Source: Macrolepiota albuminosa (taxonomy: Eukaryota; Basidiomycota; Agaricomycetes; Agaricales; Agaricaceae). From it: DNA of 64,000 bases. Location: positions 4,202,183-4,266,182 of the forward strand of contig JAMWFC010000117.1 of the NCBI GenBank assembly GCA_027475525.1. Direction: 5' to 3'. Of the stretch, positions 1-64,000 are shown in pieces. The position numbers and the translations under genes are program-made. The notes below the pieces were generated by a model, which searched no databases, was not told the DNA's origin, and saw nothing but the letters and a program-made list of their open reading frames with translations. How positions within the stretch are numbered: the stretch's first letter is position 1; each line of letters begins with the position of its first letter.

Positions 1-2384
1 TTAGGCGCATCGAGGGTGTGGGCGCGGAGGCGCCTCCAAACTTGGTCGTTGCCGTGATGAAGTTGTTGGAGCGCTGGTACGAAGTTCGCGTCCTTGGCGT
101 CGGCTGGGACAGAGAAATTGAAGTGCGGGAGTGGTGCCGGGCGCGGTACGTCGACAATCGTGGCGCCGACTGGTTAGCGCCATTTTCTCGTTTTGTAAGT
201 GGTTTTAGTCCTTGCCGTGTTGCTAGCTGATTAGTCCCTAGGCGCCTCCTCCCGTCCCGACCATTGAGGACGAATTGGAGGACATCCTCTCTGGCGCATT
301 GCCAATGACGGTAAGCGCTCCCGCGCCTGAGTAAGTATCTCTGATTTTTGATCTCTAACTTAGCTGTGGTCTGATCTGTCTCCCCATAGCAAACAAGAGG
401 TGTTAGCGCCTCTTGCCAATTTGCAGGTGGACGCCGAGATGGCGGCAATTCGCGAGAGCGTGCTAGAAGAGGCCTCCCGTGACGCCAAGGAGAGAACCAA
501 GGCGTTGGAGGAGCGAGAGGTCGCTGGCGATTCCCTGGTTGCTAGCGAGAAGTCGCCAGTTGCCAGGAGGCAGATGCCTGATATGAAGGATTCCCACGCC
601 GGTAGTGCCCAGAGCCCAGCACTGCCGGCAAGCAAATCGGGCTCTCCGGTCAAGCCTGGCAAGACTTTGAAAAAGAAGGTAAGTTTGAGGGTTCTTACCG
701 CTGGCGACTTCTGCTTATCCCACTCTCAGTCTCGTAAGGCTGCCGCCCCTCGTTACACGGTAAGTTCGTTGCGCCAAGGTACTTTCCTTGCTAACCAACC
801 ATTTGACAGGCGCCAACGCAAACTTCCTTTAGCGACGCAGAGCTGAAGGGTTTGTTGGTGGCACGACGAGATGAGGCGGTTTTGGATGGAGGAATGGAGG
901 CGGGGGTGGTCTTGCCGGAGATGAAGGACAAGAAGACGGCAAGTCCGGCGGCAAGACGGGAGTTCAAGGACTCCCAAGGAGCGGTAAGTGTTGTAGCTCT
1001 TCTTACCGCGTCTGTTAACACTTCTGTAGTGCGACAAGTGCTGGGCCGACAACGACCCAGAGGGGTGTTGGTACCCCACCGGTGGCCAGCCCTGTTACCG
1101 GTGCGGGACGCTAAAACGAGCTTGCACTTTGGACGGCGCCAAGAGTCGTGAACGCGGTGGGGCTCCCGACGCGGTAGTGGAGCGGACCTTTAAGCGTGCC
1201 GTCTTGGTCAAGAGAGCGCGGGAGTTCGTTGAGGAGGAGAGGAAGAAGCAGGCCGCTGGCGACGCGGCCACAATCAGCAAGAGTTCCCTGGCGCTGCCGA
1301 CGCGTCAAGGGGACGAATCTGCAACAGTCGGTAACCGTGGCGCCGGAGAGCGCCAAGGGACTACGGTCCCTTTGAAACGACAAGTCTCCTCGCCCGCCAA
1401 AGGGAAGGGCAAGGCTAAGCGCGCGCGCGTAGTGGAGTCTCCCCCCCCTAGAAACGACAAGTCTCCTCGCCCGCCAAAGGGAAGGGCAAGGCTAAGCGCG
1501 CGCGCGTAGTGGAGTCTCCCCCCCCTACCCCCGAGGACGTGGAGATGGAGGATCTGGAGAAAGCGCTTGCCGCTAGTTGCCTACCGCCAAGGGACACCGA
1601 AGCTGGGCCCAGCAAGTTGCTCTCCCCAATCCACCTGAGAGGGGCTTCTCTGCCAACCGCCGACGAAGACGACGCGGTAATGGACCCGCCGCCAAGGGAA
1701 GAGCCCCAAGAGGCGGAACCGGCAGTGGCGACAACAAGGGGAGAAGGAAGCCCCCCGGCAATGGCGGGTGACGAGGACGCGGAGGGGGAGCCAGACGAGA
1801 CCTTGGCGACCCAGCACGAAGGCGACGAGGAGGAGGCCCCCGCCAAGGAGGCAGTAGTGGGAGAAGGTGAGGGAGCGGCAGAAGTTGCCAGGGAGGAGCC
1901 AGAGTGGCGCTGGCTGCCTCCCTACGGTAACGTTGCCCCCTGGGACGTCTCTGACCCCGAGGACGTTGCCGGGTTGGAGCCCAGGCGTCCCGTGGTCGCC
2001 AGGATTAATCCTGCCTGGACCCCTCAGCCGCAGCCAACGGTTACAGGCGACGCGTTCAACTGGCTGGGCCAAGACCTCGTGTACCCGGTGGTGGCACTTA
2101 ACCCGCGGGAGATGCTGGAGAGGTTCTCAAGTAGGGCGGCAACGATGGAGGCAGCAATGGGTCGGGAGCGGGAACGTGTCCGGGGTCAGCTAATGGCCCT
2201 AAGGTTGCGCTACTCCAATCTTGGTCGTAGCCTTAGCGTTCTTCGAGACTACCAGGCGGATTGCCAAGCCGCCATGGATTGGCAGACCGCCAACAACATT
2301 TTGCCTGGCGACCTCCTACCTCTACGCGACTCTTCTTTGCCGGTCTCCGACGACTCGTTGCCGATGGAGGATGATAGTGAGTGA
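1..2384 (+). CDS. Antisense accessory gene of G1: zinc-cluster-like, acidic, coiled C-terminus (5' partial)
   Basis: I do not recognise this protein family. The gene runs opposite to pol and is spliced: GTAAGT-type donors with AG ends are seen near 195-240, 310-363, 680-730, 760-808 and 984-1029. The joined reading frame gives an Ala/Glu/Lys-rich N-terminal part, a cysteine cluster at 1,030-1,131 (CDKC, then single Cys, then CYRC and a final Cys), a basic KGKGKAKRAR stretch that could be a nuclear signal, a long acidic Glu/Asp/Pro middle region, and a helical C-terminus (RERERVRGQLMALRLRYSNL) before the stop at 2,384. A 77-bp direct repeat at 1,374-1,527 breaks the frame; without it the two flanking ORFs join. 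The start lies left of the window. Role inferred only: a nuclear, possibly DNA-binding protein encoded by the transposon. Confidence 0.6.
1030..1131 (+). other. Six-cysteine motif resembling a fungal Zn2Cys6 cluster
   Basis: Spacing read from the exon is C-x2-C-x8-C-x8-C-x2-C-x6-C, with Lys-Arg before the last Cys (CGTLKRAC). The classical Gal4-type cluster is C-x2-C-x6-C-x5-12-C-x2-C-x6-8-C, so only the second spacing is off by two and the basic residues sit in the second half. Zinc binding and DNA binding are inferences. Confidence 0.55.
1374..1527. repeat. 77-bp tandem direct repeat 1
   Basis: Two exact copies (1,374-1,450 and 1,451-1,527). They shift the frame of the antisense gene between its basic and acidic regions. 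Confidence 0.97.
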
Positions 2385-2829
2385 ACGGACCTTAGCGTAG
2401 ATAGGCCGTTTTCTTTTCGTACATATTTTGTTGGCGCCCCGTTTTTTTTTTTTTTTTTTTGATATATTTTTGCTGTTCCCTACCGCGTGGAGGAATTAAG
2501 TCTAGTCTGAGTTAGCGAACCATCACAGGGTAAGTTAAGTAAGGTAACGGGAAGACGAGCGGCAAGCATTTGTTAAAGTAAGTGCCAGCAAGAGGAGAAG
2601 TAGGTGAGGGACTTAGACAAATTTTGAGGAAAAGGGAAACGCTCAGTAGATCATCATAGCGAAAAACCCTTGGCGAGAGTTGCGCAGGGCGCTAAGCGTT
2701 GGCGACACGCTAGCGCTGCGGCTTAACTACGTAAGGAATTGTCTGTGGAATATAGTACAGTAAGTATTGGCAAGAAAGATAAGTAAGGTAAGTAATAGAA
2801 AGAAAGAGCTTATCAATATATAGTCTTTT
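2385..2829. other. Convergent 3' spacer between antisense gene and pol
   Basis: The stretch lies between the two converging stop codons. It contains a run of 19 T at 2,442-2,460 and several CGSYAA/TTRSCG hexamers, but no ORF. It could hold the polyadenylation signals of both transcripts; I see no LTR edge in it. Confidence 0.6.
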
Positions 2830-5800
2830 CTAATCTGGTTCTTCTTCTTCAACTAGAGTCGGTAAGTCATCATCGTCCAGTAATTCTGTTTCTTCAAGTT
2901 CCCTAAGCTTGGCGGTGTCGATATCTAGCGCTTCAAGCGGCAAGTCAATGTGTTCTCTGGCGAGGTATGGCAATAGGCGAAAAGCGGCAACCGGTCGATG
3001 CAGTACTGAACCATCTAATTCACAGAGCACGTAAGCGCCTCCACGGTTACAAGAGATAACTACCAAAGGTCCTAGATAGCGCAGGCGCATTTTCTTGTTG
3101 TATGAAGTTTCGATTTTGGAGTTGCGCATGAGCACTAGCGCGCCCCTCGGGAAGTTGTAATCTTTAATGGTAGCGCTATGCTCGGTCTCGAATCGTAGAG
3201 CTGTTTGGCGACGGGCGCTAAAGACTACCTCGTGGAGTCGCTCTAAATCTTCTTTCCTTCGTTGGAGGTCTATGGCTCGTCTGGCGATCAGGTCGGTAGT
3301 CGCTAAGATGCTGTTGGGTGCTGGCTGAAGGTAGGTCGCTTCTATGATGTCGGCAGGGAGTAAAGGATGGGTGCCAGTAGCCGCGTAATAGGGAGAGCAA
3401 CCCATGCGCTTACGAATGGTAACCCTCTCTGACCAGAACACTGAATACGTTGCCTCACTCCAACGAGACTCGTCGCCATCAACTGCCTTAAAGAGCGCTT
3501 GCCGAACGTCAAAGTGTGGTCTCTCTACCAGGCCATTGGCGCGCTTGTTGTAGCCAGATACTCGAATGTGGTGAATATTGTATTTCTTGGCGAGGTAAGT
3601 TAGCGCTTTGATGATGGGCGCACCGTTATCCGTGACGATTTCTCTTAGCGCTCCCCACCGGCAGATGACGTCTTCAAATAGCCACTTGGCGACCGCCTCG
3701 GTATTTTCTCTTTGAAGCATGCGAAACTCAGGCCAGTGGATTAGCGAGCAACGACCTTGAATGATGTACTTATAGCGACCAGATTTGGGCATATGCATGG
3801 TGTCGACGTAGATTTTGCTGAAGAGGGGAGCTGGCGTTGCAACGGTTGGCGGTATGAGTACTTGGCGTGTTTGTTGAATTTGGCAGAGGTGGCAAGTCCT
3901 GATGTACCAGGCGATGTCGGCACTAGCTTGTGGCCACCAGAATCGTTCTAGCAGAGAAGCTCGGGTAGCGTACAGACCTCTATGACCTAGCTCGTCATGC
4001 ATAGCGCGCAAGACTCGTAAGCGACCTTCTGGCTTGATGATCAGCTTGTGAGCGCCATCTCGATTTCGTCGCCAAAGTCTGTTGTCGGTAAAGAAGAAAT
4101 GGGTAGCATATCGGATAAAAGTAGCGTATTGTTCGTCGGTAAGGTCTGTGGGTCGCTTAAGGTCTTGTAGCCATTGTTCAACTATTAACAGGCGACTGTC
4201 TTCCGCCTTTGCCTTGGCGGATCGGGGAACGGCATCGTAGGTCAGGTTTTTGCTGTCTTCTCTTAGCGACTGGGGTTCCTGTACGATTTTTACGGGAGGC
4301 AAGTCTTGTCCAAGGATGCTTGCCGTGTAGAATGTGAGGGGTGCGCTAAAGGTCTCGGGGCGGTAAGGGACGATGGGATGTAGAAGGATGCTGGCAGGCT
4401 GTTGCCGTCGTAGTAAGGGAATTGGCTGTTGAATGAGGTGCACGAAACCATGTAGTCGGTCGATCCAGTCCTCGAAATTGCTATCAGCCTGTGGGTCCAC
4501 TGCCGGGTCGCCAGGCTGCTGTGGTCGCCTAGAAAGTCCATCTGGTCCGTGGAAAGAGCTCTTGACGTGTACCAACTCAAAGTGAAACATGAGGATGGCG
4601 ACTACCCACCGGTTCATGCTAGCGGATGGCTGGATGTCGGGATTCTGCAGCATGCCTTTGATGTACCTAGCGTCGACTTCAACAATAAGGTTGCGCACGC
4701 CAATCAAATACATCTTTAGCGACCGGAAGGTTTTGAAAAGCCCATAGAGCTCTAGCTTAGGCTGACTGTAGCAAGATTCCCGGTCGTTTAGCGTGATGGA
4801 CCCAAAGCGGTTGTAGCGTCGCTGTTTCCGATTGTCGCTAAGGCACTGGCACAGGAAGTAGCCAACGGCAATGTACGAGGTATCCACCGCCAAGATAACA
4901 GGGTCGGCAGAGGTATAATTGATGGGGACTAGGGGTTTGGCGTCTTGTAGAGCTTTTACTAAGTCTCGTTGTGCGGTAACCTGGTCTGGCCCAAATTCGA
5001 AGGGCTCGTTGGCGCGGGTGAGTCGGTTAAGGGCGTGTGCGCGATGGGCAAAGTTCTTGACGAATATCCTGAGAACGCCAACGGTACCAAGAAAGGCGCG
5101 AACTTCAGATAAGTCGCGGCAAGGACCCCAGCGCTCCAAGAGTGCTAAGCGAGATTCGTCGGGAACGCGTCCGTCGGGAGTGCAGATGTGACCAAGTATT
5201 TTGAACCTTGGCGCGCATAGGAGGAGTTTGTGGCCGCTAAAAGTCCCACCGCTATACTTCATACGTTGGAGAACTCGGTTGAGCAACTGGAAAAAGTCCC
5301 ATAGCGCTAAGCGAATATTGGGGTTCTCGGGATGGGTTGCCGGTAAGCCGTTTACGAGTCGCCAGTCTTTGGGGCCTTTGACGCCAATGTTGTCGATGAA
5401 GCTAAGGACGTTATGCGGTATCTCAGGTTGGAGGATGAAAGTGATGTCGTCATGGAATATGGGGACTGAGTTTGTCCAGCCCATCGGCAAGGTAACTAGG
5501 CGGAGTGCGCCAAACGGAGTTTGAAACGTAGTGAGGTCGCGGGAAGAAGGGTGGATTAAGCGTTCGTCGTAGCCAACATAGAGGTCAAGGGTGGCGCCAC
5601 AAATGCGCCCGGCAAAGGACTCGGCAACGTGATCAGGGAAAGGCGGTACGCCAGAGTGTCGTATGGTGACTCTATTCAGTGGTTCAAGACTGTGGACTAT
5701 GCGTAGATTGCCATTCTTTTTGAGGACACAGAACCAACGGGAGCGGTAAGAACTATTGGAGGGTTCGTAGACGCCAGCCTGTATCTTGGTTTCTTTTTGA

Positions 5801-6170
5801 GGACACAGAACCAACGGGAGCGGTAAGAACTATTGGAGGGTTCGTAGACGCCAGCCTGTATCTTGGTCCTAATAATCTGGCAGACCTCGGCTTCGATTCC
5901 AGGCGGTAACGGTCGGTTGTGCTCAGTCCACGGTACGTGAGGGATGGTCGGGATTACGACAGGCGGGAAGAAATCTGTGCGGAGGCTGCCGCGTTCCGAG
6001 TCCTCCCAAGCAAAGGCTTTGTCTTGCTTAGCGACAAGATCGGTAAGGACGTTCAACTCATCTTTGGTCAAAAATCCTGTGTCGTGCTCCTTGGCGAACT
6101 GCTGCTGGCGTTCCTCGGTAAAACGTCCTGTGGGCTGAAAGGGTGGCGGATTCGGTGATAAGGCCGGCAT
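2830..6170 (-). CDS. G1 pol: reverse transcriptase, RNase H, integrase (frame broken by a 77-bp repeat)
   Basis: The long ORF (5,814-2,830, 994 residues) starts in the RT fingers, and the preceding RT residues are in the overlapping ORF up to 6,170. RT motifs visible are RSRWFCVLKKNGNLRIVHSL, FGALRLVTLPMGWTNS and the catalytic box FIDNIGVKGP at residues 139-148, where FIDD would be expected. RNase H follows (AVDTSYIAVGYFLCQ). The integrase has the H-x-H-C-C zinc domain (DELGHRGLYATR to CHLCQ) and the catalytic triad in VDTMHM, VTDNGAP and NGLVERPHFD. The C-terminus is acidic and I see no chromodomain. The 77-bp repeat at 5,714-5,867 is the only thing separating the two ORFs. With Asn in the RT box this copy is probably unable to polymerise unless the base call is wrong. 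Confidence 0.9.
5714..5867. repeat. 77-bp tandem direct repeat 2
   Basis: Exact copies at 5,714-5,790 and 5,791-5,867, inside the RT fingers of G1. Confidence 0.97.
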
Positions 6171-6327
6171 GTCGGCAAGAGGGTCGCCAATGATCTGGCG
6201 CTTGATTCTAAAAGTCTCGGGAGAGTGCGTAGCGACGGGTTTTGTTTTAAGCGCAACTGGCTTATATTTCTTTTTAACTTGAACCCCTTTCCTTTTAGGA
6301 GCGTTAGCCTGGTTATAAACAGAGGTG

Positions 6328-6481
6328 GAAAGGGGAACTGTAGCCTGAGGAGCGGCAAGTCCAAGAACGGCAGGAGACGAGGCTCCGGGAAGGGTAGTGA
6401 GATAGAAAGGGGAACTGTAGCCTGAGGAGCGGCAAGTCCAAGAACGGCAGGAGACGAGGCTCCGGGAAGGGTAGTGAGATA
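6328..6481. repeat. 77-bp tandem direct repeat 3
   Basis: Exact copies offset by 77 in the linker between the protease and RT of G1 (6,171-6,705). The linker is Pro/Leu-rich in the open minus-strand frames and has no recognisable domain. Confidence 0.97.
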
Positions 6482-6705
6482 CGTATTGGTAGACGCAATA
6501 TTTTGAAATGATTCAGAAGTGGTAAGGTACAAGTAGGCAAGAGAGGAGTCGGTAATGTTTTGATTTTTCTGGGAAGTCTCGGCGTCGGTAGCGGTAGAGG
6601 AAAGCAAAACTTCATCGTCAAGACAAGCGGTAGATATAATATTTACAAGACCAGTTGAATGGTCATATTCCAGCGTTAGCGCCACATCTCCGTGATCGTC
6701 GCCAA

Positions 6706-9366
6706 TCACCTCCTCGATGGTCTGTGAAAACACCTATGGGGTCGTTCGTTGGCGTGCTGGTCAGTAAACTCCGGTGGCTTAGCGAGGGCGCCTTTTTGTT
6801 GTCCCCTAGGGAACGTTGGCACCGTTCGTCGGATTCCGGAATTAGGGTCGCTAATTGTGAGGGTCGTTTCCTCGTCAGTAACTGTCTTGACGACTGATCG
6901 CGCCAAGACGTCGAAGGGTCTGCCGAGTAGTAAGTCGTATGCCGGTGATCGCAAAATGTGTATCTGAAGATAAAAGGTGATGTCGCCAAGGGTGCATGGC
7001 ACATTCTTGGCGAGGCCGAGGGATCTGTCTACCGTACCGTTAGCGCTCTGCATGTTTAGTATAACGGTAGGGTCGTAAATAAGGCCTAGATCGTTAGCGA
7101 CTTCAGCTGCCATAGAAATGATTTGAGACCCGCTATCCACAATTGCCTCTACCTCGTGCTTGTTGTCTACGGTTAGCGCTACTGAGCGAATAGCGTGCGA
7201 TTCTTGAGCGACGGTAAGGATGGCGGGGTCCTCTCCATGGTCCACAGACCTAAGGTAGGTCTCCACTGGGTCCACAGAGGTGGCGTTAGCGATGGAGTCG
7301 GCAAGAGGTTCATCGGTGTCGGGAGAGTCGATGGTAACAGAGAAACCAGGAAGCGCATCGTCGAGTTCATCAACCTCGGCAACAGCTGTCGCCAAGGGTC
7401 GTCGAGGAGTAACTGCTGTCTTGACCTGGTTGCGGACGTCGGGAGCAATACTACAAAGTTCTTCTACTGACAAGGTGACGGCGGTTTTCATGATACGGTT
7501 AAAAACGTGGTTAGATTTCTCTATGTCGAAAATTGGCGCGGTAGGTCGGTAGCCACCCTCAGGACGTTTCTCGGGAGCGGCAAAGTTTCGTTGTGCGGGA
7601 GCGTGATAACGGTCGGGAATCCCTGAATAGGGATGGAGAGGCGGCAAAGGCGGTTCGGGAGCGGTAGCGGACGACGATGGTTCTGGAGTGGCAGCAGGGG
7701 CAGTAGCAGGCGGTGCGGCAGGAGCAGGCGTCGGTAATTTGCTAGCGGGAGGCATCGGCTTATATCCTTTAAGAGGCTGTTTAGGCTGCTTAACTTCAAC
7801 CCCATCAAAAACCTGATTCTTAAGCGAATCCAACTCCTGTTGCAGCTTAGCGATTCGCTCTTCCCGCGAGAAGGTAGGGCGGTCGCCAACGCTGTCGAAG
7901 TGTAAGACCTCGTGGATCATTTGCTGCTGAGTTGCCTGGTCAGGGTCGGGGTTAGCGTTGCCGGAAAGCGTGCCGGTAACGATCTGTCCTGGGTTGCGCC
8001 TATGCCACTCATCAACTCGCTCCTGGAAGGACTTCTTGTCTGGGTAGTTGGGAATGATGGCGCCAGTGGTGAGGACTATCTTGCCGTCGATAGCCCGTCG
8101 AATTCTCCCTTGCCGAATGTAGTTCTCTAAAGTCGTGCAGCGTCCTCTAGTCATGGTGTGGCCAATTTCCCCACAGAAGTGGCAAGGGCCAGGCGCGGGT
8201 ACGTTAGCGGGTCGGTTAGTGAGGTTGGTGGTGATCATGGTTTCAATACGCGTCATAGCGGAAGCAACAGCCGCGGTAATAGCAGCATTGAGTTCTTCTT
8301 TCTTAACGAAGTCGGCAACAGGAGGCGGGATGGGAATGATACCGTTAGTTCGCTCAGGTGGTGGGCTCGTCCTAGCACGTTGCAGTCCAACGCCAGTGTC
8401 CGTTCCCTTGAGAACCCATTTACCGGCTTCAAAGACGTCGGCAACGTTATAGGGCTCGTCAGGGTGATGGGCCTGATGAACTATCTCTAGGCGACGAGCA
8501 ATACGAGTCCACAGAGACGTCGGGATGCCTTGCTGAAATAGGCGACGTTCCTCGTTAATATAGAGCTTGCCGTTCTGCAGAAGCCACCTAGCGATTTTCT
8601 GGAACTCGCGGTAATACGTAGAGAACGCGCCAAGAGATGATGTGCCACTGTCGAATGATTCCTGTACTAGTTTCTGGAGCTCGTTTACCGTGTATCGGGT
8701 AGCCTCCTCTGCGCCAGGGTACAGCTGGATTACTGCCGTCTTCCAGTCCTCGTATGAAGCGCCTTGAGCTGGAGCTGGCGGGGCGGCAGGAACAAAGGCA
8801 GCTGGATTACTGCCATCTTCCAGTCCTCGTATGAAGCGCCTTGAGCTGGAGCTGGCGGGGCGGCAGGAACAAAGGTGGCAAACTCGGTAAGACCTGTCCA
8901 CATCTCTGCCGTGTCATATGACACGTATCTGATTCCTGTACTAGTTTCTGGAGCTCGTTTACCGTGTATCGGGTAGCCTCCTCTGCGCCAGGGTACAGCT
9001 GGATTACTGCCGTCTTCCAGTCCTCATATGAAGCGCCTCCGTGTATCGGGTAGCCTCCTCTGCGCCAGGGTACAGCTGGATTACTGCCGTCTTCCAGTCC
9101 TCATATGAAGCGCCTTGAGCTGGAGCTGGCGGGGCGGCAGGAACAAAGGCGGCAAACTCGGTAAGACCTGTCCACGTCTCTGCCGTGTCATATGACACGT
9201 ATCTTGCCGCATACTCCTTCATCTGCGTGTGGTCGGTAATGTTACAATCCCTGAATAAATACTCCAACTCCTTAAAATACTGGGAGAGCTCCCGTGGCTT
9301 GGTCTCGTCCCATTTCGGTGCCGAGAAGTGGTTGCGTGGCGGCATGCGTTGGACTTGTTGTTCCAT
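6706..9366 (-). CDS. G1 gag and retropepsin (N-terminal part rearranged)
   Basis: The capsid-like start is at 9,366 (MEQQVQRMPPRNHFSAPKWD, then RELSQYFKELEYLFRDC). The main ORF (8,901-6,706) continues with helical gag sequence and an atypical zinc knuckle CHFCGEIGHTMTRGRC, where the last spacing is longer than in the usual CX2CX4HX4C. A Pro/Ala-rich linker and then an aspartic protease follow: VDSGSQIISMAAEVANDLGL near 7,070-7,130 and the second conserved part DLLLGRPFDVL near 6,910-6,940. The gag between 8,660 and 9,180 contains a repeated block plus two 77-bp repeats, so the true N-terminal half cannot be read reliably here. Confidence 0.8.
8722..8875. repeat. 77-bp tandem direct repeat 4 (one mismatch)
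   Basis: Copies offset by 77 in the gag of G1, with a G/A difference near 8,737/8,814. It lies within the larger rearranged block 8,660-9,180. Confidence 0.93.
8962..9115. repeat. 77-bp tandem direct repeat 5
   Basis: Exact copies offset by 77, again in the gag of G1, shifting the gag frame. Confidence 0.96.
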
Positions 9367-9728
9367 GGCGACGGTGGTAACGAGTTCGGTTAGCGGTAGT
9401 GGGGAAGGGATTCTAGAGATTGGCGACGGGGTAAGAGAAATGGCGAATTGAGAAAGCGGTGTTAAAGGAGTGATGGGAGTGACTGATTGCGGTAAGGCAA
9501 AGGGCGACGCTAAGGGGTCGTCGGCACTATAATCGAGGGAATGCGGGAAGAGATCAGGAAAAGCGTCTACAGTGGCGTTCTGTAGTTCCTGGGCTAGAGA
9601 AAGACCCGGTAAGGCACCAGGTGGTTGTGGGGTTGATGGGTGGGAAGGAGCTATGCCTTCTGCCGACTGGTCTAGCAGGCGGCGCCTACGCTGGAGACGG
9701 GTTTCTGGCGGAATTCTGCCCTAGAGAA

Positions 9729-9746
9729 CCCTCGCGGTGGGCTCCA
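9729..9746 (-). other. Candidate primer-binding site of G1
   Basis: Read on the minus strand, the inferred LTR ends in GTCATCA, then three bases, then TGGAGCCCACCGCGAGGG. A TGG start just inside an LTR suits a site complementary to a tRNA 3'-CCA end. I could not match it confidently to one tRNA. Confidence 0.4.
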
Positions 9747-9749
9747 ATT

Positions 9750-10696
9750 TGATGACGCCCAAAGTTTGGTCAGTAACAAATGTAACAAAAGTGTTACCGT
9801 ACCAAGAGTGTGCGTTGGGCGCGCTAAAAGTAATATGAGGAGTCCCAGGCAGGTCCCAGAGAACGCGTCTGTGAAAAAGGGTAAAAGTCGGTAACGGGGT
9901 CGGCAAGTGTCAAGCGCTAAGGTAAAGCGCCTAAGGAAAATGCGGTAAGTGAACACGGCAATGTGAGCGGCAAGAGCACGATATGCTTAGCGAAATCTAA
10001 GCGTCGATAATGCCTGCCGTAGTTGCAAGGCGCGAGTATGTCGAGTATTGGCGAACGTCTGCAACTGCCGATGAGTTTGACGTTGCCGACCGTAGCGTAA
10101 ATGAGCTCTTGAGCGTAAGGGAGACTGAAGTAAAGGGGGAAACTCTGGTCTATTCGTTTCTTGTCCTATGTACAAGTCGGTAAGTACTTTTATACTACAA
10201 TGAGTTCGCCGTCGCCAGTGGCTAATGACGCCAGAGTGCAGTAAACTGGAAAATTTCAAAGGGGTAGCTCCAACGGTTTCAGATCCCTACCGCCCATTCA
10301 AGAGCCTTAGCGATGCCAGGCGACAGATCGCGAAGCTAAACCATCACTCCATCACCCTTCTGTCCGTCAGAGCACCTAAGCGGTGTCAGGCGCCAAATTG
10401 AGGCGCTAAGCGATGTCAGACGCCAAGGTCAAACGCCAAGCTGTCCATCAGTTTTTGATAGATCATCAAGCTTCTCGCTAAGCGCTGTCGTCAGTGACTG
10501 ATGCCATCTGTCAGTTGTCATTCCTGCTGCCGTCGGCGCTATCATTGATCGGATCTGCTTCTTGCCGTGCGTGGCCGTCGGGAATGGCTTAAAATGGGTA
10601 GAACGCGTGCGCTAAGTTCGGAACGAGTGCGGCAAGGTTTCCGGAGCCGGTGCCGAGCCTGCCGTTGATGCGCCTAACCTGTATAGGGTCCTATCA
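9750..10696 (-). repeat. Inferred 5' LTR of G1 (947 bp)
   Basis: On the minus strand it starts TGATAGGACCCTATACAGG at 10,696 and ends GTCATCA at 9,750. The outer edge is placed where the G2 RT reading frame (KIDLR) stops making sense. CGSYAA hexamers are frequent up to about 10,630. There is no partner LTR in the window to confirm the limits. Confidence 0.55.
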
Positions 10697-11170
10697 GCGG
10701 AGGTCGATCTTTATGTAAACCTTGGCACTGCGGAGTCGATCGACTAGATTGCCAATGAGCGGGAGCGGGTAGCGGTTCTTCTTGGTGATTTTATTGAGTC
10801 CTCGGTAGTCAACGCAGAGTCGGAGCGAGCCGTCCTTCTTCTTGGCGAATAGAACTGGGGCTCCGGCGGCGGAGGCGGAGGGTCAGATGAATCCCTTACC
10901 AAGCATTTCGTCGAGATAGTCCTTGAGGGCCCGGAGTTTGACCTCCTACATGTTGTACACTTTGCCAAAAGGGGGGGGCGGCTCCTTCCTTGAGGTCGAT
11001 GGTATGGTCATAGGGGCGGTGAGGGGGAATCTCCTTGGCATCTCCTTCGGAGAATACATCAGCAGACTCATGATACTCTGGGGGAACTACTTCTCGGAGG
11101 ATTTGCTCCTTGGTTTTCTTTTCTGGGGGAATTGCGTCCCCTCGTAGATGTTCTTCCAGGAGAGAAGGCG
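10697..11170 (-). pseudogene. G2 reverse transcriptase, N-terminal fragment
   Basis: In pieces the minus strand reads EYHESADVFSEGDAKEIPPH, HRPYDHTIDLKEGAAPP and then [20 protein letters not shown] with [16 protein letters not shown], ending in KIDLR at 10,697. These are the conserved opening blocks of chromovirus-like gypsy RT. The frame changes at a run of eight G (10,971-10,978), and the domain is cut before the catalytic box by the G1 insertion. Confidence 0.88.
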
Positions 11171-11379
11171 AGGTGTGTAGCTGAAACGTGGGAGTTCCAT
11201 CCTTCATGAGGCAGGCGAAGGGGGCGGCCCCAATGATCCTAATGTTGAGTGTGTTCGGGTCAATTGGGGTCGCAGATGCATCGGCCAGAGTGGGTGTGAT
11301 GTGTGTCTGAGACCGGCCAGGGTAGTTCGGCCCTTTGTACTTGTTCTGAGGAATGTTTGGGGGTTGATCAGGGGCCTTG

Positions 11380-12330
11380 CGGTCTCGGACGGGCGTGGGG
11401 GGCGTGGCAGTCGTCCTGGGGGTGTTGGGCGTCGGGTTGCTTTCTAGGGCCCGGAGGTGCACGGCGGTCGAGGAGTGGTCTTTGGGTCCTGGGAAGGTCA
11501 TGGTGAGCGTCCTCCAATCGATGTTGGGGTTCGTGTCACGCAGCCAGGGTAGTCCCAGCACCATCGGGGTCGATTTGTGAAGTCACGTGACCAGGAAGTT
11601 GGAGGTGAACTCGTAGTCATTGTCCAGGGTCACGTGTTCCGAGTGAGACCTCTGAATGGGGCCGGAGGAGGAGGAGGTGCCGTCGAGGCGTTGCAGGCAG
11701 AGGGGCTGGTCGAGGGAGTCGTGGGGGAGGTCGAGGGCGTCGCTGATGAAAACTCCGGTGGCTCCGCTGTCAATGAGGGCCGATATTGGTCCCGGGGCGC
11801 TGTCCAGCCTGGCATTGATGATAAAGGACCGGGACGAGCGGGACTGGAGTCCGGGGGGTGGTGGGGGCCCGTCCTTCGGGGTAGGATTCGGAGAGTGAGG
11901 GATGTCGAAGGGGAGCTGCTGGTTGTCGGGCGTCGGGTCCCGGGTCAGACGAAGGGTAAGATGTCGCCAATAGATGCGGGGGTTGGTGTCTTGGAGCCAC
12001 GGGAGCCCTAGGACCAGGGGTGTGGAAGGGTGGAGTTTGGTTATCAACATCCAGAGGGTGTGAGTCTGTCCGTTGGCGAAAGCCCTAGGACCAGGGGTGT
12101 GGAAGGGTGGAGTTTGGTTATCAACATCCAGAGGGTGTGAGTCTGTCCGTTGGCGAAAGTAACAGGCATACGCACAAAGTGATTGATGTCCCCCGCTGTA
12201 GAGGCGTCTCTGTCAAAGAGGCAGAGCCATACCGGGACCGGGAGTCACTGAGCGGGTTCCGGGGCAAAGGTAGACCATGCTTCATTGATGAAGTTGTCAG
12301 TGGCGCCACTGTCAACGAGGGTGTTGAGGG
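11380..12330 (-). CDS. G2 tandem duplicated retropepsin domains
   Basis: Two complete-looking protease units follow each other. Unit 1 (about 12,320 to 11,950) has VDSGATDNFIN and the closing block LVLGLPWLQDTNPRIYW. Unit 2 (about 11,850 to 11,470) has ALIDSGATGVFIS and MVLGLPWLRDTNPNIDW. Each therefore has its own catalytic DSGA and its own hydrophobic C-terminal block, both ahead of RT. Retropepsins normally work as homodimers of one unit per polyprotein. A TGA between FLVT and LHKSTP near 11,580 fits a CGA to TGA change; the parallel position in unit 1 reads LITKLHPSTP. A 77-bp repeat falls inside unit 1. Confidence 0.75.
12004..12159. repeat. 77-bp tandem direct repeat 6
   Basis: The match with offset 77 begins at 12,004 and runs 79 bases. 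It splits protease unit 1 of G2. Confidence 0.96.
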
Positions 12331-12339
12331 GGGTTCCGG

Positions 12340-13688
12340 AGGGGGTGAGGCAGGTTTTGAGGAGAAGAGAGTGCGAGGAGTGGGAGGGTAGGTAAGCCGT
12401 GAGGGTGTCCTGTATGAGTGTCGTGGAGCGAAGATGTGAGACTGGGGCAGAGAAGACGTCGGGGTTGATTCCGCGATTTAGGGCGTCTTCCAGGTCTAAA
12501 TCGCCGGGTCGTTTTCCGAATACTCATAGATGGCGTCCTCCTCTTTGAAGGTCCAGGTGGCACGTCCCATGACCTGTCGTTGGGGGCACTCGGAGATAAA
12601 ATGGTCTTTCTCACCACAGAGTATGCAGACACCCTCCCTTCTCCGTCGTTCCTGCACATCCCTCGGGACCTCAATCCAGGGTCGCCCCTTTTTCAAGAGC
12701 CGGTTGGCCTGGAGGGCTTCTTCATCCCATTTGTCAGTGAAGTCGGGGTCTTCAGAGTCTTCCGGGGGTTCCTTGGGGTCTGGCGCGTCGCCTGGGTCGT
12801 TGGCGGCCACGGTGGCGTTGAGTTGGGCCTGGGGGCGGGCACCGCTGCCAGGGTTAGTATTGGGCGAGCCGCGACTCACTGGGGGTCGGCCACCAGGGAA
12901 CGCAGGGGGACCGGAGTTCCGGATTTGGGGTTGGGGGTTTTGCCGGAGAGCCATGGGGGTCCTCCCCTAGGGTTCCAGGGGGGTCGAGAGTTCGAGTACT
13001 CGCTGCGATCTTCCCAGTAGCGTTGGTCGATCTGCATGACGAGGGCCTTGTATCCGTCATAGGAGGATTGTTTCGGGGCGAGTCGGAGAATGTCCTTGAT
13101 GCGTTGTGGCAGGGCATGGCAGAGGGCATACCAGAGGGCGCTGTAATTCCAGCCTGTCTCGTAAGCTTCCTTCTCAAAACGTACGATGAAGGTGGTGAAG
13201 CGTTCTTCAGAGCGCATCCAGAGGTTGAAGAGGTTGTCCTTGGCCTCGGCCATGGTGTCGTAGATCCCGAACTTCCCGGAGAACTCGTCAACAAAGGCTT
13301 GCCAGTGAGCGAGTGCTGGGTTGTTGGGGTCGAACTGGATGAGGGCCGTGTAGTGGTCGAAGGCGATCCCCTGGAGGTACGAGGCGGCAAAGGCCACTCG
13401 GGAGCTGTCAACCTGAAACGTGAGTGGCTTCACCTGAAATGTATTAAGACACTGAGTGAGGAATATACGCCATTTTCGGGGGTCCCGGCCCGTGAATGCG
13501 TCAGGCTTTTGAATGTCCAGACATTCTTCGTGGGCGAGGGCATCGCAAGCGTCATCCGGTCCAGTAGCGTTGCAGGGAGGGGGGCCGGCATTGTAGTAGT
13601 AGTAGTAATGGTTACCCCCCCTCCTTGTGGAGGAAAGGCGCTGAGGGCAGGACCCACCCGCCTGGAGGGCCTCCTCCGGGTGGCTCAC
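12340..13688 (-). CDS. G2 gag: capsid and CCHC zinc knuckle
   Basis: The minus strand encodes a typical gypsy retrotrans_gag segment (KPDAFTGRDPRKWRIFLTQC, later NLFNLWMRSEERFTTFIVRF and RFEKEAYETGWNYSALWYAL). A canonical knuckle CILCGEKDHFISEC follows near 12,600, with CX2CX4HX4C spacing. This is the structural protein that packages the RNA. The DNA shows a short GTA repeat at 13,593-13,607, which codes for a tyrosine run in an alternate segment near the N-terminus. Small frame changes occur between the gag parts, so splicing or decay is possible. Confidence 0.82.
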
Positions 13689-15256
13689 CTAGAGGTCCGC
13701 GCCTGGGGGGTCCATTGTCCCAGGGGGGTTCGTTCCTGCTGGGGGGAGGCCTGGGTCTCCACGCAGGGGGTGGCGGAGGTGGGGGACCTGGGGGTTGTCC
13801 TCGAGGCTCAGCCGGTAGTGGCAGAGGCGGTCGGGGAGGGTTTGGTGGTATTGGGTCGATCTGAGGGGGGCCAGGTGCCGGGCTGGATGCCGGGTTGCAT
13901 GGGAGACGTTCAACCCAGGAAGGTCGCGCTTGCATTGGAGGCCGTGGAGGGTTCTGCAGATCGAAGTGGGGTGGGGGGTCACGGCGAAAGTTGGGTTCTG
14001 GAGGGGGCAGGGCTGACATAGGGGGCGGTACCGGGGCGGGTGTGGGCGCAGGACGTGGTTCGTTGTTGCCACACGTGAGCTCGTCGATGTAGCACAGTGT
14101 GTCGTCCGTGCTAGGGGTGTCCGTGTGGGGTCTGCCAGGGGTTGGGCATTGTCCATTTGCGGGAGGGGTTCCAGGGGTCTCTGGGGCTGTCCCCAGGTCT
14201 CGAAGGTGCTAGGAATAGAGTTAGCCCTACGGCGAGTTGACAAGCCTACCGTGCGGGCCGTGGGCTGATCAAATAGCTCTCCTGTCGGATTAAGGGACCG
14301 TAGTATGGCCGAGGCGTTTTGTTGCTCTTCCTGTTGTCGTTGCTCCGGAGTGGGGACCGCAGGGGTTGCTGGGGCCAGTTCTGGTGGTTTCCGCTGGATG
14401 TGAATCGAGCGGCCTGGGTCTGCGGGGTCGTTGAGGGGTTGGGGGGAGGGGGATGCATGGACTTCATCGAGCAGTTGTTGCAACTCTTCACGGAGGATCG
14501 TGTTGCGCCTATACTTTACCATAGTCTGCTCCGGGAGTTCTCCTCGCATGAGGTGATCCCCGAATTCGACCAAGCAGTGGGCCCATTCCTCCGGAGTGCC
14601 TGCGAAGTTGTCGTGTCCGAGTTCCGTGAGTAGCGCCCTTGCCCGTTGAGTGAAGTCCTCCAGCGAGATCCTGAGCGAGCGGAGCACTTCGTCCCATTGC
14701 CATTCGTAGTCCTCGAGCCGTCATTGTCCCATCGGCGAGGGTGGAGTCCAAGCGGGTGGGGCGGCGGTTGGGTAGTGTCGAGGGGGATAGTTGTAGTGGA
14801 GAGGACCCCGGGATTGGGGGGCAGGACGCTGGTAACCATAGTAGGGGGTGGGTGCAAAGGGGCCCTCGCTAGGGGGTACCGGGCGAGGTCCACTGGGGAC
14901 TGGTGGTGTCTCCGGTAGTCCTGCGGGAATGCTCTGGTACGAGGGGACTTCCACGGGTCGTGCCATGGCTAAGTTGGGCGGAGGGGCCCAGCTGGCTGAG
15001 GGCCCCAGATTGTAGAGAGATGGGTCAGGGGCCCAGTGGCGGTGGAGGTATTGGGGTTCGGGGCCCAGCTGGCTGAGGGCCCCAGATTGTAGAGAGATGG
15101 GTCAGGGGCCCAGTGGCGGTGGAGGTATTGGGGTTCATATGGGAGGGGTGGGTAGGCAGGGCGGGGGGTCTGTGCGGGGTAGTGATCAGAGACCGGGCGC
15201 CCGTAAGGGTTGGTCTGGTAGCCCATGGGGTAGTAGGTGTGAGTATATGTAGCCAT
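13689..15256 (-). CDS. G2 gag N-terminal region, Pro/Tyr-rich
   Basis: The first ATG is at 15,256 (MATYTHTYYPMGYQTNPYG). The region is rich in Pro, Tyr and Gln and then turns helical (SLEDFTQRARALLTELGHDN, EEWAHCLVEFGDHLMRGELP). It ends in a TAG directly followed by GTGAGC, so an intron junction with the capsid segment is possible. No catalytic domain is seen. The 77-bp repeat at 14,983-15,136 interrupts the Pro/Tyr-rich part. Confidence 0.65.
14983..15136. repeat. 77-bp tandem direct repeat 7
   Basis: Exact copies at 14,983-15,059 and 15,060-15,136 in the G2 gag N-terminus. Confidence 0.97.
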
Positions 15257-15349
15257 CAAGAACGGTGTAAGGAGGGAGTCTTGATATTATGTCAGGTTCT
15301 GCTGAGTCGGGGGCTTTCCGGGAAAGCAACGCCCTTACAATGTGGACTT

Positions 15350-16029
15350 GATCCATGGATACTTGGGTGTCTGAAACTCCGGGGCTAGGACTCCGGGGTT
15401 CAAGACGCGGACAGGGGTAATCCCAGGAGAGGGAACTTGGTCCGGGGGTTTTGAGTTGTGAGTAGCTGAGGGTAGGATGGGGGTCAAGTCGTGAACCGGA
15501 GGTTCTAGGACGAGACCAAGTTAGTAAGTTAAAGTCATGAAGTGCGTACCAATCTTAGAGCATGCAAGTATTCAAGCGTGCCAGTCAAAGCATGCCAGTC
15601 AATGTGTACCAGTCAAACAGAGGGCACGCAACAATTCAAGTAATGCAAATGTAATATCAAGACTAACGAATACAACGGGAACTATGCTATAAGTACTACG
15701 GAACTGGGTCTCAGGGTTCCGGGGTGTCTGGGATGGGTTCTGGAGGTCATTGAGTAGCGGGCTGGGACTGTATACTTGGATCGCGTGTGTGGGGCACGCG
15801 ATTAATTGGTGTGGAGGGAGCTGTGATGCGTGATGCATGATGGCCAGAAGCGAATCGCGTGATCTGATCGTTGATCAGGGCTGATGGTGGCTGATGGCGG
15901 TCCTTGATGCGCGTGATGGTGGTGTTGGTAGTTGTGATGGCAGGGCGCGCCCTGTGGGGTCGGAGGGAGGGTCCCGGATGGTGTTCCGGGGCTGTCCCGG
16001 GGTGGGTCCAGAGGGGAGGGGTCGTGACA
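15350..16029 (-). repeat. 5' LTR of G2 (inner edge approximate)
   Basis: The minus-strand start TGTCACGACCC at 16,029 is a typical LTR start. The stretch from the gag ATG to here has no gene. A TATCCA/TGGATCAAG junction near 15,355 could be the LTR end plus primer site, but without a second copy the inner limit is a guess. Confidence 0.55.
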
Positions 16030-16039
16030 CTGTCCAACT

Positions 16040-17849
16040 TGCCGTTCAGGGCTCCCGATCGTGCATCAATTTTGGTGCGTCTGCTAAGTTCCAGTACCAA
16101 TCCATCAACGAAGAACAATATTTTGATGTCATCAACCTCTCAGGATACGACCTCATCCTCGGCACGCCTTTTCTATTCTAACATCAAGTCTCCTTTGGCA
16201 TCAACCCCGCACGCATCATGATAGGATCTGTGCCTTCTTTACCACTGGCTGGAAATGGAGTCACCCAACTCGCTTCCTGCTTGATGGAGTTGTACGAAGA
16301 AAACATAGCAACTATAAGAAAGAAATTGCATCAATATGCGGAACCAATTTGTAAATCGGCAAGTAATACTCCCCTACCACCTTTGCGTGCAATTAATCAT
16401 GAAATTGATTTGATTGAACCCAATAGAACATATTCATGGAGACTGTCGAGATGTCCAGAGGCAATGAGAGCCCAATGGGCCGAAAAAAGGAATGCTTATA
16501 TTAAAAGTGGTCGTTGGCAGGTAACCAGCAATGGTAACACTGTGCCAATGATGCTGATTCCTAAACCTTCCAGACCGGGAGAACCACTGCAGCTGCAAAC
16601 AGTATTTGATTTATGGGCTCAAAATGCAAACACATGAAAGAGATCATCCCCATTACCTGACATTGACGGAATCCTTCGACGTGTTGCTAAAGGTTGGTAT
16701 AAATCAATCTTAGATGGCAAGGATGCTTACAAACAAATAAGAATAATCCCTGAGCATGTCGAACGCACTGCAGTCACGACACCGGATGGAAACATGGTTA
16801 GCAATGTGGTTCAACAAGGAGATTGCAATGCACCAGCAACTTACCAGGCGCTGATGAACCACATCTTCTCTGCGTTTATCGGAAGATTCATGGATGTGTA
16901 CCTCGACAACATAATAATATATTCTCAGACCCTTGCTGATCATATCCAACATGTTAAGACTGTTATTGATATTCTAAGACGTGAGAAGCTTTATCTTGGA
17001 GCTGATAAGTTACAATTCCTATGTCAAGAAATGAAGGTACTAGGCCAAATAGTCGACGATGATAGAATATGCATGGACCCTGATAAAGTTGATGCATTAG
17101 CCAAGTGGAAAACACCCACAAATTGCGACTTACTTCGAGGATTCTTAGGAGCCGCTGGATATCTCGCTGATGATATAGATCATGTCAGAATCCTGATGGG
17201 GATACTCCATGGACTAACTGGGAACACTGTCCCATTTAGATGGCAACACACACATCAGAGAGCTTTCGAAGATATAAAACACCTAGCTGTGAAATGCAAA
17301 AATCATCACCGCAGACCTCTGGATTATAACAAAGGTCATGCCCCGATTCATGTAGTAACAGATGGCTGCGTGACTGGAGTGGCTGGTGTAGTCAGCCAGG
17401 GACCTGACTGGCGCACAGCCAATGTAGCAGCCTTTTACTCAGCCAAATTAAACTCAGCTCAACAGAACTACCCCGGGCACGAGATAGAAATGCTAGCTGG
17501 AGTAGAAACTATGTTAAGGCATAGAGATATACTACAAGGAGTGAAATTTACCTGGTACACAGATCATAAAGGCCTAATACACCTACTCAACCAAAAGAAC
17601 TTGTTGGGAAGACAAGCCCAATGGTTAGAAAAAATTTCTGAATTTGAATTCAAAGTAACATATGTTCTGGGTGTGGAGAATATCCTGTCAGATGCATTAT
17701 CACGACTATATAGCAATGATGAACCTGGTACTGTCCATGCTAGAAGCGAATACACTTTTTATGATGTATTGGATAATGATAACCTGGATGCTCACCTCAT
17801 CTCAATGCCTGTCCTGGCTGGAATGGAGGGCGAGGGAGCCAATGCGTGA
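16040..17849 (+). pseudogene. G3 protease tail, reverse transcriptase and RNase H
   Basis: The protease C-terminus (FDVINLSGYDLILGTPFLF) is followed by a frameshift near 16,180. RT then reads through TYSWRLSRCPEAMRAQWAEK and VVQQGDCNAPATYQALMNHI to the catalytic box VYLDNIIIYS (YLDD expected) near 16,900. An in-frame TGA at about 16,635 falls where CGA (Arg) is expected. RNase H follows (HVVTDGCVTGVAGVVSQG ... YTDHKGLIHLLNQKNLLGRQ), ending at 17,849. Confidence 0.88.
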
Positions 17850-17984
17850 CAAAGAACCCCAGATCCGGGGGTAGAATCACCTGAGGAGGTGACGATTGTT
17901 GATGATCAGGCAGGAGATTCAGGGAAAACTAAGCCCTCGATGAATGATCGCGACATCAATTATAACAGTCAGGCACTGATATGA

Positions 17985-18955
17985 TGCTGTACCAGCAGTC
18001 AGGGACACAACATGCACCAGAAGTCAAAATAAACATTTAATTATGGGCTGAAAACTGTAAGCCTCCTGGTAGCAGTCTCAACAAATTATATCTCCAAAAA
18101 CACCCCAATAAATACACAGACAGTACAGAACAAAGGGCAGGGACCAGCTCAAGCTATCAACTCAACAATAGTCCAACCACTGTTATGGGGAGGGGAAGCA
18201 TGGGAGCTGGCAGAGGTGACAAAAGGGGATCAAATTGTGATGATCTAGATCAAGATCTGATCTGACAATGCCCAATTTGATATGACTGAAAGAGGAAAGG
18301 GAAAGAAGCATGGAGGGATGTCAAAAGAGATGAATAGAATGGTGGCACATGCATTGAATGGAGGAAGGGAGGGATGAATGGAATGGTGGCACTGATGTCA
18401 AAAGAGATGAATAGAATGGTGGCACATGCATTGAATGGAGGAAGGGAGGGATGAATGGAATGGTGGCACTAAAACATGCATTGAATGGAGGAAGGAAGAG
18501 ATGAATGGAATGGTGGCACTGAAACATGCATCACCAAAATGGAAAATGGAACAACAAATTAGGTCAGGAATGCTGGGAGGTCAAGAGCAAAAAGTCATGT
18601 GATCTGGTGGTCTGTGCACTGGAAAATTAGTATAAATAGTCCAAGTAGAGTAGAGAATAGACAGGCAATTGATAGGCAAAGGCTCAGTGGTTCCCAGGGA
18701 GTGAATCACCTAGGCTAGAGTTTATTGAGCACCTCTTCTTGGAAGTCTATTGGAAAACAAAGGCTCGGTAGTTCCCAGGGAGTGAACTGCTTAGGCTGGA
18801 GTTGACTGAGAACCTTCTACTGCCCACCAGAGTATTTGATATTCTGAGAAGCACCCAATACACCAAGTTTATCATCAAGCAACAGTGTGGATTAGAGGGA
18901 ACTTTCTGAGTTACCAATAAGCCCCAGAACTACAGTAATACTTGCCCCCAAGTAC
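17985..18955 (-). repeat. LTR-like repeat R2, copy 1, inside G3 (limits approximate)
   Basis: About 1 kb without coding potential separates RNase H from integrase of G3. Segments of it recur at about 62,900-63,660: GAAGTCAAAATAAAC, the AAAACTRTAAGCCTCY block, and the region around the GTATAARTAG box with the following TAGGCTRRAG-like part. Orientation and ends are uncertain; a solo LTR is the simplest reading. Confidence 0.55.
18317..18470. repeat. 77-bp tandem direct repeat 8
   Basis: Exact copies offset by 77 in R2, next to further imperfect repeats of the GAATGGTGGCAC type up to 18,530. Confidence 0.96.
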
Positions 18956-18959
18956 TACA

Positions 18960-20465
18960 GCACCGGCAGGGGAATCTAAAGACAGTGGCATGAAAGCATG
19001 TACAGGAAGAAAAAAGAAGGATATACCTGGCGCAGAGACCAGCAGGCCAGAAACTTTGAGAGAATTTGTGGCACGAATGACAAAACATTTCGTGCTGAAG
19101 AAACCTCAGCAACAAAAGGAGGGCGAGGATGGTGAACAACAAAAACTCACCATTCGAATTCCAGCACGTAAGTGTAATAACAACATGACGTCAAACCCAC
19201 AAGGTCAAGCGTTAGCCAAAAAAACAGGATAAACCAAACAAAGACCTTGAGCAGGCACGGGAAAAATTATTATCAGAACGATCACGTAAACTAAAAGAAC
19301 TAACTGAACCGTTGGAACCGGTATCACTGACTGAAAGGCTGGCCAGAGGGCAAGAACCAATTGACCTTCTGGAGAGTATCCGGGACAAATATTCAGAAGA
19401 CCCGGTACTAGCACCTATAATAGCGAAACCGCGTGAATACAAAAACTTTGAATTTACTGAGGATAAGCTCTTATACCTTAATACGGATGATAAACGCATG
19501 CTGTGCATACCTTCCATAATAGTATCCGGCCGAAACATACGAGAGATTGTGATATCAGAAGCACATTCAATGCTGGCCCATTTGGGCGCACGAAAAACAT
19601 TAACATATCTAAGAGACCTAGTTTGGTGGAAAAATATGAGTCGAGATGTGCATGCATTCTGCAAAACATGTGTTATCTGTGCGAGAAGTAAAGCATCAAA
19701 CCACAAGCCTTATGGCTTGCTTAACCCTCTACCAGTACCCACGTCACCTTGGGAAGTAATCGGCATTGACTTCGTTGGACCTTTGCCTGAATCAAAAGAC
19801 AGAGACTCATCATACAACTCACTCACAGTAATTATCGATCACCTAACAGGAATGATACACCTAGTACCCAGCTGCACAAACTATATGGCAAAGAACATAG
19901 CTGAACTAATTTTTGCTGAAGTCTACAAACTACACGGGCTACCAAAAGCGATAGTCAGTGACTGTGACTCGTATTTTACCAGTATTTTCTGGGCTCACCT
20001 CCATGCCCTGATAGGCACTCAACTTAAGCTATCAAGTTCGTATCACCCTGAAACAGATGGGGCAACCGAAAGGGCTAACCAAACAATAATACAGATGATT
20101 TGTCAATGTGTCAGTACGACACAAAAGGATTGGGTATCTAAGATTCCAGCTGTTGAGTTCACAGTTAATAGTGCTAGATCTGAAAGCACTGGATACTCAC
20201 CTTTCTTTCTCAATTACGGTTGTCTGCCATGCACAATGATATGGAATTCTGCTACCCAAACCGAATACCCTGGTGTCCATGTTTTTGCCCAACAATTAAA
20301 GATGGTAATCATGGTGGTGCATGATTGTATACTGGCAGCACGCATAAAACAAACCCAAAATGCCAACCGGAAATGCATACCAGCACCTTTCAAAGAAGGA
20401 GAATTTGTCTACGTGTCAACAGAGAACATGACCTTTCCTAAAGGTCTAGCACGTAAGCTGATCCC
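18960..20465 (+). pseudogene. G3 integrase
   Basis: The H-H-C-C zinc domain is present (HSMLAHLGARKTLTYLRDLV, then CKTCVICARSK). The catalytic core has all three acidic residues, in GIDFVGPLPES, VSDCDSYF and ETDGATERANQ. The downstream LARKLIP block normally leads to a GPYKI-type beta barrel and chromodomain, but the sequence switches into R1 at 20,466. The main ORF runs from 19,312; the upstream part (18,942-19,232) is Lys/Glu-rich linker. Confidence 0.88.
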
Positions 20466-20983
20466 TGTCAGGGGACTCCTCATTCCTTTCTTCTTTCACT
20501 CTTTATTTCTTCACTCTCCTTTCATTCACTTCCTTACTTCTTCTATCATTCTCTCATTTTGCTGTTACTACTTTTTCAACACTATCTGTTAGTACTATTC
20601 TCAACCTTTGAGGTGCTCTGGTTCTTTAGCTATCACTTAGACAAGTGTGGGCCTTTCAGCACCGCTCCAGGCTGCTTAGATAAGCTGGAGTTTGCCTTTC
20701 TGACTTCTAAAGTCCGGAGTTTTCCTTCCTTGTTTGCACACTTGTTTGGTTAGTCAATTTTCGAGTTTTTAAGGTTTTGTTGTACTGTACAGTTGTTTCC
20801 CATGCTTCAGAGGCCCCAGAAGCGTCCAACCTGGCATAGGGAATCCCCAGACTTGTTCTCTTTGGATCTCCCTCTGCCAGGTGAGTAGCTACCTTGATAT
20901 TGTCAGTATATATTCTAATACACTTTGGATCTCCCTCTGCCAGCTGTGTGACTGAGCCACAGCCTCTAGAGGTCGCCCTTACA
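20466..20983 (-). repeat. LTR-like repeat R1, copy 1 (518 bp)
   Basis: On the minus strand it begins TGTAAGGGCGACC and ends GGAGTCCCCTGACA. A second full copy is at 61,953-62,469 and a truncated one at 39,747-39,876. This copy separates G3 from the Helitron without a shared flank, so the junction arose by recombination or deletion rather than a simple insertion. Confidence 0.7.
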
Positions 20984-23900
20984 GATATTCAGCATGCATG
21001 TTGAATTCAAAGATGTGCCAGCAAGCCTCAGGAGCAGAAATGTATCTGGCATCCAAGTGTTCCTTGATTTCATTCCTCTCCTCCCTAGCAATCTCCAAAG
21101 TTGTCCTATCATGGCCCTTGTAGATGTACTTGTGAATGTATTTGATTGCATCCACTGAAGCACAGACTTCCACATTGATATGACATTGGAATTTGGCTGA
21201 GAGATATGGATTGTATGGGACAACATTACGATTGTCATAACGACAACCATGCTTTTCAAAAAAGCGGCCATTGTTAGGTCTGGCATATTGGGGATAGCCA
21301 TCATCACCATACTGTGTAGCTTCCTGAAATTCCTTGGGATATCTCTTGGAACATTTGCCATCTACCATGCACTTGGCATTGGGAAAATCTGCTCCACATG
21401 GACCATATTGGTAGTAACAACCTAATAACAAAGGTCAGTCACTGCATTGATAATTCAAGCAAAGCCAATACCTGATACAATTGAGGCTGAGTCACTGGAT
21501 CAGGAATTTGAGCAGAAACAATAGTGTCCACATGAGCTGCATCTTTGATCTTGTCATGATGATGGAAAAAGATCAAGATATGTATATGTGGAAGTCCCCT
21601 CTTTTGAAATTCAATGGTATGGACAGATGCCACACATTTTCCAAATAGACCATCTTTTATGTCCTTCAAAAGAGCATTTTTCTTGAGTTCAAATACTCTG
21701 GCAACAATATCTGGACGGTCAGAAGCTGTTTGCCTCTTTCCATTAACCATAGGTTCTTTTAGCAGAGCCTCTTCTATTTCAGGCCACTTTGGATTGGCAG
21801 TCATGGTGATGAAGAGATCTGGTTTATGGAAATGTCTGCAAATAGCCATAGAGTCCTGGAATAGTTGCTGCATGTGTCGTTCACTTCCAACATGAGAAGA
21901 AGGAAGGACCACCCATCGGCCTTGTCTGTGTAAGTCTTCATCTCCAGTAGCTGCATTGACCACTCCTTGATAGACTTCAGCCCTAATCTTCTTTTGATTC
22001 TGCCTGACCCAGTTGAGCTTTGATTGTTCTATTGATGCCCATGCATCCACAACATATTGCTGGAACAGTCTGCTACTCCAAAGCAATGCAGCATTGGCTT
22101 CCAAAGCCCTCTGCTGCAGCCTATATGCATAATATGCAGTTTGGCTAACCTTTTTGGCTCTTTGTTCTCCTGCTGGTCCAAATTGAGATTGAATATTGGT
22201 GTGAAATCCAGGTTCTCCAGTTGGAAATATGACAGTATAGTGCAAGGGAGTATAATAGGGATGCAAATGGCTGATTCGCTTCAATTGACCTCCATGCAGA
22301 TGCAGGACTATGTCACGGTGATCTGATCGTTCTTCAGAACCATCTCCTGGTATAATTGCAGCAACTCCTTCCTGTTCATTAGGGTTGTTATAGCGTTGAT
22401 GGTCTCCAAAGTCAGCTCTAAGTTGAACAGAAAGCCTTTGTGGTTGGCCTTCAGGTACTTCTGTCATAATCTGCTTTGCAAGCTTGTATAAGCCAATAAA
22501 GGGATTGACTCTATGAAGCATATCCTGCAAAGAAGCCATTATCTGAGGATCCAATCTAGGATTGCTTCCTTGACGAAAAGCCAATTGTTGATTGTGATCG
22601 TAGAAGTAGAGTTGTGCATACACAGGATGATTGCCTTCAGTTGGAAGCAAAGCACCTGTCAGATGATGGAGCTCTCCATTGATCCTAAAGCTGTATGGTC
22701 CAGGAGCATTGGTAATTGCATGGTCAATCTTGACTCCCAGAGATGTAAATGCAAAGGCTGCATTGTATTGGCAAATAGATGCTTTGAAAGCATCAGAAAG
22801 AGCATGATGGCCTTGGAGTAAGCCAAGCAGTTCTGGTGGAGCGTCTGCAAGTCTGGGCAAATCAATCTGCCCTTGTAAACAGCACATGCCAAACTTGGGA
22901 TTATATAGGGTAGATCTAGACAGCTTTTCATCATCAAAATGTAGAGCATGACAGTGTGGACATGCAACATCCATAGAACCAAGATAATGTGCTGAGGGTT
23001 CATCTATATAAGGCTGTCTTCCTCTTGGAAGAGCATTTCTGCCTTGAATATGATCAACCCTTTGTAGAATAGGAGGTGCTGGTAGATTTTGCTGCCTGTT
23101 ATCTCCAGGTGGATCCACATACTCCAATTCCTCCTCCATATTTTCAGCAGGATCATTCCTAGGATCATCTAGTGGATTTGGATCAATCTCATTGTCTATG
23201 GGATGCTCCAAATACTCCAAAGGATTCTGAAGCATCTCATCAAAAGCTGCATGGATATTTTCTAACCCATGAGGATCTAAATCATTAAAATCCTCTTCAA
23301 GATCAGCTAAATGTTGCTGTTCCCAGTCTTGCAAGATCCTTTCAGCTCTAGCCTCATTCAAAGGCCTATGTTCAGGGTTGAGATCTATATGCTGTTGACT
23401 TTTGTTAGTCAAAGCAGCTTATAAAATAAAAGGTGTGTTTATCTCACCTCTGGCACTGGTTGTTGTAAAGCAGCCAATCCTTGCTGTTGTGTTCTCTGCT
23501 CTTCAGCCCTTATCCTTTGTACTTCAGCTAATGCCTGCTCTTCAGCTATAGCAATATTTCTGAGCTGTTGTTGCTCATGCAATACTGCTAATGCCTGTTG
23601 TTGCCTTTGCCTCTCCTCTTCTTCAGCCAAAGCAATATGTCTGAGCCGTTGCTGCTCTTGCAATACTGCTAGTGCCTGCCATTGTCTATCCTGCTCCTCA
23701 GCTGCAGCAATGTGCCTCAACCTTTGTTGGTCTTGCAATGCTGCTAATGTTTGTGGAGCAACCTGCTGATTAATTTGTCTTCCTCTATTCCCAAGTGCAG
23801 GTGGCAATGGTAATGGCATTGTGAAGTTTGGCAAAGCAGGCATTCTAGGTATAGGATTCCATAAAGGAGCATCCCAACCTTCAGGCAAATGAGTTTCAGG

Positions 23901-24640
23901 TATACTCATAGCAGTCCCACCAACTACAGGCTGATTGACTAATCCCACTCTATTATCTCTTCCATGCACAGCAGCTGGTAGAGGTGCTACTATTGAAGGC
24001 ACATAAGGAGCTCTATGTGCAGGAAGAGGTAGAGGTGGTATCATTCTAGGAATTGGATTTTGCAAAGGAGCATTCCATCCTTCAGATAAATGAGTTTCAG
24101 GAATAGCTCTAGCAAATAGATCCTCAGCAACAGTTGGTGGTCTAACAGGCCTCCTCAAAGAGCTAGAAGTATTTCCTCCAGAGCTTGAACCAATCTGATT
24201 ATTTCCCCCAGTTCTCATATTCCCCAATCCTGTAGTTCCAAGTTGTACATCCTCAGATGCAAATAAGTTCATAGCAACAGTTGGTCCAATAGGCCTTCCC
24301 AAAGAGCTAGAGGCAATCTGATCATTTCTTCCAATTCTCATATCCCCAGTTCTCATATCCCCAGTTCCCATATCCCCAGTTCCATAATGAAGTGGTATAA
24401 CCACTGAAGTAGATCTTCTACTTCTATTTGAATATCCCCAGTTCCCATATCCCCAGTTCCATAATGAAGTGGTATAACCACTGAAGTAGATCTTCTACTT
24501 CTATTTGAACAACACTCATCAGGATCAGTCATTTGTAACTGTTGTAGCCTGCTTTGAATCCTAGCCTGCTGTCTTTGACCTTCAGGAGTACTGGGTTCAT
24601 TATTAGAATGAGTAGTTGAAGATTGCCTGAAAAAATAGTT
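20984..24640 (-). CDS. Helitron Rep protein (helicase truncated)
   Basis: A rolling-circle transposase. Exons on the minus strand: Gln/Arg-rich N-terminus from about 24,640; a region with four repeats of the type ALAVLQEQQRLRHIA; a short intron near 23,405-23,455; the Rep-bearing exon (23,400-21,470); a further intron near 21,435-21,470; then the last part to 20,984. Rep motifs visible are the two-histidine box in RGLPHIHILIF near 21,590 and the two-tyrosine box in KYIHKYIYKGHD near 21,110. The sequence ends in FEFNMHAE, where full-length proteins continue into a PIF1-type helicase of several hundred residues. The 77-bp repeat at 24,355-24,509 disturbs the N-terminal exon. Confidence 0.85.
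24355..24509. repeat. 77-bp tandem direct repeat 9
   Basis: Copies offset by 77 in the N-terminal exon of the Helitron gene; it also overlaps a short natural ATATCCCCAGTTC repeat. Confidence 0.95.
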
Positions 24641-25553
24641 TTTTAAGCATTTTCATAGCTTAAAACTATTGAAAGACACTTACATGATGAATATATCAAT
24701 AGCCCAAAGTTGTCCAAGTGTTACTATAAGCTGAATTGAATTTTTCTTGATTTTATTTAATTTTTTAAGCATTTATAAAGCTCAAAAACAATAAAAGTCA
24801 CTTACTACAATAGCCCAAACTTTCACTATAAGCTGAATTGAATTTTTCCTGATTTTTCTGTGATTTTTTCGAATTTTTTAAGCAATTTCCAAGCTCAAAT
24901 ACATTAAAAATCACTTACAATGATCAATCAATAGCTGAAAGTTGTCGAGCTATTGAATGTTTGTTAAGGATCATTGATCAATCAATCAATCATTACTTAC
25001 TTTGTAGTTGAGTTTGAAAATTTTGCTATAAGAATGTTTGTTAATGGTCATCAATCAATCAATCAGTCAATACTTACTTTGTAATCAAGTTTCGAAGTTG
25101 TAGCTAAATTGATCATTTATTAATAGTCATCAATCAATCAATCAGTCAATACTTACTTTGTAATCGAGTTTCGAAGCGTTGCTATAAGAATGGTTATTAA
25201 TATTTGTAAATCAATCAATCAATCAACACTTACTTTGTAGTGTAGTTTACTCACTACAACGTTGAAACCGTGGAAAAATTGATGCTGTTTGGTTTAAGAA
25301 TATGCGAGGCGTGAAAACTGGTGTCCACTAAATCGTGTTTTGGCCTCAGCCACATCCACAAACTCCGGACACCTTCCACATGTGTCCGAGAGATAGCATA
25401 CAGTAAAATATTTAATATACAATTTTTTTTTTAACTGACCAAAAAACAGACGAAAAAGACAACTATTTGTCAGCCTTAGTCATCGATGACTCAGCTGACA
25501 AATTTTTAGTCATCACATCAAATTCCTACAAAAGTCGTCCCATTCTATATAGA

Positions 25554-26336
25554 CGAGCTACGATTCGTGCCTTTGGCACAAATTTCGTAGCTCGTTGGGG
25601 GCTTCGCCCCCAAACCCCCCCCAACTAAGCCTCCACCCTAACCTCACTTCGTTCGGTTAGGGCTCCAAGTATGTATAGAGAACTCAGTGCTCATTCCCGG
25701 CCTCAACCTCACTTCGTTCGGTTAAGGCCTCCGCATCTCACAACTCAGTGCTCATTCCCGGCCTCAACCTCACTTCGTTCGGTTAAGGCCTCCGCATCTC
25801 ACAACTCAGTTCTCTTTCCACAACTCTCACAGCATTATTGTAAACTAAATTGAATTTTTCGGATTTTATTCAGCATTTATAAATCTTTAAAAAACTAAAA
25901 ATCAGTATATTAGTAGCATTTGAATTTTTCCTCATTTTCTGGTAATTTTCCTGGAATTATTTGAGCATTTTCCACTAACATCTCCTGAAAAACAGAGCAA
26001 TTGAATTTTTCTTGAAATTTTCAGATTTCATTAAGGATTTATAAATCTCAGAAAAACTAAACTCAGTGTATCAGTAAGCCTTGAATTTTTTCTAATTTTT
26101 TAGTGATTTTATCTGAATTTTTTAAGCATTATCTACCAACATTTATTCAAAACAGACCAAAAAGACAACTATTTGTCAGCCTTAGTCATTGATGACTCAG
26201 CTGACAAATTTTTAGTCATCACATCAAATTCCCACAAAAGTCGTCGCATATACTATAGACGAGCTACGATGACTCAGCTGACAAATTTTTAGTCATCACA
26301 TCAAATTCCCACAAAAGTCGTCGCATATACTATAGA
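25554..26336 (-). mobile_element. Short Helitron unit 2 (non-autonomous)
   Basis: The minus-strand 5' end TCTATAGTATATGCGACGAC is at 26,336. The 3' end abuts the 5' end of the autonomous copy. The 3' part carries a G/C hairpin (GGGGGCGAAGCCCCC) and then a larger inverted repeat, CGAGCTACGA ... TCGTAGCTCG, with GTGCC/GGCAC inside it. No coding sequence; a natural 61-bp tandem repeat lies at 25,681-25,820. Confidence 0.65.
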
Positions 26337-26347
26337 CGAGCTACGAT
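26191..26347. repeat. 77-bp tandem direct repeat 10
   Basis: Copies offset by 77 spanning the 5' terminus of Helitron unit 2, so that terminus appears twice (26,259 and 26,336). Confidence 0.95.
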
Positions 26348-27099
26348 TTGTGCCTTCGGCACGAATTTCGTAGCTCGTTGGGGGCTTCGCCCCCAAACCC
26401 CCCCCAACTAAGCCTCCACCCTAACCTCACTTCGTTCGGTTAGGGCTCCAAGTATGTATAGCTTCGCCCCCAAACCCCCCCCAACTAAGCCTCCACCCTA
26501 ACCTCACTTCGTTCGGTTAGGGCTCCAAGTATGTATAAAGAACTCAGTGCTTAATCCCAGCCTCAACCTCACTTCGTTCGGTTAAGGCCTCGGCATTTCA
26601 CAACTCAATGCTTAATCCCAGCCTTAAGGCCTCAGTATTCTTCAACTCAGTCCCTTCCACAACTTTCAAAGCATTATTGTAAGCTAAATTGAATTTTTCT
26701 TGAATTTTTTGGATTTTATTAAGCATTTATAAATCTCCAAAAAACTAAAATCAGTGTATCAGTAGCCTTTGAATTTTTCCTGATTTTTGAGTGATTTTCC
26801 TGGGGTCTTTGAGCATTTTCTACTAACATCTTCTGGAAAACAGACCAATTGAGTTTTTCTGAAATTTTTCACATTTTCCTGAGCATTTTATAAATCTCAG
26901 AAAAACTCAAGTCAGTGTATCAGTAGGCCTTGAATTTTTTCTGATTTTTCAGTGATTTTATCTGAATTTTCTAAGCATTTCTAATGCTGAAATGAGCCAA
27001 CTCTTATGTTATTACCCTAAAAGGAAGGTTCTTGGTCAGCCTTGGTCAGCCTTACTAATCAGATAGTTCCCACAAAACGGTTGTCCCATATATTATAGA
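26337..27099 (-). mobile_element. Short Helitron unit 1 (non-autonomous)
   Basis: The minus-strand 5' end TCTATAATATATGGGAC is at 27,099, preceded by A in the flanking copia sequence, as expected for Helitron insertion between A and T. The body is AT-rich with repeated GATTTTT-like words. The 3' end has the same hairpins as unit 2. Confidence 0.65.
26384..26537. repeat. 77-bp tandem direct repeat 11
   Basis: Exact copies at 26,384-26,460 and 26,461-26,537, in the 3' hairpin part of Helitron unit 1. Confidence 0.96.
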
Positions 27100-27159
27100 T
27101 TACCTTCTGGCCTGATCTTGACAAATGACATGTCACTGAAGAACAATGAAGAATGTATC
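27100..27159 (+). pseudogene. Copia C1 pol fragment, left of G4
   Basis: It reads PSGLILTNDMSLKNNEECI in the same frame as the copia sequence after G4 (FMSKKPYCQFLGALMWAQ), so the two were contiguous before G4 inserted. The upstream side is cut by the Helitron 5' end. Confidence 0.75.
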
Positions 27160-27428
27160 TGAAACAAAGTCAAGTAGGGTTAGCCTTACAGTCACACTGA
27201 CAGAACCAGATCAATAATTCGATTCTAGTACTACGAAGTATGACAGTAAAATTGGCTGCCTTATGTAAGGCAGCCAGCATGTATGTACAGTAAATTCGAT
27301 TCTAGTACTACGAAGTATGACAGTAAAATTGGCTGCCTTATGTAAGGCAGCCAGCATGTATGTACAGTAGTAATAACTAATTAATATAATTGTATATTAA
27401 TTAATTAACTAAAATATAATATGTTACA
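27160..27428 (-). repeat. 3' LTR of G4
   Basis: TGTAACATATTATATTTTAG start and CTTTGTTTCA end on the minus strand. It contains a 10-bp-stem hairpin at 27,254-27,275. Without the 77-bp repeat (27,216-27,369) it would be 192 bp, close to the 194-bp related LTR at 62,534. Confidence 0.92.
27216..27369. repeat. 77-bp tandem direct repeat 12
   Basis: Exact copies at 27,216-27,292 and 27,293-27,369 in the 3' LTR of G4. The same duplication occurs in the 5' LTR. Confidence 0.97.
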
Positions 27429-27617
27429 TGCCCCCCTTTGAGACTGGTAATCAGTCTCGATATAAAGAGGGACAATTTGTCCGTGTCACTAAGTAGGTCA
27501 ATGTGGAGGCACTCTGGTCCTCCACGGCTCGGAAATGTCCAGGTCATCTGTCAAAAAATACAACGCCGACGTTAACCAACAGTATGAATTGAAAAAGAGA
27601 TGAGCCGCCTACGAGGG

Positions 27618-28787
27618 TTACGCAGATAGCGGACGCAACAACTTGTGGACTGTATTGATCCTCATCTCATTGTCGGTGTTAACCGAGGATGATAAGGCAA
27701 CGGGGCCCGACGATGTTGAGGCTGTAGGAGCCTGAACTGACGTTGACGGGTGAGACGGAGAGGGGGGGTATGGCCCGTGTCGAGAGCGGCGTTGCCATAA
27801 GTCTCGACAGTTGGGGTTCATCCCCACCGGATAAAATAGTCCACTTTCAAGGTACTCATGACCTTGATCGGATTCGCGGGCGAGTAGGGCGTGAAGACGA
27901 ATCATATCATCGTCGGTGGGCAGTCGCCAATCATCCCACCGCGTGATGGCTGGGGGCTCTCCATAGATGTCCAGTCGACGATGGCATTCATCGTTGACCT
28001 CACGGAATTGGTCAATGGAGGCTGTGGCCGCAAGGAATTGATTTTCGAGGTAGACCACGCCGAAAGTATAGGCGTGGTCTACCCACTCTAGAGGTACGCT
28101 GTTGGCTATCATAGCACGAAGCACGTCAGCATTGGTGATGTTGACGGCACTAGCCGCGTCAAAATATGGGGGTCGGAACTGGACGTCAGTCCAGCTCATG
28201 GGTTCGAAGGGGGTACTAGGGTTGGCAGCGTCGTAATCAGCGACCGCCTCACGATACAACCTGGGACGCGCCAGAATCAAGGCCAACAGCCTTGCAAACC
28301 GTCCGCGAGCTCTTCCCAAAGGGGACAATCCATGCGTCAAGGCGTGGCCCAGGAGAGTACGCCAGTGAATGCGATACGCTCGATCCACTGCAATGCCGTA
28401 CACTGAATTCATCATTCCTGGCCGACAGAAGTAAAGTATGTTCTGCGCCAGCTTGTCCAGATCGAAGGTGAAACGTACACCTTCGGAATCAAACCCGGAA
28501 AGCGTAAAAAACGGTCTTCCGGCTCGGTCCTTCCATCGCAGGTACCCGTCTGGGGTCGGCATGACCGCGATGTTCATGTGGTGGGATGATAGATCCAGAG
28601 GGGGCAAAATGTGCTCGTACTCTGGTGAACACACCAGAGCCATCGTCCTATCCCTCACCGACGTATAATAGTTAATACTGATGCGCTGAAACTTGCACAA
28701 CAGATAATAGGCCTCAGTGCGTAGAGACACTGACGTGAACTTGTTCTGCGAAAGCTCATAAAGCTTTTGCAACTGCTGGGGATTCAT
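27618..28787 (-). CDS. G4 extra ORF 2, unknown function
   Basis: An open frame of about 389 residues from the ATG at 28,787 (MNPQQLQKLYELSQNKFTSV). I do not recognise the family. The protein is mixed alpha/beta in look, with many Trp, Tyr and Arg, no cysteine pattern, no signal peptide, no membrane span and a Pro/Ser-rich tail. It lies on the same strand as pol, upstream of the 3' LTR. It may be spliced to or read with the preceding extra ORF. The DNA includes a 12-bp-stem hairpin at 28,050-28,082. Confidence 0.6.
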   Translation of the reverse strand: MNPQQLQKLYELSQNKFTSVSLRTEAYYLLCKFQRISINYYTSVRDRTMALVCSPEYEHILPPLDLSSHHMNIAVMPTPDGYLRWKDRAGRPFFTLSGFDSEGVRFTFDLDKLAQNILYFCRPGMMNSVYGIAVDRAYRIHWRTLLGHALTHGLSPLGRARGRFARLLALILARPRLYREAVADYDAANPSTPFEPMSWTDVQFRPPYFDAASAVNITNADVLRAMIANSVPLEWVDHAYTFGVVYLENQFLAATASIDQFREVNDECHRRLDIYGEPPAITRWDDWRLPTDDDMIRLHALLARESDQGHEYLESGLFYPVGMNPNCRDLWQRRSRHGPYPPSPSHPSTSVQAPTASTSSGPVALSSSVNTDNEMRINTVHKLLRPLSA

Positions 28788-28808
28788 CGGGAATCTCCTC
28801 GGTACCAC

Positions 28809-30550
28809 TCAGTTCAACTCCTTCGAGGTATGGTAATACCTCTCTCCCTTTTCTTCCTTGTGCATCTTCGTGGCCAAGGCTTCATCGCTCACAAATACCG
28901 TATTGGTGAGCCGGGAGTAATAGAAATGGCGGTTGAGTGCCCCGCCGTAGAACCAGTTGGACCGCTCCACCAACGTCCCACTGACAAACACCCCGAGGCC
29001 ATCAGGAATACGGCCTGTGGCCTGCTCCTCCTGGTCTTTATCGACCTTTGCCTGCCGGGCGGCCTTGTGCTTCCTCCGAGCCTCTTTTTTGCATTTCTTG
29101 TCTAAACGCACTCGGCGTTTAGCGGGAGTTTCTCCTTCCGAGGGGGTCTCATCGGATGACTCCCCATAATCACTCCCGTTGCTCGGTTCGTTCAGACCGA
29201 GCGCAGCCAATGTTAAGAGTCGCCCTTCAACCTCGGCATCCGTCCTTGTGTCCTTTATGGGGACCGCGGACACATACGCCCTCAGTGGTGCCTCAAACTG
29301 CACCACTGCTCCAAACCGCATCACAACTCTGTCTGCTCCTTGCGGGACACATACGCCCTCAGTGGTGCCTCAAACTGCACCACTGCTCCAAACCGCATCA
29401 CAACTCTGTCTGCTCCTTGCGGGACATCTGCTCCAAACTCCACTTCTGACAGGACCACCTCATCCTGCCGCTTCGCCCCTGACTGCTGGGAAGGCGCATG
29501 TGTTGACGAGGACAGTCCTCGTAAACTATTGTCAACCTCCACGAGCTCGTCATGTAACTCGGCCGGGCTCGGAGTGAGTTCTCCAGATTCCCGCACCCCA
29601 ACTTCCGGTCCTGCATCACGCGCTCTGAGGCGTTTTGCCTCAGGTAGCTCCTCTGATGACAACGGACGCTTCTTCATAGCGTTCGTGAAAGTTTTAATAG
29701 TATTGTCGTTACGCTGCTGCAGCATAACGATCTCATCCAGCAGACCCGTAATCACCATCTGAGCCACCGGATCCGCTAAAAATGTGGACTCCGGTGGCAC
29801 TCGCTGGCCGGCAGATATGAGGTGTCTCCAGACTGCCTCTGCCTGAGGGTCCAACACCTCCGACGGCGTCCCAATCTCCTTTCCTTTCTCTTTCTCCGCG
29901 TACGATAAGCGCTGCGGAGATGGTGCACGACGAGGTGATGGAGATGCTCGTCGGGGCGGTGTTCGAGGTCGGGGTTGACCTCAAGTCTGCGTTCTCACTG
30001 ACGGTTCATCCCGTCTGCGCCCTACTACATCTCAAGGCCTGCCTACTCGTGCCCCGGTACTCCTCGGAGGCGATCGCCTCCGGTCTCTTCTATATGTCTC
30101 TCGTGGGGGCGGCATCCTCTCTCATTGTCGTCGAGGTTGCACCACCTCGCTCTTTCCTTGCTGTTGACGCCCTGCGTCGTCGTCCACGTCCATGAGTGCT
30201 ACCTGTGGCGCAGTTAGTGCTTTCTCATCCGAAAGGAGTGTACTTGCACTCTGGGTCTGCATCTGCTGCATCGGCATTGGCATTCCCCACATAACCTGTC
30301 CTCCCATCTGCTGTCCAGGACCAGCTGGTCCTGGGAAGTATGGCATCTGAAAAAACTGCAGATAAAACTGCGGAGGTTGTCCAAATTGGGCTGGGTTCTG
30401 CCCAAACTGGGACACCACTAGATACGACGCCACAGTCGGCGTCGTTACAGACTGCTGAACGTTTTGCTGGGGGCGATCCCCCCCTCCTCCAGAACCCTGT
30501 GGGTTCTGAGGCTGCTGCTCACTGGTCGTACGCTGGTAAGGGTACGACAT
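28809..30550 (-). CDS. G4 extra ORF 1, unknown function (broken)
   Basis: It starts at about 30,550 (MSYPYQRTTSEQQPQNPQGS) with a Pro/Gln/Met-rich, presumably disordered region. After a closed stretch (29,860-30,120) that may be an intron or decay, a helical segment (LDPQAEAVWRHLISAGQRVP) follows, with a basic patch KRRVRLDKKCKKEARRKHK that could bind nucleic acid or act as a nuclear signal. The frame is cut by the 77-bp repeat at 29,268-29,426. No known domain is visible; not an envelope protein, as there is no hydrophobic span. Confidence 0.5.
29268..29426. repeat. 77-bp tandem direct repeat 13
   Basis: Offset 77, with an 82-base match run, in G4 extra ORF 1. Confidence 0.96.
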
Positions 30551-30780
30551 GGTAATACAAAAATGTCGATGTGTTGGTGGGAAAAAACACACTAAATTCC
30601 CCATCATCAGGTTACATAACCTGATCTGAACGCCAACTCCGCATCACAATCCGAATTATCTCCTCAGATAGATCACTCTCCATCTTATCTATCCAGAACA
30701 ACCATGATCCGATCCAGATCAGACACTCAGTCGATCTGAGCTCCGATTGATCCGGCCTACATCTTATCACTGCCATCAAT

Positions 30781-33700
30781 CTAAGCATGTGAGCGCTTAG
30801 CAAGCTGATTTGGGCGCTTCACACCCTGCAGTTCTGAGTACCGATCCAGCGCTGCCAACTTGGCACAAGTGTGATACGACTCCCATGTCATATCACCCGC
30901 ACTCCATCGTACCTCGAATTCGAGATGCGTTCCTCCCTGCCACCGATGGCCCAGAATATCCTCGATGAACCATTCTTGTTCGTCACTGGCACCAAAGTCA
31001 TATGGCTTGGGCGTCACCCGATTAGGGAACATAGCATCATCGCTTGCATTATATCGCCTAAGTAACAATACATGAAACTTAGGCACAATCCGACGTGCTT
31101 GCAGAGCTGCAGGCAGCTCCAGAACATAGTTCGATGTGCTTGGTTCCACGACCAAGACTTTGTATGGTCCAATGAATTTTGGACACAACTTCCTCGCCCT
31201 TCCTTTCGGAAGATTCAAGTTTTCCGTCGACAGGTATACTAACGTCCCAGGCGTTAGCTCTGGTTCCTCACTCTGCCTATCATTTGCATGGCGTGCCTGT
31301 ATAACATGCGTGGCAATGATAGCGTCGTGTGCATTGGCTAGATTCTCCAATGCTTGCCGTGCAAAGTCCTTCACCCCCTTGTGAACGACTCCATCATAGC
31401 GTCGTGTGCATTGGCTAGATTCTCCAATGCTTGCCGTGCAAAGTCCTTCACCCCCTTGTGAACGACTCCATCCGTCCGTAGTTCGCGCAGCATGGAGGGC
31501 ATGTACCCTCCATTGAGCTCGAATGGCGCACTTGCGTTGATCGCAAACTCGGTTAGCGGTATCCTATCTACCCAGTCGCGTTGGTCCGGTCGGACCACCG
31601 TACGAAAGATCTGAGCAATACTTCTATTCGCTCGCTCTGTCTGTCCATCCGTCTGCGGATGGAACGATGTAGACATGAGCAACTTAGCTCCCAAGAGCTT
31701 GTGGAGTTCTCGCCACCAATGAGACGTAAACTTTGCGTCTCGATCGCTCACGATCAAACTTGGAAGGCCATGTAGCCTTACAATCTCCTCCACCAATGAG
31801 ACGTAAACTTTGCGTCTCGATCGCTCACGATCAAACTTGGAAGGCCATGTAGCCTTACAATCTCCTTCAAATAAAGCCAGGATAATGCGGATGCAGTAAT
31901 GGTTGTGTGCACCAGTATCAAGTGCACCATACTAGTCATTCGGCAAATAACCACCCAAAGGTAGTTATAACCTTTGGACTCGGGGAATGGACCAACAAAG
32001 TCCATCCCAATGGAGTCCCACGGCTTTGTCGGGATGGGCAAGGAATGCAACTTCCCTGCTGGCTTCCTATTGCTGGTCTTCGACCACTGGCAGACCTCGC
32101 AGGTCTGGCAGAACTGCATCACTTCTTTCTGCATCTGAGGCCACCAGTACCATTGCCTCAGGTATTCCAGTGTTTTGTTGGTCCCAAAGTGACCAACAAC
32201 CTCATGCGCTTGAGTGACGACCTGCGTGATTAATGTTCGGTCGCGTGGTAAGCACACCACGTCGTGCCCTCGAACATTCGTTATCCAGACCAGTCCTTTC
32301 TCATCCACGCTGAAGCGTGGGTGGGAGTTTGTGTTCTGCTGGATTTCTGTATAGAACGCATCGTGGCTATAGCCCCTCAGTACCTTCCGGAGGAACTCAT
32401 TGGTTTGAGGAACAGGAGGGTTACAATACTCTCCTGTAGGCGATAACGCATCAGCGAGCGTAATGTCGTGGCCATACGGTCCATGACTGCTCCCAGTCTC
32501 GCCCTGGCATGGCATTGTTGCCTCCTTTGGCTGAGCCTGCTCTAATTGCTCAGCTTCTATGTCTCGCCCTTCTTGCCGCTCCTGCAGTCGTCGACTGCGT
32601 CGCAACTTGGTTGCTTGCATAGCACAAAGCTTGACCACATGCTCCTTCACCTCTCTGTAGCGATGGTACGGAAGATCATCGCCCTGTGGATCAATACAAA
32701 TATCCGCATCGACATAGTCATGCGTATCATGGTGTTCACCAACTCTATCGCTCTCGAAATATCTCGAGAGACAGTTGGCTACCTTGTTCAGTTCACCTTT
32801 GACATATGTGATGTCAAAGTTGTAGCAAGACATATAATCAATCCACCGGTGTTGCCGGAGGGACAACGTTGCTTGAGTTTTGAAGAACTCAAGTGCTTTA
32901 TGGTCCGTAATGATGTGGATCTTATATCCCATCAATTTGTCTTCCCACTTGAGGAGTGCCTCAAGTATCGCCAGCGTTTCGAGCTCATGGACCGCATAAT
33001 TCTGTTGGGCCGAGGTGAACTTCCTCGACATGAACCCAGCCGGTCGACAATTCTGCCAGGAACTTCCCTGGCCATACATTGCTCCTACTCCGGTCTTTGA
33101 GGCATCACAGATGAGCCAAATTGGCTCATCACGTCTGGGATCTATGGGACAAATGACTGGCGTCTTTGAGCAGATCCTCTTGATCATCTCAAAACAGCGT
33201 TGGTGTATAGGTCTCCATATGAATGGAGCTCTGTTCTGCGTGATGGACATCAAAGGTCCTGTATACGCTGTAATATCAGGCAAACAGTTGCCAATATAGT
33301 TCACTAGTCCCACGAATCTCTGCACATCGTTATAGTTACGAGGCACACGCCATTCGCGTATGTAATCGATTTTGTCCTGGTCAGGGTGAATACCCTGACT
33401 GTCAATCTTGTGTCCGAGGCAATCTACTGTCTCGGCATATAGTTCACATTTCTTCCACTTGAGGTACAGCAGATTAGACCTCAGTCGCTCAAAAATAACA
33501 CGAAGATGCTCTTATATAGTTCACATTTCTTCCACTTGAGGTACAGCAGATTAGACCTCAGTCGCTCAAAAATAACACGAAGATGCTCTTCGTGTTCTTT
33601 GATTGAATCGGAGTATATGAATATGTCGTCCAAATATATATGGACGAACCTCCCAATAACATCCCGGAAGATGGAGGTCATCAACCTCTGAAACATTGCA

Positions 33701-34890
33701 GGAGCATTACAATCTCCTATCTGCATGATGTTGCTCACATATGTTCCCGTGATCAATGAGAACACTGTCTTCGGGATATCAGACAAGCGAATTCTCACTT
33801 GCTCATAAGCATCCGTCAGGTCAATTTTTGACCTGAACTTTGCTCTTGCCACATCCTCTCGAATCACTTCCTGATCTGGAAGTGGTGTCACGTCCTTTAC
33901 GGTGTTGTCATTGCGTTGGCGAGCATCCAACGCCGTTTTCAATGTACCATCTTTCTTCGGAATGCACAATAGCAGAGCAGCTTGGGAGGCTGGTTGGGCC
34001 TCCCACCAGTGGGCTCTCAGGTACCGATTGGTCTTGTCTCGGAGCTGCTGCTGTAGTGCCATTGGACATTGCGGCAAATGATATTTATACACCTTATTCT
34101 CATCAATAAGGTTGATTTCATGATTGACCTCACGCCAAGGAGGTAACTCCTCCTTGGTTCCATTCAGAATATCCCCAAATTCCTGCTGCCACTGCGAGCG
34201 TAGGTCCGGAATGTCCTCCTTCGTAAAACCACTGGTTTTACCTTTGCCCTTCCAGTCCACATCCTTCCATGGATGCCTGGACAGCTTTGCTTGTATGGCT
34301 GGGCAGCCATACTTTTCTCTGAAGGCAGTAATCCTCAGCTCACTGTCATCTGGCATGTGCAGTCGCACAGGCACTTTCTTTTTGCTTCTCCACGACGTCA
34401 CAAACAGTCCGTTGAAGAATACCTCACTGGGTGGTGATATCTTGTCATCACTAGCCTGACGATATGACTCCTCCTTCGGCGTCCATCATGGTCCATTCCA
34501 CGCATACATCAATGCCACTAGCTCATTCCACTCAGCAGGCATTCGTGGATCAAATGCCCATTCAAACATGGGATGAGGGACCGGTCTATTCCAGATTGAC
34601 CGATTCGTATGTGTGGAGGATGCCTCGTCCTCCATCAGTCCTTGTTCGTCACCCGTTACTAAGTCCTCGACCTTTACTCACGACAACGTCGGCTGGCACT
34701 CTGTGCTTGCCGTGTGCTGAGGCCACTTGTCCTCAGGCTTACCCTGCCTTTCACACTCCATCTTGGGGCTCTCCCCCCTCTTCAGAGTACGTTCGTACTC
34801 TACAGCTTCGCTCTCCAGCATCAACACAGCAGGACTATCCGTTGGCAAGCTCGCACGAGCTTGCTCCTCATCCTCTCCATCCTCCACCAT
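30781..34890 (-). CDS. G4 pol: RT, RNase H, integrase, chromodomain
   Basis: RT begins before 34,401 (KLSRHPWKDVDWKGKGKTSG; LPQCPMALQQQLRDKTNRYL) and has the intact box IYLDDIFIYSD near 33,620. RNase H shows ICDASKTGVGAMYGQG and ITDHKALEFFKTQATLSLRQ. Integrase has the zinc domain (HEVVGHFGTNKTLEYLRQWY, CQTCEVCQ) and the triad in GMDFVGPFPES, VSDRDAKF and TDGQTERANR. The C-terminus (QEWFIEDILGHRWQGG, FEVRWSAGDMTWESYH) is a chromodomain, which in chromoviruses steers integration toward marked chromatin. Three 77-bp repeats split an otherwise open frame. The upstream 34,402-34,890 part contains a GTGAGT donor and may be spliced. Confidence 0.92.
31319..31472. repeat. 77-bp tandem direct repeat 14
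   Basis: Exact copies in the integrase C-terminal part of G4. Confidence 0.97.
31713..31866. repeat. 77-bp tandem direct repeat 15
   Basis: Exact copies over the integrase VSDRDAKF region of G4, so that catalytic block appears twice. Confidence 0.97.
33437..33590. repeat. 77-bp tandem direct repeat 16
   Basis: Exact copies just downstream of the RT catalytic box of G4. Confidence 0.97.
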
Positions 34891-34914
34891 AGGCAGTTTC
34901 TTGCCTCCGCCTAG

Positions 34915-37900
34915 TCAATGTCGCCTGACTAGCACCTTCTTCTCCGTGGCACGGTGTCGATGGAGACGTCCATTGCCATTATCTATGGTCACTCGCACTG
35001 CAGGAATGGTGGTGCCATCCACCACTATCTCATTCTTCGTGAAGTCAAGCACAACCTTGTGCTTCCTCATATACGGCGTGCCTATAATCATGTCGTAACG
35101 ATCAAAATTCGCCACGTCAAGGTACTCTTTTGACCTTGATCTAGCACAGGTGATACTCGCCTGCGTACCAAACTGTACTGCAGCTCGGCTGCCCACAGTA
35201 CCCAATTGAAGGAGTAATGGCTCCTTCAATTCACTCACAGAAATATCATGCACTTGGCAAAACTGAGGTGTCACCCCAGTAGTCGTACTACCTGAATCCC
35301 ACAATGTCCACGCCTTGTGGCCATTCACTTCAACGTACGACGCCAGACACTCTTTGTCTTCGCACTTCAACACCGGCCATACCAGCTTCTCCGGAGCCTT
35401 GCGAAGGTGTACTTTATACACCTTCACATTGGCTGCTCCAACTGGTCGGTCTAGTGCGCTGGCCGGGTAGTCTGTCAGAGCTCCCATGAATTTTAATTCT
35501 GACTCCCGAGCATAATAGTCGTTGTCGTATACGTCAACCTCAACGTAGTCGTCATCCGACAACTCCTCTACCACAGAGGCGTTCTCATCCTCTGGTGCAC
35601 CAGGACTGAGGTTCTCTACCTCTTTGTCTTCCACATCCGGTTTATTTCCTGAGTCTATCCCCTCGGCATCTGGGATAGCAGTGTGTGCCGCCCGTACATA
35701 TGCACGTGGCTTAACCATAGGCTGTCCACCGCCCACTGGACATGCATTCGCGAAATGCCCAGGCTGGCCACATTTGAAGCACTTATTCGCCCTGAAAGGG
35801 CGAGCTGCTTCAAACTTTGGTGGCCCAGTCGGTGTCGGCACTTTAGCCTCACCAGTAGTCTGGTGCGGCCGAGCACCCTCTCGGCGCGGACTCTTCTGAA
35901 CGTCCTGCACTGGTGCATCCCTACGGTCTCCAGGCCGGTCGCTATGGAAGCGTCGTTCCTGCCGAGGTGCTGCTCTTATCACAAACCGTGGGTTTGTATT
36001 GCCCACCATTTCTTTTCGACGGGCCCAGAAGGTGCCTACCTTCCAAGGCTCAGCCTTGTTGGCTGAGCAAACCTTTGAGCTATGTAGCCCAAAGTGTCGT
36101 GCAATTTTGTGGGCTTGCTCATAGCGCAACGCATGCGCTACGAACTCCTCAACAGTATTCACTTCGGGCGATAGCCTGTCATCACAAATGAGAGACTCTC
36201 TCATTGCATCGGGTATCCCACGCAGGAAGGTATCGATCATTACCCAGTTGTCTGGGTAAATAGACATATTCTGTGCGTGGTCTATCAAGGTGTCATAGAA
36301 ACCTTGAACACCCAATCGTTCAGTGTAGGACGTTGCAATGAACGCCTCCTGAGCATCCTGCATGGTAGATGCACTTACAAACCGGTTATACAATTCAAGG
36401 ATTACATCCTTGAACGTCCATTGCTGTCGTGCACAATTATAGTGCAAGACATGATGTCGAAACCAGGCCTTGGCCGGTCCGTCTAGGAACTCCGGGAGAA
36501 CGAATACATGTTCTCGATCCAGACGATCCCCCCCATACTGGCATGCTGCCAGATGGTTACACACATCCATCGTCCAGTTTTCCAAGTCACTAAACTTGGA
36601 CTCCCCTCTGTATGGTTGGATGTGTTTTGATTCCGCCTTACGCGGCTTGATGCCTTTGGGAAGGCGCAATGCTACGCCTACCGCATCGTCAATTATGCTA
36701 CTGAGGCGTTGGTGCATATTCTCCGTATACACCTTTGTCGCCTCAGTTATCCCAGGCGTTTTATTCCTACCTTCTGCTGGAGGTACTACAGAGAATGCAC
36801 GTACTGGTCGGTGACCTGTATAGTGCTCCCAGGCGTTTTATTCCTACCTTCTGCTGGAGGTACTACAGAGAATGCACGTACTGGTCGGTGACCTGTATAA
36901 TGTGCTTTCCCTGCATCATTCCAATGCAGTGGGCTCTCCTGTCCCCCTAGCCCTTCTGTCACCTGTCTTTCAGGGACTCGGCTCGGATCCGCCATGGGCG
37001 GGTCCCCCCTCCTAGTGTCAGGCTGACATGTCCGTTGGACATATTGCCTTCTTATTTCATCGATGGGCGTTATCCCATCGAATAAAATCCCCTGGTCATC
37101 TATCCAGGAGTGTCCCTGGCGTTTCAGGTCTTGGTTCCGCATGCGCTGATAAGCTACCCTCTCCGCAAACTTATCAGCCAACGGCACTTGATTCGTCAGT
37201 GGAGTATTCTCCACTGATTCCTGTTTTGGATGAGGGTGCCTTGTTCCCCCCATTTCGGGTAGGTTACTATCTACCACAGGTATGGTAGACACCGATTCAG
37301 CCGTCGACAGAGGTCTCCTTAGTTGACCTCTGAATACATTTTGTCTCTGTGCTGCTGCGAACCTTGCAGCGAACTGCTCGTCAGACTCTCCTGCTTGCTG
37401 GGGAGCATATATATTGCTCATCGCCTCTTCCAGGTGGGGAGACAACTCTGGCTTTGCCACCGCAGGTATACTCGGAATCAAGTTTGCCCCCTCTGGGGTC
37501 GAGGCAGCTGATCCTCGATTAGCCTTGCGATACAAATATGCTTGGGCTTCCAGCTCAAGAATCTGGACATACAATGTAATGTATTCAACGGTATTTAATT
37601 GAGGTACATTATCACCTCTAGCCTGTATCAACCGTATGTGTTTCAGTACATACAGTCCTAGTCGAGCACGAGTGGTATCCTTCATAATGCTAGGGTATCT
37701 TTTCCATAGCATAGCACACTGAACCTGAAGGGTGGACTCACTCCGTCCACTCTCCTCGTCATCGGAAGTTTTGTCTTCCCAATGTACTGCCGGTGTTCTT
37801 TGCTCGGGAATTGTCATTTCCTGCGGCACTCCAACTCCCTGCTGACGTTGCGTCAGTGGGGTGGACTCAGTTGGCACTCTCCAACTGCCTGCCTCAGGCC

Positions 37901-38267
37901 TCGGCATCTTCCCCAGGAAGTACGACAAAGGTCTGCGACCTTCAGTTGGTCCCTGAGCGCTACTCCTGCTCTGGAACTGTCGCCCAGACCTCCCAGTCTG
38001 CACGGGAAATTCATGTTCCCTGCCAGGTCGCTGTTCCAGGTCTTCCACAGCTGCCCCTGGTCTTGCTGCACCGCTTGGCGCAACTGTCGGCCGCACTTCA
38101 CTCCATTGCGTCCCTTCTGGCATCCCCTGAGGCTGACGGGAAGGCTCGGCCTCTGTATATTCTGACCTGGGACGACCCAGGTCAGTCACCGCAGATTGAG
38201 GATATGCCAACGACTGGTCGATGGTCTCACCATCACGTGTTGGTTCAGCAGATTGATTGGTCTCCAT
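34915..38267 (-). CDS. G4 gag and retropepsin
   Basis: The first ATG is at 38,267 (METNQSAEPTRDGETIDQSL). A long Pro/Arg/Gln-rich N-terminal region is followed, past the 77-bp repeat at 36,750, by capsid sequence (HIQPYRGESKFSDLENWTMD, LDGPAKAWFRHHVLHYNCAR), a canonical knuckle CFKCGQPGHFANAC near 35,750 and a protease with WTLWDSGSTTTGV (35,300) and DMIIGTPYMRKHKVVLDF (35,080). It ends at 34,915. Total length over 1,000 residues is long for a gypsy gag because of the disordered front part. Confidence 0.88.
36750..36899. repeat. 77-bp tandem direct repeat 17
   Basis: Offset 77, with one difference close to the right end. It separates the N-terminal gag ORF from the capsid ORF of G4. Confidence 0.93.
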
Positions 38268-38417
38268 CCAATCAGGCGTTGATACGTCTCTATTACTCCG
38301 GAAGCGTGCGTCAAAGAAGTTGATGCACTGTTCGATGCAATCACAGTCTAGGCTATTGGTCTAGACATGTAGTCTTCGTTCGTAGTATCAGACTTGAACC
38401 CAAAAGGTTCAAAAAAG

Positions 38418-38686
38418 TGAAACAAAGTCAAGTAGGGTTAGCCTTACAGTCACACTGACAGAACCAGATCGATAATTCGATTCTAGTACTACGAAGTATG
38501 ACAGTAAAATTGGCTGCCTTATGTAAGGCAGCCAGCATGTATGTACAGTAAATTCGATTCTAGTACTACGAAGTATGACAGTAAAATTGGCTGCCTTATG
38601 TAAGGCAGCCAGCATGTATGTACAGTAGTAATAACTAATTAATATAATTGTATATTAATTAATTAACTAAAATATAATATGTTACA
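38418..38686 (-). repeat. 5' LTR of G4
   Basis: It matches the 3' LTR nearly base for base (a T/G difference shortly before the repeat), including the internal 77-bp repeat. Just inside it lies an inverted repeat, GAACC TTTT GGGTTC, in place of an obvious TGG primer site. Confidence 0.92.
38474..38627. repeat. 77-bp tandem direct repeat 18
   Basis: Exact copies in the 5' LTR of G4, at the same place as in the 3' LTR. Confidence 0.97.
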
Positions 38687-39388
38687 GTATTTTCATGAGT
38701 AAAAAGCCATACTGCCAGTTTCTAGGTGCACTCATGTGGGCACAGGCCATCACCAGACCCAACCTTTCATTTGCTATTACCCTCCTAGCATGTTTTCAAT
38801 CTAACCCTGGCCCAGCACACTGGAAGGCACTTCTCCATGTCCTTGCATATGTAAAAGGCACTTTGGGTTACTGCATTACATATTCAAGGGCTCTGGGAGG
38901 TTCCCTAAAGCTCATAGGGTATGTTGATGCTGACTATGGGGCGACTTTGACACAAGGCGATCTACCTCTGGATATATCTTCATGACAGCTGGGGGTCCGG
39001 TCTCATGGAGCTCAAAGCACCAGCAAATGGTTGCTCTATAAACAACTGAGGCAGAATATATGGCTATGACATGCAGCTCACAGCAAGCGCTCTGGATGCA
39101 CAACTTCCTCACAGAAATCAACCTCAGTCAACCATTATCAGCAAGGCTGATGGTCAACAACAACTTCTTGATTGCACTCACACAATCCACCAAAGGTCAT
39201 GCATGAGCAAAACATATTGATATTTGCCACCACTATATTAGGGAACAAGTACAAGAAGGTGATATCAAAATAGTCCATGTCTTGTCATCCAAAAACCTCA
39301 CTGACATCTGCATTAAACTGTTACTGTGTGCCATACACAATTGCCTAGTCAGACTCATTGGCTTGAAGAACGTCAACAGTCAGGGGAG
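38687..39388 (+). pseudogene. Copia C1 RNase H end, right of G4
   Basis: FMSKKPYCQFLGALMWAQ, TRPNLSFAITLLACFQ and GYVDADYGAT are the copia RT end and RNase H start. Frameshifts and stops follow, but KWLLYKQLRQNIWL-like remnants of the RNase H continue to about 39,330. Dead. Confidence 0.85.
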
Positions 39389-39746
39389 TGTTAAGAACAG
39401 GACTTCTTGAACCATCGAAGAGACAGGGGCTACTATCTGATCACTATGATCCAGTACCCATGTTTACTTGGCTCATTGGCTCAGCAAGTCTGACGTCCCT
39501 GATTTACCAGTCTTTTGATAAACCTTAATTTGTTTTTGTATTTAGACAAGCCACCACAAATGCGCCACCCTCAGTCGGACTATACATACTAAGTATGACT
39601 GAGGGTGAGGCACTCTTACTTACCTCTATATACAGTCTGTTGACATTCTCCTATAAACTGATTTACTGTATTGCTCTACAGGTAATAAACAGTCAGACTA
39701 CACATACTAAGTGTGACTGAGGACTGATTTACTGTATTGCTCTACA
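39389..39746 (+). repeat. 3' LTR of copia C1 (end cut by R1)
   Basis: Starts TGTTAAGAACAGGAC directly after a purine tract CAGGGGAG. It contains two CAGTC...GACTGAGG hairpins about 118 bp apart and the TTACTGTATTGCTCTACAG word twice. Confidence 0.65.
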
Positions 39747-39876
39747 GTTCTCTTTGGATCTTCCTCTACCAGGGTAAGTAGTTATTATGATATTGTTGGT
39801 ATATACTCTAATATACTTTGGATCTCCCTCTGCTAGCTGTGTGACTGAGGCATAGCCTCCAGAGGTCACCCTTACA
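39747..39876 (-). repeat. LTR-like repeat R1, copy 3 (truncated)
   Basis: 130 bp matching the TGTAAGG-side end of R1 copies 1 and 2. Confidence 0.7.
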
Positions 39877-40850
39877 GAGCAGGCAAAAACTTGATCACAT
39901 TGAAGACAAGGTAGAGCTGACACATTCAAGACAGGAGTTGAAGTTGATAAGCTAGCAGTCCTATCTGTTGTTCCACTGTATACAGCCTGAGCTGCCAGTG
40001 TGAAAGCTTCTGAGAGGGCTGAGTAGTCATGATGTCCAAGACATCTAGATAGACTTAGTCACCAGGCTTGTATGTGGGGGCTGGGGTCTGTCATCATAGT
40101 ACTGAGCCATGTTGTCCTTCACCTTAGTAAGTGCTGCCTTCACCTCCTCCTGCACCTTCTGCATCCAATCAAAAAACTTGTTCTCTGACCACTGCATGCT
40201 TAGTTTGAAACTTATTTGAGGTGCTGACCCATGTTGAGGAAGAATAGCAATACCTGCATAAACAAGTGGATGTAGTTGTTGTACTGGAATTCTGCCTCCA
40301 GGAGGAGCTCATCCTAGTCATAGCACTCATTGTAAAAGAGTCAGAGGTACTGTTCCAGTTCCTGATTGATATGTTCAGTCTGGCTGTCAGACTGCAGATA
40401 GTAGGCAGTGAAGGTGTGAAGCTTCACACAGAGAAGCTCCTAAGTAAATTCCACAATGAACTGTGGATCCTAGTCAAACATGTACATGTTGGAGAGGCCA
40501 TAAAGCTTCCAGATGTTTTTCTGATACAGGTTGGCAGCACCCATTGCATAGCATGTCATGTGGATCAAGATGAAATAGGCACACTTACTGCAGAGGTAAA
40601 TAACCACCATAACAGCATCATACCCATGTGCATCCACAAGTTCTACAATAAAGCCCACAGAGGCCACACTCCAGCATTCCATAGGCATTGGTAGGGGTTG
40701 AAGCTGGCTGAAAGGAAAATGACATTGGAGCTTGATCCAAAGACAGAAGTTGCGGAGCAAATATACCACAACATCTGCAGCCACCAGGCACACTCAGCCA
40801 AGAGTCAAACCTCCAACCTTGCACTTAAAATATCATATGACCCCTCCTTA
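39877..40850 (-). pseudogene. Gypsy G5 integrase fragment
   Basis: The minus strand reads VGFIVELVDAHGYDAVMVVI, FILIHMTCYAMGAANLYQKN and IWKLYGLSNMYMFD, a decayed gypsy integrase core of a different family from G1-G4. Several residues are changed in the direction C to T. The remainder toward 39,900 continues as broken integrase C-terminus. Confidence 0.8.
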
Positions 40851-41234
40851 AAACTCCAGTAGTGCCAGCTGAGCCACCACAGCCCCTCTTTGAAAGCAAG
40901 TTAGAGCAGCAAAAAGCAATTAAAATCAAACCATTGTCACTATGTAGAACATAGTAACATTGGTCAAGAACACTTCAACATGTAGGTCCATACGAAGACC
41001 CTTCGCCTTTTAGATGCCCTACCTACCTTCTAAAAAAAAGGAAGGTTCAAGAAGGCATTATTCAACATAAACGTGATAATATGTAGCATAACAGAAACGG
41101 ACAAAATATAGTTGGAGTCCAAAACAAAAGTATAAATCCAAGAAAGTAGGACTTGAGTACACGTGTTATTTATAATCTCGATGACCAGTGAGGCTCGCCC
41201 CTCCGCGGTCCATGATAGTCTATGTCACTATAAG
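40851..41234. other. Intergenic stretch before the host island
   Basis: No ORF or repeat recognised; it includes the 3' flank of the SWIM/RING gene. Confidence 0.5.
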
Positions 41235-42692
41235 TCATGAAACGATGTGAGGAATACCGAGCGGAGACGTACAGGTGCTTGTATCACGGATTGGACTGAT
41301 CCCTGATACACCAGCCAAATTGATATAACCTTCCCTGGAAATTTTACCAGCTCCAGCAGAACCATTATTCGGGGTGATCCATGGAGCGCGGCAGAAAACA
41401 CATGAAAGCTGTTTGCCGCTATTCACTGAGGTAATCTTCCCTGATTCATTTATAAACGCGGTCAGAAAACGCATCGTGGAATCGTCTTTGCTGAGCTTAC
41501 ACTGCTCGAAACACTGTCTATGAAGAGCATTCCCACATTCTTCACAAAATGTTAATAAAGTCTCGTTGACATTATGCATTCCTTCGTAACAAATTGGACA
41601 GTCGTCATGTGGTCCGGGAATGCGTTTTTTACTCGAAAACTGCGCATCTGAAGTGGCAGTGGCTTTTCCCGTAGCTCGCGCGTGGGCTTCTCGAATCCGA
41701 GGATTTGCGAGTGCATTCGGTGCTAATGGCGCTTCCGCAAAAATCTTTTCCAATTCAGTTGTAAGAAGCGCCCTGGTTAATAGGGTGAGCGACATTTTTC
41801 GCATTTGTAGATGATCATGCGCTGACTTTTGATACCAAATGCCTGATTCTTGCGCGACCTGAAGGACTGATTACAAGATGCCAAAAAACGGTTGCACGAA
41901 GATAAAATTTATCAACCTTTCAAGAAAATGAAAAGCTGGTCATACGTCAACAATGGCGACAGATGGTCACAACAGCAAACTCACGATGTGTTTGCAGTGA
42001 TTTCCTTTCATTGCATCCGGACCTTTAGGACAATGAAACAAGTAGGACAAACACAGACGGGGACAGCATACAATTACAGCAAGGCTTGCGGTCGATGGTT
42101 ACAGTGTACACCTAAGACGGATATTGGTGCCGTAGATTGCGAAAACACATCAAATGAGACGAACATTACCGGTTGAACCGAGAACGCTGAAGGTCTCTTT
42201 GAGTTCGCCCGGTTCTCTCTGCCTGTCAATCATAAAAAACCTAGCATGATTCGTTTAATATATAGAAGTGAAAATAAATCGACTGGAGAGATACCTTTGT
42301 GACATGACGCGCCCCACGCGGTCAAGGATATTTTGAGGACAAGACTTCTTGAATATAGCACCACGTTTTTCTGGTTGTGGGGCATCAGGGTCAGCCTTTT
42401 TACGAGATCTGGCAGTCTTTTTGGGCCGCGAAGGCCCCGGCCCCGTTAAATCCGGTACAGTGGATGACACATGAGAATCCTCGGGAAGTGTTCCTGCTTT
42501 ATGTTGGAGGCGCGCTTCGGACATGTTATGAGAGTTCGCTGGAGACGGTCATGATAATGAAGATTTCATACAAGATGTGTTCGAACATTTCGTACGCGTT
42601 CTTTTAACTGGTGGCAGTTCCGATGTTGTGGAAGGTGTAGACGTTTGTCCTGCAACGAATTCCCCATCCCGCTTTCGTTTCCTTAAAACCAT
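41235..42692 (-). CDS. SWIM and RING zinc-finger protein
   Basis: Probable E3 ubiquitin ligase or adaptor. The ATG at 42,692 gives MVLRKRKRD, a likely nuclear signal. A 57-nt intron (42,539-42,595) removes an in-frame TGA and joins KRT to NSHNMSEARL. Further introns start at 42,294 and inside the SWIM region. Joined exons give FFMIDRQREPGELKETFSVL, then the SWIM finger (VYTVTIDRKPCCNC ... KGNHCKH, C-x-C-x8-C-x-H), then the RING (DDCPICYEGMH, CEECGNALHRQCFEQC, CVFCRAPW) and a tail with SREGYINLAGVSGISPIRDTS, stop at 41,235. The domain order is that of ZSWIM2/MEX-like proteins. All zinc ligands are present and the gene looks intact. Confidence 0.85.
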
Positions 42693-42875
42693 GGTCGATG
42701 GGGAAAGTTTGAAAAGGGTGGTAGAGAGAGGAATATTGAGTTGGAACTTGAGAAAAAACTGATGATCACTGAAATTTGGAATAATGCACTACTTACATAC
42801 ATATAAGTAAGTGTTTTGGAAAGGGCGTCACATGGCAAATGGAGCAATGAAACATTCCCACGGCTACGTATTCAA

Positions 42876-43944
42876 ATGCTTGGACTCCGCAAAGCCTTAC
42901 GATGGCTGAAAAACAAAGTCGTCAAAAAAGCACAAGGGCTGCTACTTAGAATTATATCCGCTGGACCTACCCCTAAACATGTTGCCTTCATTATGGATGG
43001 AAATCGACGATATGCGAGAAGCCATCACAGAAGAGTCCAAGAAGGTCACTACGAGGGTTTCTTAGTTTTACAGCGGGTGGGTGTAGTTTCTTACACAGAT
43101 AAGTCTAGGAATCATTCTGACATTAGATAATTACAGGTGCTAGAAATCTGCTATCGCTTAAATATAAAATGCGTGTCAGTGTTCGCATTTGCGATTGATA
43201 ATTTCAATCGACCAGAGGATGAAGTTGAGGCTTTGATGAACCTGGCAGAAAAAAAACTAATAGAACTTTCATCGCATGGGTGAGCCTTCAACTAGAATCT
43301 TCTTGCATTCCTTTAAATGGAACTGAGTATGTTGTGTAGCCACCTTTTGAATGAATACGGAGTCCGACTGAATGTTGTGGGCAATGTAGCGTTACTACCA
43401 GAGTCGGTCCAGAGAGCTGTGCGCAAGGCGGAGCGTATGACGCGCCACAATAACGCGTTCGTGGTTGTTCTTCAGCCATTCGAATCATTAACTCTGTTTT
43501 AGTGCAATATTCAACCTTCACATGCCGTACGCCTCTCGTTATGAAATAACGTTGGCCGTCCAATCCTGTGTTCGGAATTCGATTGCTTCAAACGATGACC
43601 GGTATGTCGCAATTTTGTTGACTTTGACATCAACTCACTTAACTCACAGCATAATAACAGAGGATGACATAGATAACCAGTTGCTAACGACGCTCTGTGG
43701 CAGCCCACCGCTAGACATACTGGTGCGTACTAGTGGTGTAAAGCGTTTGAGTGATTACCTCCTCTGGCAGGTGAGTTTAGCCCTTCATGTTACACTTACC
43801 TAACAGCTGACGACTATGTAGTGCTGTGAAGACACTCAGATTCACTTCATAGATGTTTTCTGGCCGGACTTTGGACTACTCCATTTTATACCCATCATTC
43901 TAGCATACCAGCGGAAGGTATGGAACGGTACAGGCACTCTTTGA
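42876..43944 (+). CDS. RER2: cis-Prenyltransferase (dehydrodolichyl diphosphate synthase)
   Basis: Makes dolichol precursors by adding isopentenyl diphosphate to farnesyl diphosphate at the ER membrane. The ATG at 42,876 begins [20 protein letters not shown], an amphipathic front. Exons run 42,876-43,076, 43,137-43,279, 43,340-43,456, 43,503 to about 43,599, about 43,647-43,770 and about 43,822-43,944. Conserved motifs: [14 protein letters not shown] (catalytic Asp), [64 protein letters not shown] and [10 protein letters not shown]. The residue after RTSG varies among eukaryotes, so Val is not alarming. It is divergent from the SWIM/RING gene with only about 180 bp between starts, so they may share a promoter. 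The exact last splice and stop are less sure. Confidence 0.88.
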
Positions 43945-44356
43945 GCTTACAACTAGAAACCTCCCCACATCAAAGTTGGAGGTATCCCAAGGACTCTTTG
44001 TAATTGCGCACTGTATGGATTATATAGGAAGACTGACAAGATTCATATTCAATCAGTCGACCTGGGACACATGTCTAATGGCCGGAAATCGCTCATTGTC
44101 AAGCTCTTATCAGTTCCTTATGGCGCAACTTTTCATTCGAAGTACAGCATGCTTCATGCCAAGGCCCAATCCTACTTACAATAACATGTCGGCTCTGCTC
44201 ACGATGTTGTCAAATTGGTGAGTAGCAAAAACGTTAACATTCTTTTCTTGAGCAAATGAGCCAATGCGATCGATGGGGTATCCTTTAACATTATTGTATG
44301 TTAACGTGAAGAATGTTTGCGTGAGGCCTGTGGAATGCTAGGTAGATTGTATTGAT
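43945..44356. other. Spacer between RER2 and BTB gene 3' ends
   Basis: Holds one unremarkable 81-residue plus-strand frame (43,976-44,221) that I cannot assign. Probably 3' untranslated regions. Confidence 0.5.
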
Positions 44357-45496
44357 CTACATAGACACAGGAACTGTCTGTCCGGTCACCGAACCAAGCC
44401 AAATGTCCATTGTTTTCCAAATATGCTGCTGTTCGCTAGTCCACTCTTCTATTTTTTCCTTCACACACTCCCCACACAATCCTGCCTTCGCCCAATCAAT
44501 GCCTTTGATTCGCTCCAGCGTTTCAAGAGGTTTGTAGACTCCGTCGTTCTCAATGGCCGGTTGTATCACCAATGACAGCCAAGTATCCGCAAATACGTCA
44601 GTGCATGCCATATGTCGAGTTGACGCGGGCGTGAATAAAATGGGTGTAAAATATTCAATCATTCGTTCCATAAGCTGTGCGCAAAGCTTTTTGTCATTTT
44701 GAGAGAGACGTGAGTGAGTGATCGCTTCCAGCTTGACTATGTCCACTTCAGGTTCGGACATTGGAGACGATTCATCAAGAGGATGTGTGGATGCTGCGTC
44801 AAAATGAGAATCTGGAGATGTCACGAAATGATAGTATAACGCTTTCCGCATCTGAAAAATACGTTGCATGTCTCTCATTTCTCAAAGCCATATTAACTTA
44901 CCAAAGGCAAATCGTATTCTGTGGCTAGCTCAAAAGCCTCCTCGAGATTGTCAGGGAGAAATCCAGGCGAGTACTCAACTGGCACAATTGAAATCAAGCG
45001 TTTCATTGTCAGGGCATGTATTGATGGGAAATCAAGCTGTTTGGGGCTGGATACTCGCAGGGCAGCAGCCAATCGAGGGAATCGATCTTCTGAAAGCAGA
45101 GAACTGCAGGTTTACTTCAGAATGTGAGCTTTGCGTAATATCTTTGAGACTCACGCATCATGGTAGAGGTACTCTAATAAGACTTCAACATCCTTAGCTC
45201 GAACACTCCGACTTGTGTCTACAGAAAGATAGGGGCCAAGTAAAGGCTCCGGTCCGTCAGATATATTGGCGGAGGGTTCGACTTCAGAAAAGAAGCGTGA
45301 ATGACGCGATAGAAGCGCCCTATGGACTTTGAAGACCCGATTTTCAACATGAAGAACAATGGAGCCGTCGTCGAACCAAAAATTTGGATGTTTCATTGCG
45401 GAGTTGTAGGACACATCTATGTGTCGTGATCAGGAGAGAAAGTCATCCATAGCTTTGAGAAAGCGCACCTGTGGATCCCATTGACGAACTTTCCAT
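44357..45496 (-). CDS. BTB/POZ domain protein
   Basis: A fungal BTB protein, probably a cullin-3 adaptor or protein-interaction factor. Four exons fit a single frame: 45,469-45,496 (MESSSMGSTD), 45,155-45,416, 44,902-45,103 and 44,357-44,851. The BTB fold starts HPNFWFDDGSIVLHVENRVF and KVHRALLSRHSRFFSEVE. The next exons give DRFPRLAAALRVSSPKQL and LPDNLEEAFELATEYDLPL. The C-terminal half is helical with a CGECVKEKIEEW segment, as common in agaricomycete BTB families. Intron ends are GT-AG and about 50 nt long. No sign of decay. Confidence 0.8.
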
Positions 45497-45902
45497 ATCG
45501 TTGGTGAGGGATGAAGTCAAGGTGCATCTTATCTCTAATCTTATCGAGTGTCATGTCGAATCAGGTGATGCTATACAGATTTATATATCTATGTGTGCAT
45601 CTACGCACTATTACGCCTGCATCATCCGTTTAGAGGACCATTGTTTTTCCACGAGGGTATGTTCTCCCGACTGGAATGATATAGATAAGCACGGCGTCGT
45701 ACTTCTTGTTCTGTTATCTCATGGTAAAGACAAAGATGATTGAAAGGGAAAGCTCGATGCGTATGATTCAACTGGTAAGGAGGCTCTTTCGTGGGCCTAT
45801 AGAGACGAAGGAGAATTTACTGACGAAATAATGAGTTTCCATTATGCACTGCACTATTTAAAGATTTGTTGAGTGCGAGTTCCTATGCAGTTACAGAGCT
45901 AT
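45497..45902. other. Spacer between the BTB start and ABC gene end
   Basis: About 400 bp without a gene on either strand; it should contain the BTB promoter and ABC 3' region. Confidence 0.5.
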
Positions 45903-48470
45903 CTATGTGCTATCGGAGAAGGCATTCGCTTGTATCTGGTAGAGCTTTGCATATTCTCCGTCAAGCTTCATGAGCTCCTCATGAGAGCCAGACTCTGCCA
46001 CGCCACCATCTTTCATGCATCTGTATCCGCAATCAGATTACACTATGCGCTAACAAGTCAAAGTGGACATACATAATGAGGTCGGCATGCTTAGTGAGAT
46101 GGCCAAACCGATGAGTTACGAAAACCATAGTTTTTCCAGGCCTACTAGCAATGAGCCGGTTGAATATCTGATATTCGGCTTCTGGATCGAGAGCGGAACT
46201 TGGCTCGTCAACAGCAACAAAGTTAACACGGCCAGAGCTGAGATGCATGAATGTTCGCGCCCTAGTGAATGTGACGTGTAGATATGTCAACTCAATTAGA
46301 AAGAAGCAACATCTTACGCGACAAGGCGCTGTCTTTCCCCGCCTGATATCTCAATTTTCTTTGGCAGTGTTTTCATGTACTTCTGCAAAGGGTGCTCCGG
46401 ATCATCAGGTACGTTGATGGGCTGGACTTCGCTCATTGGATCCAAGATCGTGTCTAAACCCTGGTCAAACTTTGCACAGAACTCTGCGGCACTACCTTGT
46501 TCTGCAGCTGCGGCGACCGCGGCTGCATCTGTCGATCGAGCCACGTCTCCAAATGCAATGTTCTCGTAAAGCGACAACGGGTAGAGTCCGTGATCTTGTG
46601 TAAAAGAAGCCGTAGTGCGACGGACATCCATAGGGCGATACTCCTGTGCAGGCGTACCGTCAATAAGTACTGTTCCCGAACTAGGATCGTATAACCGTGT
46701 AAGTAACTTAATCAGTGTGGACTTTCCGCTTCCATTAGCCCCAACAATCACGACAAGTTGTCCTGGTTTAATAATGAGAGAAACGTTCCTTAATGCAGGT
46801 GATTTATTCCTGCTTCCGGGATAGTTGAATATAACGTCTCTACGAGATTATAAAAGTGTCATTAATTGTTTTTCCAGAAAGGGCTCGGTAACTTGCTTGA
46901 GTTCGAGCGCCATCCCATCTTTGCTAGTCTGGGAGCTTGGATAGGGAACATCTCCTTGTTGGATCTTGTTAGACTTCTCCAAAAACGCGTAGAGATGTTT
47001 TATTTTGGTTATGTGGGAATTCAATGTTTTCGTGCCGCGAAGGATGCCATGCAAAGAGTATCGTAGCACGAAAGACGATTGTAGTAGAATAGCAATGGAT
47101 CCGATGGAAAATTTCGAATGATTGGCCGCGCAGTACACCTTTAGGGAATTTGGCCTTTCGAATCCAGCTGAAGGACTGATCGGAGAAACGTACCATAGGA
47201 AGATAATCGGCGATGGAGTAGGCGATTTCCAAAAGGAGCGAACTTCTCCTTCTCAGTTGCTCCCAATATTCGTCCGTACATGTGTCCCCGAGTTTTTTCT
47301 TGGCCTTCTCGTATTCTGTAGACAAAAGACCTATTGAACGCTGACAGCTTAGCAAAGACAGAACATACCATTTAAAATATGGCTTTTCAAGTTCCCAGTT
47401 ATGACATCTTGTCGATAGGCCTCCGTTGTGAGATCAGATAGGGCTTTCATGCGTTGATAGTCCTCGTGTTTTAGGTTTGCAACCCGCACTAGATTGATAC
47501 CACATCAGCCCTCGTGTTACGGCCCCACAACACAAATGTTTACTTCCAAACCATACATCTTCAGCGAATAGGGTATCCAACAAAGGTTGGGCTACGCAGA
47601 GTAACGCAAAAACCGGGCCACCACTGAAACGCGACGCATGTACGATCAGGGTGAGTTGACTTAGAGAAGTCAAAATATCACCCAAGACCGACACGATTGC
47701 GTCGAAGGCTTCCCAAGCGTCGTTCGGTGACATGTGTACCTGGCTCTCCAAATCTGATAGACGATATTTTTGAGGTATGGTAAATATACGAGGAAAACCA
47801 ACCTTGTGCGGTTGAAAGGTCCATATCCAATCGTGCTTTATAGGAAAACTGGTTGAGTTGTCGCGTATTCCTGAAGATACAGCTTATACCTCGCATAATA
47901 TGGGCCTCATAGTATTGAAGAACTCGAGTTTTAAATACCGGGCTATAGTCGCGCCTGAGAATGGCATTGATGTAGACTTTCTACCGGACAAGACTGAGGG
48001 GTTGACTCACGTCCACCAGTTAAGGGTTGTAATTAATGTAGCGCAAGATAAAAGACTAACAATTGCCATGAGAATGGCAAAAGTGTTTGCTTTTCCATCG
48101 CGTATACCGGTTTCAACCTACGCAGCCGATCTGTGAAAGTATTTTTCGACGATTAAACAAATCAACAAACGATTTGCAACAAAATCGATGATAGATGCAT
48201 CATGACGGCGGATTCAACGCCTTCCCAAAGCTTCGATAAAGCAAAGAATATGAGCAGTGTATGAGATATTGTGGAGACCTCGGTGACAAGACGCCGGAAG
48301 AGCTGTAACGCAGAGACGACCTCATCCCATCGACGCAAAAGACCAAGTCTGGGTTGTTCACTTGTCGAGAGTTCCCATATGCCGACCCGTTCACTGGTAA
48401 TAACGGGGTCTGAGTCCGATTTCTGTTCTGTCTCCTTTGAAACAACTTCTGTTACAGGATGTCTACCCAT
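45903..48470 (-). CDS. Half-size ABC transporter (ABCB-like)
   Basis: Membrane exporter with one membrane domain and one ATPase domain. The ATG at 48,470 begins MGRHPVTEVVSKETEQKSDS; membrane segments follow (TLLIFFALSKLWEG, FAILMAIVSLLSCATLITTL, LTLIVHASRFSGGPVFALLC). The ATPase part has FNYPGSRNKSPALRNVSLII, Walker A VGANGSGKSTL, Q-loop SFTQDHG, signature ISGGERQRLVA, Walker B FVAVDEPSSALDPEAEY and the switch His in VFVTHRFGHL. After an intron near 46,020-46,075 the last exon reads CMKDGGVAESGSHEELMKLD to a stop at 45,903. At least eight exons. All ATPase motifs are intact; the substrate cannot be read from sequence. Confidence 0.87.
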
Positions 48471-49440
48471 TGACGACAAGATCTTGCAGGTAGCAGGAGA
48501 GATGTCGGAGTGGAAACAGAAGACAAATGCTTTTTTGTGTCATACACGTCAAAAGGGAGCGCTCAGGCCAGCAAACAAAATATATACTCCGATTGGGAAT
48601 TGAAGCGCTGATGAGCATATTACTATCACCAACTGGGTGTTGCAAAACTTTCAGAAAATCGACAATTGCGGTACATCGGTCCCACCTTTTTCTAACCGGA
48701 CTTCAGGTATCAGTAGACTACTATCTTGACTAGAGACTTGTAGATTTAGTTTGGGGGTAGAGTGGTGTAGAATCTTCTCGGAAGGAAGCCGGATGTCCAG
48801 GACCCAAAAACAAGGGACTTTCGTCGCGGTTTGTCACGCTGCTGGGTTGTCGGAGCGACCGTGACCAAATTCCACCGCTTTCGTAGTAGAGTGTATTTGC
48901 AACGCTTATGTTAGTGGAACTAGAACTCAGTTGAACTGGAATTAGGCACAAATGATAGACAGATCGATTGACAATTTGACTGACAACAATCCCTTTCAAG
49001 CTACGTGACAGAGTGCTTTTGGCTCACTTTGATTCTCGCCACCGTGTCGCGTCGTGTATATGATAATACAATGACATCATGGCGCTACAGAAGTTACTCA
49101 TCAACTGGTGTGATTGCCGTGTGCCATGACTTGCCGTTCTCAGCAGCAACATCCTGGATCCATGGCTGGTAAAGATCATTGTCGCTGCTGGTGGTTATGT
49201 GAATCCAAGAATGGGTGATGGCACGATTAGGAAAGGAACGAGATGAACAAAGCGTGTATTTCAAGACGTGACTAAAGCGTGACTAGATTCCATCAACCCC
49301 GGTGAGAACGGGATCTGGAGCCGACTGAAAATATCCGAGTAGGGTCCGGATGTGTATGTTTCATTTTTTTTTGAGTAGCGTTCTTAGTAGGAAGACAACG
49401 CCATAGTCGTCTCCTTCCCACCGACTGCGCTGAACACCCG
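48471..49440. other. Upstream region of the ABC gene
   Basis: No recognised gene. A minus-strand open tail at about 49,108-49,225 reads DNDLYQPWIQDVAAENGKSW before a stop and could be the last exon of an unrecognised or decayed gene. Confidence 0.4.
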
Positions 49441-49449
49441 GGTTTCCAA

Positions 49450-49630
49450 CCAGGTTCTGTAGAACAGTACGGTTATTCCTCAGTCACTCACAAAGATGTA
49501 GTTGACTAATTTATTGATTTACCTGTAGAACAGTACGGTTATTCTACAGGTCGTATGAGTAAATATTTTGTAAGTATAATATAGTGGACTCACCCTCAGT
49601 CACTCACAAAGATGTAGTTGACTGAGGGCT
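49450..49630 (-). repeat. Copia-type LTR remnant
   Basis: On the minus strand, CCCTCAGTCA...TGACTGAGGG and a second CTCAGTCA...TAGTCA hairpin lie 116 bp apart, each associated with the word CGTACTGTTCTACAG. This is the same layout as the LTRs of C1 and C2, in a different sequence. Confidence 0.6.
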
Positions 49631-50279
49631 GATTGTTTGTGTCTACGAAAAAAAAACAAGAGAAAAAAAACAAAGACTGGTAAATACTGATCATTGTATA
49701 ATGTGGCTTATGCCACCAAAAGAGGTAAGTGCGATAAGAGAAAAAAAATAAATGATAAACATGATCCGGGATGTCGAGCCGTCGGTTGAATAAGTCGCTG
49801 GCTCAACAGGTTCCATTTACAGTCAGCTTATGAATTCTGTGAGGAAATGCTTCTATGCACACATGTGAGACTACAAGCCCAGTATGGTGAGCTAACCCAC
49901 TCCTGTAACACTGAGCCTATTATCCACTAAAACCCTGCTCTGTCCATCCTTGAAGATGTGTGAGGAGTCACCCTCTAGCCCAGTTCCTGCCCATGTCTCA
50001 TATATGATGGCCTCAATCTGAGCTTTTTCCTGGACTTGGAGACAGTGGTCTTTCTATCAAGAGCTGCTCTGTTTTCCATTTGTTTGTGCCACCTTCTGGA
50101 CTTCTGGAGACCTCTCTGGGATCAAGAGATGTGTCATCTTTACTTATCACCTGTTTACATCTCAATACCCAAATCAGGTAGGCTGACTCCACTACCAATA
50201 TCCTAAGTAGTCTGGTTAGACCTGCTGATCGTATCTTATTTGTAGATTCTATTTTCCATACTGTACTTCTGACGATAGA
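49631..50279. other. AT-rich stretch without a recognised gene
   Basis: Contains A-rich runs near 49,650-49,750 and a 107-residue minus-strand frame (50,013-50,333) with no recognisable motif. Confidence 0.4.
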
Positions 50280-50282
50280 TGC

Positions 50283-50505
50283 AGGAGACTCACTGCTGGT
50301 GCAAGGACCTGTTTCCATCAGAAAAAGTGACAAAGAAGCATGTTATGCCATTTCAAATATATGTATTTCCAAGGGAAAAAGGTTTGAGACAATGGAAAAA
50401 TGCCTTTTTCTAAAGCAAAAAGTTGCCAAAGAAATAGCATGACACATTTCTTTGTTACTTTTTCTGGTAGAAACAGTTCTAACACCAGCAGTGACTGGGG
50501 TTCTA
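50283..50505. repeat. Foldback (MITE-like) inverted repeat
   Basis: The arm at about 50,290-50,347 (CACTGCTGGTGCAAGGACC ... ATGCC) is imperfectly complementary to about 50,440-50,497 (GCATGACAC ... CACCAGCAGTG), with about 90 nt between. No ORF. Confidence 0.55.
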
Positions 50506-50535
50506 AGGGTTTCCCTGTTTTACTTCTCCACAGAT

Positions 50536-51023
50536 TGTTGGATATCACAAGGTATGACACCACCGACTCCTACATTGGCTCCTATCTCTCTCTGCCCATT
50601 CACATCGCTTGATCGATCACATTGTTACACTCACTACATTGTCACATACACTCTCTTTCATCTTTACCCTTCACACTATCACACTGGGATCGATCACATT
50701 GTTACACTCACTACATTGTCACATACACTCTCTTTCATCTTTACCCTTCACACTATCACACTGGCCCTGACTTGGCCTCTTCCATTGTCCCAGATACATA
50801 CATATACGAACGCTACGCTACCGACACCCTCAGTCAATTATATATTATGCTGAGGGTGAGCCAGAACATTACTCAACTATCCACTTACTGACACGCTGTC
50901 CGATAGATAACAACTTACTGTATCTATCAGGTAGCGCCTCTAGTCAATTATATATTGTGCTGAGGATAACAACTTACTGTATCTATCAGGTACTTCATTG
51001 AATACGAATATCTAGTTCTAACA
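50536..51023 (+). repeat. 5' LTR of C2 (488 bp, includes a 77-bp repeat)
   Basis: TGTTGGATATCACAAGG ... GTTCTAACA. Exactly 77 bp longer than the 3' LTR because of the repeat at 50,611-50,764. It contains the CACCCTCAG...CTGAGGGTG hairpin at 50,826-50,857 and a shorter second hairpin at about 50,940. Confidence 0.95.
50611..50764. repeat. 77-bp tandem direct repeat 19
   Basis: Exact copies in the 5' LTR of C2; the 3' LTR has this segment only once. Confidence 0.98.
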
Positions 51024-51036
51024 GGTTATGGGCCTA
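51024..51036 (+). other. C2 primer-binding site, internal initiator-tRNA type
   Basis: GGTTATGGGCC directly after the LTR end TAACA. It is complementary to the anticodon stem-loop part of initiator tRNA-Met, as known for Drosophila copia, rather than to a tRNA 3' end. Confidence 0.65.
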
Positions 51037-51242
51037 TCGAACGTCGTACTCTAACGAAGGAACCTTTTGGACTACATCGAGAACTAAATAACCTGGCCAC
51101 TCCGCAAAACAAAGTCTCTTGGCATCCTCGGACCCTGACTCCGATCAGCCGGACAGTACTTTTACGCGCGTCACCTTGACCCTTGCACGTAGAAATCATA
51201 AAAAGAACATTTTATCTAAAGCTCCCCTAGACTTACAACAAC

Positions 51243-52230
51243 ATGGGATCCATTTCTCCTGCCCCGTCCTCCCTCTACAACAACGTGACCTACCCTTGTA
51301 TCCGACTCGCCAAGCTAAACGCTCACTGGCCAGCCACTGAGCCACCGTTTGATCGCGCGACCGGGGAATTCACGAAATGGTCCATCAAGCTCGAGATCTT
51401 CCTGCAGCAGAGTGGACTCGATCGCTACATCTTTGCGTCAGAGAAGAACCTCAGCAGGCTAGTCACGCAACCTGATCCCACCAATGAACCCAACGCGTAC
51501 GCTAACTGGTTATCCAACAATGATTTAATCATTGGCGTCATCCGAGCAGCGGTGTCAGACTCTGAACTGGAAGGCCTCAAGACCGACGGGACCGCGAAAG
51601 AATGTTACGATGCTCTGAAAGCCCGTGCCCAACGCGAGGGCCCTGTAAAGCAGGTAGCACTTGTGCGACAAGCTCTATCAACTTACGCACCCATTGTGGA
51701 ACCCATCGATGCCACCACTCGCAAAATATGGGACCTAGTCGACCAAGCCTTCGCTATCAGGGCGATAGACAAGGACCTCCTTAAGTGCATTGCTCTCCTC
51801 AATTGCATCAATGATAAAGCTTTTGAATCCCTCCAAACCCAGGTCTCATGAGGACTCGCTGACGCAACGACTAATGCGCCCTACACCCCCTCACACATTC
51901 GGAAGCTGTTCCAGACTGTTGACAGTCTGTCCACCCTTCATCAGACACCCGGCGACACTGCGCTCTCCGCTCGAGACTTTAAAGCCGCTTCCCACCCCCA
52001 TAACCACAGCCCCGGGTTCCCTTGTTGTGAGAACTGCTACAATGCCAAGCTCTCCTGCCAGGGCCACACGAAGAAATGGTGCATCCATCCAGGAGGAGGG
52101 ATGGCTGGGAAGACTATCGAAGAATCCCACACTGCGCAACACACCGCATGAGGAGGAGCAAAGGGAGGAAAATCGAAGCAAGGAGGAGGTTCAAACAATA
52201 GTGGCGGCATCAAAAATGGGATCACCGTAA
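51243..52230 (+). pseudogene. C2 gag
   Basis: The ATG at 51,243 begins MGSISPAPSSLYNNVTYPCI; the copia gag core reads FTKWSIKLEIFLQQSGLDRY, KECYDALKARAQREGPVKQV and IWDLVDQAFAIRAIDKDLLK. A TGA at 51,849 falls in a context where CGA is expected. The frame continues to a Cys/His segment (QGHTKKWCIHPGGGMAGK) near 52,050-52,110 and a second TGA at 52,149. Confidence 0.85.
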
Positions 52231-52333
52231 AAGGGCTAGCCTACAAAAGATACAGCTTGAAACCTCCAAACCAGCCAAATTTGCAGGTGCTGTAACCACC
52301 GATTCCACAGACTTCTTTGAATACGAAGGCTTC

Positions 52334-53995
52334 ATGGCCTTCGATGACAACAAGACAGATGAACCATGGGCCACAGTCAACTGGAATACCCATACAATCC
52401 CGACCATGCACACCTGCAAAATGATCCTCGCAACCACAGCGATCATTCCATCAAATCTATCCAGCAACACCTGGCTCATCTCGCTCACTGAAAAACCATT
52501 CTACATGGACTCAGGAGCCACCATACACATATCTCCTTGCACGTCCAACTTTGTCACACTGCAATCGATTCCACCCTGGGCCGTCAAAGGAGTGGGAGGA
52601 TCTTCGATCCAAGCCATTGGTATAGGGCAGATACGGCTCCAGGTCCAGAACCAGACCGAGATCTACCTCAAGAATGCCTTGTACATTCCCACTTCCTCCG
52701 TCAGACTAATCTCCATCTCCGCCCTTACTGCCGGGATGCAAGCCCTGATCACCTTTAGTCGCTCTGGAGTTACTATCCTCGATGAAGCGTCTGGAACCTT
52801 ACTGGTGGCAGGACCCCTGATACCTGGCAAACAACTGTACACACTAGAACTCCAGGATGCGCTGTCTGAACACGCACTGACCGCCGCTCAGTGACCCGTA
52901 AAAATTGACATCTGGCACTGGCGTCTCGGACATGCCAACTATCAAGTCATCGCTACCATGGCCCAAAACGGGCTCCTGCCAGGTATGCCGTCCACCTCCT
53001 CCCCTGCACAGCCCAAATGTGACGTCTGCATCATTGGAAAACAGATGAAAACATCAGTACTGAGGGTGTGGGAGGAGGGGCATAGGGCAACTGAAAGGCT
53101 ACAAATAGTTTGGATAGACTTGGTGGGACCCATGCATGTTCAATCTTCAGTCGGAAATAAATATATCATGGACCTTGTTGATGACTACTCTAACATGGCG
53201 TGGTCGATACCACTCAGATCAAAAGCGGACGTGGTCACAGCATTGCAGGCATGGGAAAAGGAGAGAGAGCTAGAGACTGGCAGAAAAGTCAGTACATATC
53301 GAACCAGGCATGACGGCGAACTGAAGAACTATCAAATCAAGAACTGGCTAGCATCCACAGGCACGAGACACAAATACAGCGCCCCATACACGTCCCAGCA
53401 TATGGGACGTGTGGAAAGGATGCACCAAACACTCCAAGGAAAAGCACGGACCATGAGACTAGCTGCTAAGTGCCCAGACTCCCTGTGGGATGAGTTCTAT
53501 CTAACCGCAGCCCATTTACACACCAAAACCATAATGAAGTCACTACAAGGAAAGACACCGTTTGAGTTATGGTATGGACGAGTGCCCGATTATAGCTACA
53601 TGCACGAAATCGGATGCAGGGCGTTCGTTCTCATACTACACCAGCACAACCCCAAGATCAACGCACGGGGAATCGAATGCATTCTCATTGGTTATGCACA
53701 GAACTCAAAAGAGTATAGGTGCTATGACCCCAAAACCAGAAAGATATATGAGTCCTACCATGTACGCTTCATTGAGCGACATGACAGCGTACCTACAATA
53801 GAGCCGAACGGGCCCGGAGCAGATAGACAAATGCCCATGCCCACAATTGCGGGATCAGACGTGATCGAACCAATGTCGATTGGCAACATCCACAAATCAT
53901 CATCGACTACCCCTTTTTCCATTGATTACAATGACAAAGTCAACACTCCCACGCCCCCACCAGCACAACTAGTCAATCCCGCACCGGCAGAATAA
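52334..53995 (+). pseudogene. C2 protease and integrase
   Basis: The aspartic protease has FYMDSGATIHISP near 52,500. After a TGA at 52,892 comes the gag_pre-integrase zinc domain (IWHWRLGHANY ... CDVCIIGKQ). The integrase core has IDLVGPMHVQ, RHDGELKNYQIKNWLA and GRVERMHQTLQGKART, with the acidic triad present, then FELWYGRVPDYSYMHEIGC. The frame ends at 53,995; decayed linker follows to about 54,350. Confidence 0.88.
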
Positions 53996-54295
53996 AACGA
54001 TGGTGATGTGCCAGCAGTCCCACAATGATCCAGTCGAATCTGCATACCAACCACCAAAGCCACCCTAAACCACGCGCCAATAACGCGCACCAAACATGCT
54101 GTACAAGAGTCACAGGAGGCCGGGGAATGAATACAAGCATCCAGAGCCGAAAAACGCAGCGTTCCAGCAAGATAGCATAGCGGCGATATTGCTGACATCG
54201 AGCAAGCACAACTCAACGCACAGCCAGGAGGAGAGAACGGCGGCGAGGCATTGCACGACCTAGCTCACATAGCCTTGATGGAAAGCATTGAGCAC

Positions 54296-55933
54296 CTACT
54301 AGCCGTTGCCAAATCCTTAGGAGACCCACGCACCATAGACCTCAATGACGAGCCATGAACATGGGAAGAAGCAAAGGCGTCAGTCCACGCCAAGCAGTGG
54401 GAAGCTGGATACCGAGATGAGCTAAACTCACTAAAGGGTATGGGAGTCTACAAGCTAATACCGCAGGACCAGGTACTGACAGGCCGCAAAGTCTGCAGGG
54501 GCAGGCCAGTCTTTAAGCTTAAAAGAGATGAGAACGGAAAGGTGGTACACTTCAAAGTCCGGCTTGTGTTCAAGGGTTTTGAACAGGTCTATGGCTGCAA
54601 CTACACCAGGACTACCTCACCAACAACGCGAATGGAATCGTGGCAGGTTCTACTCCACTTGGCAGCAACCCAAGGATGGGACGCTGCTCAAATTGACATA
54701 AAGACCACATTCTTATACAGCCTCCTTCCTGATAGTGAAACCCAGTATATGGAACAGCCCAATGGATTCAAGGAACCCGGCAAGGAAGACTGGGTATGGT
54801 ACCTAATCTGAGGCCTCTATGGCATGAAGCAAGCAGGACGCATATGGAATCAGACTCTAAATGATAATATGATATCCTGGGGGTTCACTTGACTATCATG
54901 TGAGTCGTGTGTTTATTACAGAAGGAGCGACACTGGAATTGTCATCGCCGCAGTACACGTAGACGACTTCCTTGCCATTGCCACCAGCAAGGAGGAGAAC
55001 AACAAATTTAAATGCCAACTTCGCTCCGCATGGACCATCTCTGACCTTGGCCTACCAAAGTTTGTTGTGGGCATCACAATTCAATGGGACCACAATAAAC
55101 GCACTGTGCAGCTGTCCCAGACGGCATTGATAGACAAGATCATATCTTAATTCGGCCAGTCAAACGCTACCCCCCTGTCCCTCCCCATGGAACCTGGCCT
55201 CAAGCTGCGATGAGTCGACAGGTCGTCGCTGTCTAGTAACGAGGTTCACATTCTACAGAAGATACCATACCGGTCCCTTGTTGGATGCTTGCTCTACCTC
55301 GCCATTTCCACTCGGCCGGACATCTCTTATGCCATGCAACAACTTACCCAATTTGTTGACTGCTACACTGCTGTCCACTGGCGGGCAGCCACCAGGCTCG
55401 TACGTTATCTTAAGGGGACGCAGGAGCTAAGGCTAGTACTGGGTGGCACTGATGCTCCAGCTGATCTCACTGGCTTCACTGATTCTGACTGGGCAAGTTG
55501 CTTAGACACTTGCCAGAGCATTGGTGGCTATGCGTGGAGCCTAGGATCAGGCATAGTCTCCTGGGCAGTGCGCAAACAGAAATCCGTCGCCGTGTCCTCC
55601 TGCAAGGCTGAATACATGGCCGCATTCGAAAGTGCTCAAGAATGTATTTGGTTGAGGACCCTACTGAAAGGCATCAGATACAACTGCACAAGTAAAGCAA
55701 CACCCATCCTCTGCGACAATAACATGGCCATCAACTTGTCCGAAGACCCCACACTCCACGCTCGAGTCAAACACGTAGACATCAAATATCACTTTCTTTG
55801 CGAGCACGTCCAAGCAGGTGACATATGTATTCGATACATCAATACCAAATTCAATATCGCGGACATTTTTATGAAAGTGCTCGCTGCCCCCTTGTTCCTA
55901 TGCCTATGGTCCCTATTAGGCCTCCAGACCTAA
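54296..55933 (+). pseudogene. C2 reverse transcriptase and RNase H
   Basis: RT blocks: VFKLKRDENGKVVHFKVRLV, YTRTTSPTTRMESWQVLLHL, AAQIDIKTTFLYSLLPDSET, the Y/H-x-D-D box VHVDDFLAIA near 54,960 and SLVGCLLYLAISTRPDISYA. RNase H: GFTDSDWASCLDTCQSIGGY ... AEYMAAFESAQECIWLRTLL ... VDIKYHFLCEHVQAGDICIR. In-frame stops at 54,356, 54,809, 54,890, 55,148 (TAA) and 55,211 sit where CGA or CAA would keep the family consensus. Confidence 0.9.
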
Positions 55934-56001
55934 TGCATGATGCCACAATTCCTATGCAAGGAGGAGACAACCTACGATTCAGAGTCCATGGTGAGGAGGA
56001 G

Positions 56002-56412
56002 TGTTGGATATCACAAGGTATGACACTACCGACTCCTACATCGGCTCCTATCTCTCTCTGCCCATTCACGTCGCTTGATCAATCACATTGTTACACTCAC
56101 TACATTGTCACATACACTCTCTTTCATTTTTACCCTTCACACTATCATACTGGCCCTGGCTTGGCCTCTTCCATTGTCCCAGATACATACATATATGAAC
56201 GCTACGCTACCGACACCCTCAGTCAATTATATATTATGCTGAGGGTGAGCCAGAACATTACTCAACTATCCACTTACTGACACGCTGTCCGATAGATAAC
56301 AACTTACTGTATCTATCAGGTAGCGCCTCTAGTCAATTATATATTGTGCTGAGGATAACAACTTACTGTATCTATCAGGTACTTCATTGAATACAAATAT
56401 CTAGTTCTAACA
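56002..56412 (+). repeat. 3' LTR of C2 (411 bp)
   Basis: Matches the 5' LTR without the 77-bp repeat; preceded by the purine tract GGTGAGGAGGAG. Confidence 0.95.
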
Positions 56413-56533
56413 CAGATTGCTTGCCAGGTTCCACACTATGCCTTGCCCTGGGCTCATACATTTAGTCAAGATATGGTCTATTAAGTCAATGTTATTATTA
56501 TGTTTACATATTGCATGGTCTTTGAGTTTCTGT

Positions 56534-58165
56534 TGTCGAAGTCAGAGGGTGTCAGCTCATGATGCCATCAGATTACAACAGGTACATACATCACTAGTTT
56601 AGTTCCGCACTGTTCCATAGAAGATTACCATCATAGCCAATACACTTGCTTGCAGTCATTTGTGTTTGGTGCATTGTGTATGTCTCTGTGGGCCTGAAAA
56701 GGTCTCTCGTGTTTATCTCATGTCACTCTCATGTTCTCTCATGCAGTCTCATGCCTCTCGCATTTATTCCTATAACAGGTTATAGGCCCTGGCCCCAAAC
56801 TTAATCAAAACCATTGCTGCTTCTTTGCTTTTCTCACACATCATTCTCGCTATCATGGCTTACATACTTCCTCATTCATTTGCCTCTACCCTGCATCACA
56901 ATATTCCCAACAAGCTTGACAATTCCAATTGGTTCACATGGACCAAGAAAATGATGGGTGCTCTTTGAATCGTCAGCATGACTGGTATTGTTACTGGCAA
57001 ACTTCCCACACTCAGCTCTGAGGAGAAGAAGAATTGGGATAGGTCAGATGGGATGCTGAGTGGATTTATTTATGGATGCATCTCAGATGAGTACTAGTAT
57101 CTTATTGAGGACTGTGAGACTGGTACTGCTGCTTGGGCAGCTCTCAAAGCTTATTTTAAGAAGTCAACTATTGGGAGCCGTATGGCTGCTCATGCAGCAT
57201 TCTATGACATTCAACATGAGCCCAATCACCCTATCTCTGCTTATATCCAGGCCCTTCAATCTGCCAAGGAGAAACTTTCTGCATATGGTGTCAAGGTCAA
57301 GGATACTGAATTCAAAGATGTTCTTCTCATGCATCTTGATAAAGCCTATCATTCCATTTGGCTTAGCATTCTGGCTCAATCTCCTGAGCCTGATCTTGCC
57401 CAGATCAAACAGATGCTCATTAGTTCCATTGCTGCTGACTCCACAATTACAATCAAGTCTGAAGAAGTTCTTGTTGCTCAAGGTCGGACTTTTGCTAGGG
57501 TTGGCAGCTCATTGGTTGATGACAAGGGCAAGCACTAGTGTGATCCCAAGTCTGATAGTTGTCATTGGTGTGGTAAAAAAGGTCACCATGTTTAACTTGC
57601 ATTTATAATATGCCTCGCAACATCAAGGACTACATTATGAAGAATCCTTGCCCTGGTTCATCCTCACCTTCACCTTCCTGCTCATCTTGTCATGCCCATA
57701 CTGCCAATGCTGATTCTGTTTCTATTCATGCTGGTGCTGCCTTCACTATTGATCCTAATTATGTCAACCCCACCTCTGATGATGAATGGTATAATGCACT
57801 CACAGCTGAGGAATGTGCCCCTCATATTCTTTGATGGATATTCTAGAATTGGTGGGAGTCTTATTGGACTTGGTGGGAGTATTTCTTGCATCATGCTGGA
57901 CAGGTGGGAGTGTCGAAGTCAGAGGGTGTCAGCTCATGATGCCACCAGATTACAACAGGTACATACATCACTAGTTTAGTTCTGCACTGTTCCATAGAAG
58001 ATTACCATCATAGCCAATACACTTGCTTGCAGTCATTTGTGTTTGGTGCAATATATGTGTCTCTGTGGGCCTGAAAAGGTCTCTTGTGTTTCTCTTGTGT
58101 TTATTTTGTGTCACTCTCATGTTCCCTCATGCAGTCTCGTATCTCTCACATTCATTCCCATAACA
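56534..58165 (+). mobile_element. Copia C3, gag-only deletion derivative
   Basis: LTRs TGTCGAAGTCAGAGGG ... TAACA at 56,534-56,777 and 57,911-58,165, with flanks TCTGT and CCTGT (4 of 5 bases). The 5' LTR is followed by GGTTATAGGCCC, the internal initiator-tRNA type primer site. The interior of 1.1 kb has gag but no protease, integrase or RT. Confidence 0.85.
56855..57610 (+). pseudogene. C3 gag
   Basis: MAYILPHSFASTLHHNIPNK and LDNSNWFTWTKKMMGAL open a copia gag; SRMAAHAAFYDIQHEPNHPI and LISSIAADSTITIKSEEVLV continue it. The zinc knuckle remnant CHWCGKKGHHV has lost its last Cys region to a stop. Several TGA/TAG stops (about 56,967, 57,093, 57,538). Without pol it would need a partner element to move. 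Confidence 0.8.
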
Positions 58166-58990
58166 CCTGTTTCATTGTTGGCCTGTTTCAATGCAGGTCC
58201 ACTCTGTATGCATTGTGGGTCAGTTTCCACAGGAAGAACATTACTATTTTAGAAAAATCTTTAGTACCTCCAGATCTTCCCACTCTAGATAGCAATCTTG
58301 CATCTAGAGTAGCTACTTCAGATCCACCAGCAAAATAGCACCAAGTAAGACTGTGGCCAATGCTGTGGCCTTCAAACTCCTGGCACCTAAGACAATTGCA
58401 TGTGTCAATGATGCCTCCACCACTATAACCAATGCTGTGGCAAATAGTTGGGCTGAGATAGTCATGGAAGACAAGGCCTGCAAGAACCAAATAGATGTGG
58501 AGGGATCATAATAGTCCCCCTTACAATGTGTGTTGGGCAAATGTGTCATGTTGGGTAGCCTACAACACTTTTCTGTAGAATTATAGATCCTACCTCAGAC
58601 TTTCAATATAGGGGTATACAGGGACACTCCAGTATAGATTGTCAAAGGTTGGATTTGGAGAAAGGTGCATCACATTTATAATTACATAATTACAAGTTAG
58701 TGTTGCCTGCATTGATAGCCAAATAAACAAGTCATGTTTTGTTGCATTCTTCTTCAATGGTCAGCTTTTATTTGTCTCCAGTCAGCTCTCCTGCCTCATG
58801 TGGCCACCCTTGCATTCTCTATGGTCAGCTCTTATTACCCTAGCTCTCCAACATAGATTTGTGAGCAAGACATTATATCTTGCCCCCTCTTTATTTTTAT
58901 TGAATTTGAGCCTCCCTACTTAATAACCTTATTTACCACTTATTCTTATGAAATAATAATGGTCTCATGAGGGGAATATGGAACAAAAAT
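58166..58990. other. Target region right of C3, no recognised gene
   Basis: Continues the sequence into which C2 and C3 inserted. A short plus-strand frame near 58,320-58,510 (NAVAFKLLAPKTIACVND) is open but unrecognised. Confidence 0.4.
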
Positions 58991-59929
58991 GTGTATTAGA
59001 GCATTTCTGCAGCGCCCATATTTTGATATTTAGCTTAAATTTGATGGTCGATAACAAAAATTTGCTTAGAATTAGCCAAGCTGCCGGTTGTTGGCCGTAC
59101 CAAATTTGGCAGCGGAGATTTGAATTCCTACAGATATCTCCAGATGACTGCAACCTCGCTTTCTTGACTTCAACTTTGATATGAACAATAAAATACGAGA
59201 TCTACTGCTCACAGCAGTTCCTGTACTCTTGAAGACCCTGTGAGCCCTCAGAGATCTTTTATTAGTGATATGCTGCAATCTTCCCTCCTTGCCTATGCAG
59301 AACAAGAATCACGTAATGATCAGACGCTTACCTTTTGGAAATGGCAAATTGCAAGCCCAATGCTCCTCAACCGGAACCTGGAGGTCAGAGAATAATGGAG
59401 GAGTGGATCAGAAAGCTGGAGAACAGGGAGTGTTTATGGAGATTTCGGTGCACCAGGATTTATTGCAGCCACCACACCTGCTGATTAGACTCCACTCACA
59501 GATTGACTGCACTGGAGATCTTTGAGATGCTGGAAGCACTGGAGATACCGGAGGAGTTTGGTATGGCCAGTAGATATTCTTTTACTGGCTTAGAAGGGTT
59601 CTGTCTGCTCTTAGCATGGTTTCGCAGTGCGGGTGACCTTTGGTCACTCTTTTTACTGTACGATTGGCCTGCTTCTGCTATATCAGAAGTAATTAATGAA
59701 TTGGTGGAATTCATTGACAAAAATTGGGAGCATTTATTGGGCTGCAACTCATGTGTAAAACACAAAAAAGGTGCAAAATTCAGTAAACAATCAGACTTTG
59801 GATATGATAACTGGCCATCATCTATTGGTGATGTGCAAAAGCCAAGAGAGCCCTGGCAACCAAGCTTAACAAAAATTTGGAGAGTTGTAATGAAAATTTG
59901 AAACACCCTGCAGAAATGCTCTATTACAC
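58991..59929 (+). mobile_element. TIR DNA transposon, Harbinger-like, internally decayed
   Basis: The 22-bp terminal inverted repeats start GTGTATTAGAGCATTTCTGC (58,991-59,012) and pair with 59,908-59,929 with one mismatch. The 939-bp interior carries a transposase fragment, so this is a shortened, non-autonomous copy. Flanks do not give a clear target duplication. Confidence 0.7.
59503..59901 (+). pseudogene. Harbinger/DDE_4-type transposase, N-terminal fragment
   Basis: EFGMASRYSFTGLEGFCLLL, AWFRSAGDLWSLFLLYDWPA and ISEVINELVEFIDKNWEHLL match the helical region ahead of the catalytic core in fungal DDE_4 (PIF/Harbinger-related) transposases. The DDE core itself is absent because the right inverted repeat follows at once. 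Upstream frames (59,265-59,525) probably hold the decayed start. Confidence 0.6.
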
Positions 59930-60272
59930 TATACTTCTCTTTAGTATGCTTCCTTATTTATATATATTTATACCTTAGAGTATGTACAAGAGGTTACCAT
60001 TACATAACCTCAATAGCCTTTTTTTGCATACTATAGCCAGACTTAATAGACAGGTTCTGACTTACGGTTTAGTGCATGAAGAGCTTTGTAACAATGCATT
60101 ATATTCTAGTACAAGAATATAGACAATTAAATCAGTATATTTCATACTGAATACATAGGACACTTTGTGCCCTTGTCAACTAAGGGCTACTATATGTGAT
60201 GCAGCATAGTACTCTAGTCTTATCTGAGTGGTAAATTTTGTCATTTCTGAGTGTATCCCAGAACACTCACAG
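59930..60272. other. AT-rich spacer
   Basis: Nothing recognised. Confidence 0.4.
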
Positions 60273-60557
60273 TCAAATGGTGTATGCAGTTTTCAACTGC
60301 TGATCTTCAGCTCCAGTGTTGTCATCAGTTGACAAATCTGTGTCCTCCTCAGAGAGGTCCTCAGACTCTTTGGCTTTGTCTCTGCAAGGGATTTGTGGAA
60401 ATCTATTTTCCACAGACTCAGCTTCCAGAGCTGCAGGTTCCTCCAGCACCTCTTTAATGCAGGCCTCTGCCATTCTCACAGTAGATGGGCCTGCTGTGGC
60501 TTGTCTAGTCCTGCTAGTCCAGTTTAGAGAAACATAAGCCTCTGCTTGTGCTGACAA
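60273..60557 (-). CDS. Small acidic ORF, unknown
   Basis: 94 codons, Glu/Ala-rich with an acidic tail (ESEDLSEEDTDLSTDDNTGA). It could be the N-terminus of a decayed retroelement gag; no domain is visible and coding status is doubtful. Confidence 0.3.
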   Translation of the reverse strand: MSAQAEAYVSLNWTSRTRQATAGPSTVRMAEACIKEVLEEPAALEAESVENRFPQIPCRDKAKESEDLSEEDTDLSTDDNTGAEDQQLKTAYTI

Positions 60558-61952
60558 GTCAGCAGCTGATAAGATGTCTGCTGCACCTATTGGCTATCTA
60601 GCCTTATTTGGGAGTCTTTTGGATGCTAATCAACTGGACATCTCCCAGCAACTAAGTGATTGGAGCAGTTAATCCTCCTGACATTTTGTCTCACAGCTAT
60701 TGTTGGCCTTTAATAGCTGACATATCAGCTTTCTGGGCCTCCTCCTCTAGCTCAGCAAGATCAGAACTCTGATTTCAATCTCAAGTCTTGGGCTATCTAT
60801 AGCCCAATACTGATATCTATGCATTTTGGCTTTTTGCTGGGTCATCATGCACTTTGTAGGCATTGCACCCACTGATAGGACTCCACACAGGCTAGGTGCA
60901 TCAATTTCAGGCTCAGCATTGGCTCTGGACACCTTGCCACACTTGTTCTGAACTTGGCATGCACAATTTATTTATTTTAGGCCTTATCCAATGGCCATGC
61001 ATGGCAAGCAATGGATCCAATCAGTAATAGCGCTGGTGGCAGCTGAAATGACAAGTGACAACTGACATCACACCATCAGCAAGTATTGACAAATGGCATT
61101 ACTTCATTAGCATATGGTACACTTAGCTGGCAGCAGCACTTATAAGTTGGAATGATGGCATTTCCCCATGACAGACAGCTTGGTGTTTCACCTTGGCACC
61201 TGACATTGCTTCACATCCTTTCTCAACTTGGACAGACATCATTTTTGTTTACTTCTCATTATTTAGTTTAATACATGGTGTTTACTTACATTCTTTCCAG
61301 TTTACTGCTCCTTGGCAATGCTTAGCCACTTAGCAATGGTAAACTCATTTTTACTATGAATACTTACCATTGTCACTAGTTAAAAGAGAGAATAACAGAG
61401 TACTCAGTTTAGACCCCACTTCTGCTCAGTTCACCTTATGGTTCAGATTTCTTTTGCACTGACTTAGTTTAAAGTTGTCAATTGTCTGAACACTTCTAGC
61501 CTGCTTGCTGCAGTTATGCATATGGAACCTACACATCTTGTACCTATGGCGGGCATCATATAGCTTGGATGTTGCTAAACTTCTAGTTTTCTTGCCACAT
61601 TCTTTGCTGCACCCTACTCACATCTGCTTCCCTTCTTTATCTAGACACACTTTATCAATAGCGCACTTTTCTTACCACACATCTCTTGCTGACTTTCCTT
61701 CCTGACCTTCACCAAATCTTGCTGTTCAACTTATTTCTAACTTGTCCTCTGGAACCTGCTCAGAACTTCCTTAAACACTTAGCACATTCAAGGCATATTT
61801 CCCAGTCAGTAGCTGTAAATTGTGTCTGCTACTGATCAACTTTTGGGCACCATCACCACTATCTGTAACAATCATAAAAACAGGGTTACTCATCATTATT
61901 TCTTGTTTGAAACTTATATAGTATGGCTATGCACAAAGCTCAAGAAGCTTAT
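60558..61952. other. AT-rich region without a recognised gene
   Basis: Many short open frames, none with a motif I recognise. Probably old repeat DNA. Confidence 0.4.
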
Positions 61953-62469
61953 TATCAGGGGACTCCTCATTTCTTCCTTCTTTTACTCTTTATTTCTTCA
62001 TTCTCCCTTTATTCATTTCCTTATTTCTGCTGTCATTCTTTTACTTTACTGCTTTTATTCTTTTAACATTATCTATTAGTACTATTCTCAGCCCTTGACA
62101 TGCTCTGGTTCTTTAGCTATCATTCAGATAAGTGTGGGCCCTTTAGTACTGCATACAGACTGCTTACATAAGCCAGAGTTTGCCTTTCTGACCTCCAAAG
62201 TCTGGAGTTTTCCTGCCTTATTTGTACTTATTTGTTTAGGCAATTTTCAAGTTTTTAAGGTTTTATTGTCCTGTACAGTTGTTTCCCATGCTTCAGAGGC
62301 CCCAGAAGCATCCAACCTGGCATAGGAAATTCTTAGACTTGTTCTTTTTGGATCTTCCTCTGCCAGATGAGTAGTTATTATAATATTGTCAGTATATACT
62401 CTAATATACTTTGGATCTCCCTCTGCCAGCTGTGTGACTAAGCCATAGCCTCCAGAGGTCATCCTTACA
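61953..62469 (-). repeat. LTR-like repeat R1, copy 2 (517 bp)
   Basis: Collinear with copy 1 over its whole length; flanks CTTAT and CTAAT differ at one base, suggesting a solo LTR with an old 5-bp target duplication. Confidence 0.7.
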
Positions 62470-62533
62470 CTAATAGAGTTCTGTCAACAAACTCAACATC
62501 TGATGTTGATTCTAGCTGGAGGATTCAAAAAAA

Positions 62534-62727
62534 TGTAACAGAAGTTACAAGTTGTAGAAGCTTAAAGTTCACACTGCACAGAACCAGACTAGTCTGGTCT
62601 ATTGACTATGTAGTTTGAATATAAAATTAAGCTGCTTATAGCAGCAGAGTAGATAGGTATATATATAATAATATAATTATATTATATTATAATTAATATA
62701 ATATAATTTCTACTTCTACTAACTACA
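62534..62727 (-). repeat. Diverged solo LTR related to G4
   Basis: Shares with the G4 LTR the CACACTG(C)ACAGAACCAGA block, the AAGCTGCTTATAGCAGC-type hairpin and the AT-rich end. Its 194 bp match the 192 bp of a G4 LTR without the 77-bp repeat. Confidence 0.6.
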
Positions 62728-62899
62728 AGCTGCATGGCCTTTTGCCACATAGTGCATTACATACTGCTGGCTGCAGATGTCATGGTACATCAGCTCCTAC
62801 ACCAGCACCTGCAACTTCTGCTTCTGAACCAAGCCTCAATGTTGTCTCCCCTCCAGTTAGCTTCACTCTCTGCCAATGCTTTGATACACCAACACTTGG

Positions 62900-63660
62900 T
62901 GTGCAGCTGCAACATAATGCTAGAAGTCAAAATAAACTATAAAAAGGCTAAAAACTATAAGCCTCTAGCAAAGCTGATAATGGATCATCTCCTCAGATCA
63001 AGCTATACACACATTAACAAGAGAGACATGGGAACAATATTCTAGTAAAGAGTTCAACTACAAAGGATAGGTTATGTCTACAGGAAATAGAACAAGTAGC
63101 CAGCAGAAGTTGAATTGCTATCAAAAAGAAAGAGGATCAAAAAAGTAGCAGAAATGACTGAAAAAGAGCTAAAAGAATGGAAAACACTATAAGGAAATAG
63201 ATAAAAGGAGAAAAGGAGAAAAGGAAGTAAGGAGAAGTAAGACAGAAAAAGAATGATGGCATCTGATTGACTGGAGTGGCACTGAAACATAGATGTCAAA
63301 TAGAAAATTACTTCAGCATATTAGTAATAATGGCATCTGATTGTCTGGAGTGACACCAAAACATGGATGTCAAATAGAGATTTACCTCAACACATTAATT
63401 ATAGATGACCTAAAGGTGTCAGAATAGAACTAGATACATAGTTGGTCCATGCTCTAGTAACAACAGTATAAGTAGCCTAGAGATAGTAACAAATAGCAGG
63501 CATTTAGTAGGCCAAAGCTCGGCAGTTTTCAGAAAGTGAATTGTTTAGGCTGACAGTTTATTATAATCCTCTATCTTTCAGAATACTATATTTTGAAAAG
63601 TACTTCACTTCAACCAAATACATCAACATCTTATTCAAAATTTCAACAAGTACAACAGTT
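62900..63660 (-). repeat. LTR-like repeat R2, copy 2 (limits approximate)
   Basis: Diverged relative of 17,985-18,955, sharing GAAGTCAAAATAAAC, the AAAACTATAAGCCTC block and the region around a TATAAGTAG box with the sequence after it. Confidence 0.5.
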
Positions 63661-64000
63661 TGCTAAATGCTGGAGCATAGATTAAATATAGCCACCAGTC
63701 AATGCTTTGACATTTAATGCATGCTAATGTCATTGAGCTAGTATTTTAGTGAGTTTTTCTGTCTATTTTAGCATGTAGAGGCATTTTTATAATATTAATC
63801 TTATTTATTCATGTTAGCACTTACACTCATAGTGACCAAAACACTTAACATTTTATAAGAAATTTAATCAACACAATTGCCCTATTTTCACTTTTCATGT
63901 CCTTCCAAGCAACAATGAGCAATACTTAGATGAAGCATACACTTATTCATTTTTGGATGCTTCATATAGCTAGATGGCTTACAATATTGTAGTCAATCAT
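63661..64000. other. AT-rich end of window
   Basis: Nothing recognised. Confidence 0.4.

Follow-up and report, generated by a model that had tools for sequence, protein, structure and literature searches.

A dense hexamer array under selection in a Ty3/Gypsy retrotransposon of Macrolepiota albuminosa, and a candidate antisense-encoded reader

The window, that is, the whole stretch of DNA analysed here, comprises 64,000 nt of Macrolepiota albuminosa (GCA_027475525.1, JAMWFC010000117.1:4,202,183-4,266,182, forward strand). Its left part is occupied by G1, an 11.9-kb element which extends beyond window position 1 and which we assigned to the Ty3/Gypsy LTR retrotransposons on the basis of an LTR pair and of gag, protease, RNase H and integrase parts (Table 1). 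The Pfam models gag-asp_proteas, RT_RNaseH and Integrase_H2C2 matched the G1 frames, and RNase H lies ahead of integrase, which fits Ty3; no Pfam model matched the RT core itself in the frames given. Between copies, pol has dN of about 0.01 and dS of 0.13-0.22. The 77-bp repeats listed in Table 1 are probably assembly artefacts.

Table 1. Features of G1 (window coordinates; negative positions lie left of the window)
Feature	Position	Strand	Remarks
Partner LTR of G1	about -1208..-260		94.1% identity to 9750..10696; self-BLAST
Motif sites inside the element, left of the window			18 more sites
Antisense gene, exon 1	1..194 in window	+	starts at -90
Antisense gene, exon 2	242..330	+	3' end 310 or 330
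Antisense gene, exon 3	390..678	+	5' end 364, 390 or 427
Antisense gene, exon 4	730..759	+	
Antisense gene, exon 5	810..983	+	
Antisense gene, exon 6	1030..2384	+	frame broken by 77-bp duplication at 1368-1521
Zinc-cluster-like domain, candidate motif reader	1030..1125	+	C-x2-C-x8-C-x8-C-x2-C-x6-C
Spacer, antisense gene to pol	2385..2829		7 motif sites
Pol frame, matched in the RNase H part of RT and in the integrase zinc domain	2830..5814	-	Pfam
Gag and aspartic protease frame	6706..8901	-	Pfam match
Further part of gag, other frame	9004-9366		77-bp duplications between it and 6706..8901
LTR, 947 bp, upstream of gag (gag reads minus)	9750..10696	-	self-BLAST
CGSYAA/TTRSCG dispersed array	49..10635	both	173 sites within 1-10,696, from the first at 49 to the last at 10,630

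Between pol and the 3' LTR, G1 carries an additional gene that runs antisense to gag-pol, one exon of which encodes a zinc-cluster-like domain. The Zn2Cys6 proteins of fungi such as Gal4 follow the spacing C-x2-C-x6-C-x5-12-C-x2-C-x6-8-C and read CG-rich triplets. The G1 domain resembles them in its six cysteines, CxxC pairs, one basic half and a long helix that is predicted to follow; it differs in that the gap between its second and third cysteines is 8 rather than 6, placing it off the Zn2Cys6 pattern in one interval, and in that its basic half is the second. The Zn2Cys6 model PF00172 was not matched up to E 10, although HMMER filters drop most matches above 0.1, and no other Pfam model came near its cut-off in the parts of the antisense gene. 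A single-sequence structure model (pLDDT 70.7) has short helices at 2-6 and 29-33 and a long helix at 48-81; in the PDB we found no relevant match to the domain by sequence and no significant fold match to this model. Between copies the amino acid sequence of this exon is conserved, and most of its synonymous sites are saturated: dN is 0-0.056 and dS 0.26-0.87 in six pairs, with dS saturated in nine of 15.

An earlier note on this DNA, made from the sequence alone, described a hexamer family, CGSYAA/TTRSCG, recurring about every 50-80 bases across G1. We counted 173 sites in positions 1-10,696 against 24.4 expected from dinucleotide composition, or one per 62 bases, and 191 against 27 in the whole element. 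All 11 positions listed in that note for 6,901-7,500 are exact. Its uniform expectation of one site per 512 bases gives about 21, and the excess is 7-8 fold; the observation holds, more strongly than the note had put it. The motif occurs on both strands as described (112 plus, 79 minus in whole G1; P = 0.02), and each of the four CGSYAA variants is present 44-50 times with near-equal enrichment (7x). It cuts across LTRs, antisense gene, spacer and gag-pol at 13-22 sites per kb. The fading proposed within about 70 bases of the LTR edge is borne out by a last site 66 bases inside position 10,696; in the stretches read outside both G1 edges there are 0-2 sites per 500 bases. Over the whole window the count is 210. 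Positions 1-11,000 carry 12-18 sites per kb, and the rest of the window has 0-4 per kb, including exactly the two sites reported in the element G2 at 12,001-12,600. Bacterial DNA uptake sequences are likewise a selected short word dispersed on both strands and across coding sequence; they are a whole-genome feature at about one per kb, and serve DNA import. Among the open-access papers listed, we saw none describing an LTR retrotransposon saturated with a motif.

Composition, codon bias or an assembly artefact could in principle produce such an array, and the artefact-like 77-bp duplications speak for the last of these. However, the duplications contribute only a few motif sites, and 30 loci, each 5.6 kb long, have 78-98 sites apiece. 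Shuffles of pol that preserved codons, dinucleotides and protein gave 8.0 sites on average against 47 observed (maximum 17 among 2,000); the C-terminal antisense exon has a weaker excess (14 against 6.4, shuffle maximum 12). The earlier note had named an equal density after protein- and dinucleotide-preserving shuffling, or in other elements, as evidence against its claim; the shuffles gave far fewer sites, and no equal density appeared in the stretches and elements examined. Composition and codon bias are thus rejected, and we regard this whole class of explanation as having a negligible chance of being correct.

When IUPAC hexamers were scanned, allowing at most two twofold positions, CGSYAA was the optimum for G1. 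Bases departing from the motif are enriched at most 1.8x, except for G at position 6 (3.0x). A longer motif was rejected, as the flanks are nearly uninformative, and what little they add is chiefly a weak G following the hexamer. Six control stretches, among them a Ty3-like element without the zinc exon, had no comparable word (z 4.6-6.1); on the same scale, in which counts are halved so that z is lower than in the main scan, z was 21.9 for G1 and 12.9 for its sister family F2.

We found that the motif is both the commonest and the best retained of 165 comparable hexamer families across 30 loci (retention around pol 0.869, median 0.677). In the antisense region, where stretches 70-99% alike contain 51-55 motifs in seven of seven cases, it ranks first of 131 (0.668, median 0.395). 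At fourfold-degenerate sites in fixed motif positions, pi is 0.036 (49 sites) compared with 0.145 at matched sites, a fourfold reduction in variation not reached in any of 5,000 resamples. The Y position is still variable, and 18 of 24 changes there are C>T. Taken with the shuffles, the top-ranked retention and the low fourfold-site variation indicate that CGSYAA is a selected DNA signal, as the earlier note had suggested.

An element-specific mutational or copying process that makes or spares CGSYAA, without function, was considered because a mutationally cold word could by itself give both high density and low variability. Against this, motifs were not spared in a decayed copy (C1:726k), whose two LTRs have 13 and 18 motifs with 11 in common (mean 0.71, against 0.80 for all hexamers), whereas live pairs at 3-7% divergence retain motifs at 0.908 against 0.726; numbers in this contrast are small and it compares an LTR with pol. 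As F2, in the same genome, also has another word, we consider such a process very unlikely. A signal acting at the RNA level, in packaging, translation or splicing, is in our view less likely still. The strand bias favours it, as does the overlap of CGGTAAG with splice donors of the antisense gene; yet sites on either strand occur along the element, spread at even density over its LTRs, spacer and genes, and splice signals were rejected, since CGGCAA and CGCCAA are none and would stay unexplained.

F2 is related to G1 (pol 82% identical in amino acids) and has a related but diverged zinc exon at C1:633044 on the minus strand. Its scan optimum is a different word, GCGCTA (69 against 9.9 expected). 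Of the G1 pol motif sites that can be aligned in F2, only 9 of 64 are also motif there, and site-by-site inheritance between the families was rejected accordingly. The F2 word was kept at 36 of 42 sites between copies (0.857 against a mean of 0.547), which ranks 17th of 128 CG hexamers and is only suggestive of retention. No third family turned up in the stretches read. L053 proved to be a relative of F2: about 3 kb of it are 77-81% identical, and the remainder is an LTR-type stretch at 97-98% identity; it carries the F2 word (21 against 3.0), with about 11 of the 21 sites in the diverged part. In a search for relatives among viral contigs, 21 stretches fitted a pattern and none was confirmed. 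Because the comparison covers just two families, domain and motif changing together counts as a single event.

The motif is a putative binding site, and support for its being read by a factor of the element itself is indirect only: it comes from the conserved six-cysteine domain and from the diverged version of that domain in F2, which goes with a different word. A host DNA-binding factor acting in transcription, nuclear position or replication could read the motif instead, leaving the antisense gene unrelated; the antisense protein is a candidate reader, in which no known domain was recognised. This alternative seems unlikely to us, because two related families in one genome, facing one set of host factors, nevertheless have different words, and because the control stretches lack a comparable one. 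We return to an element-encoded reader. Each family would combine a dense array of short sites over its full length with its own antisense zinc-cluster-like protein, and this protein probably binds its own family's motif and coats its copies. The explanation as a whole, a family-specific site array read by an antisense-encoded zinc-cluster-like protein, is the best available and one that we favour slightly.

Coating may, more tentatively, keep copies free of CpG methylation and silencing; host DNA, without dense sites, would be spared by the protein. The CpG evidence, from the copies closest to the window, is mixed. In pol, C>T was rarer at CpG than in any other context at nine of nine loci, also outside motifs. 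These spectra agree with little methylation of CpG in live copies, but the low CpG decay could instead come from recent activity. The antisense region does not clearly fit low methylation: among five loci, C>T was highest at CpG in three, with L049 at 0.152. This lack of CpG protection has somewhat lowered our confidence in the anti-silencing role. The protein might, conversely, coat the element to restrain it, through copy-number control or self-repression, or by steering insertions away from or towards copies. The same anatomy and selected motif would be expected, and a gene antisense to gag-pol could create a transcription conflict; however, tight restraint sits poorly with the number of matching zinc exons, at least 150 for either family (150 were scored, out of 780 candidates for one and 787 for the other), and silencing with a CpG-intact pol, so that we give restraint a small share of the probability.

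Anti-silencing by a motif-binding protein has a precedent in Arabidopsis VANDAL elements, for which motif binding and methylation loss by VANC21 were shown by experiment (PMC5735166; PMC10398659). VANC systems likewise have a short motif in many copies along the element and a separate element gene (with binding shown there and suspected here); motifs differ between related families and the proteins have diverged, as seen here in two families only. The VANDALs differ in being plant DNA transposons whose 8-9 bp motifs form tandem repeats in non-coding regions (PMC5735166; PMC10398659), whereas G1 is a fungal LTR retrotransposon with a motif dispersed through coding sequence as well, and with a zinc-cluster-like protein as the putative reader. 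In the Retand Gypsy elements of plants, ORFs with predicted DNA binding run antisense in the interval from pol to the 3' LTR (PMC11963269), the same position and direction as the extra gene of G1. They have a TRP28 domain, which was absent from the Pfam matches of the antisense gene parts; the available text of PMC11963269 calls the function of the TRP28 protein unknown and names no target motif. Fungal DNA transposons encode TET/JBP dioxygenases thought to counter their own methylation (PMC12730594); these are enzymes rather than motif readers, and the available text of that paper reports no retrotransposon with one.

The antisense gene of G1 comes with a candidate target, the sister family serving as a built-in specificity control. 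Whether fungal LTR retrotransposons evolved self-recognition independently of VANDALs, with an antisense-encoded zinc-cluster protein that coats the element through a family word at synonymous coding sites, with word and protein diverging together at family splits, and with plant Gypsy antisense DNA-binding ORFs perhaps doing likewise, we judge to be evenly balanced. If so, whole-element self-marking by a transposon would not be confined to plant DNA transposons, a DNA code could overwrite coding sequence at the density seen here, and matched protein-word pairs could offer a means of targeting proteins to chromatin of choice.

The spacing of sites was also recorded. Fixed-spacing pairs were not relied on, as the F2 sites are too few and as the scarcity of sites 6-8 bp apart seen elsewhere is absent in four of five antisense loci (L047-L051). 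That scarcity, which resembles steric exclusion, amounts to 1 against 9.0 expected in G1, 0 against 10.1 at C1:645k and 0-1 against 4.0-5.1 in five pol loci, and it goes with some excess at 12-14 bp.

The left end of the window lies in G1, a complete Ty3/Gypsy-type element whose reading direction is the minus strand; gag-protease and pol are both present. Its host would be a basidiomycete, judging from short introns and from the types of element. When 2.6 kb of its pol was used as a DNA query, 40 of 938 candidates were scored and all 40 match, four of them (the window's own included) at 99-100% identity and 36 at 94-95%. Positions 1-10,696 of the window contain 173 occurrences of the hexamer CGSYAA/TTRSCG against 24.4 expected, and the whole element contains 191 against 27.3, with each of the four CGSYAA variants occurring 44-50 times. 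Among all IUPAC hexamers with at most two twofold positions, CGSYAA is top-scoring for G1; single-base swaps outside the pattern reduce the observed/expected ratio to 0.3-1.8, except for G at position 6 (3.0). Motif density is 13-22 per kb across LTRs, antisense gene, spacer and gag-pol, and drops to 0-2 per 500 bases beyond the LTR edges. Pol has 47 motifs and gag 35, compared with 8.0 and 7.9 in shuffles that preserve protein and codons, and with 15.3 (maximum 25) and 12.9 (maximum 21) in 2,000 shuffles that also keep dinucleotides. As both counts exceed these maxima, the excess does not derive from coding or dinucleotide composition; it is weaker in the C-terminal antisense exon (14 versus 6.4 in shuffles, maximum 12).

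Coordinates of the elements and duplications discussed
Feature	Location	Strand	Details
Window	C110:4202183-4266182		genome of 100 Mb
G1 LTRs	window about -1208..-260 and 9750..10696		94.1% identical to each other
Antisense gene of G1	window -90..2384	+	six exons, five introns of 46-59 bases
G2, second Gypsy-like element	window 10896-14687		without saturating word
F2, sister family	C1:621797-635469		LTRs 1,071 bp, 99.6% identical
Another Ty3-like element	C1:636800-644500		between F2 and a G1 copy
77-bp duplications, window	1367, 5711, 6321, 8720, 8959, 11999, 14980, 18312, 24350, 26187, and 9 more
77-bp duplications, other stretches	L010, L041, L043, L052

Motif retention was measured over 30 pol-centred loci, including the window's own, with 5,239 of 7,038 alignment columns kept and pairs below 3% divergence dropped. 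CGSYAA ranks first of 165 NNSYNN families both in number (83 per copy) and in retention (0.869; median 0.677). Across seven antisense regions its count is steady at 51-55 per 3.4 kb, with identity down to 70%, and in six of them (near-duplicate L046 left out) its retention is again first, of 131 (0.668; median 0.395). The earlier note had proposed selection on the DNA itself, and this is borne out at 440 fourfold pol sites in 27 copies (L012-L014 dropped): the 49 at fixed motif positions have a pi of 0.036, compared with 0.145 at base- and CpG-matched sites, and none of 5,000 resamples was as low. The 11 fourfold sites at S/Y motif positions did not differ from matched sites (P = 0.32). By the same measure, the lowest 15 of 148 patterns (those listed) are all CGxxAA or CGxxAG versions; CGSYAA is 19th and has the most sites among the patterns listed.

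Mutational coldness of the motif is an unlikely cause of its retention, because a decayed copy (C1:726k) does not spare motifs (11 common to its two LTRs, with 13 and 18 present, no better than other hexamers), whereas 15 live pairs at 3-7% divergence do (0.908 versus 0.726). The window's own LTR pair, with 16 motifs in common (17 and 20 present) and hexamers at 0.733, resembles live pairs; perhaps each LTR descends from a different parent, or the assembly is mixed.

The last exon of the antisense gene, here called the zinc exon, opens with C-x2-C-x8-C-x8-C-x2-C-x6-C. Over its first 43 codons in six G1 copies, dN is 0-0.056 and dS is 0.26-0.87 in six pairs and saturated in nine of the 15; the C-terminal part has 47-80% identity over most of its length. 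In the same copies, pol (2830-5814) has a dS of only 0.13-0.22. These divergences suggest that the antisense module either predates pol or is exchanged by recombination. Of 780 candidates in a G1 zinc-exon search, 150 were scored, 139 being stop-free; all stops in the other 11 are TGA, the stop expected from CpG decay of CGA. In the F2 search (150 scored of 787) five matches carry stops: TGA in three, TAG in two. No Pfam family came close to its cut-off for the antisense gene, and for the zinc-cluster-like domain solved structures offered no relevant relative and a fold search no significant match.

The antisense reading is stop-free, under three splice choices at exon 2/3, until a duplication. 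Nine scanned stretches (134 kb) contain 28 tandem duplications of period 40-160 bp, of which 27 repeat at exactly 77 bp; these occur in G1, F2, elsewhere in the window and in all kinds of sequence. Untrimmed overlaps from a k=77 graph assembly would leave exactly such a residue. The duplications are thus probably an assembly artefact, which would account for the interrupted reading frames of gag-pol and of the antisense gene; no biological meaning should be read into breaks at these points, and the copies themselves may be mosaics.

F2 has 82% protein identity to G1 in pol, and its antisense gene, in the same location, shares 28 of 43 zinc-exon residues. Its top word is GCGCTA (69 versus 9.9 expected), densest in the LTRs at about 10 per kb. 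CGGTAA (10 versus 7.1), CGGCAA (7 versus 7.8) and CGCCAA (12 versus 7.8) are near expectation in F2; CGCTAA, with five bases in common with GCGCTA, occurs 35 times (9.3 expected). Nine of 64 alignable G1 pol motif sites are also motifs in F2. The word contrast is modest in the pol stretch compared, as GCGCTA occurs 24 times in F2 and 14 in G1. Within 4.5 kb an F2 relative retains 21 GCGCTA (3.0 expected), and about 11 of these fall in the 3 kb that have 77-81% identity. Two relatives gave four aligned pieces (4,229 columns, 88.6% identical), in which GCGCTA is kept in 36 of 42 cases (0.857, versus 0.547 for all hexamers) and is 17th of 128 CG words in retention. Selection on GCGCTA is therefore likely, though less firmly shown than for CGSYAA. 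On one scale, best-word z is 4.6-6.1 in six control stretches, 21.9 in G1 and 12.9 in F2. The other Ty3-like element on C1, which G1 pol matches weakly by tblastn (E = 8e-7), has neither motif nor a zinc exon.

A word particular to the family thus runs along the whole element, constrained at the DNA level, and sequence comparison shows a conserved cysteine domain in the antisense gene whose divergence accompanies the change of word. On the mechanism inferred from this, the antisense protein would bind the word of its own family and, once bound, would coat the element and so counter silencing. The nearest precedent is VANC/VANDAL, in the account of which (PMC5735166) families have different short words bound by VANC proteins; the words described there are tandem and non-coding, and so differ in placement from those of G1. 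In Retand elements the product of an antisense gene is predicted to bind DNA, and the account cited gives no known function for it (PMC11963269).

In live copies, CpG outside motifs changes at a rate of 0.082, with 695 of 1,395 changes being C>T (about 0.041); C>T at non-CpG C is higher, about 0.051. CpG decay thus seems absent from pol in live copies, and not clearly absent from the antisense region, since C>T at CpG lies under every other context in nine of nine pol loci compared with the window, and peaks at CpG in three of five antisense loci (L047, L048 and L049, the last at 0.152). Recent activity and the choice of close copies for comparison could contribute to the low value in pol. In the decayed copy, C>T at CpG is 0.147 versus 0.063-0.073. 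CpG observed/expected falls as low as 0 in other 1-kb bins of the window, and is 0-0.35 in 14 of the 15 bins at 18000-24000, 39000-41000 and 57000-64000, indicating that older DNA here has decayed strongly at CpG, as under methylation or RIP-like mutation; the exception is 19001-20000 (0.75).
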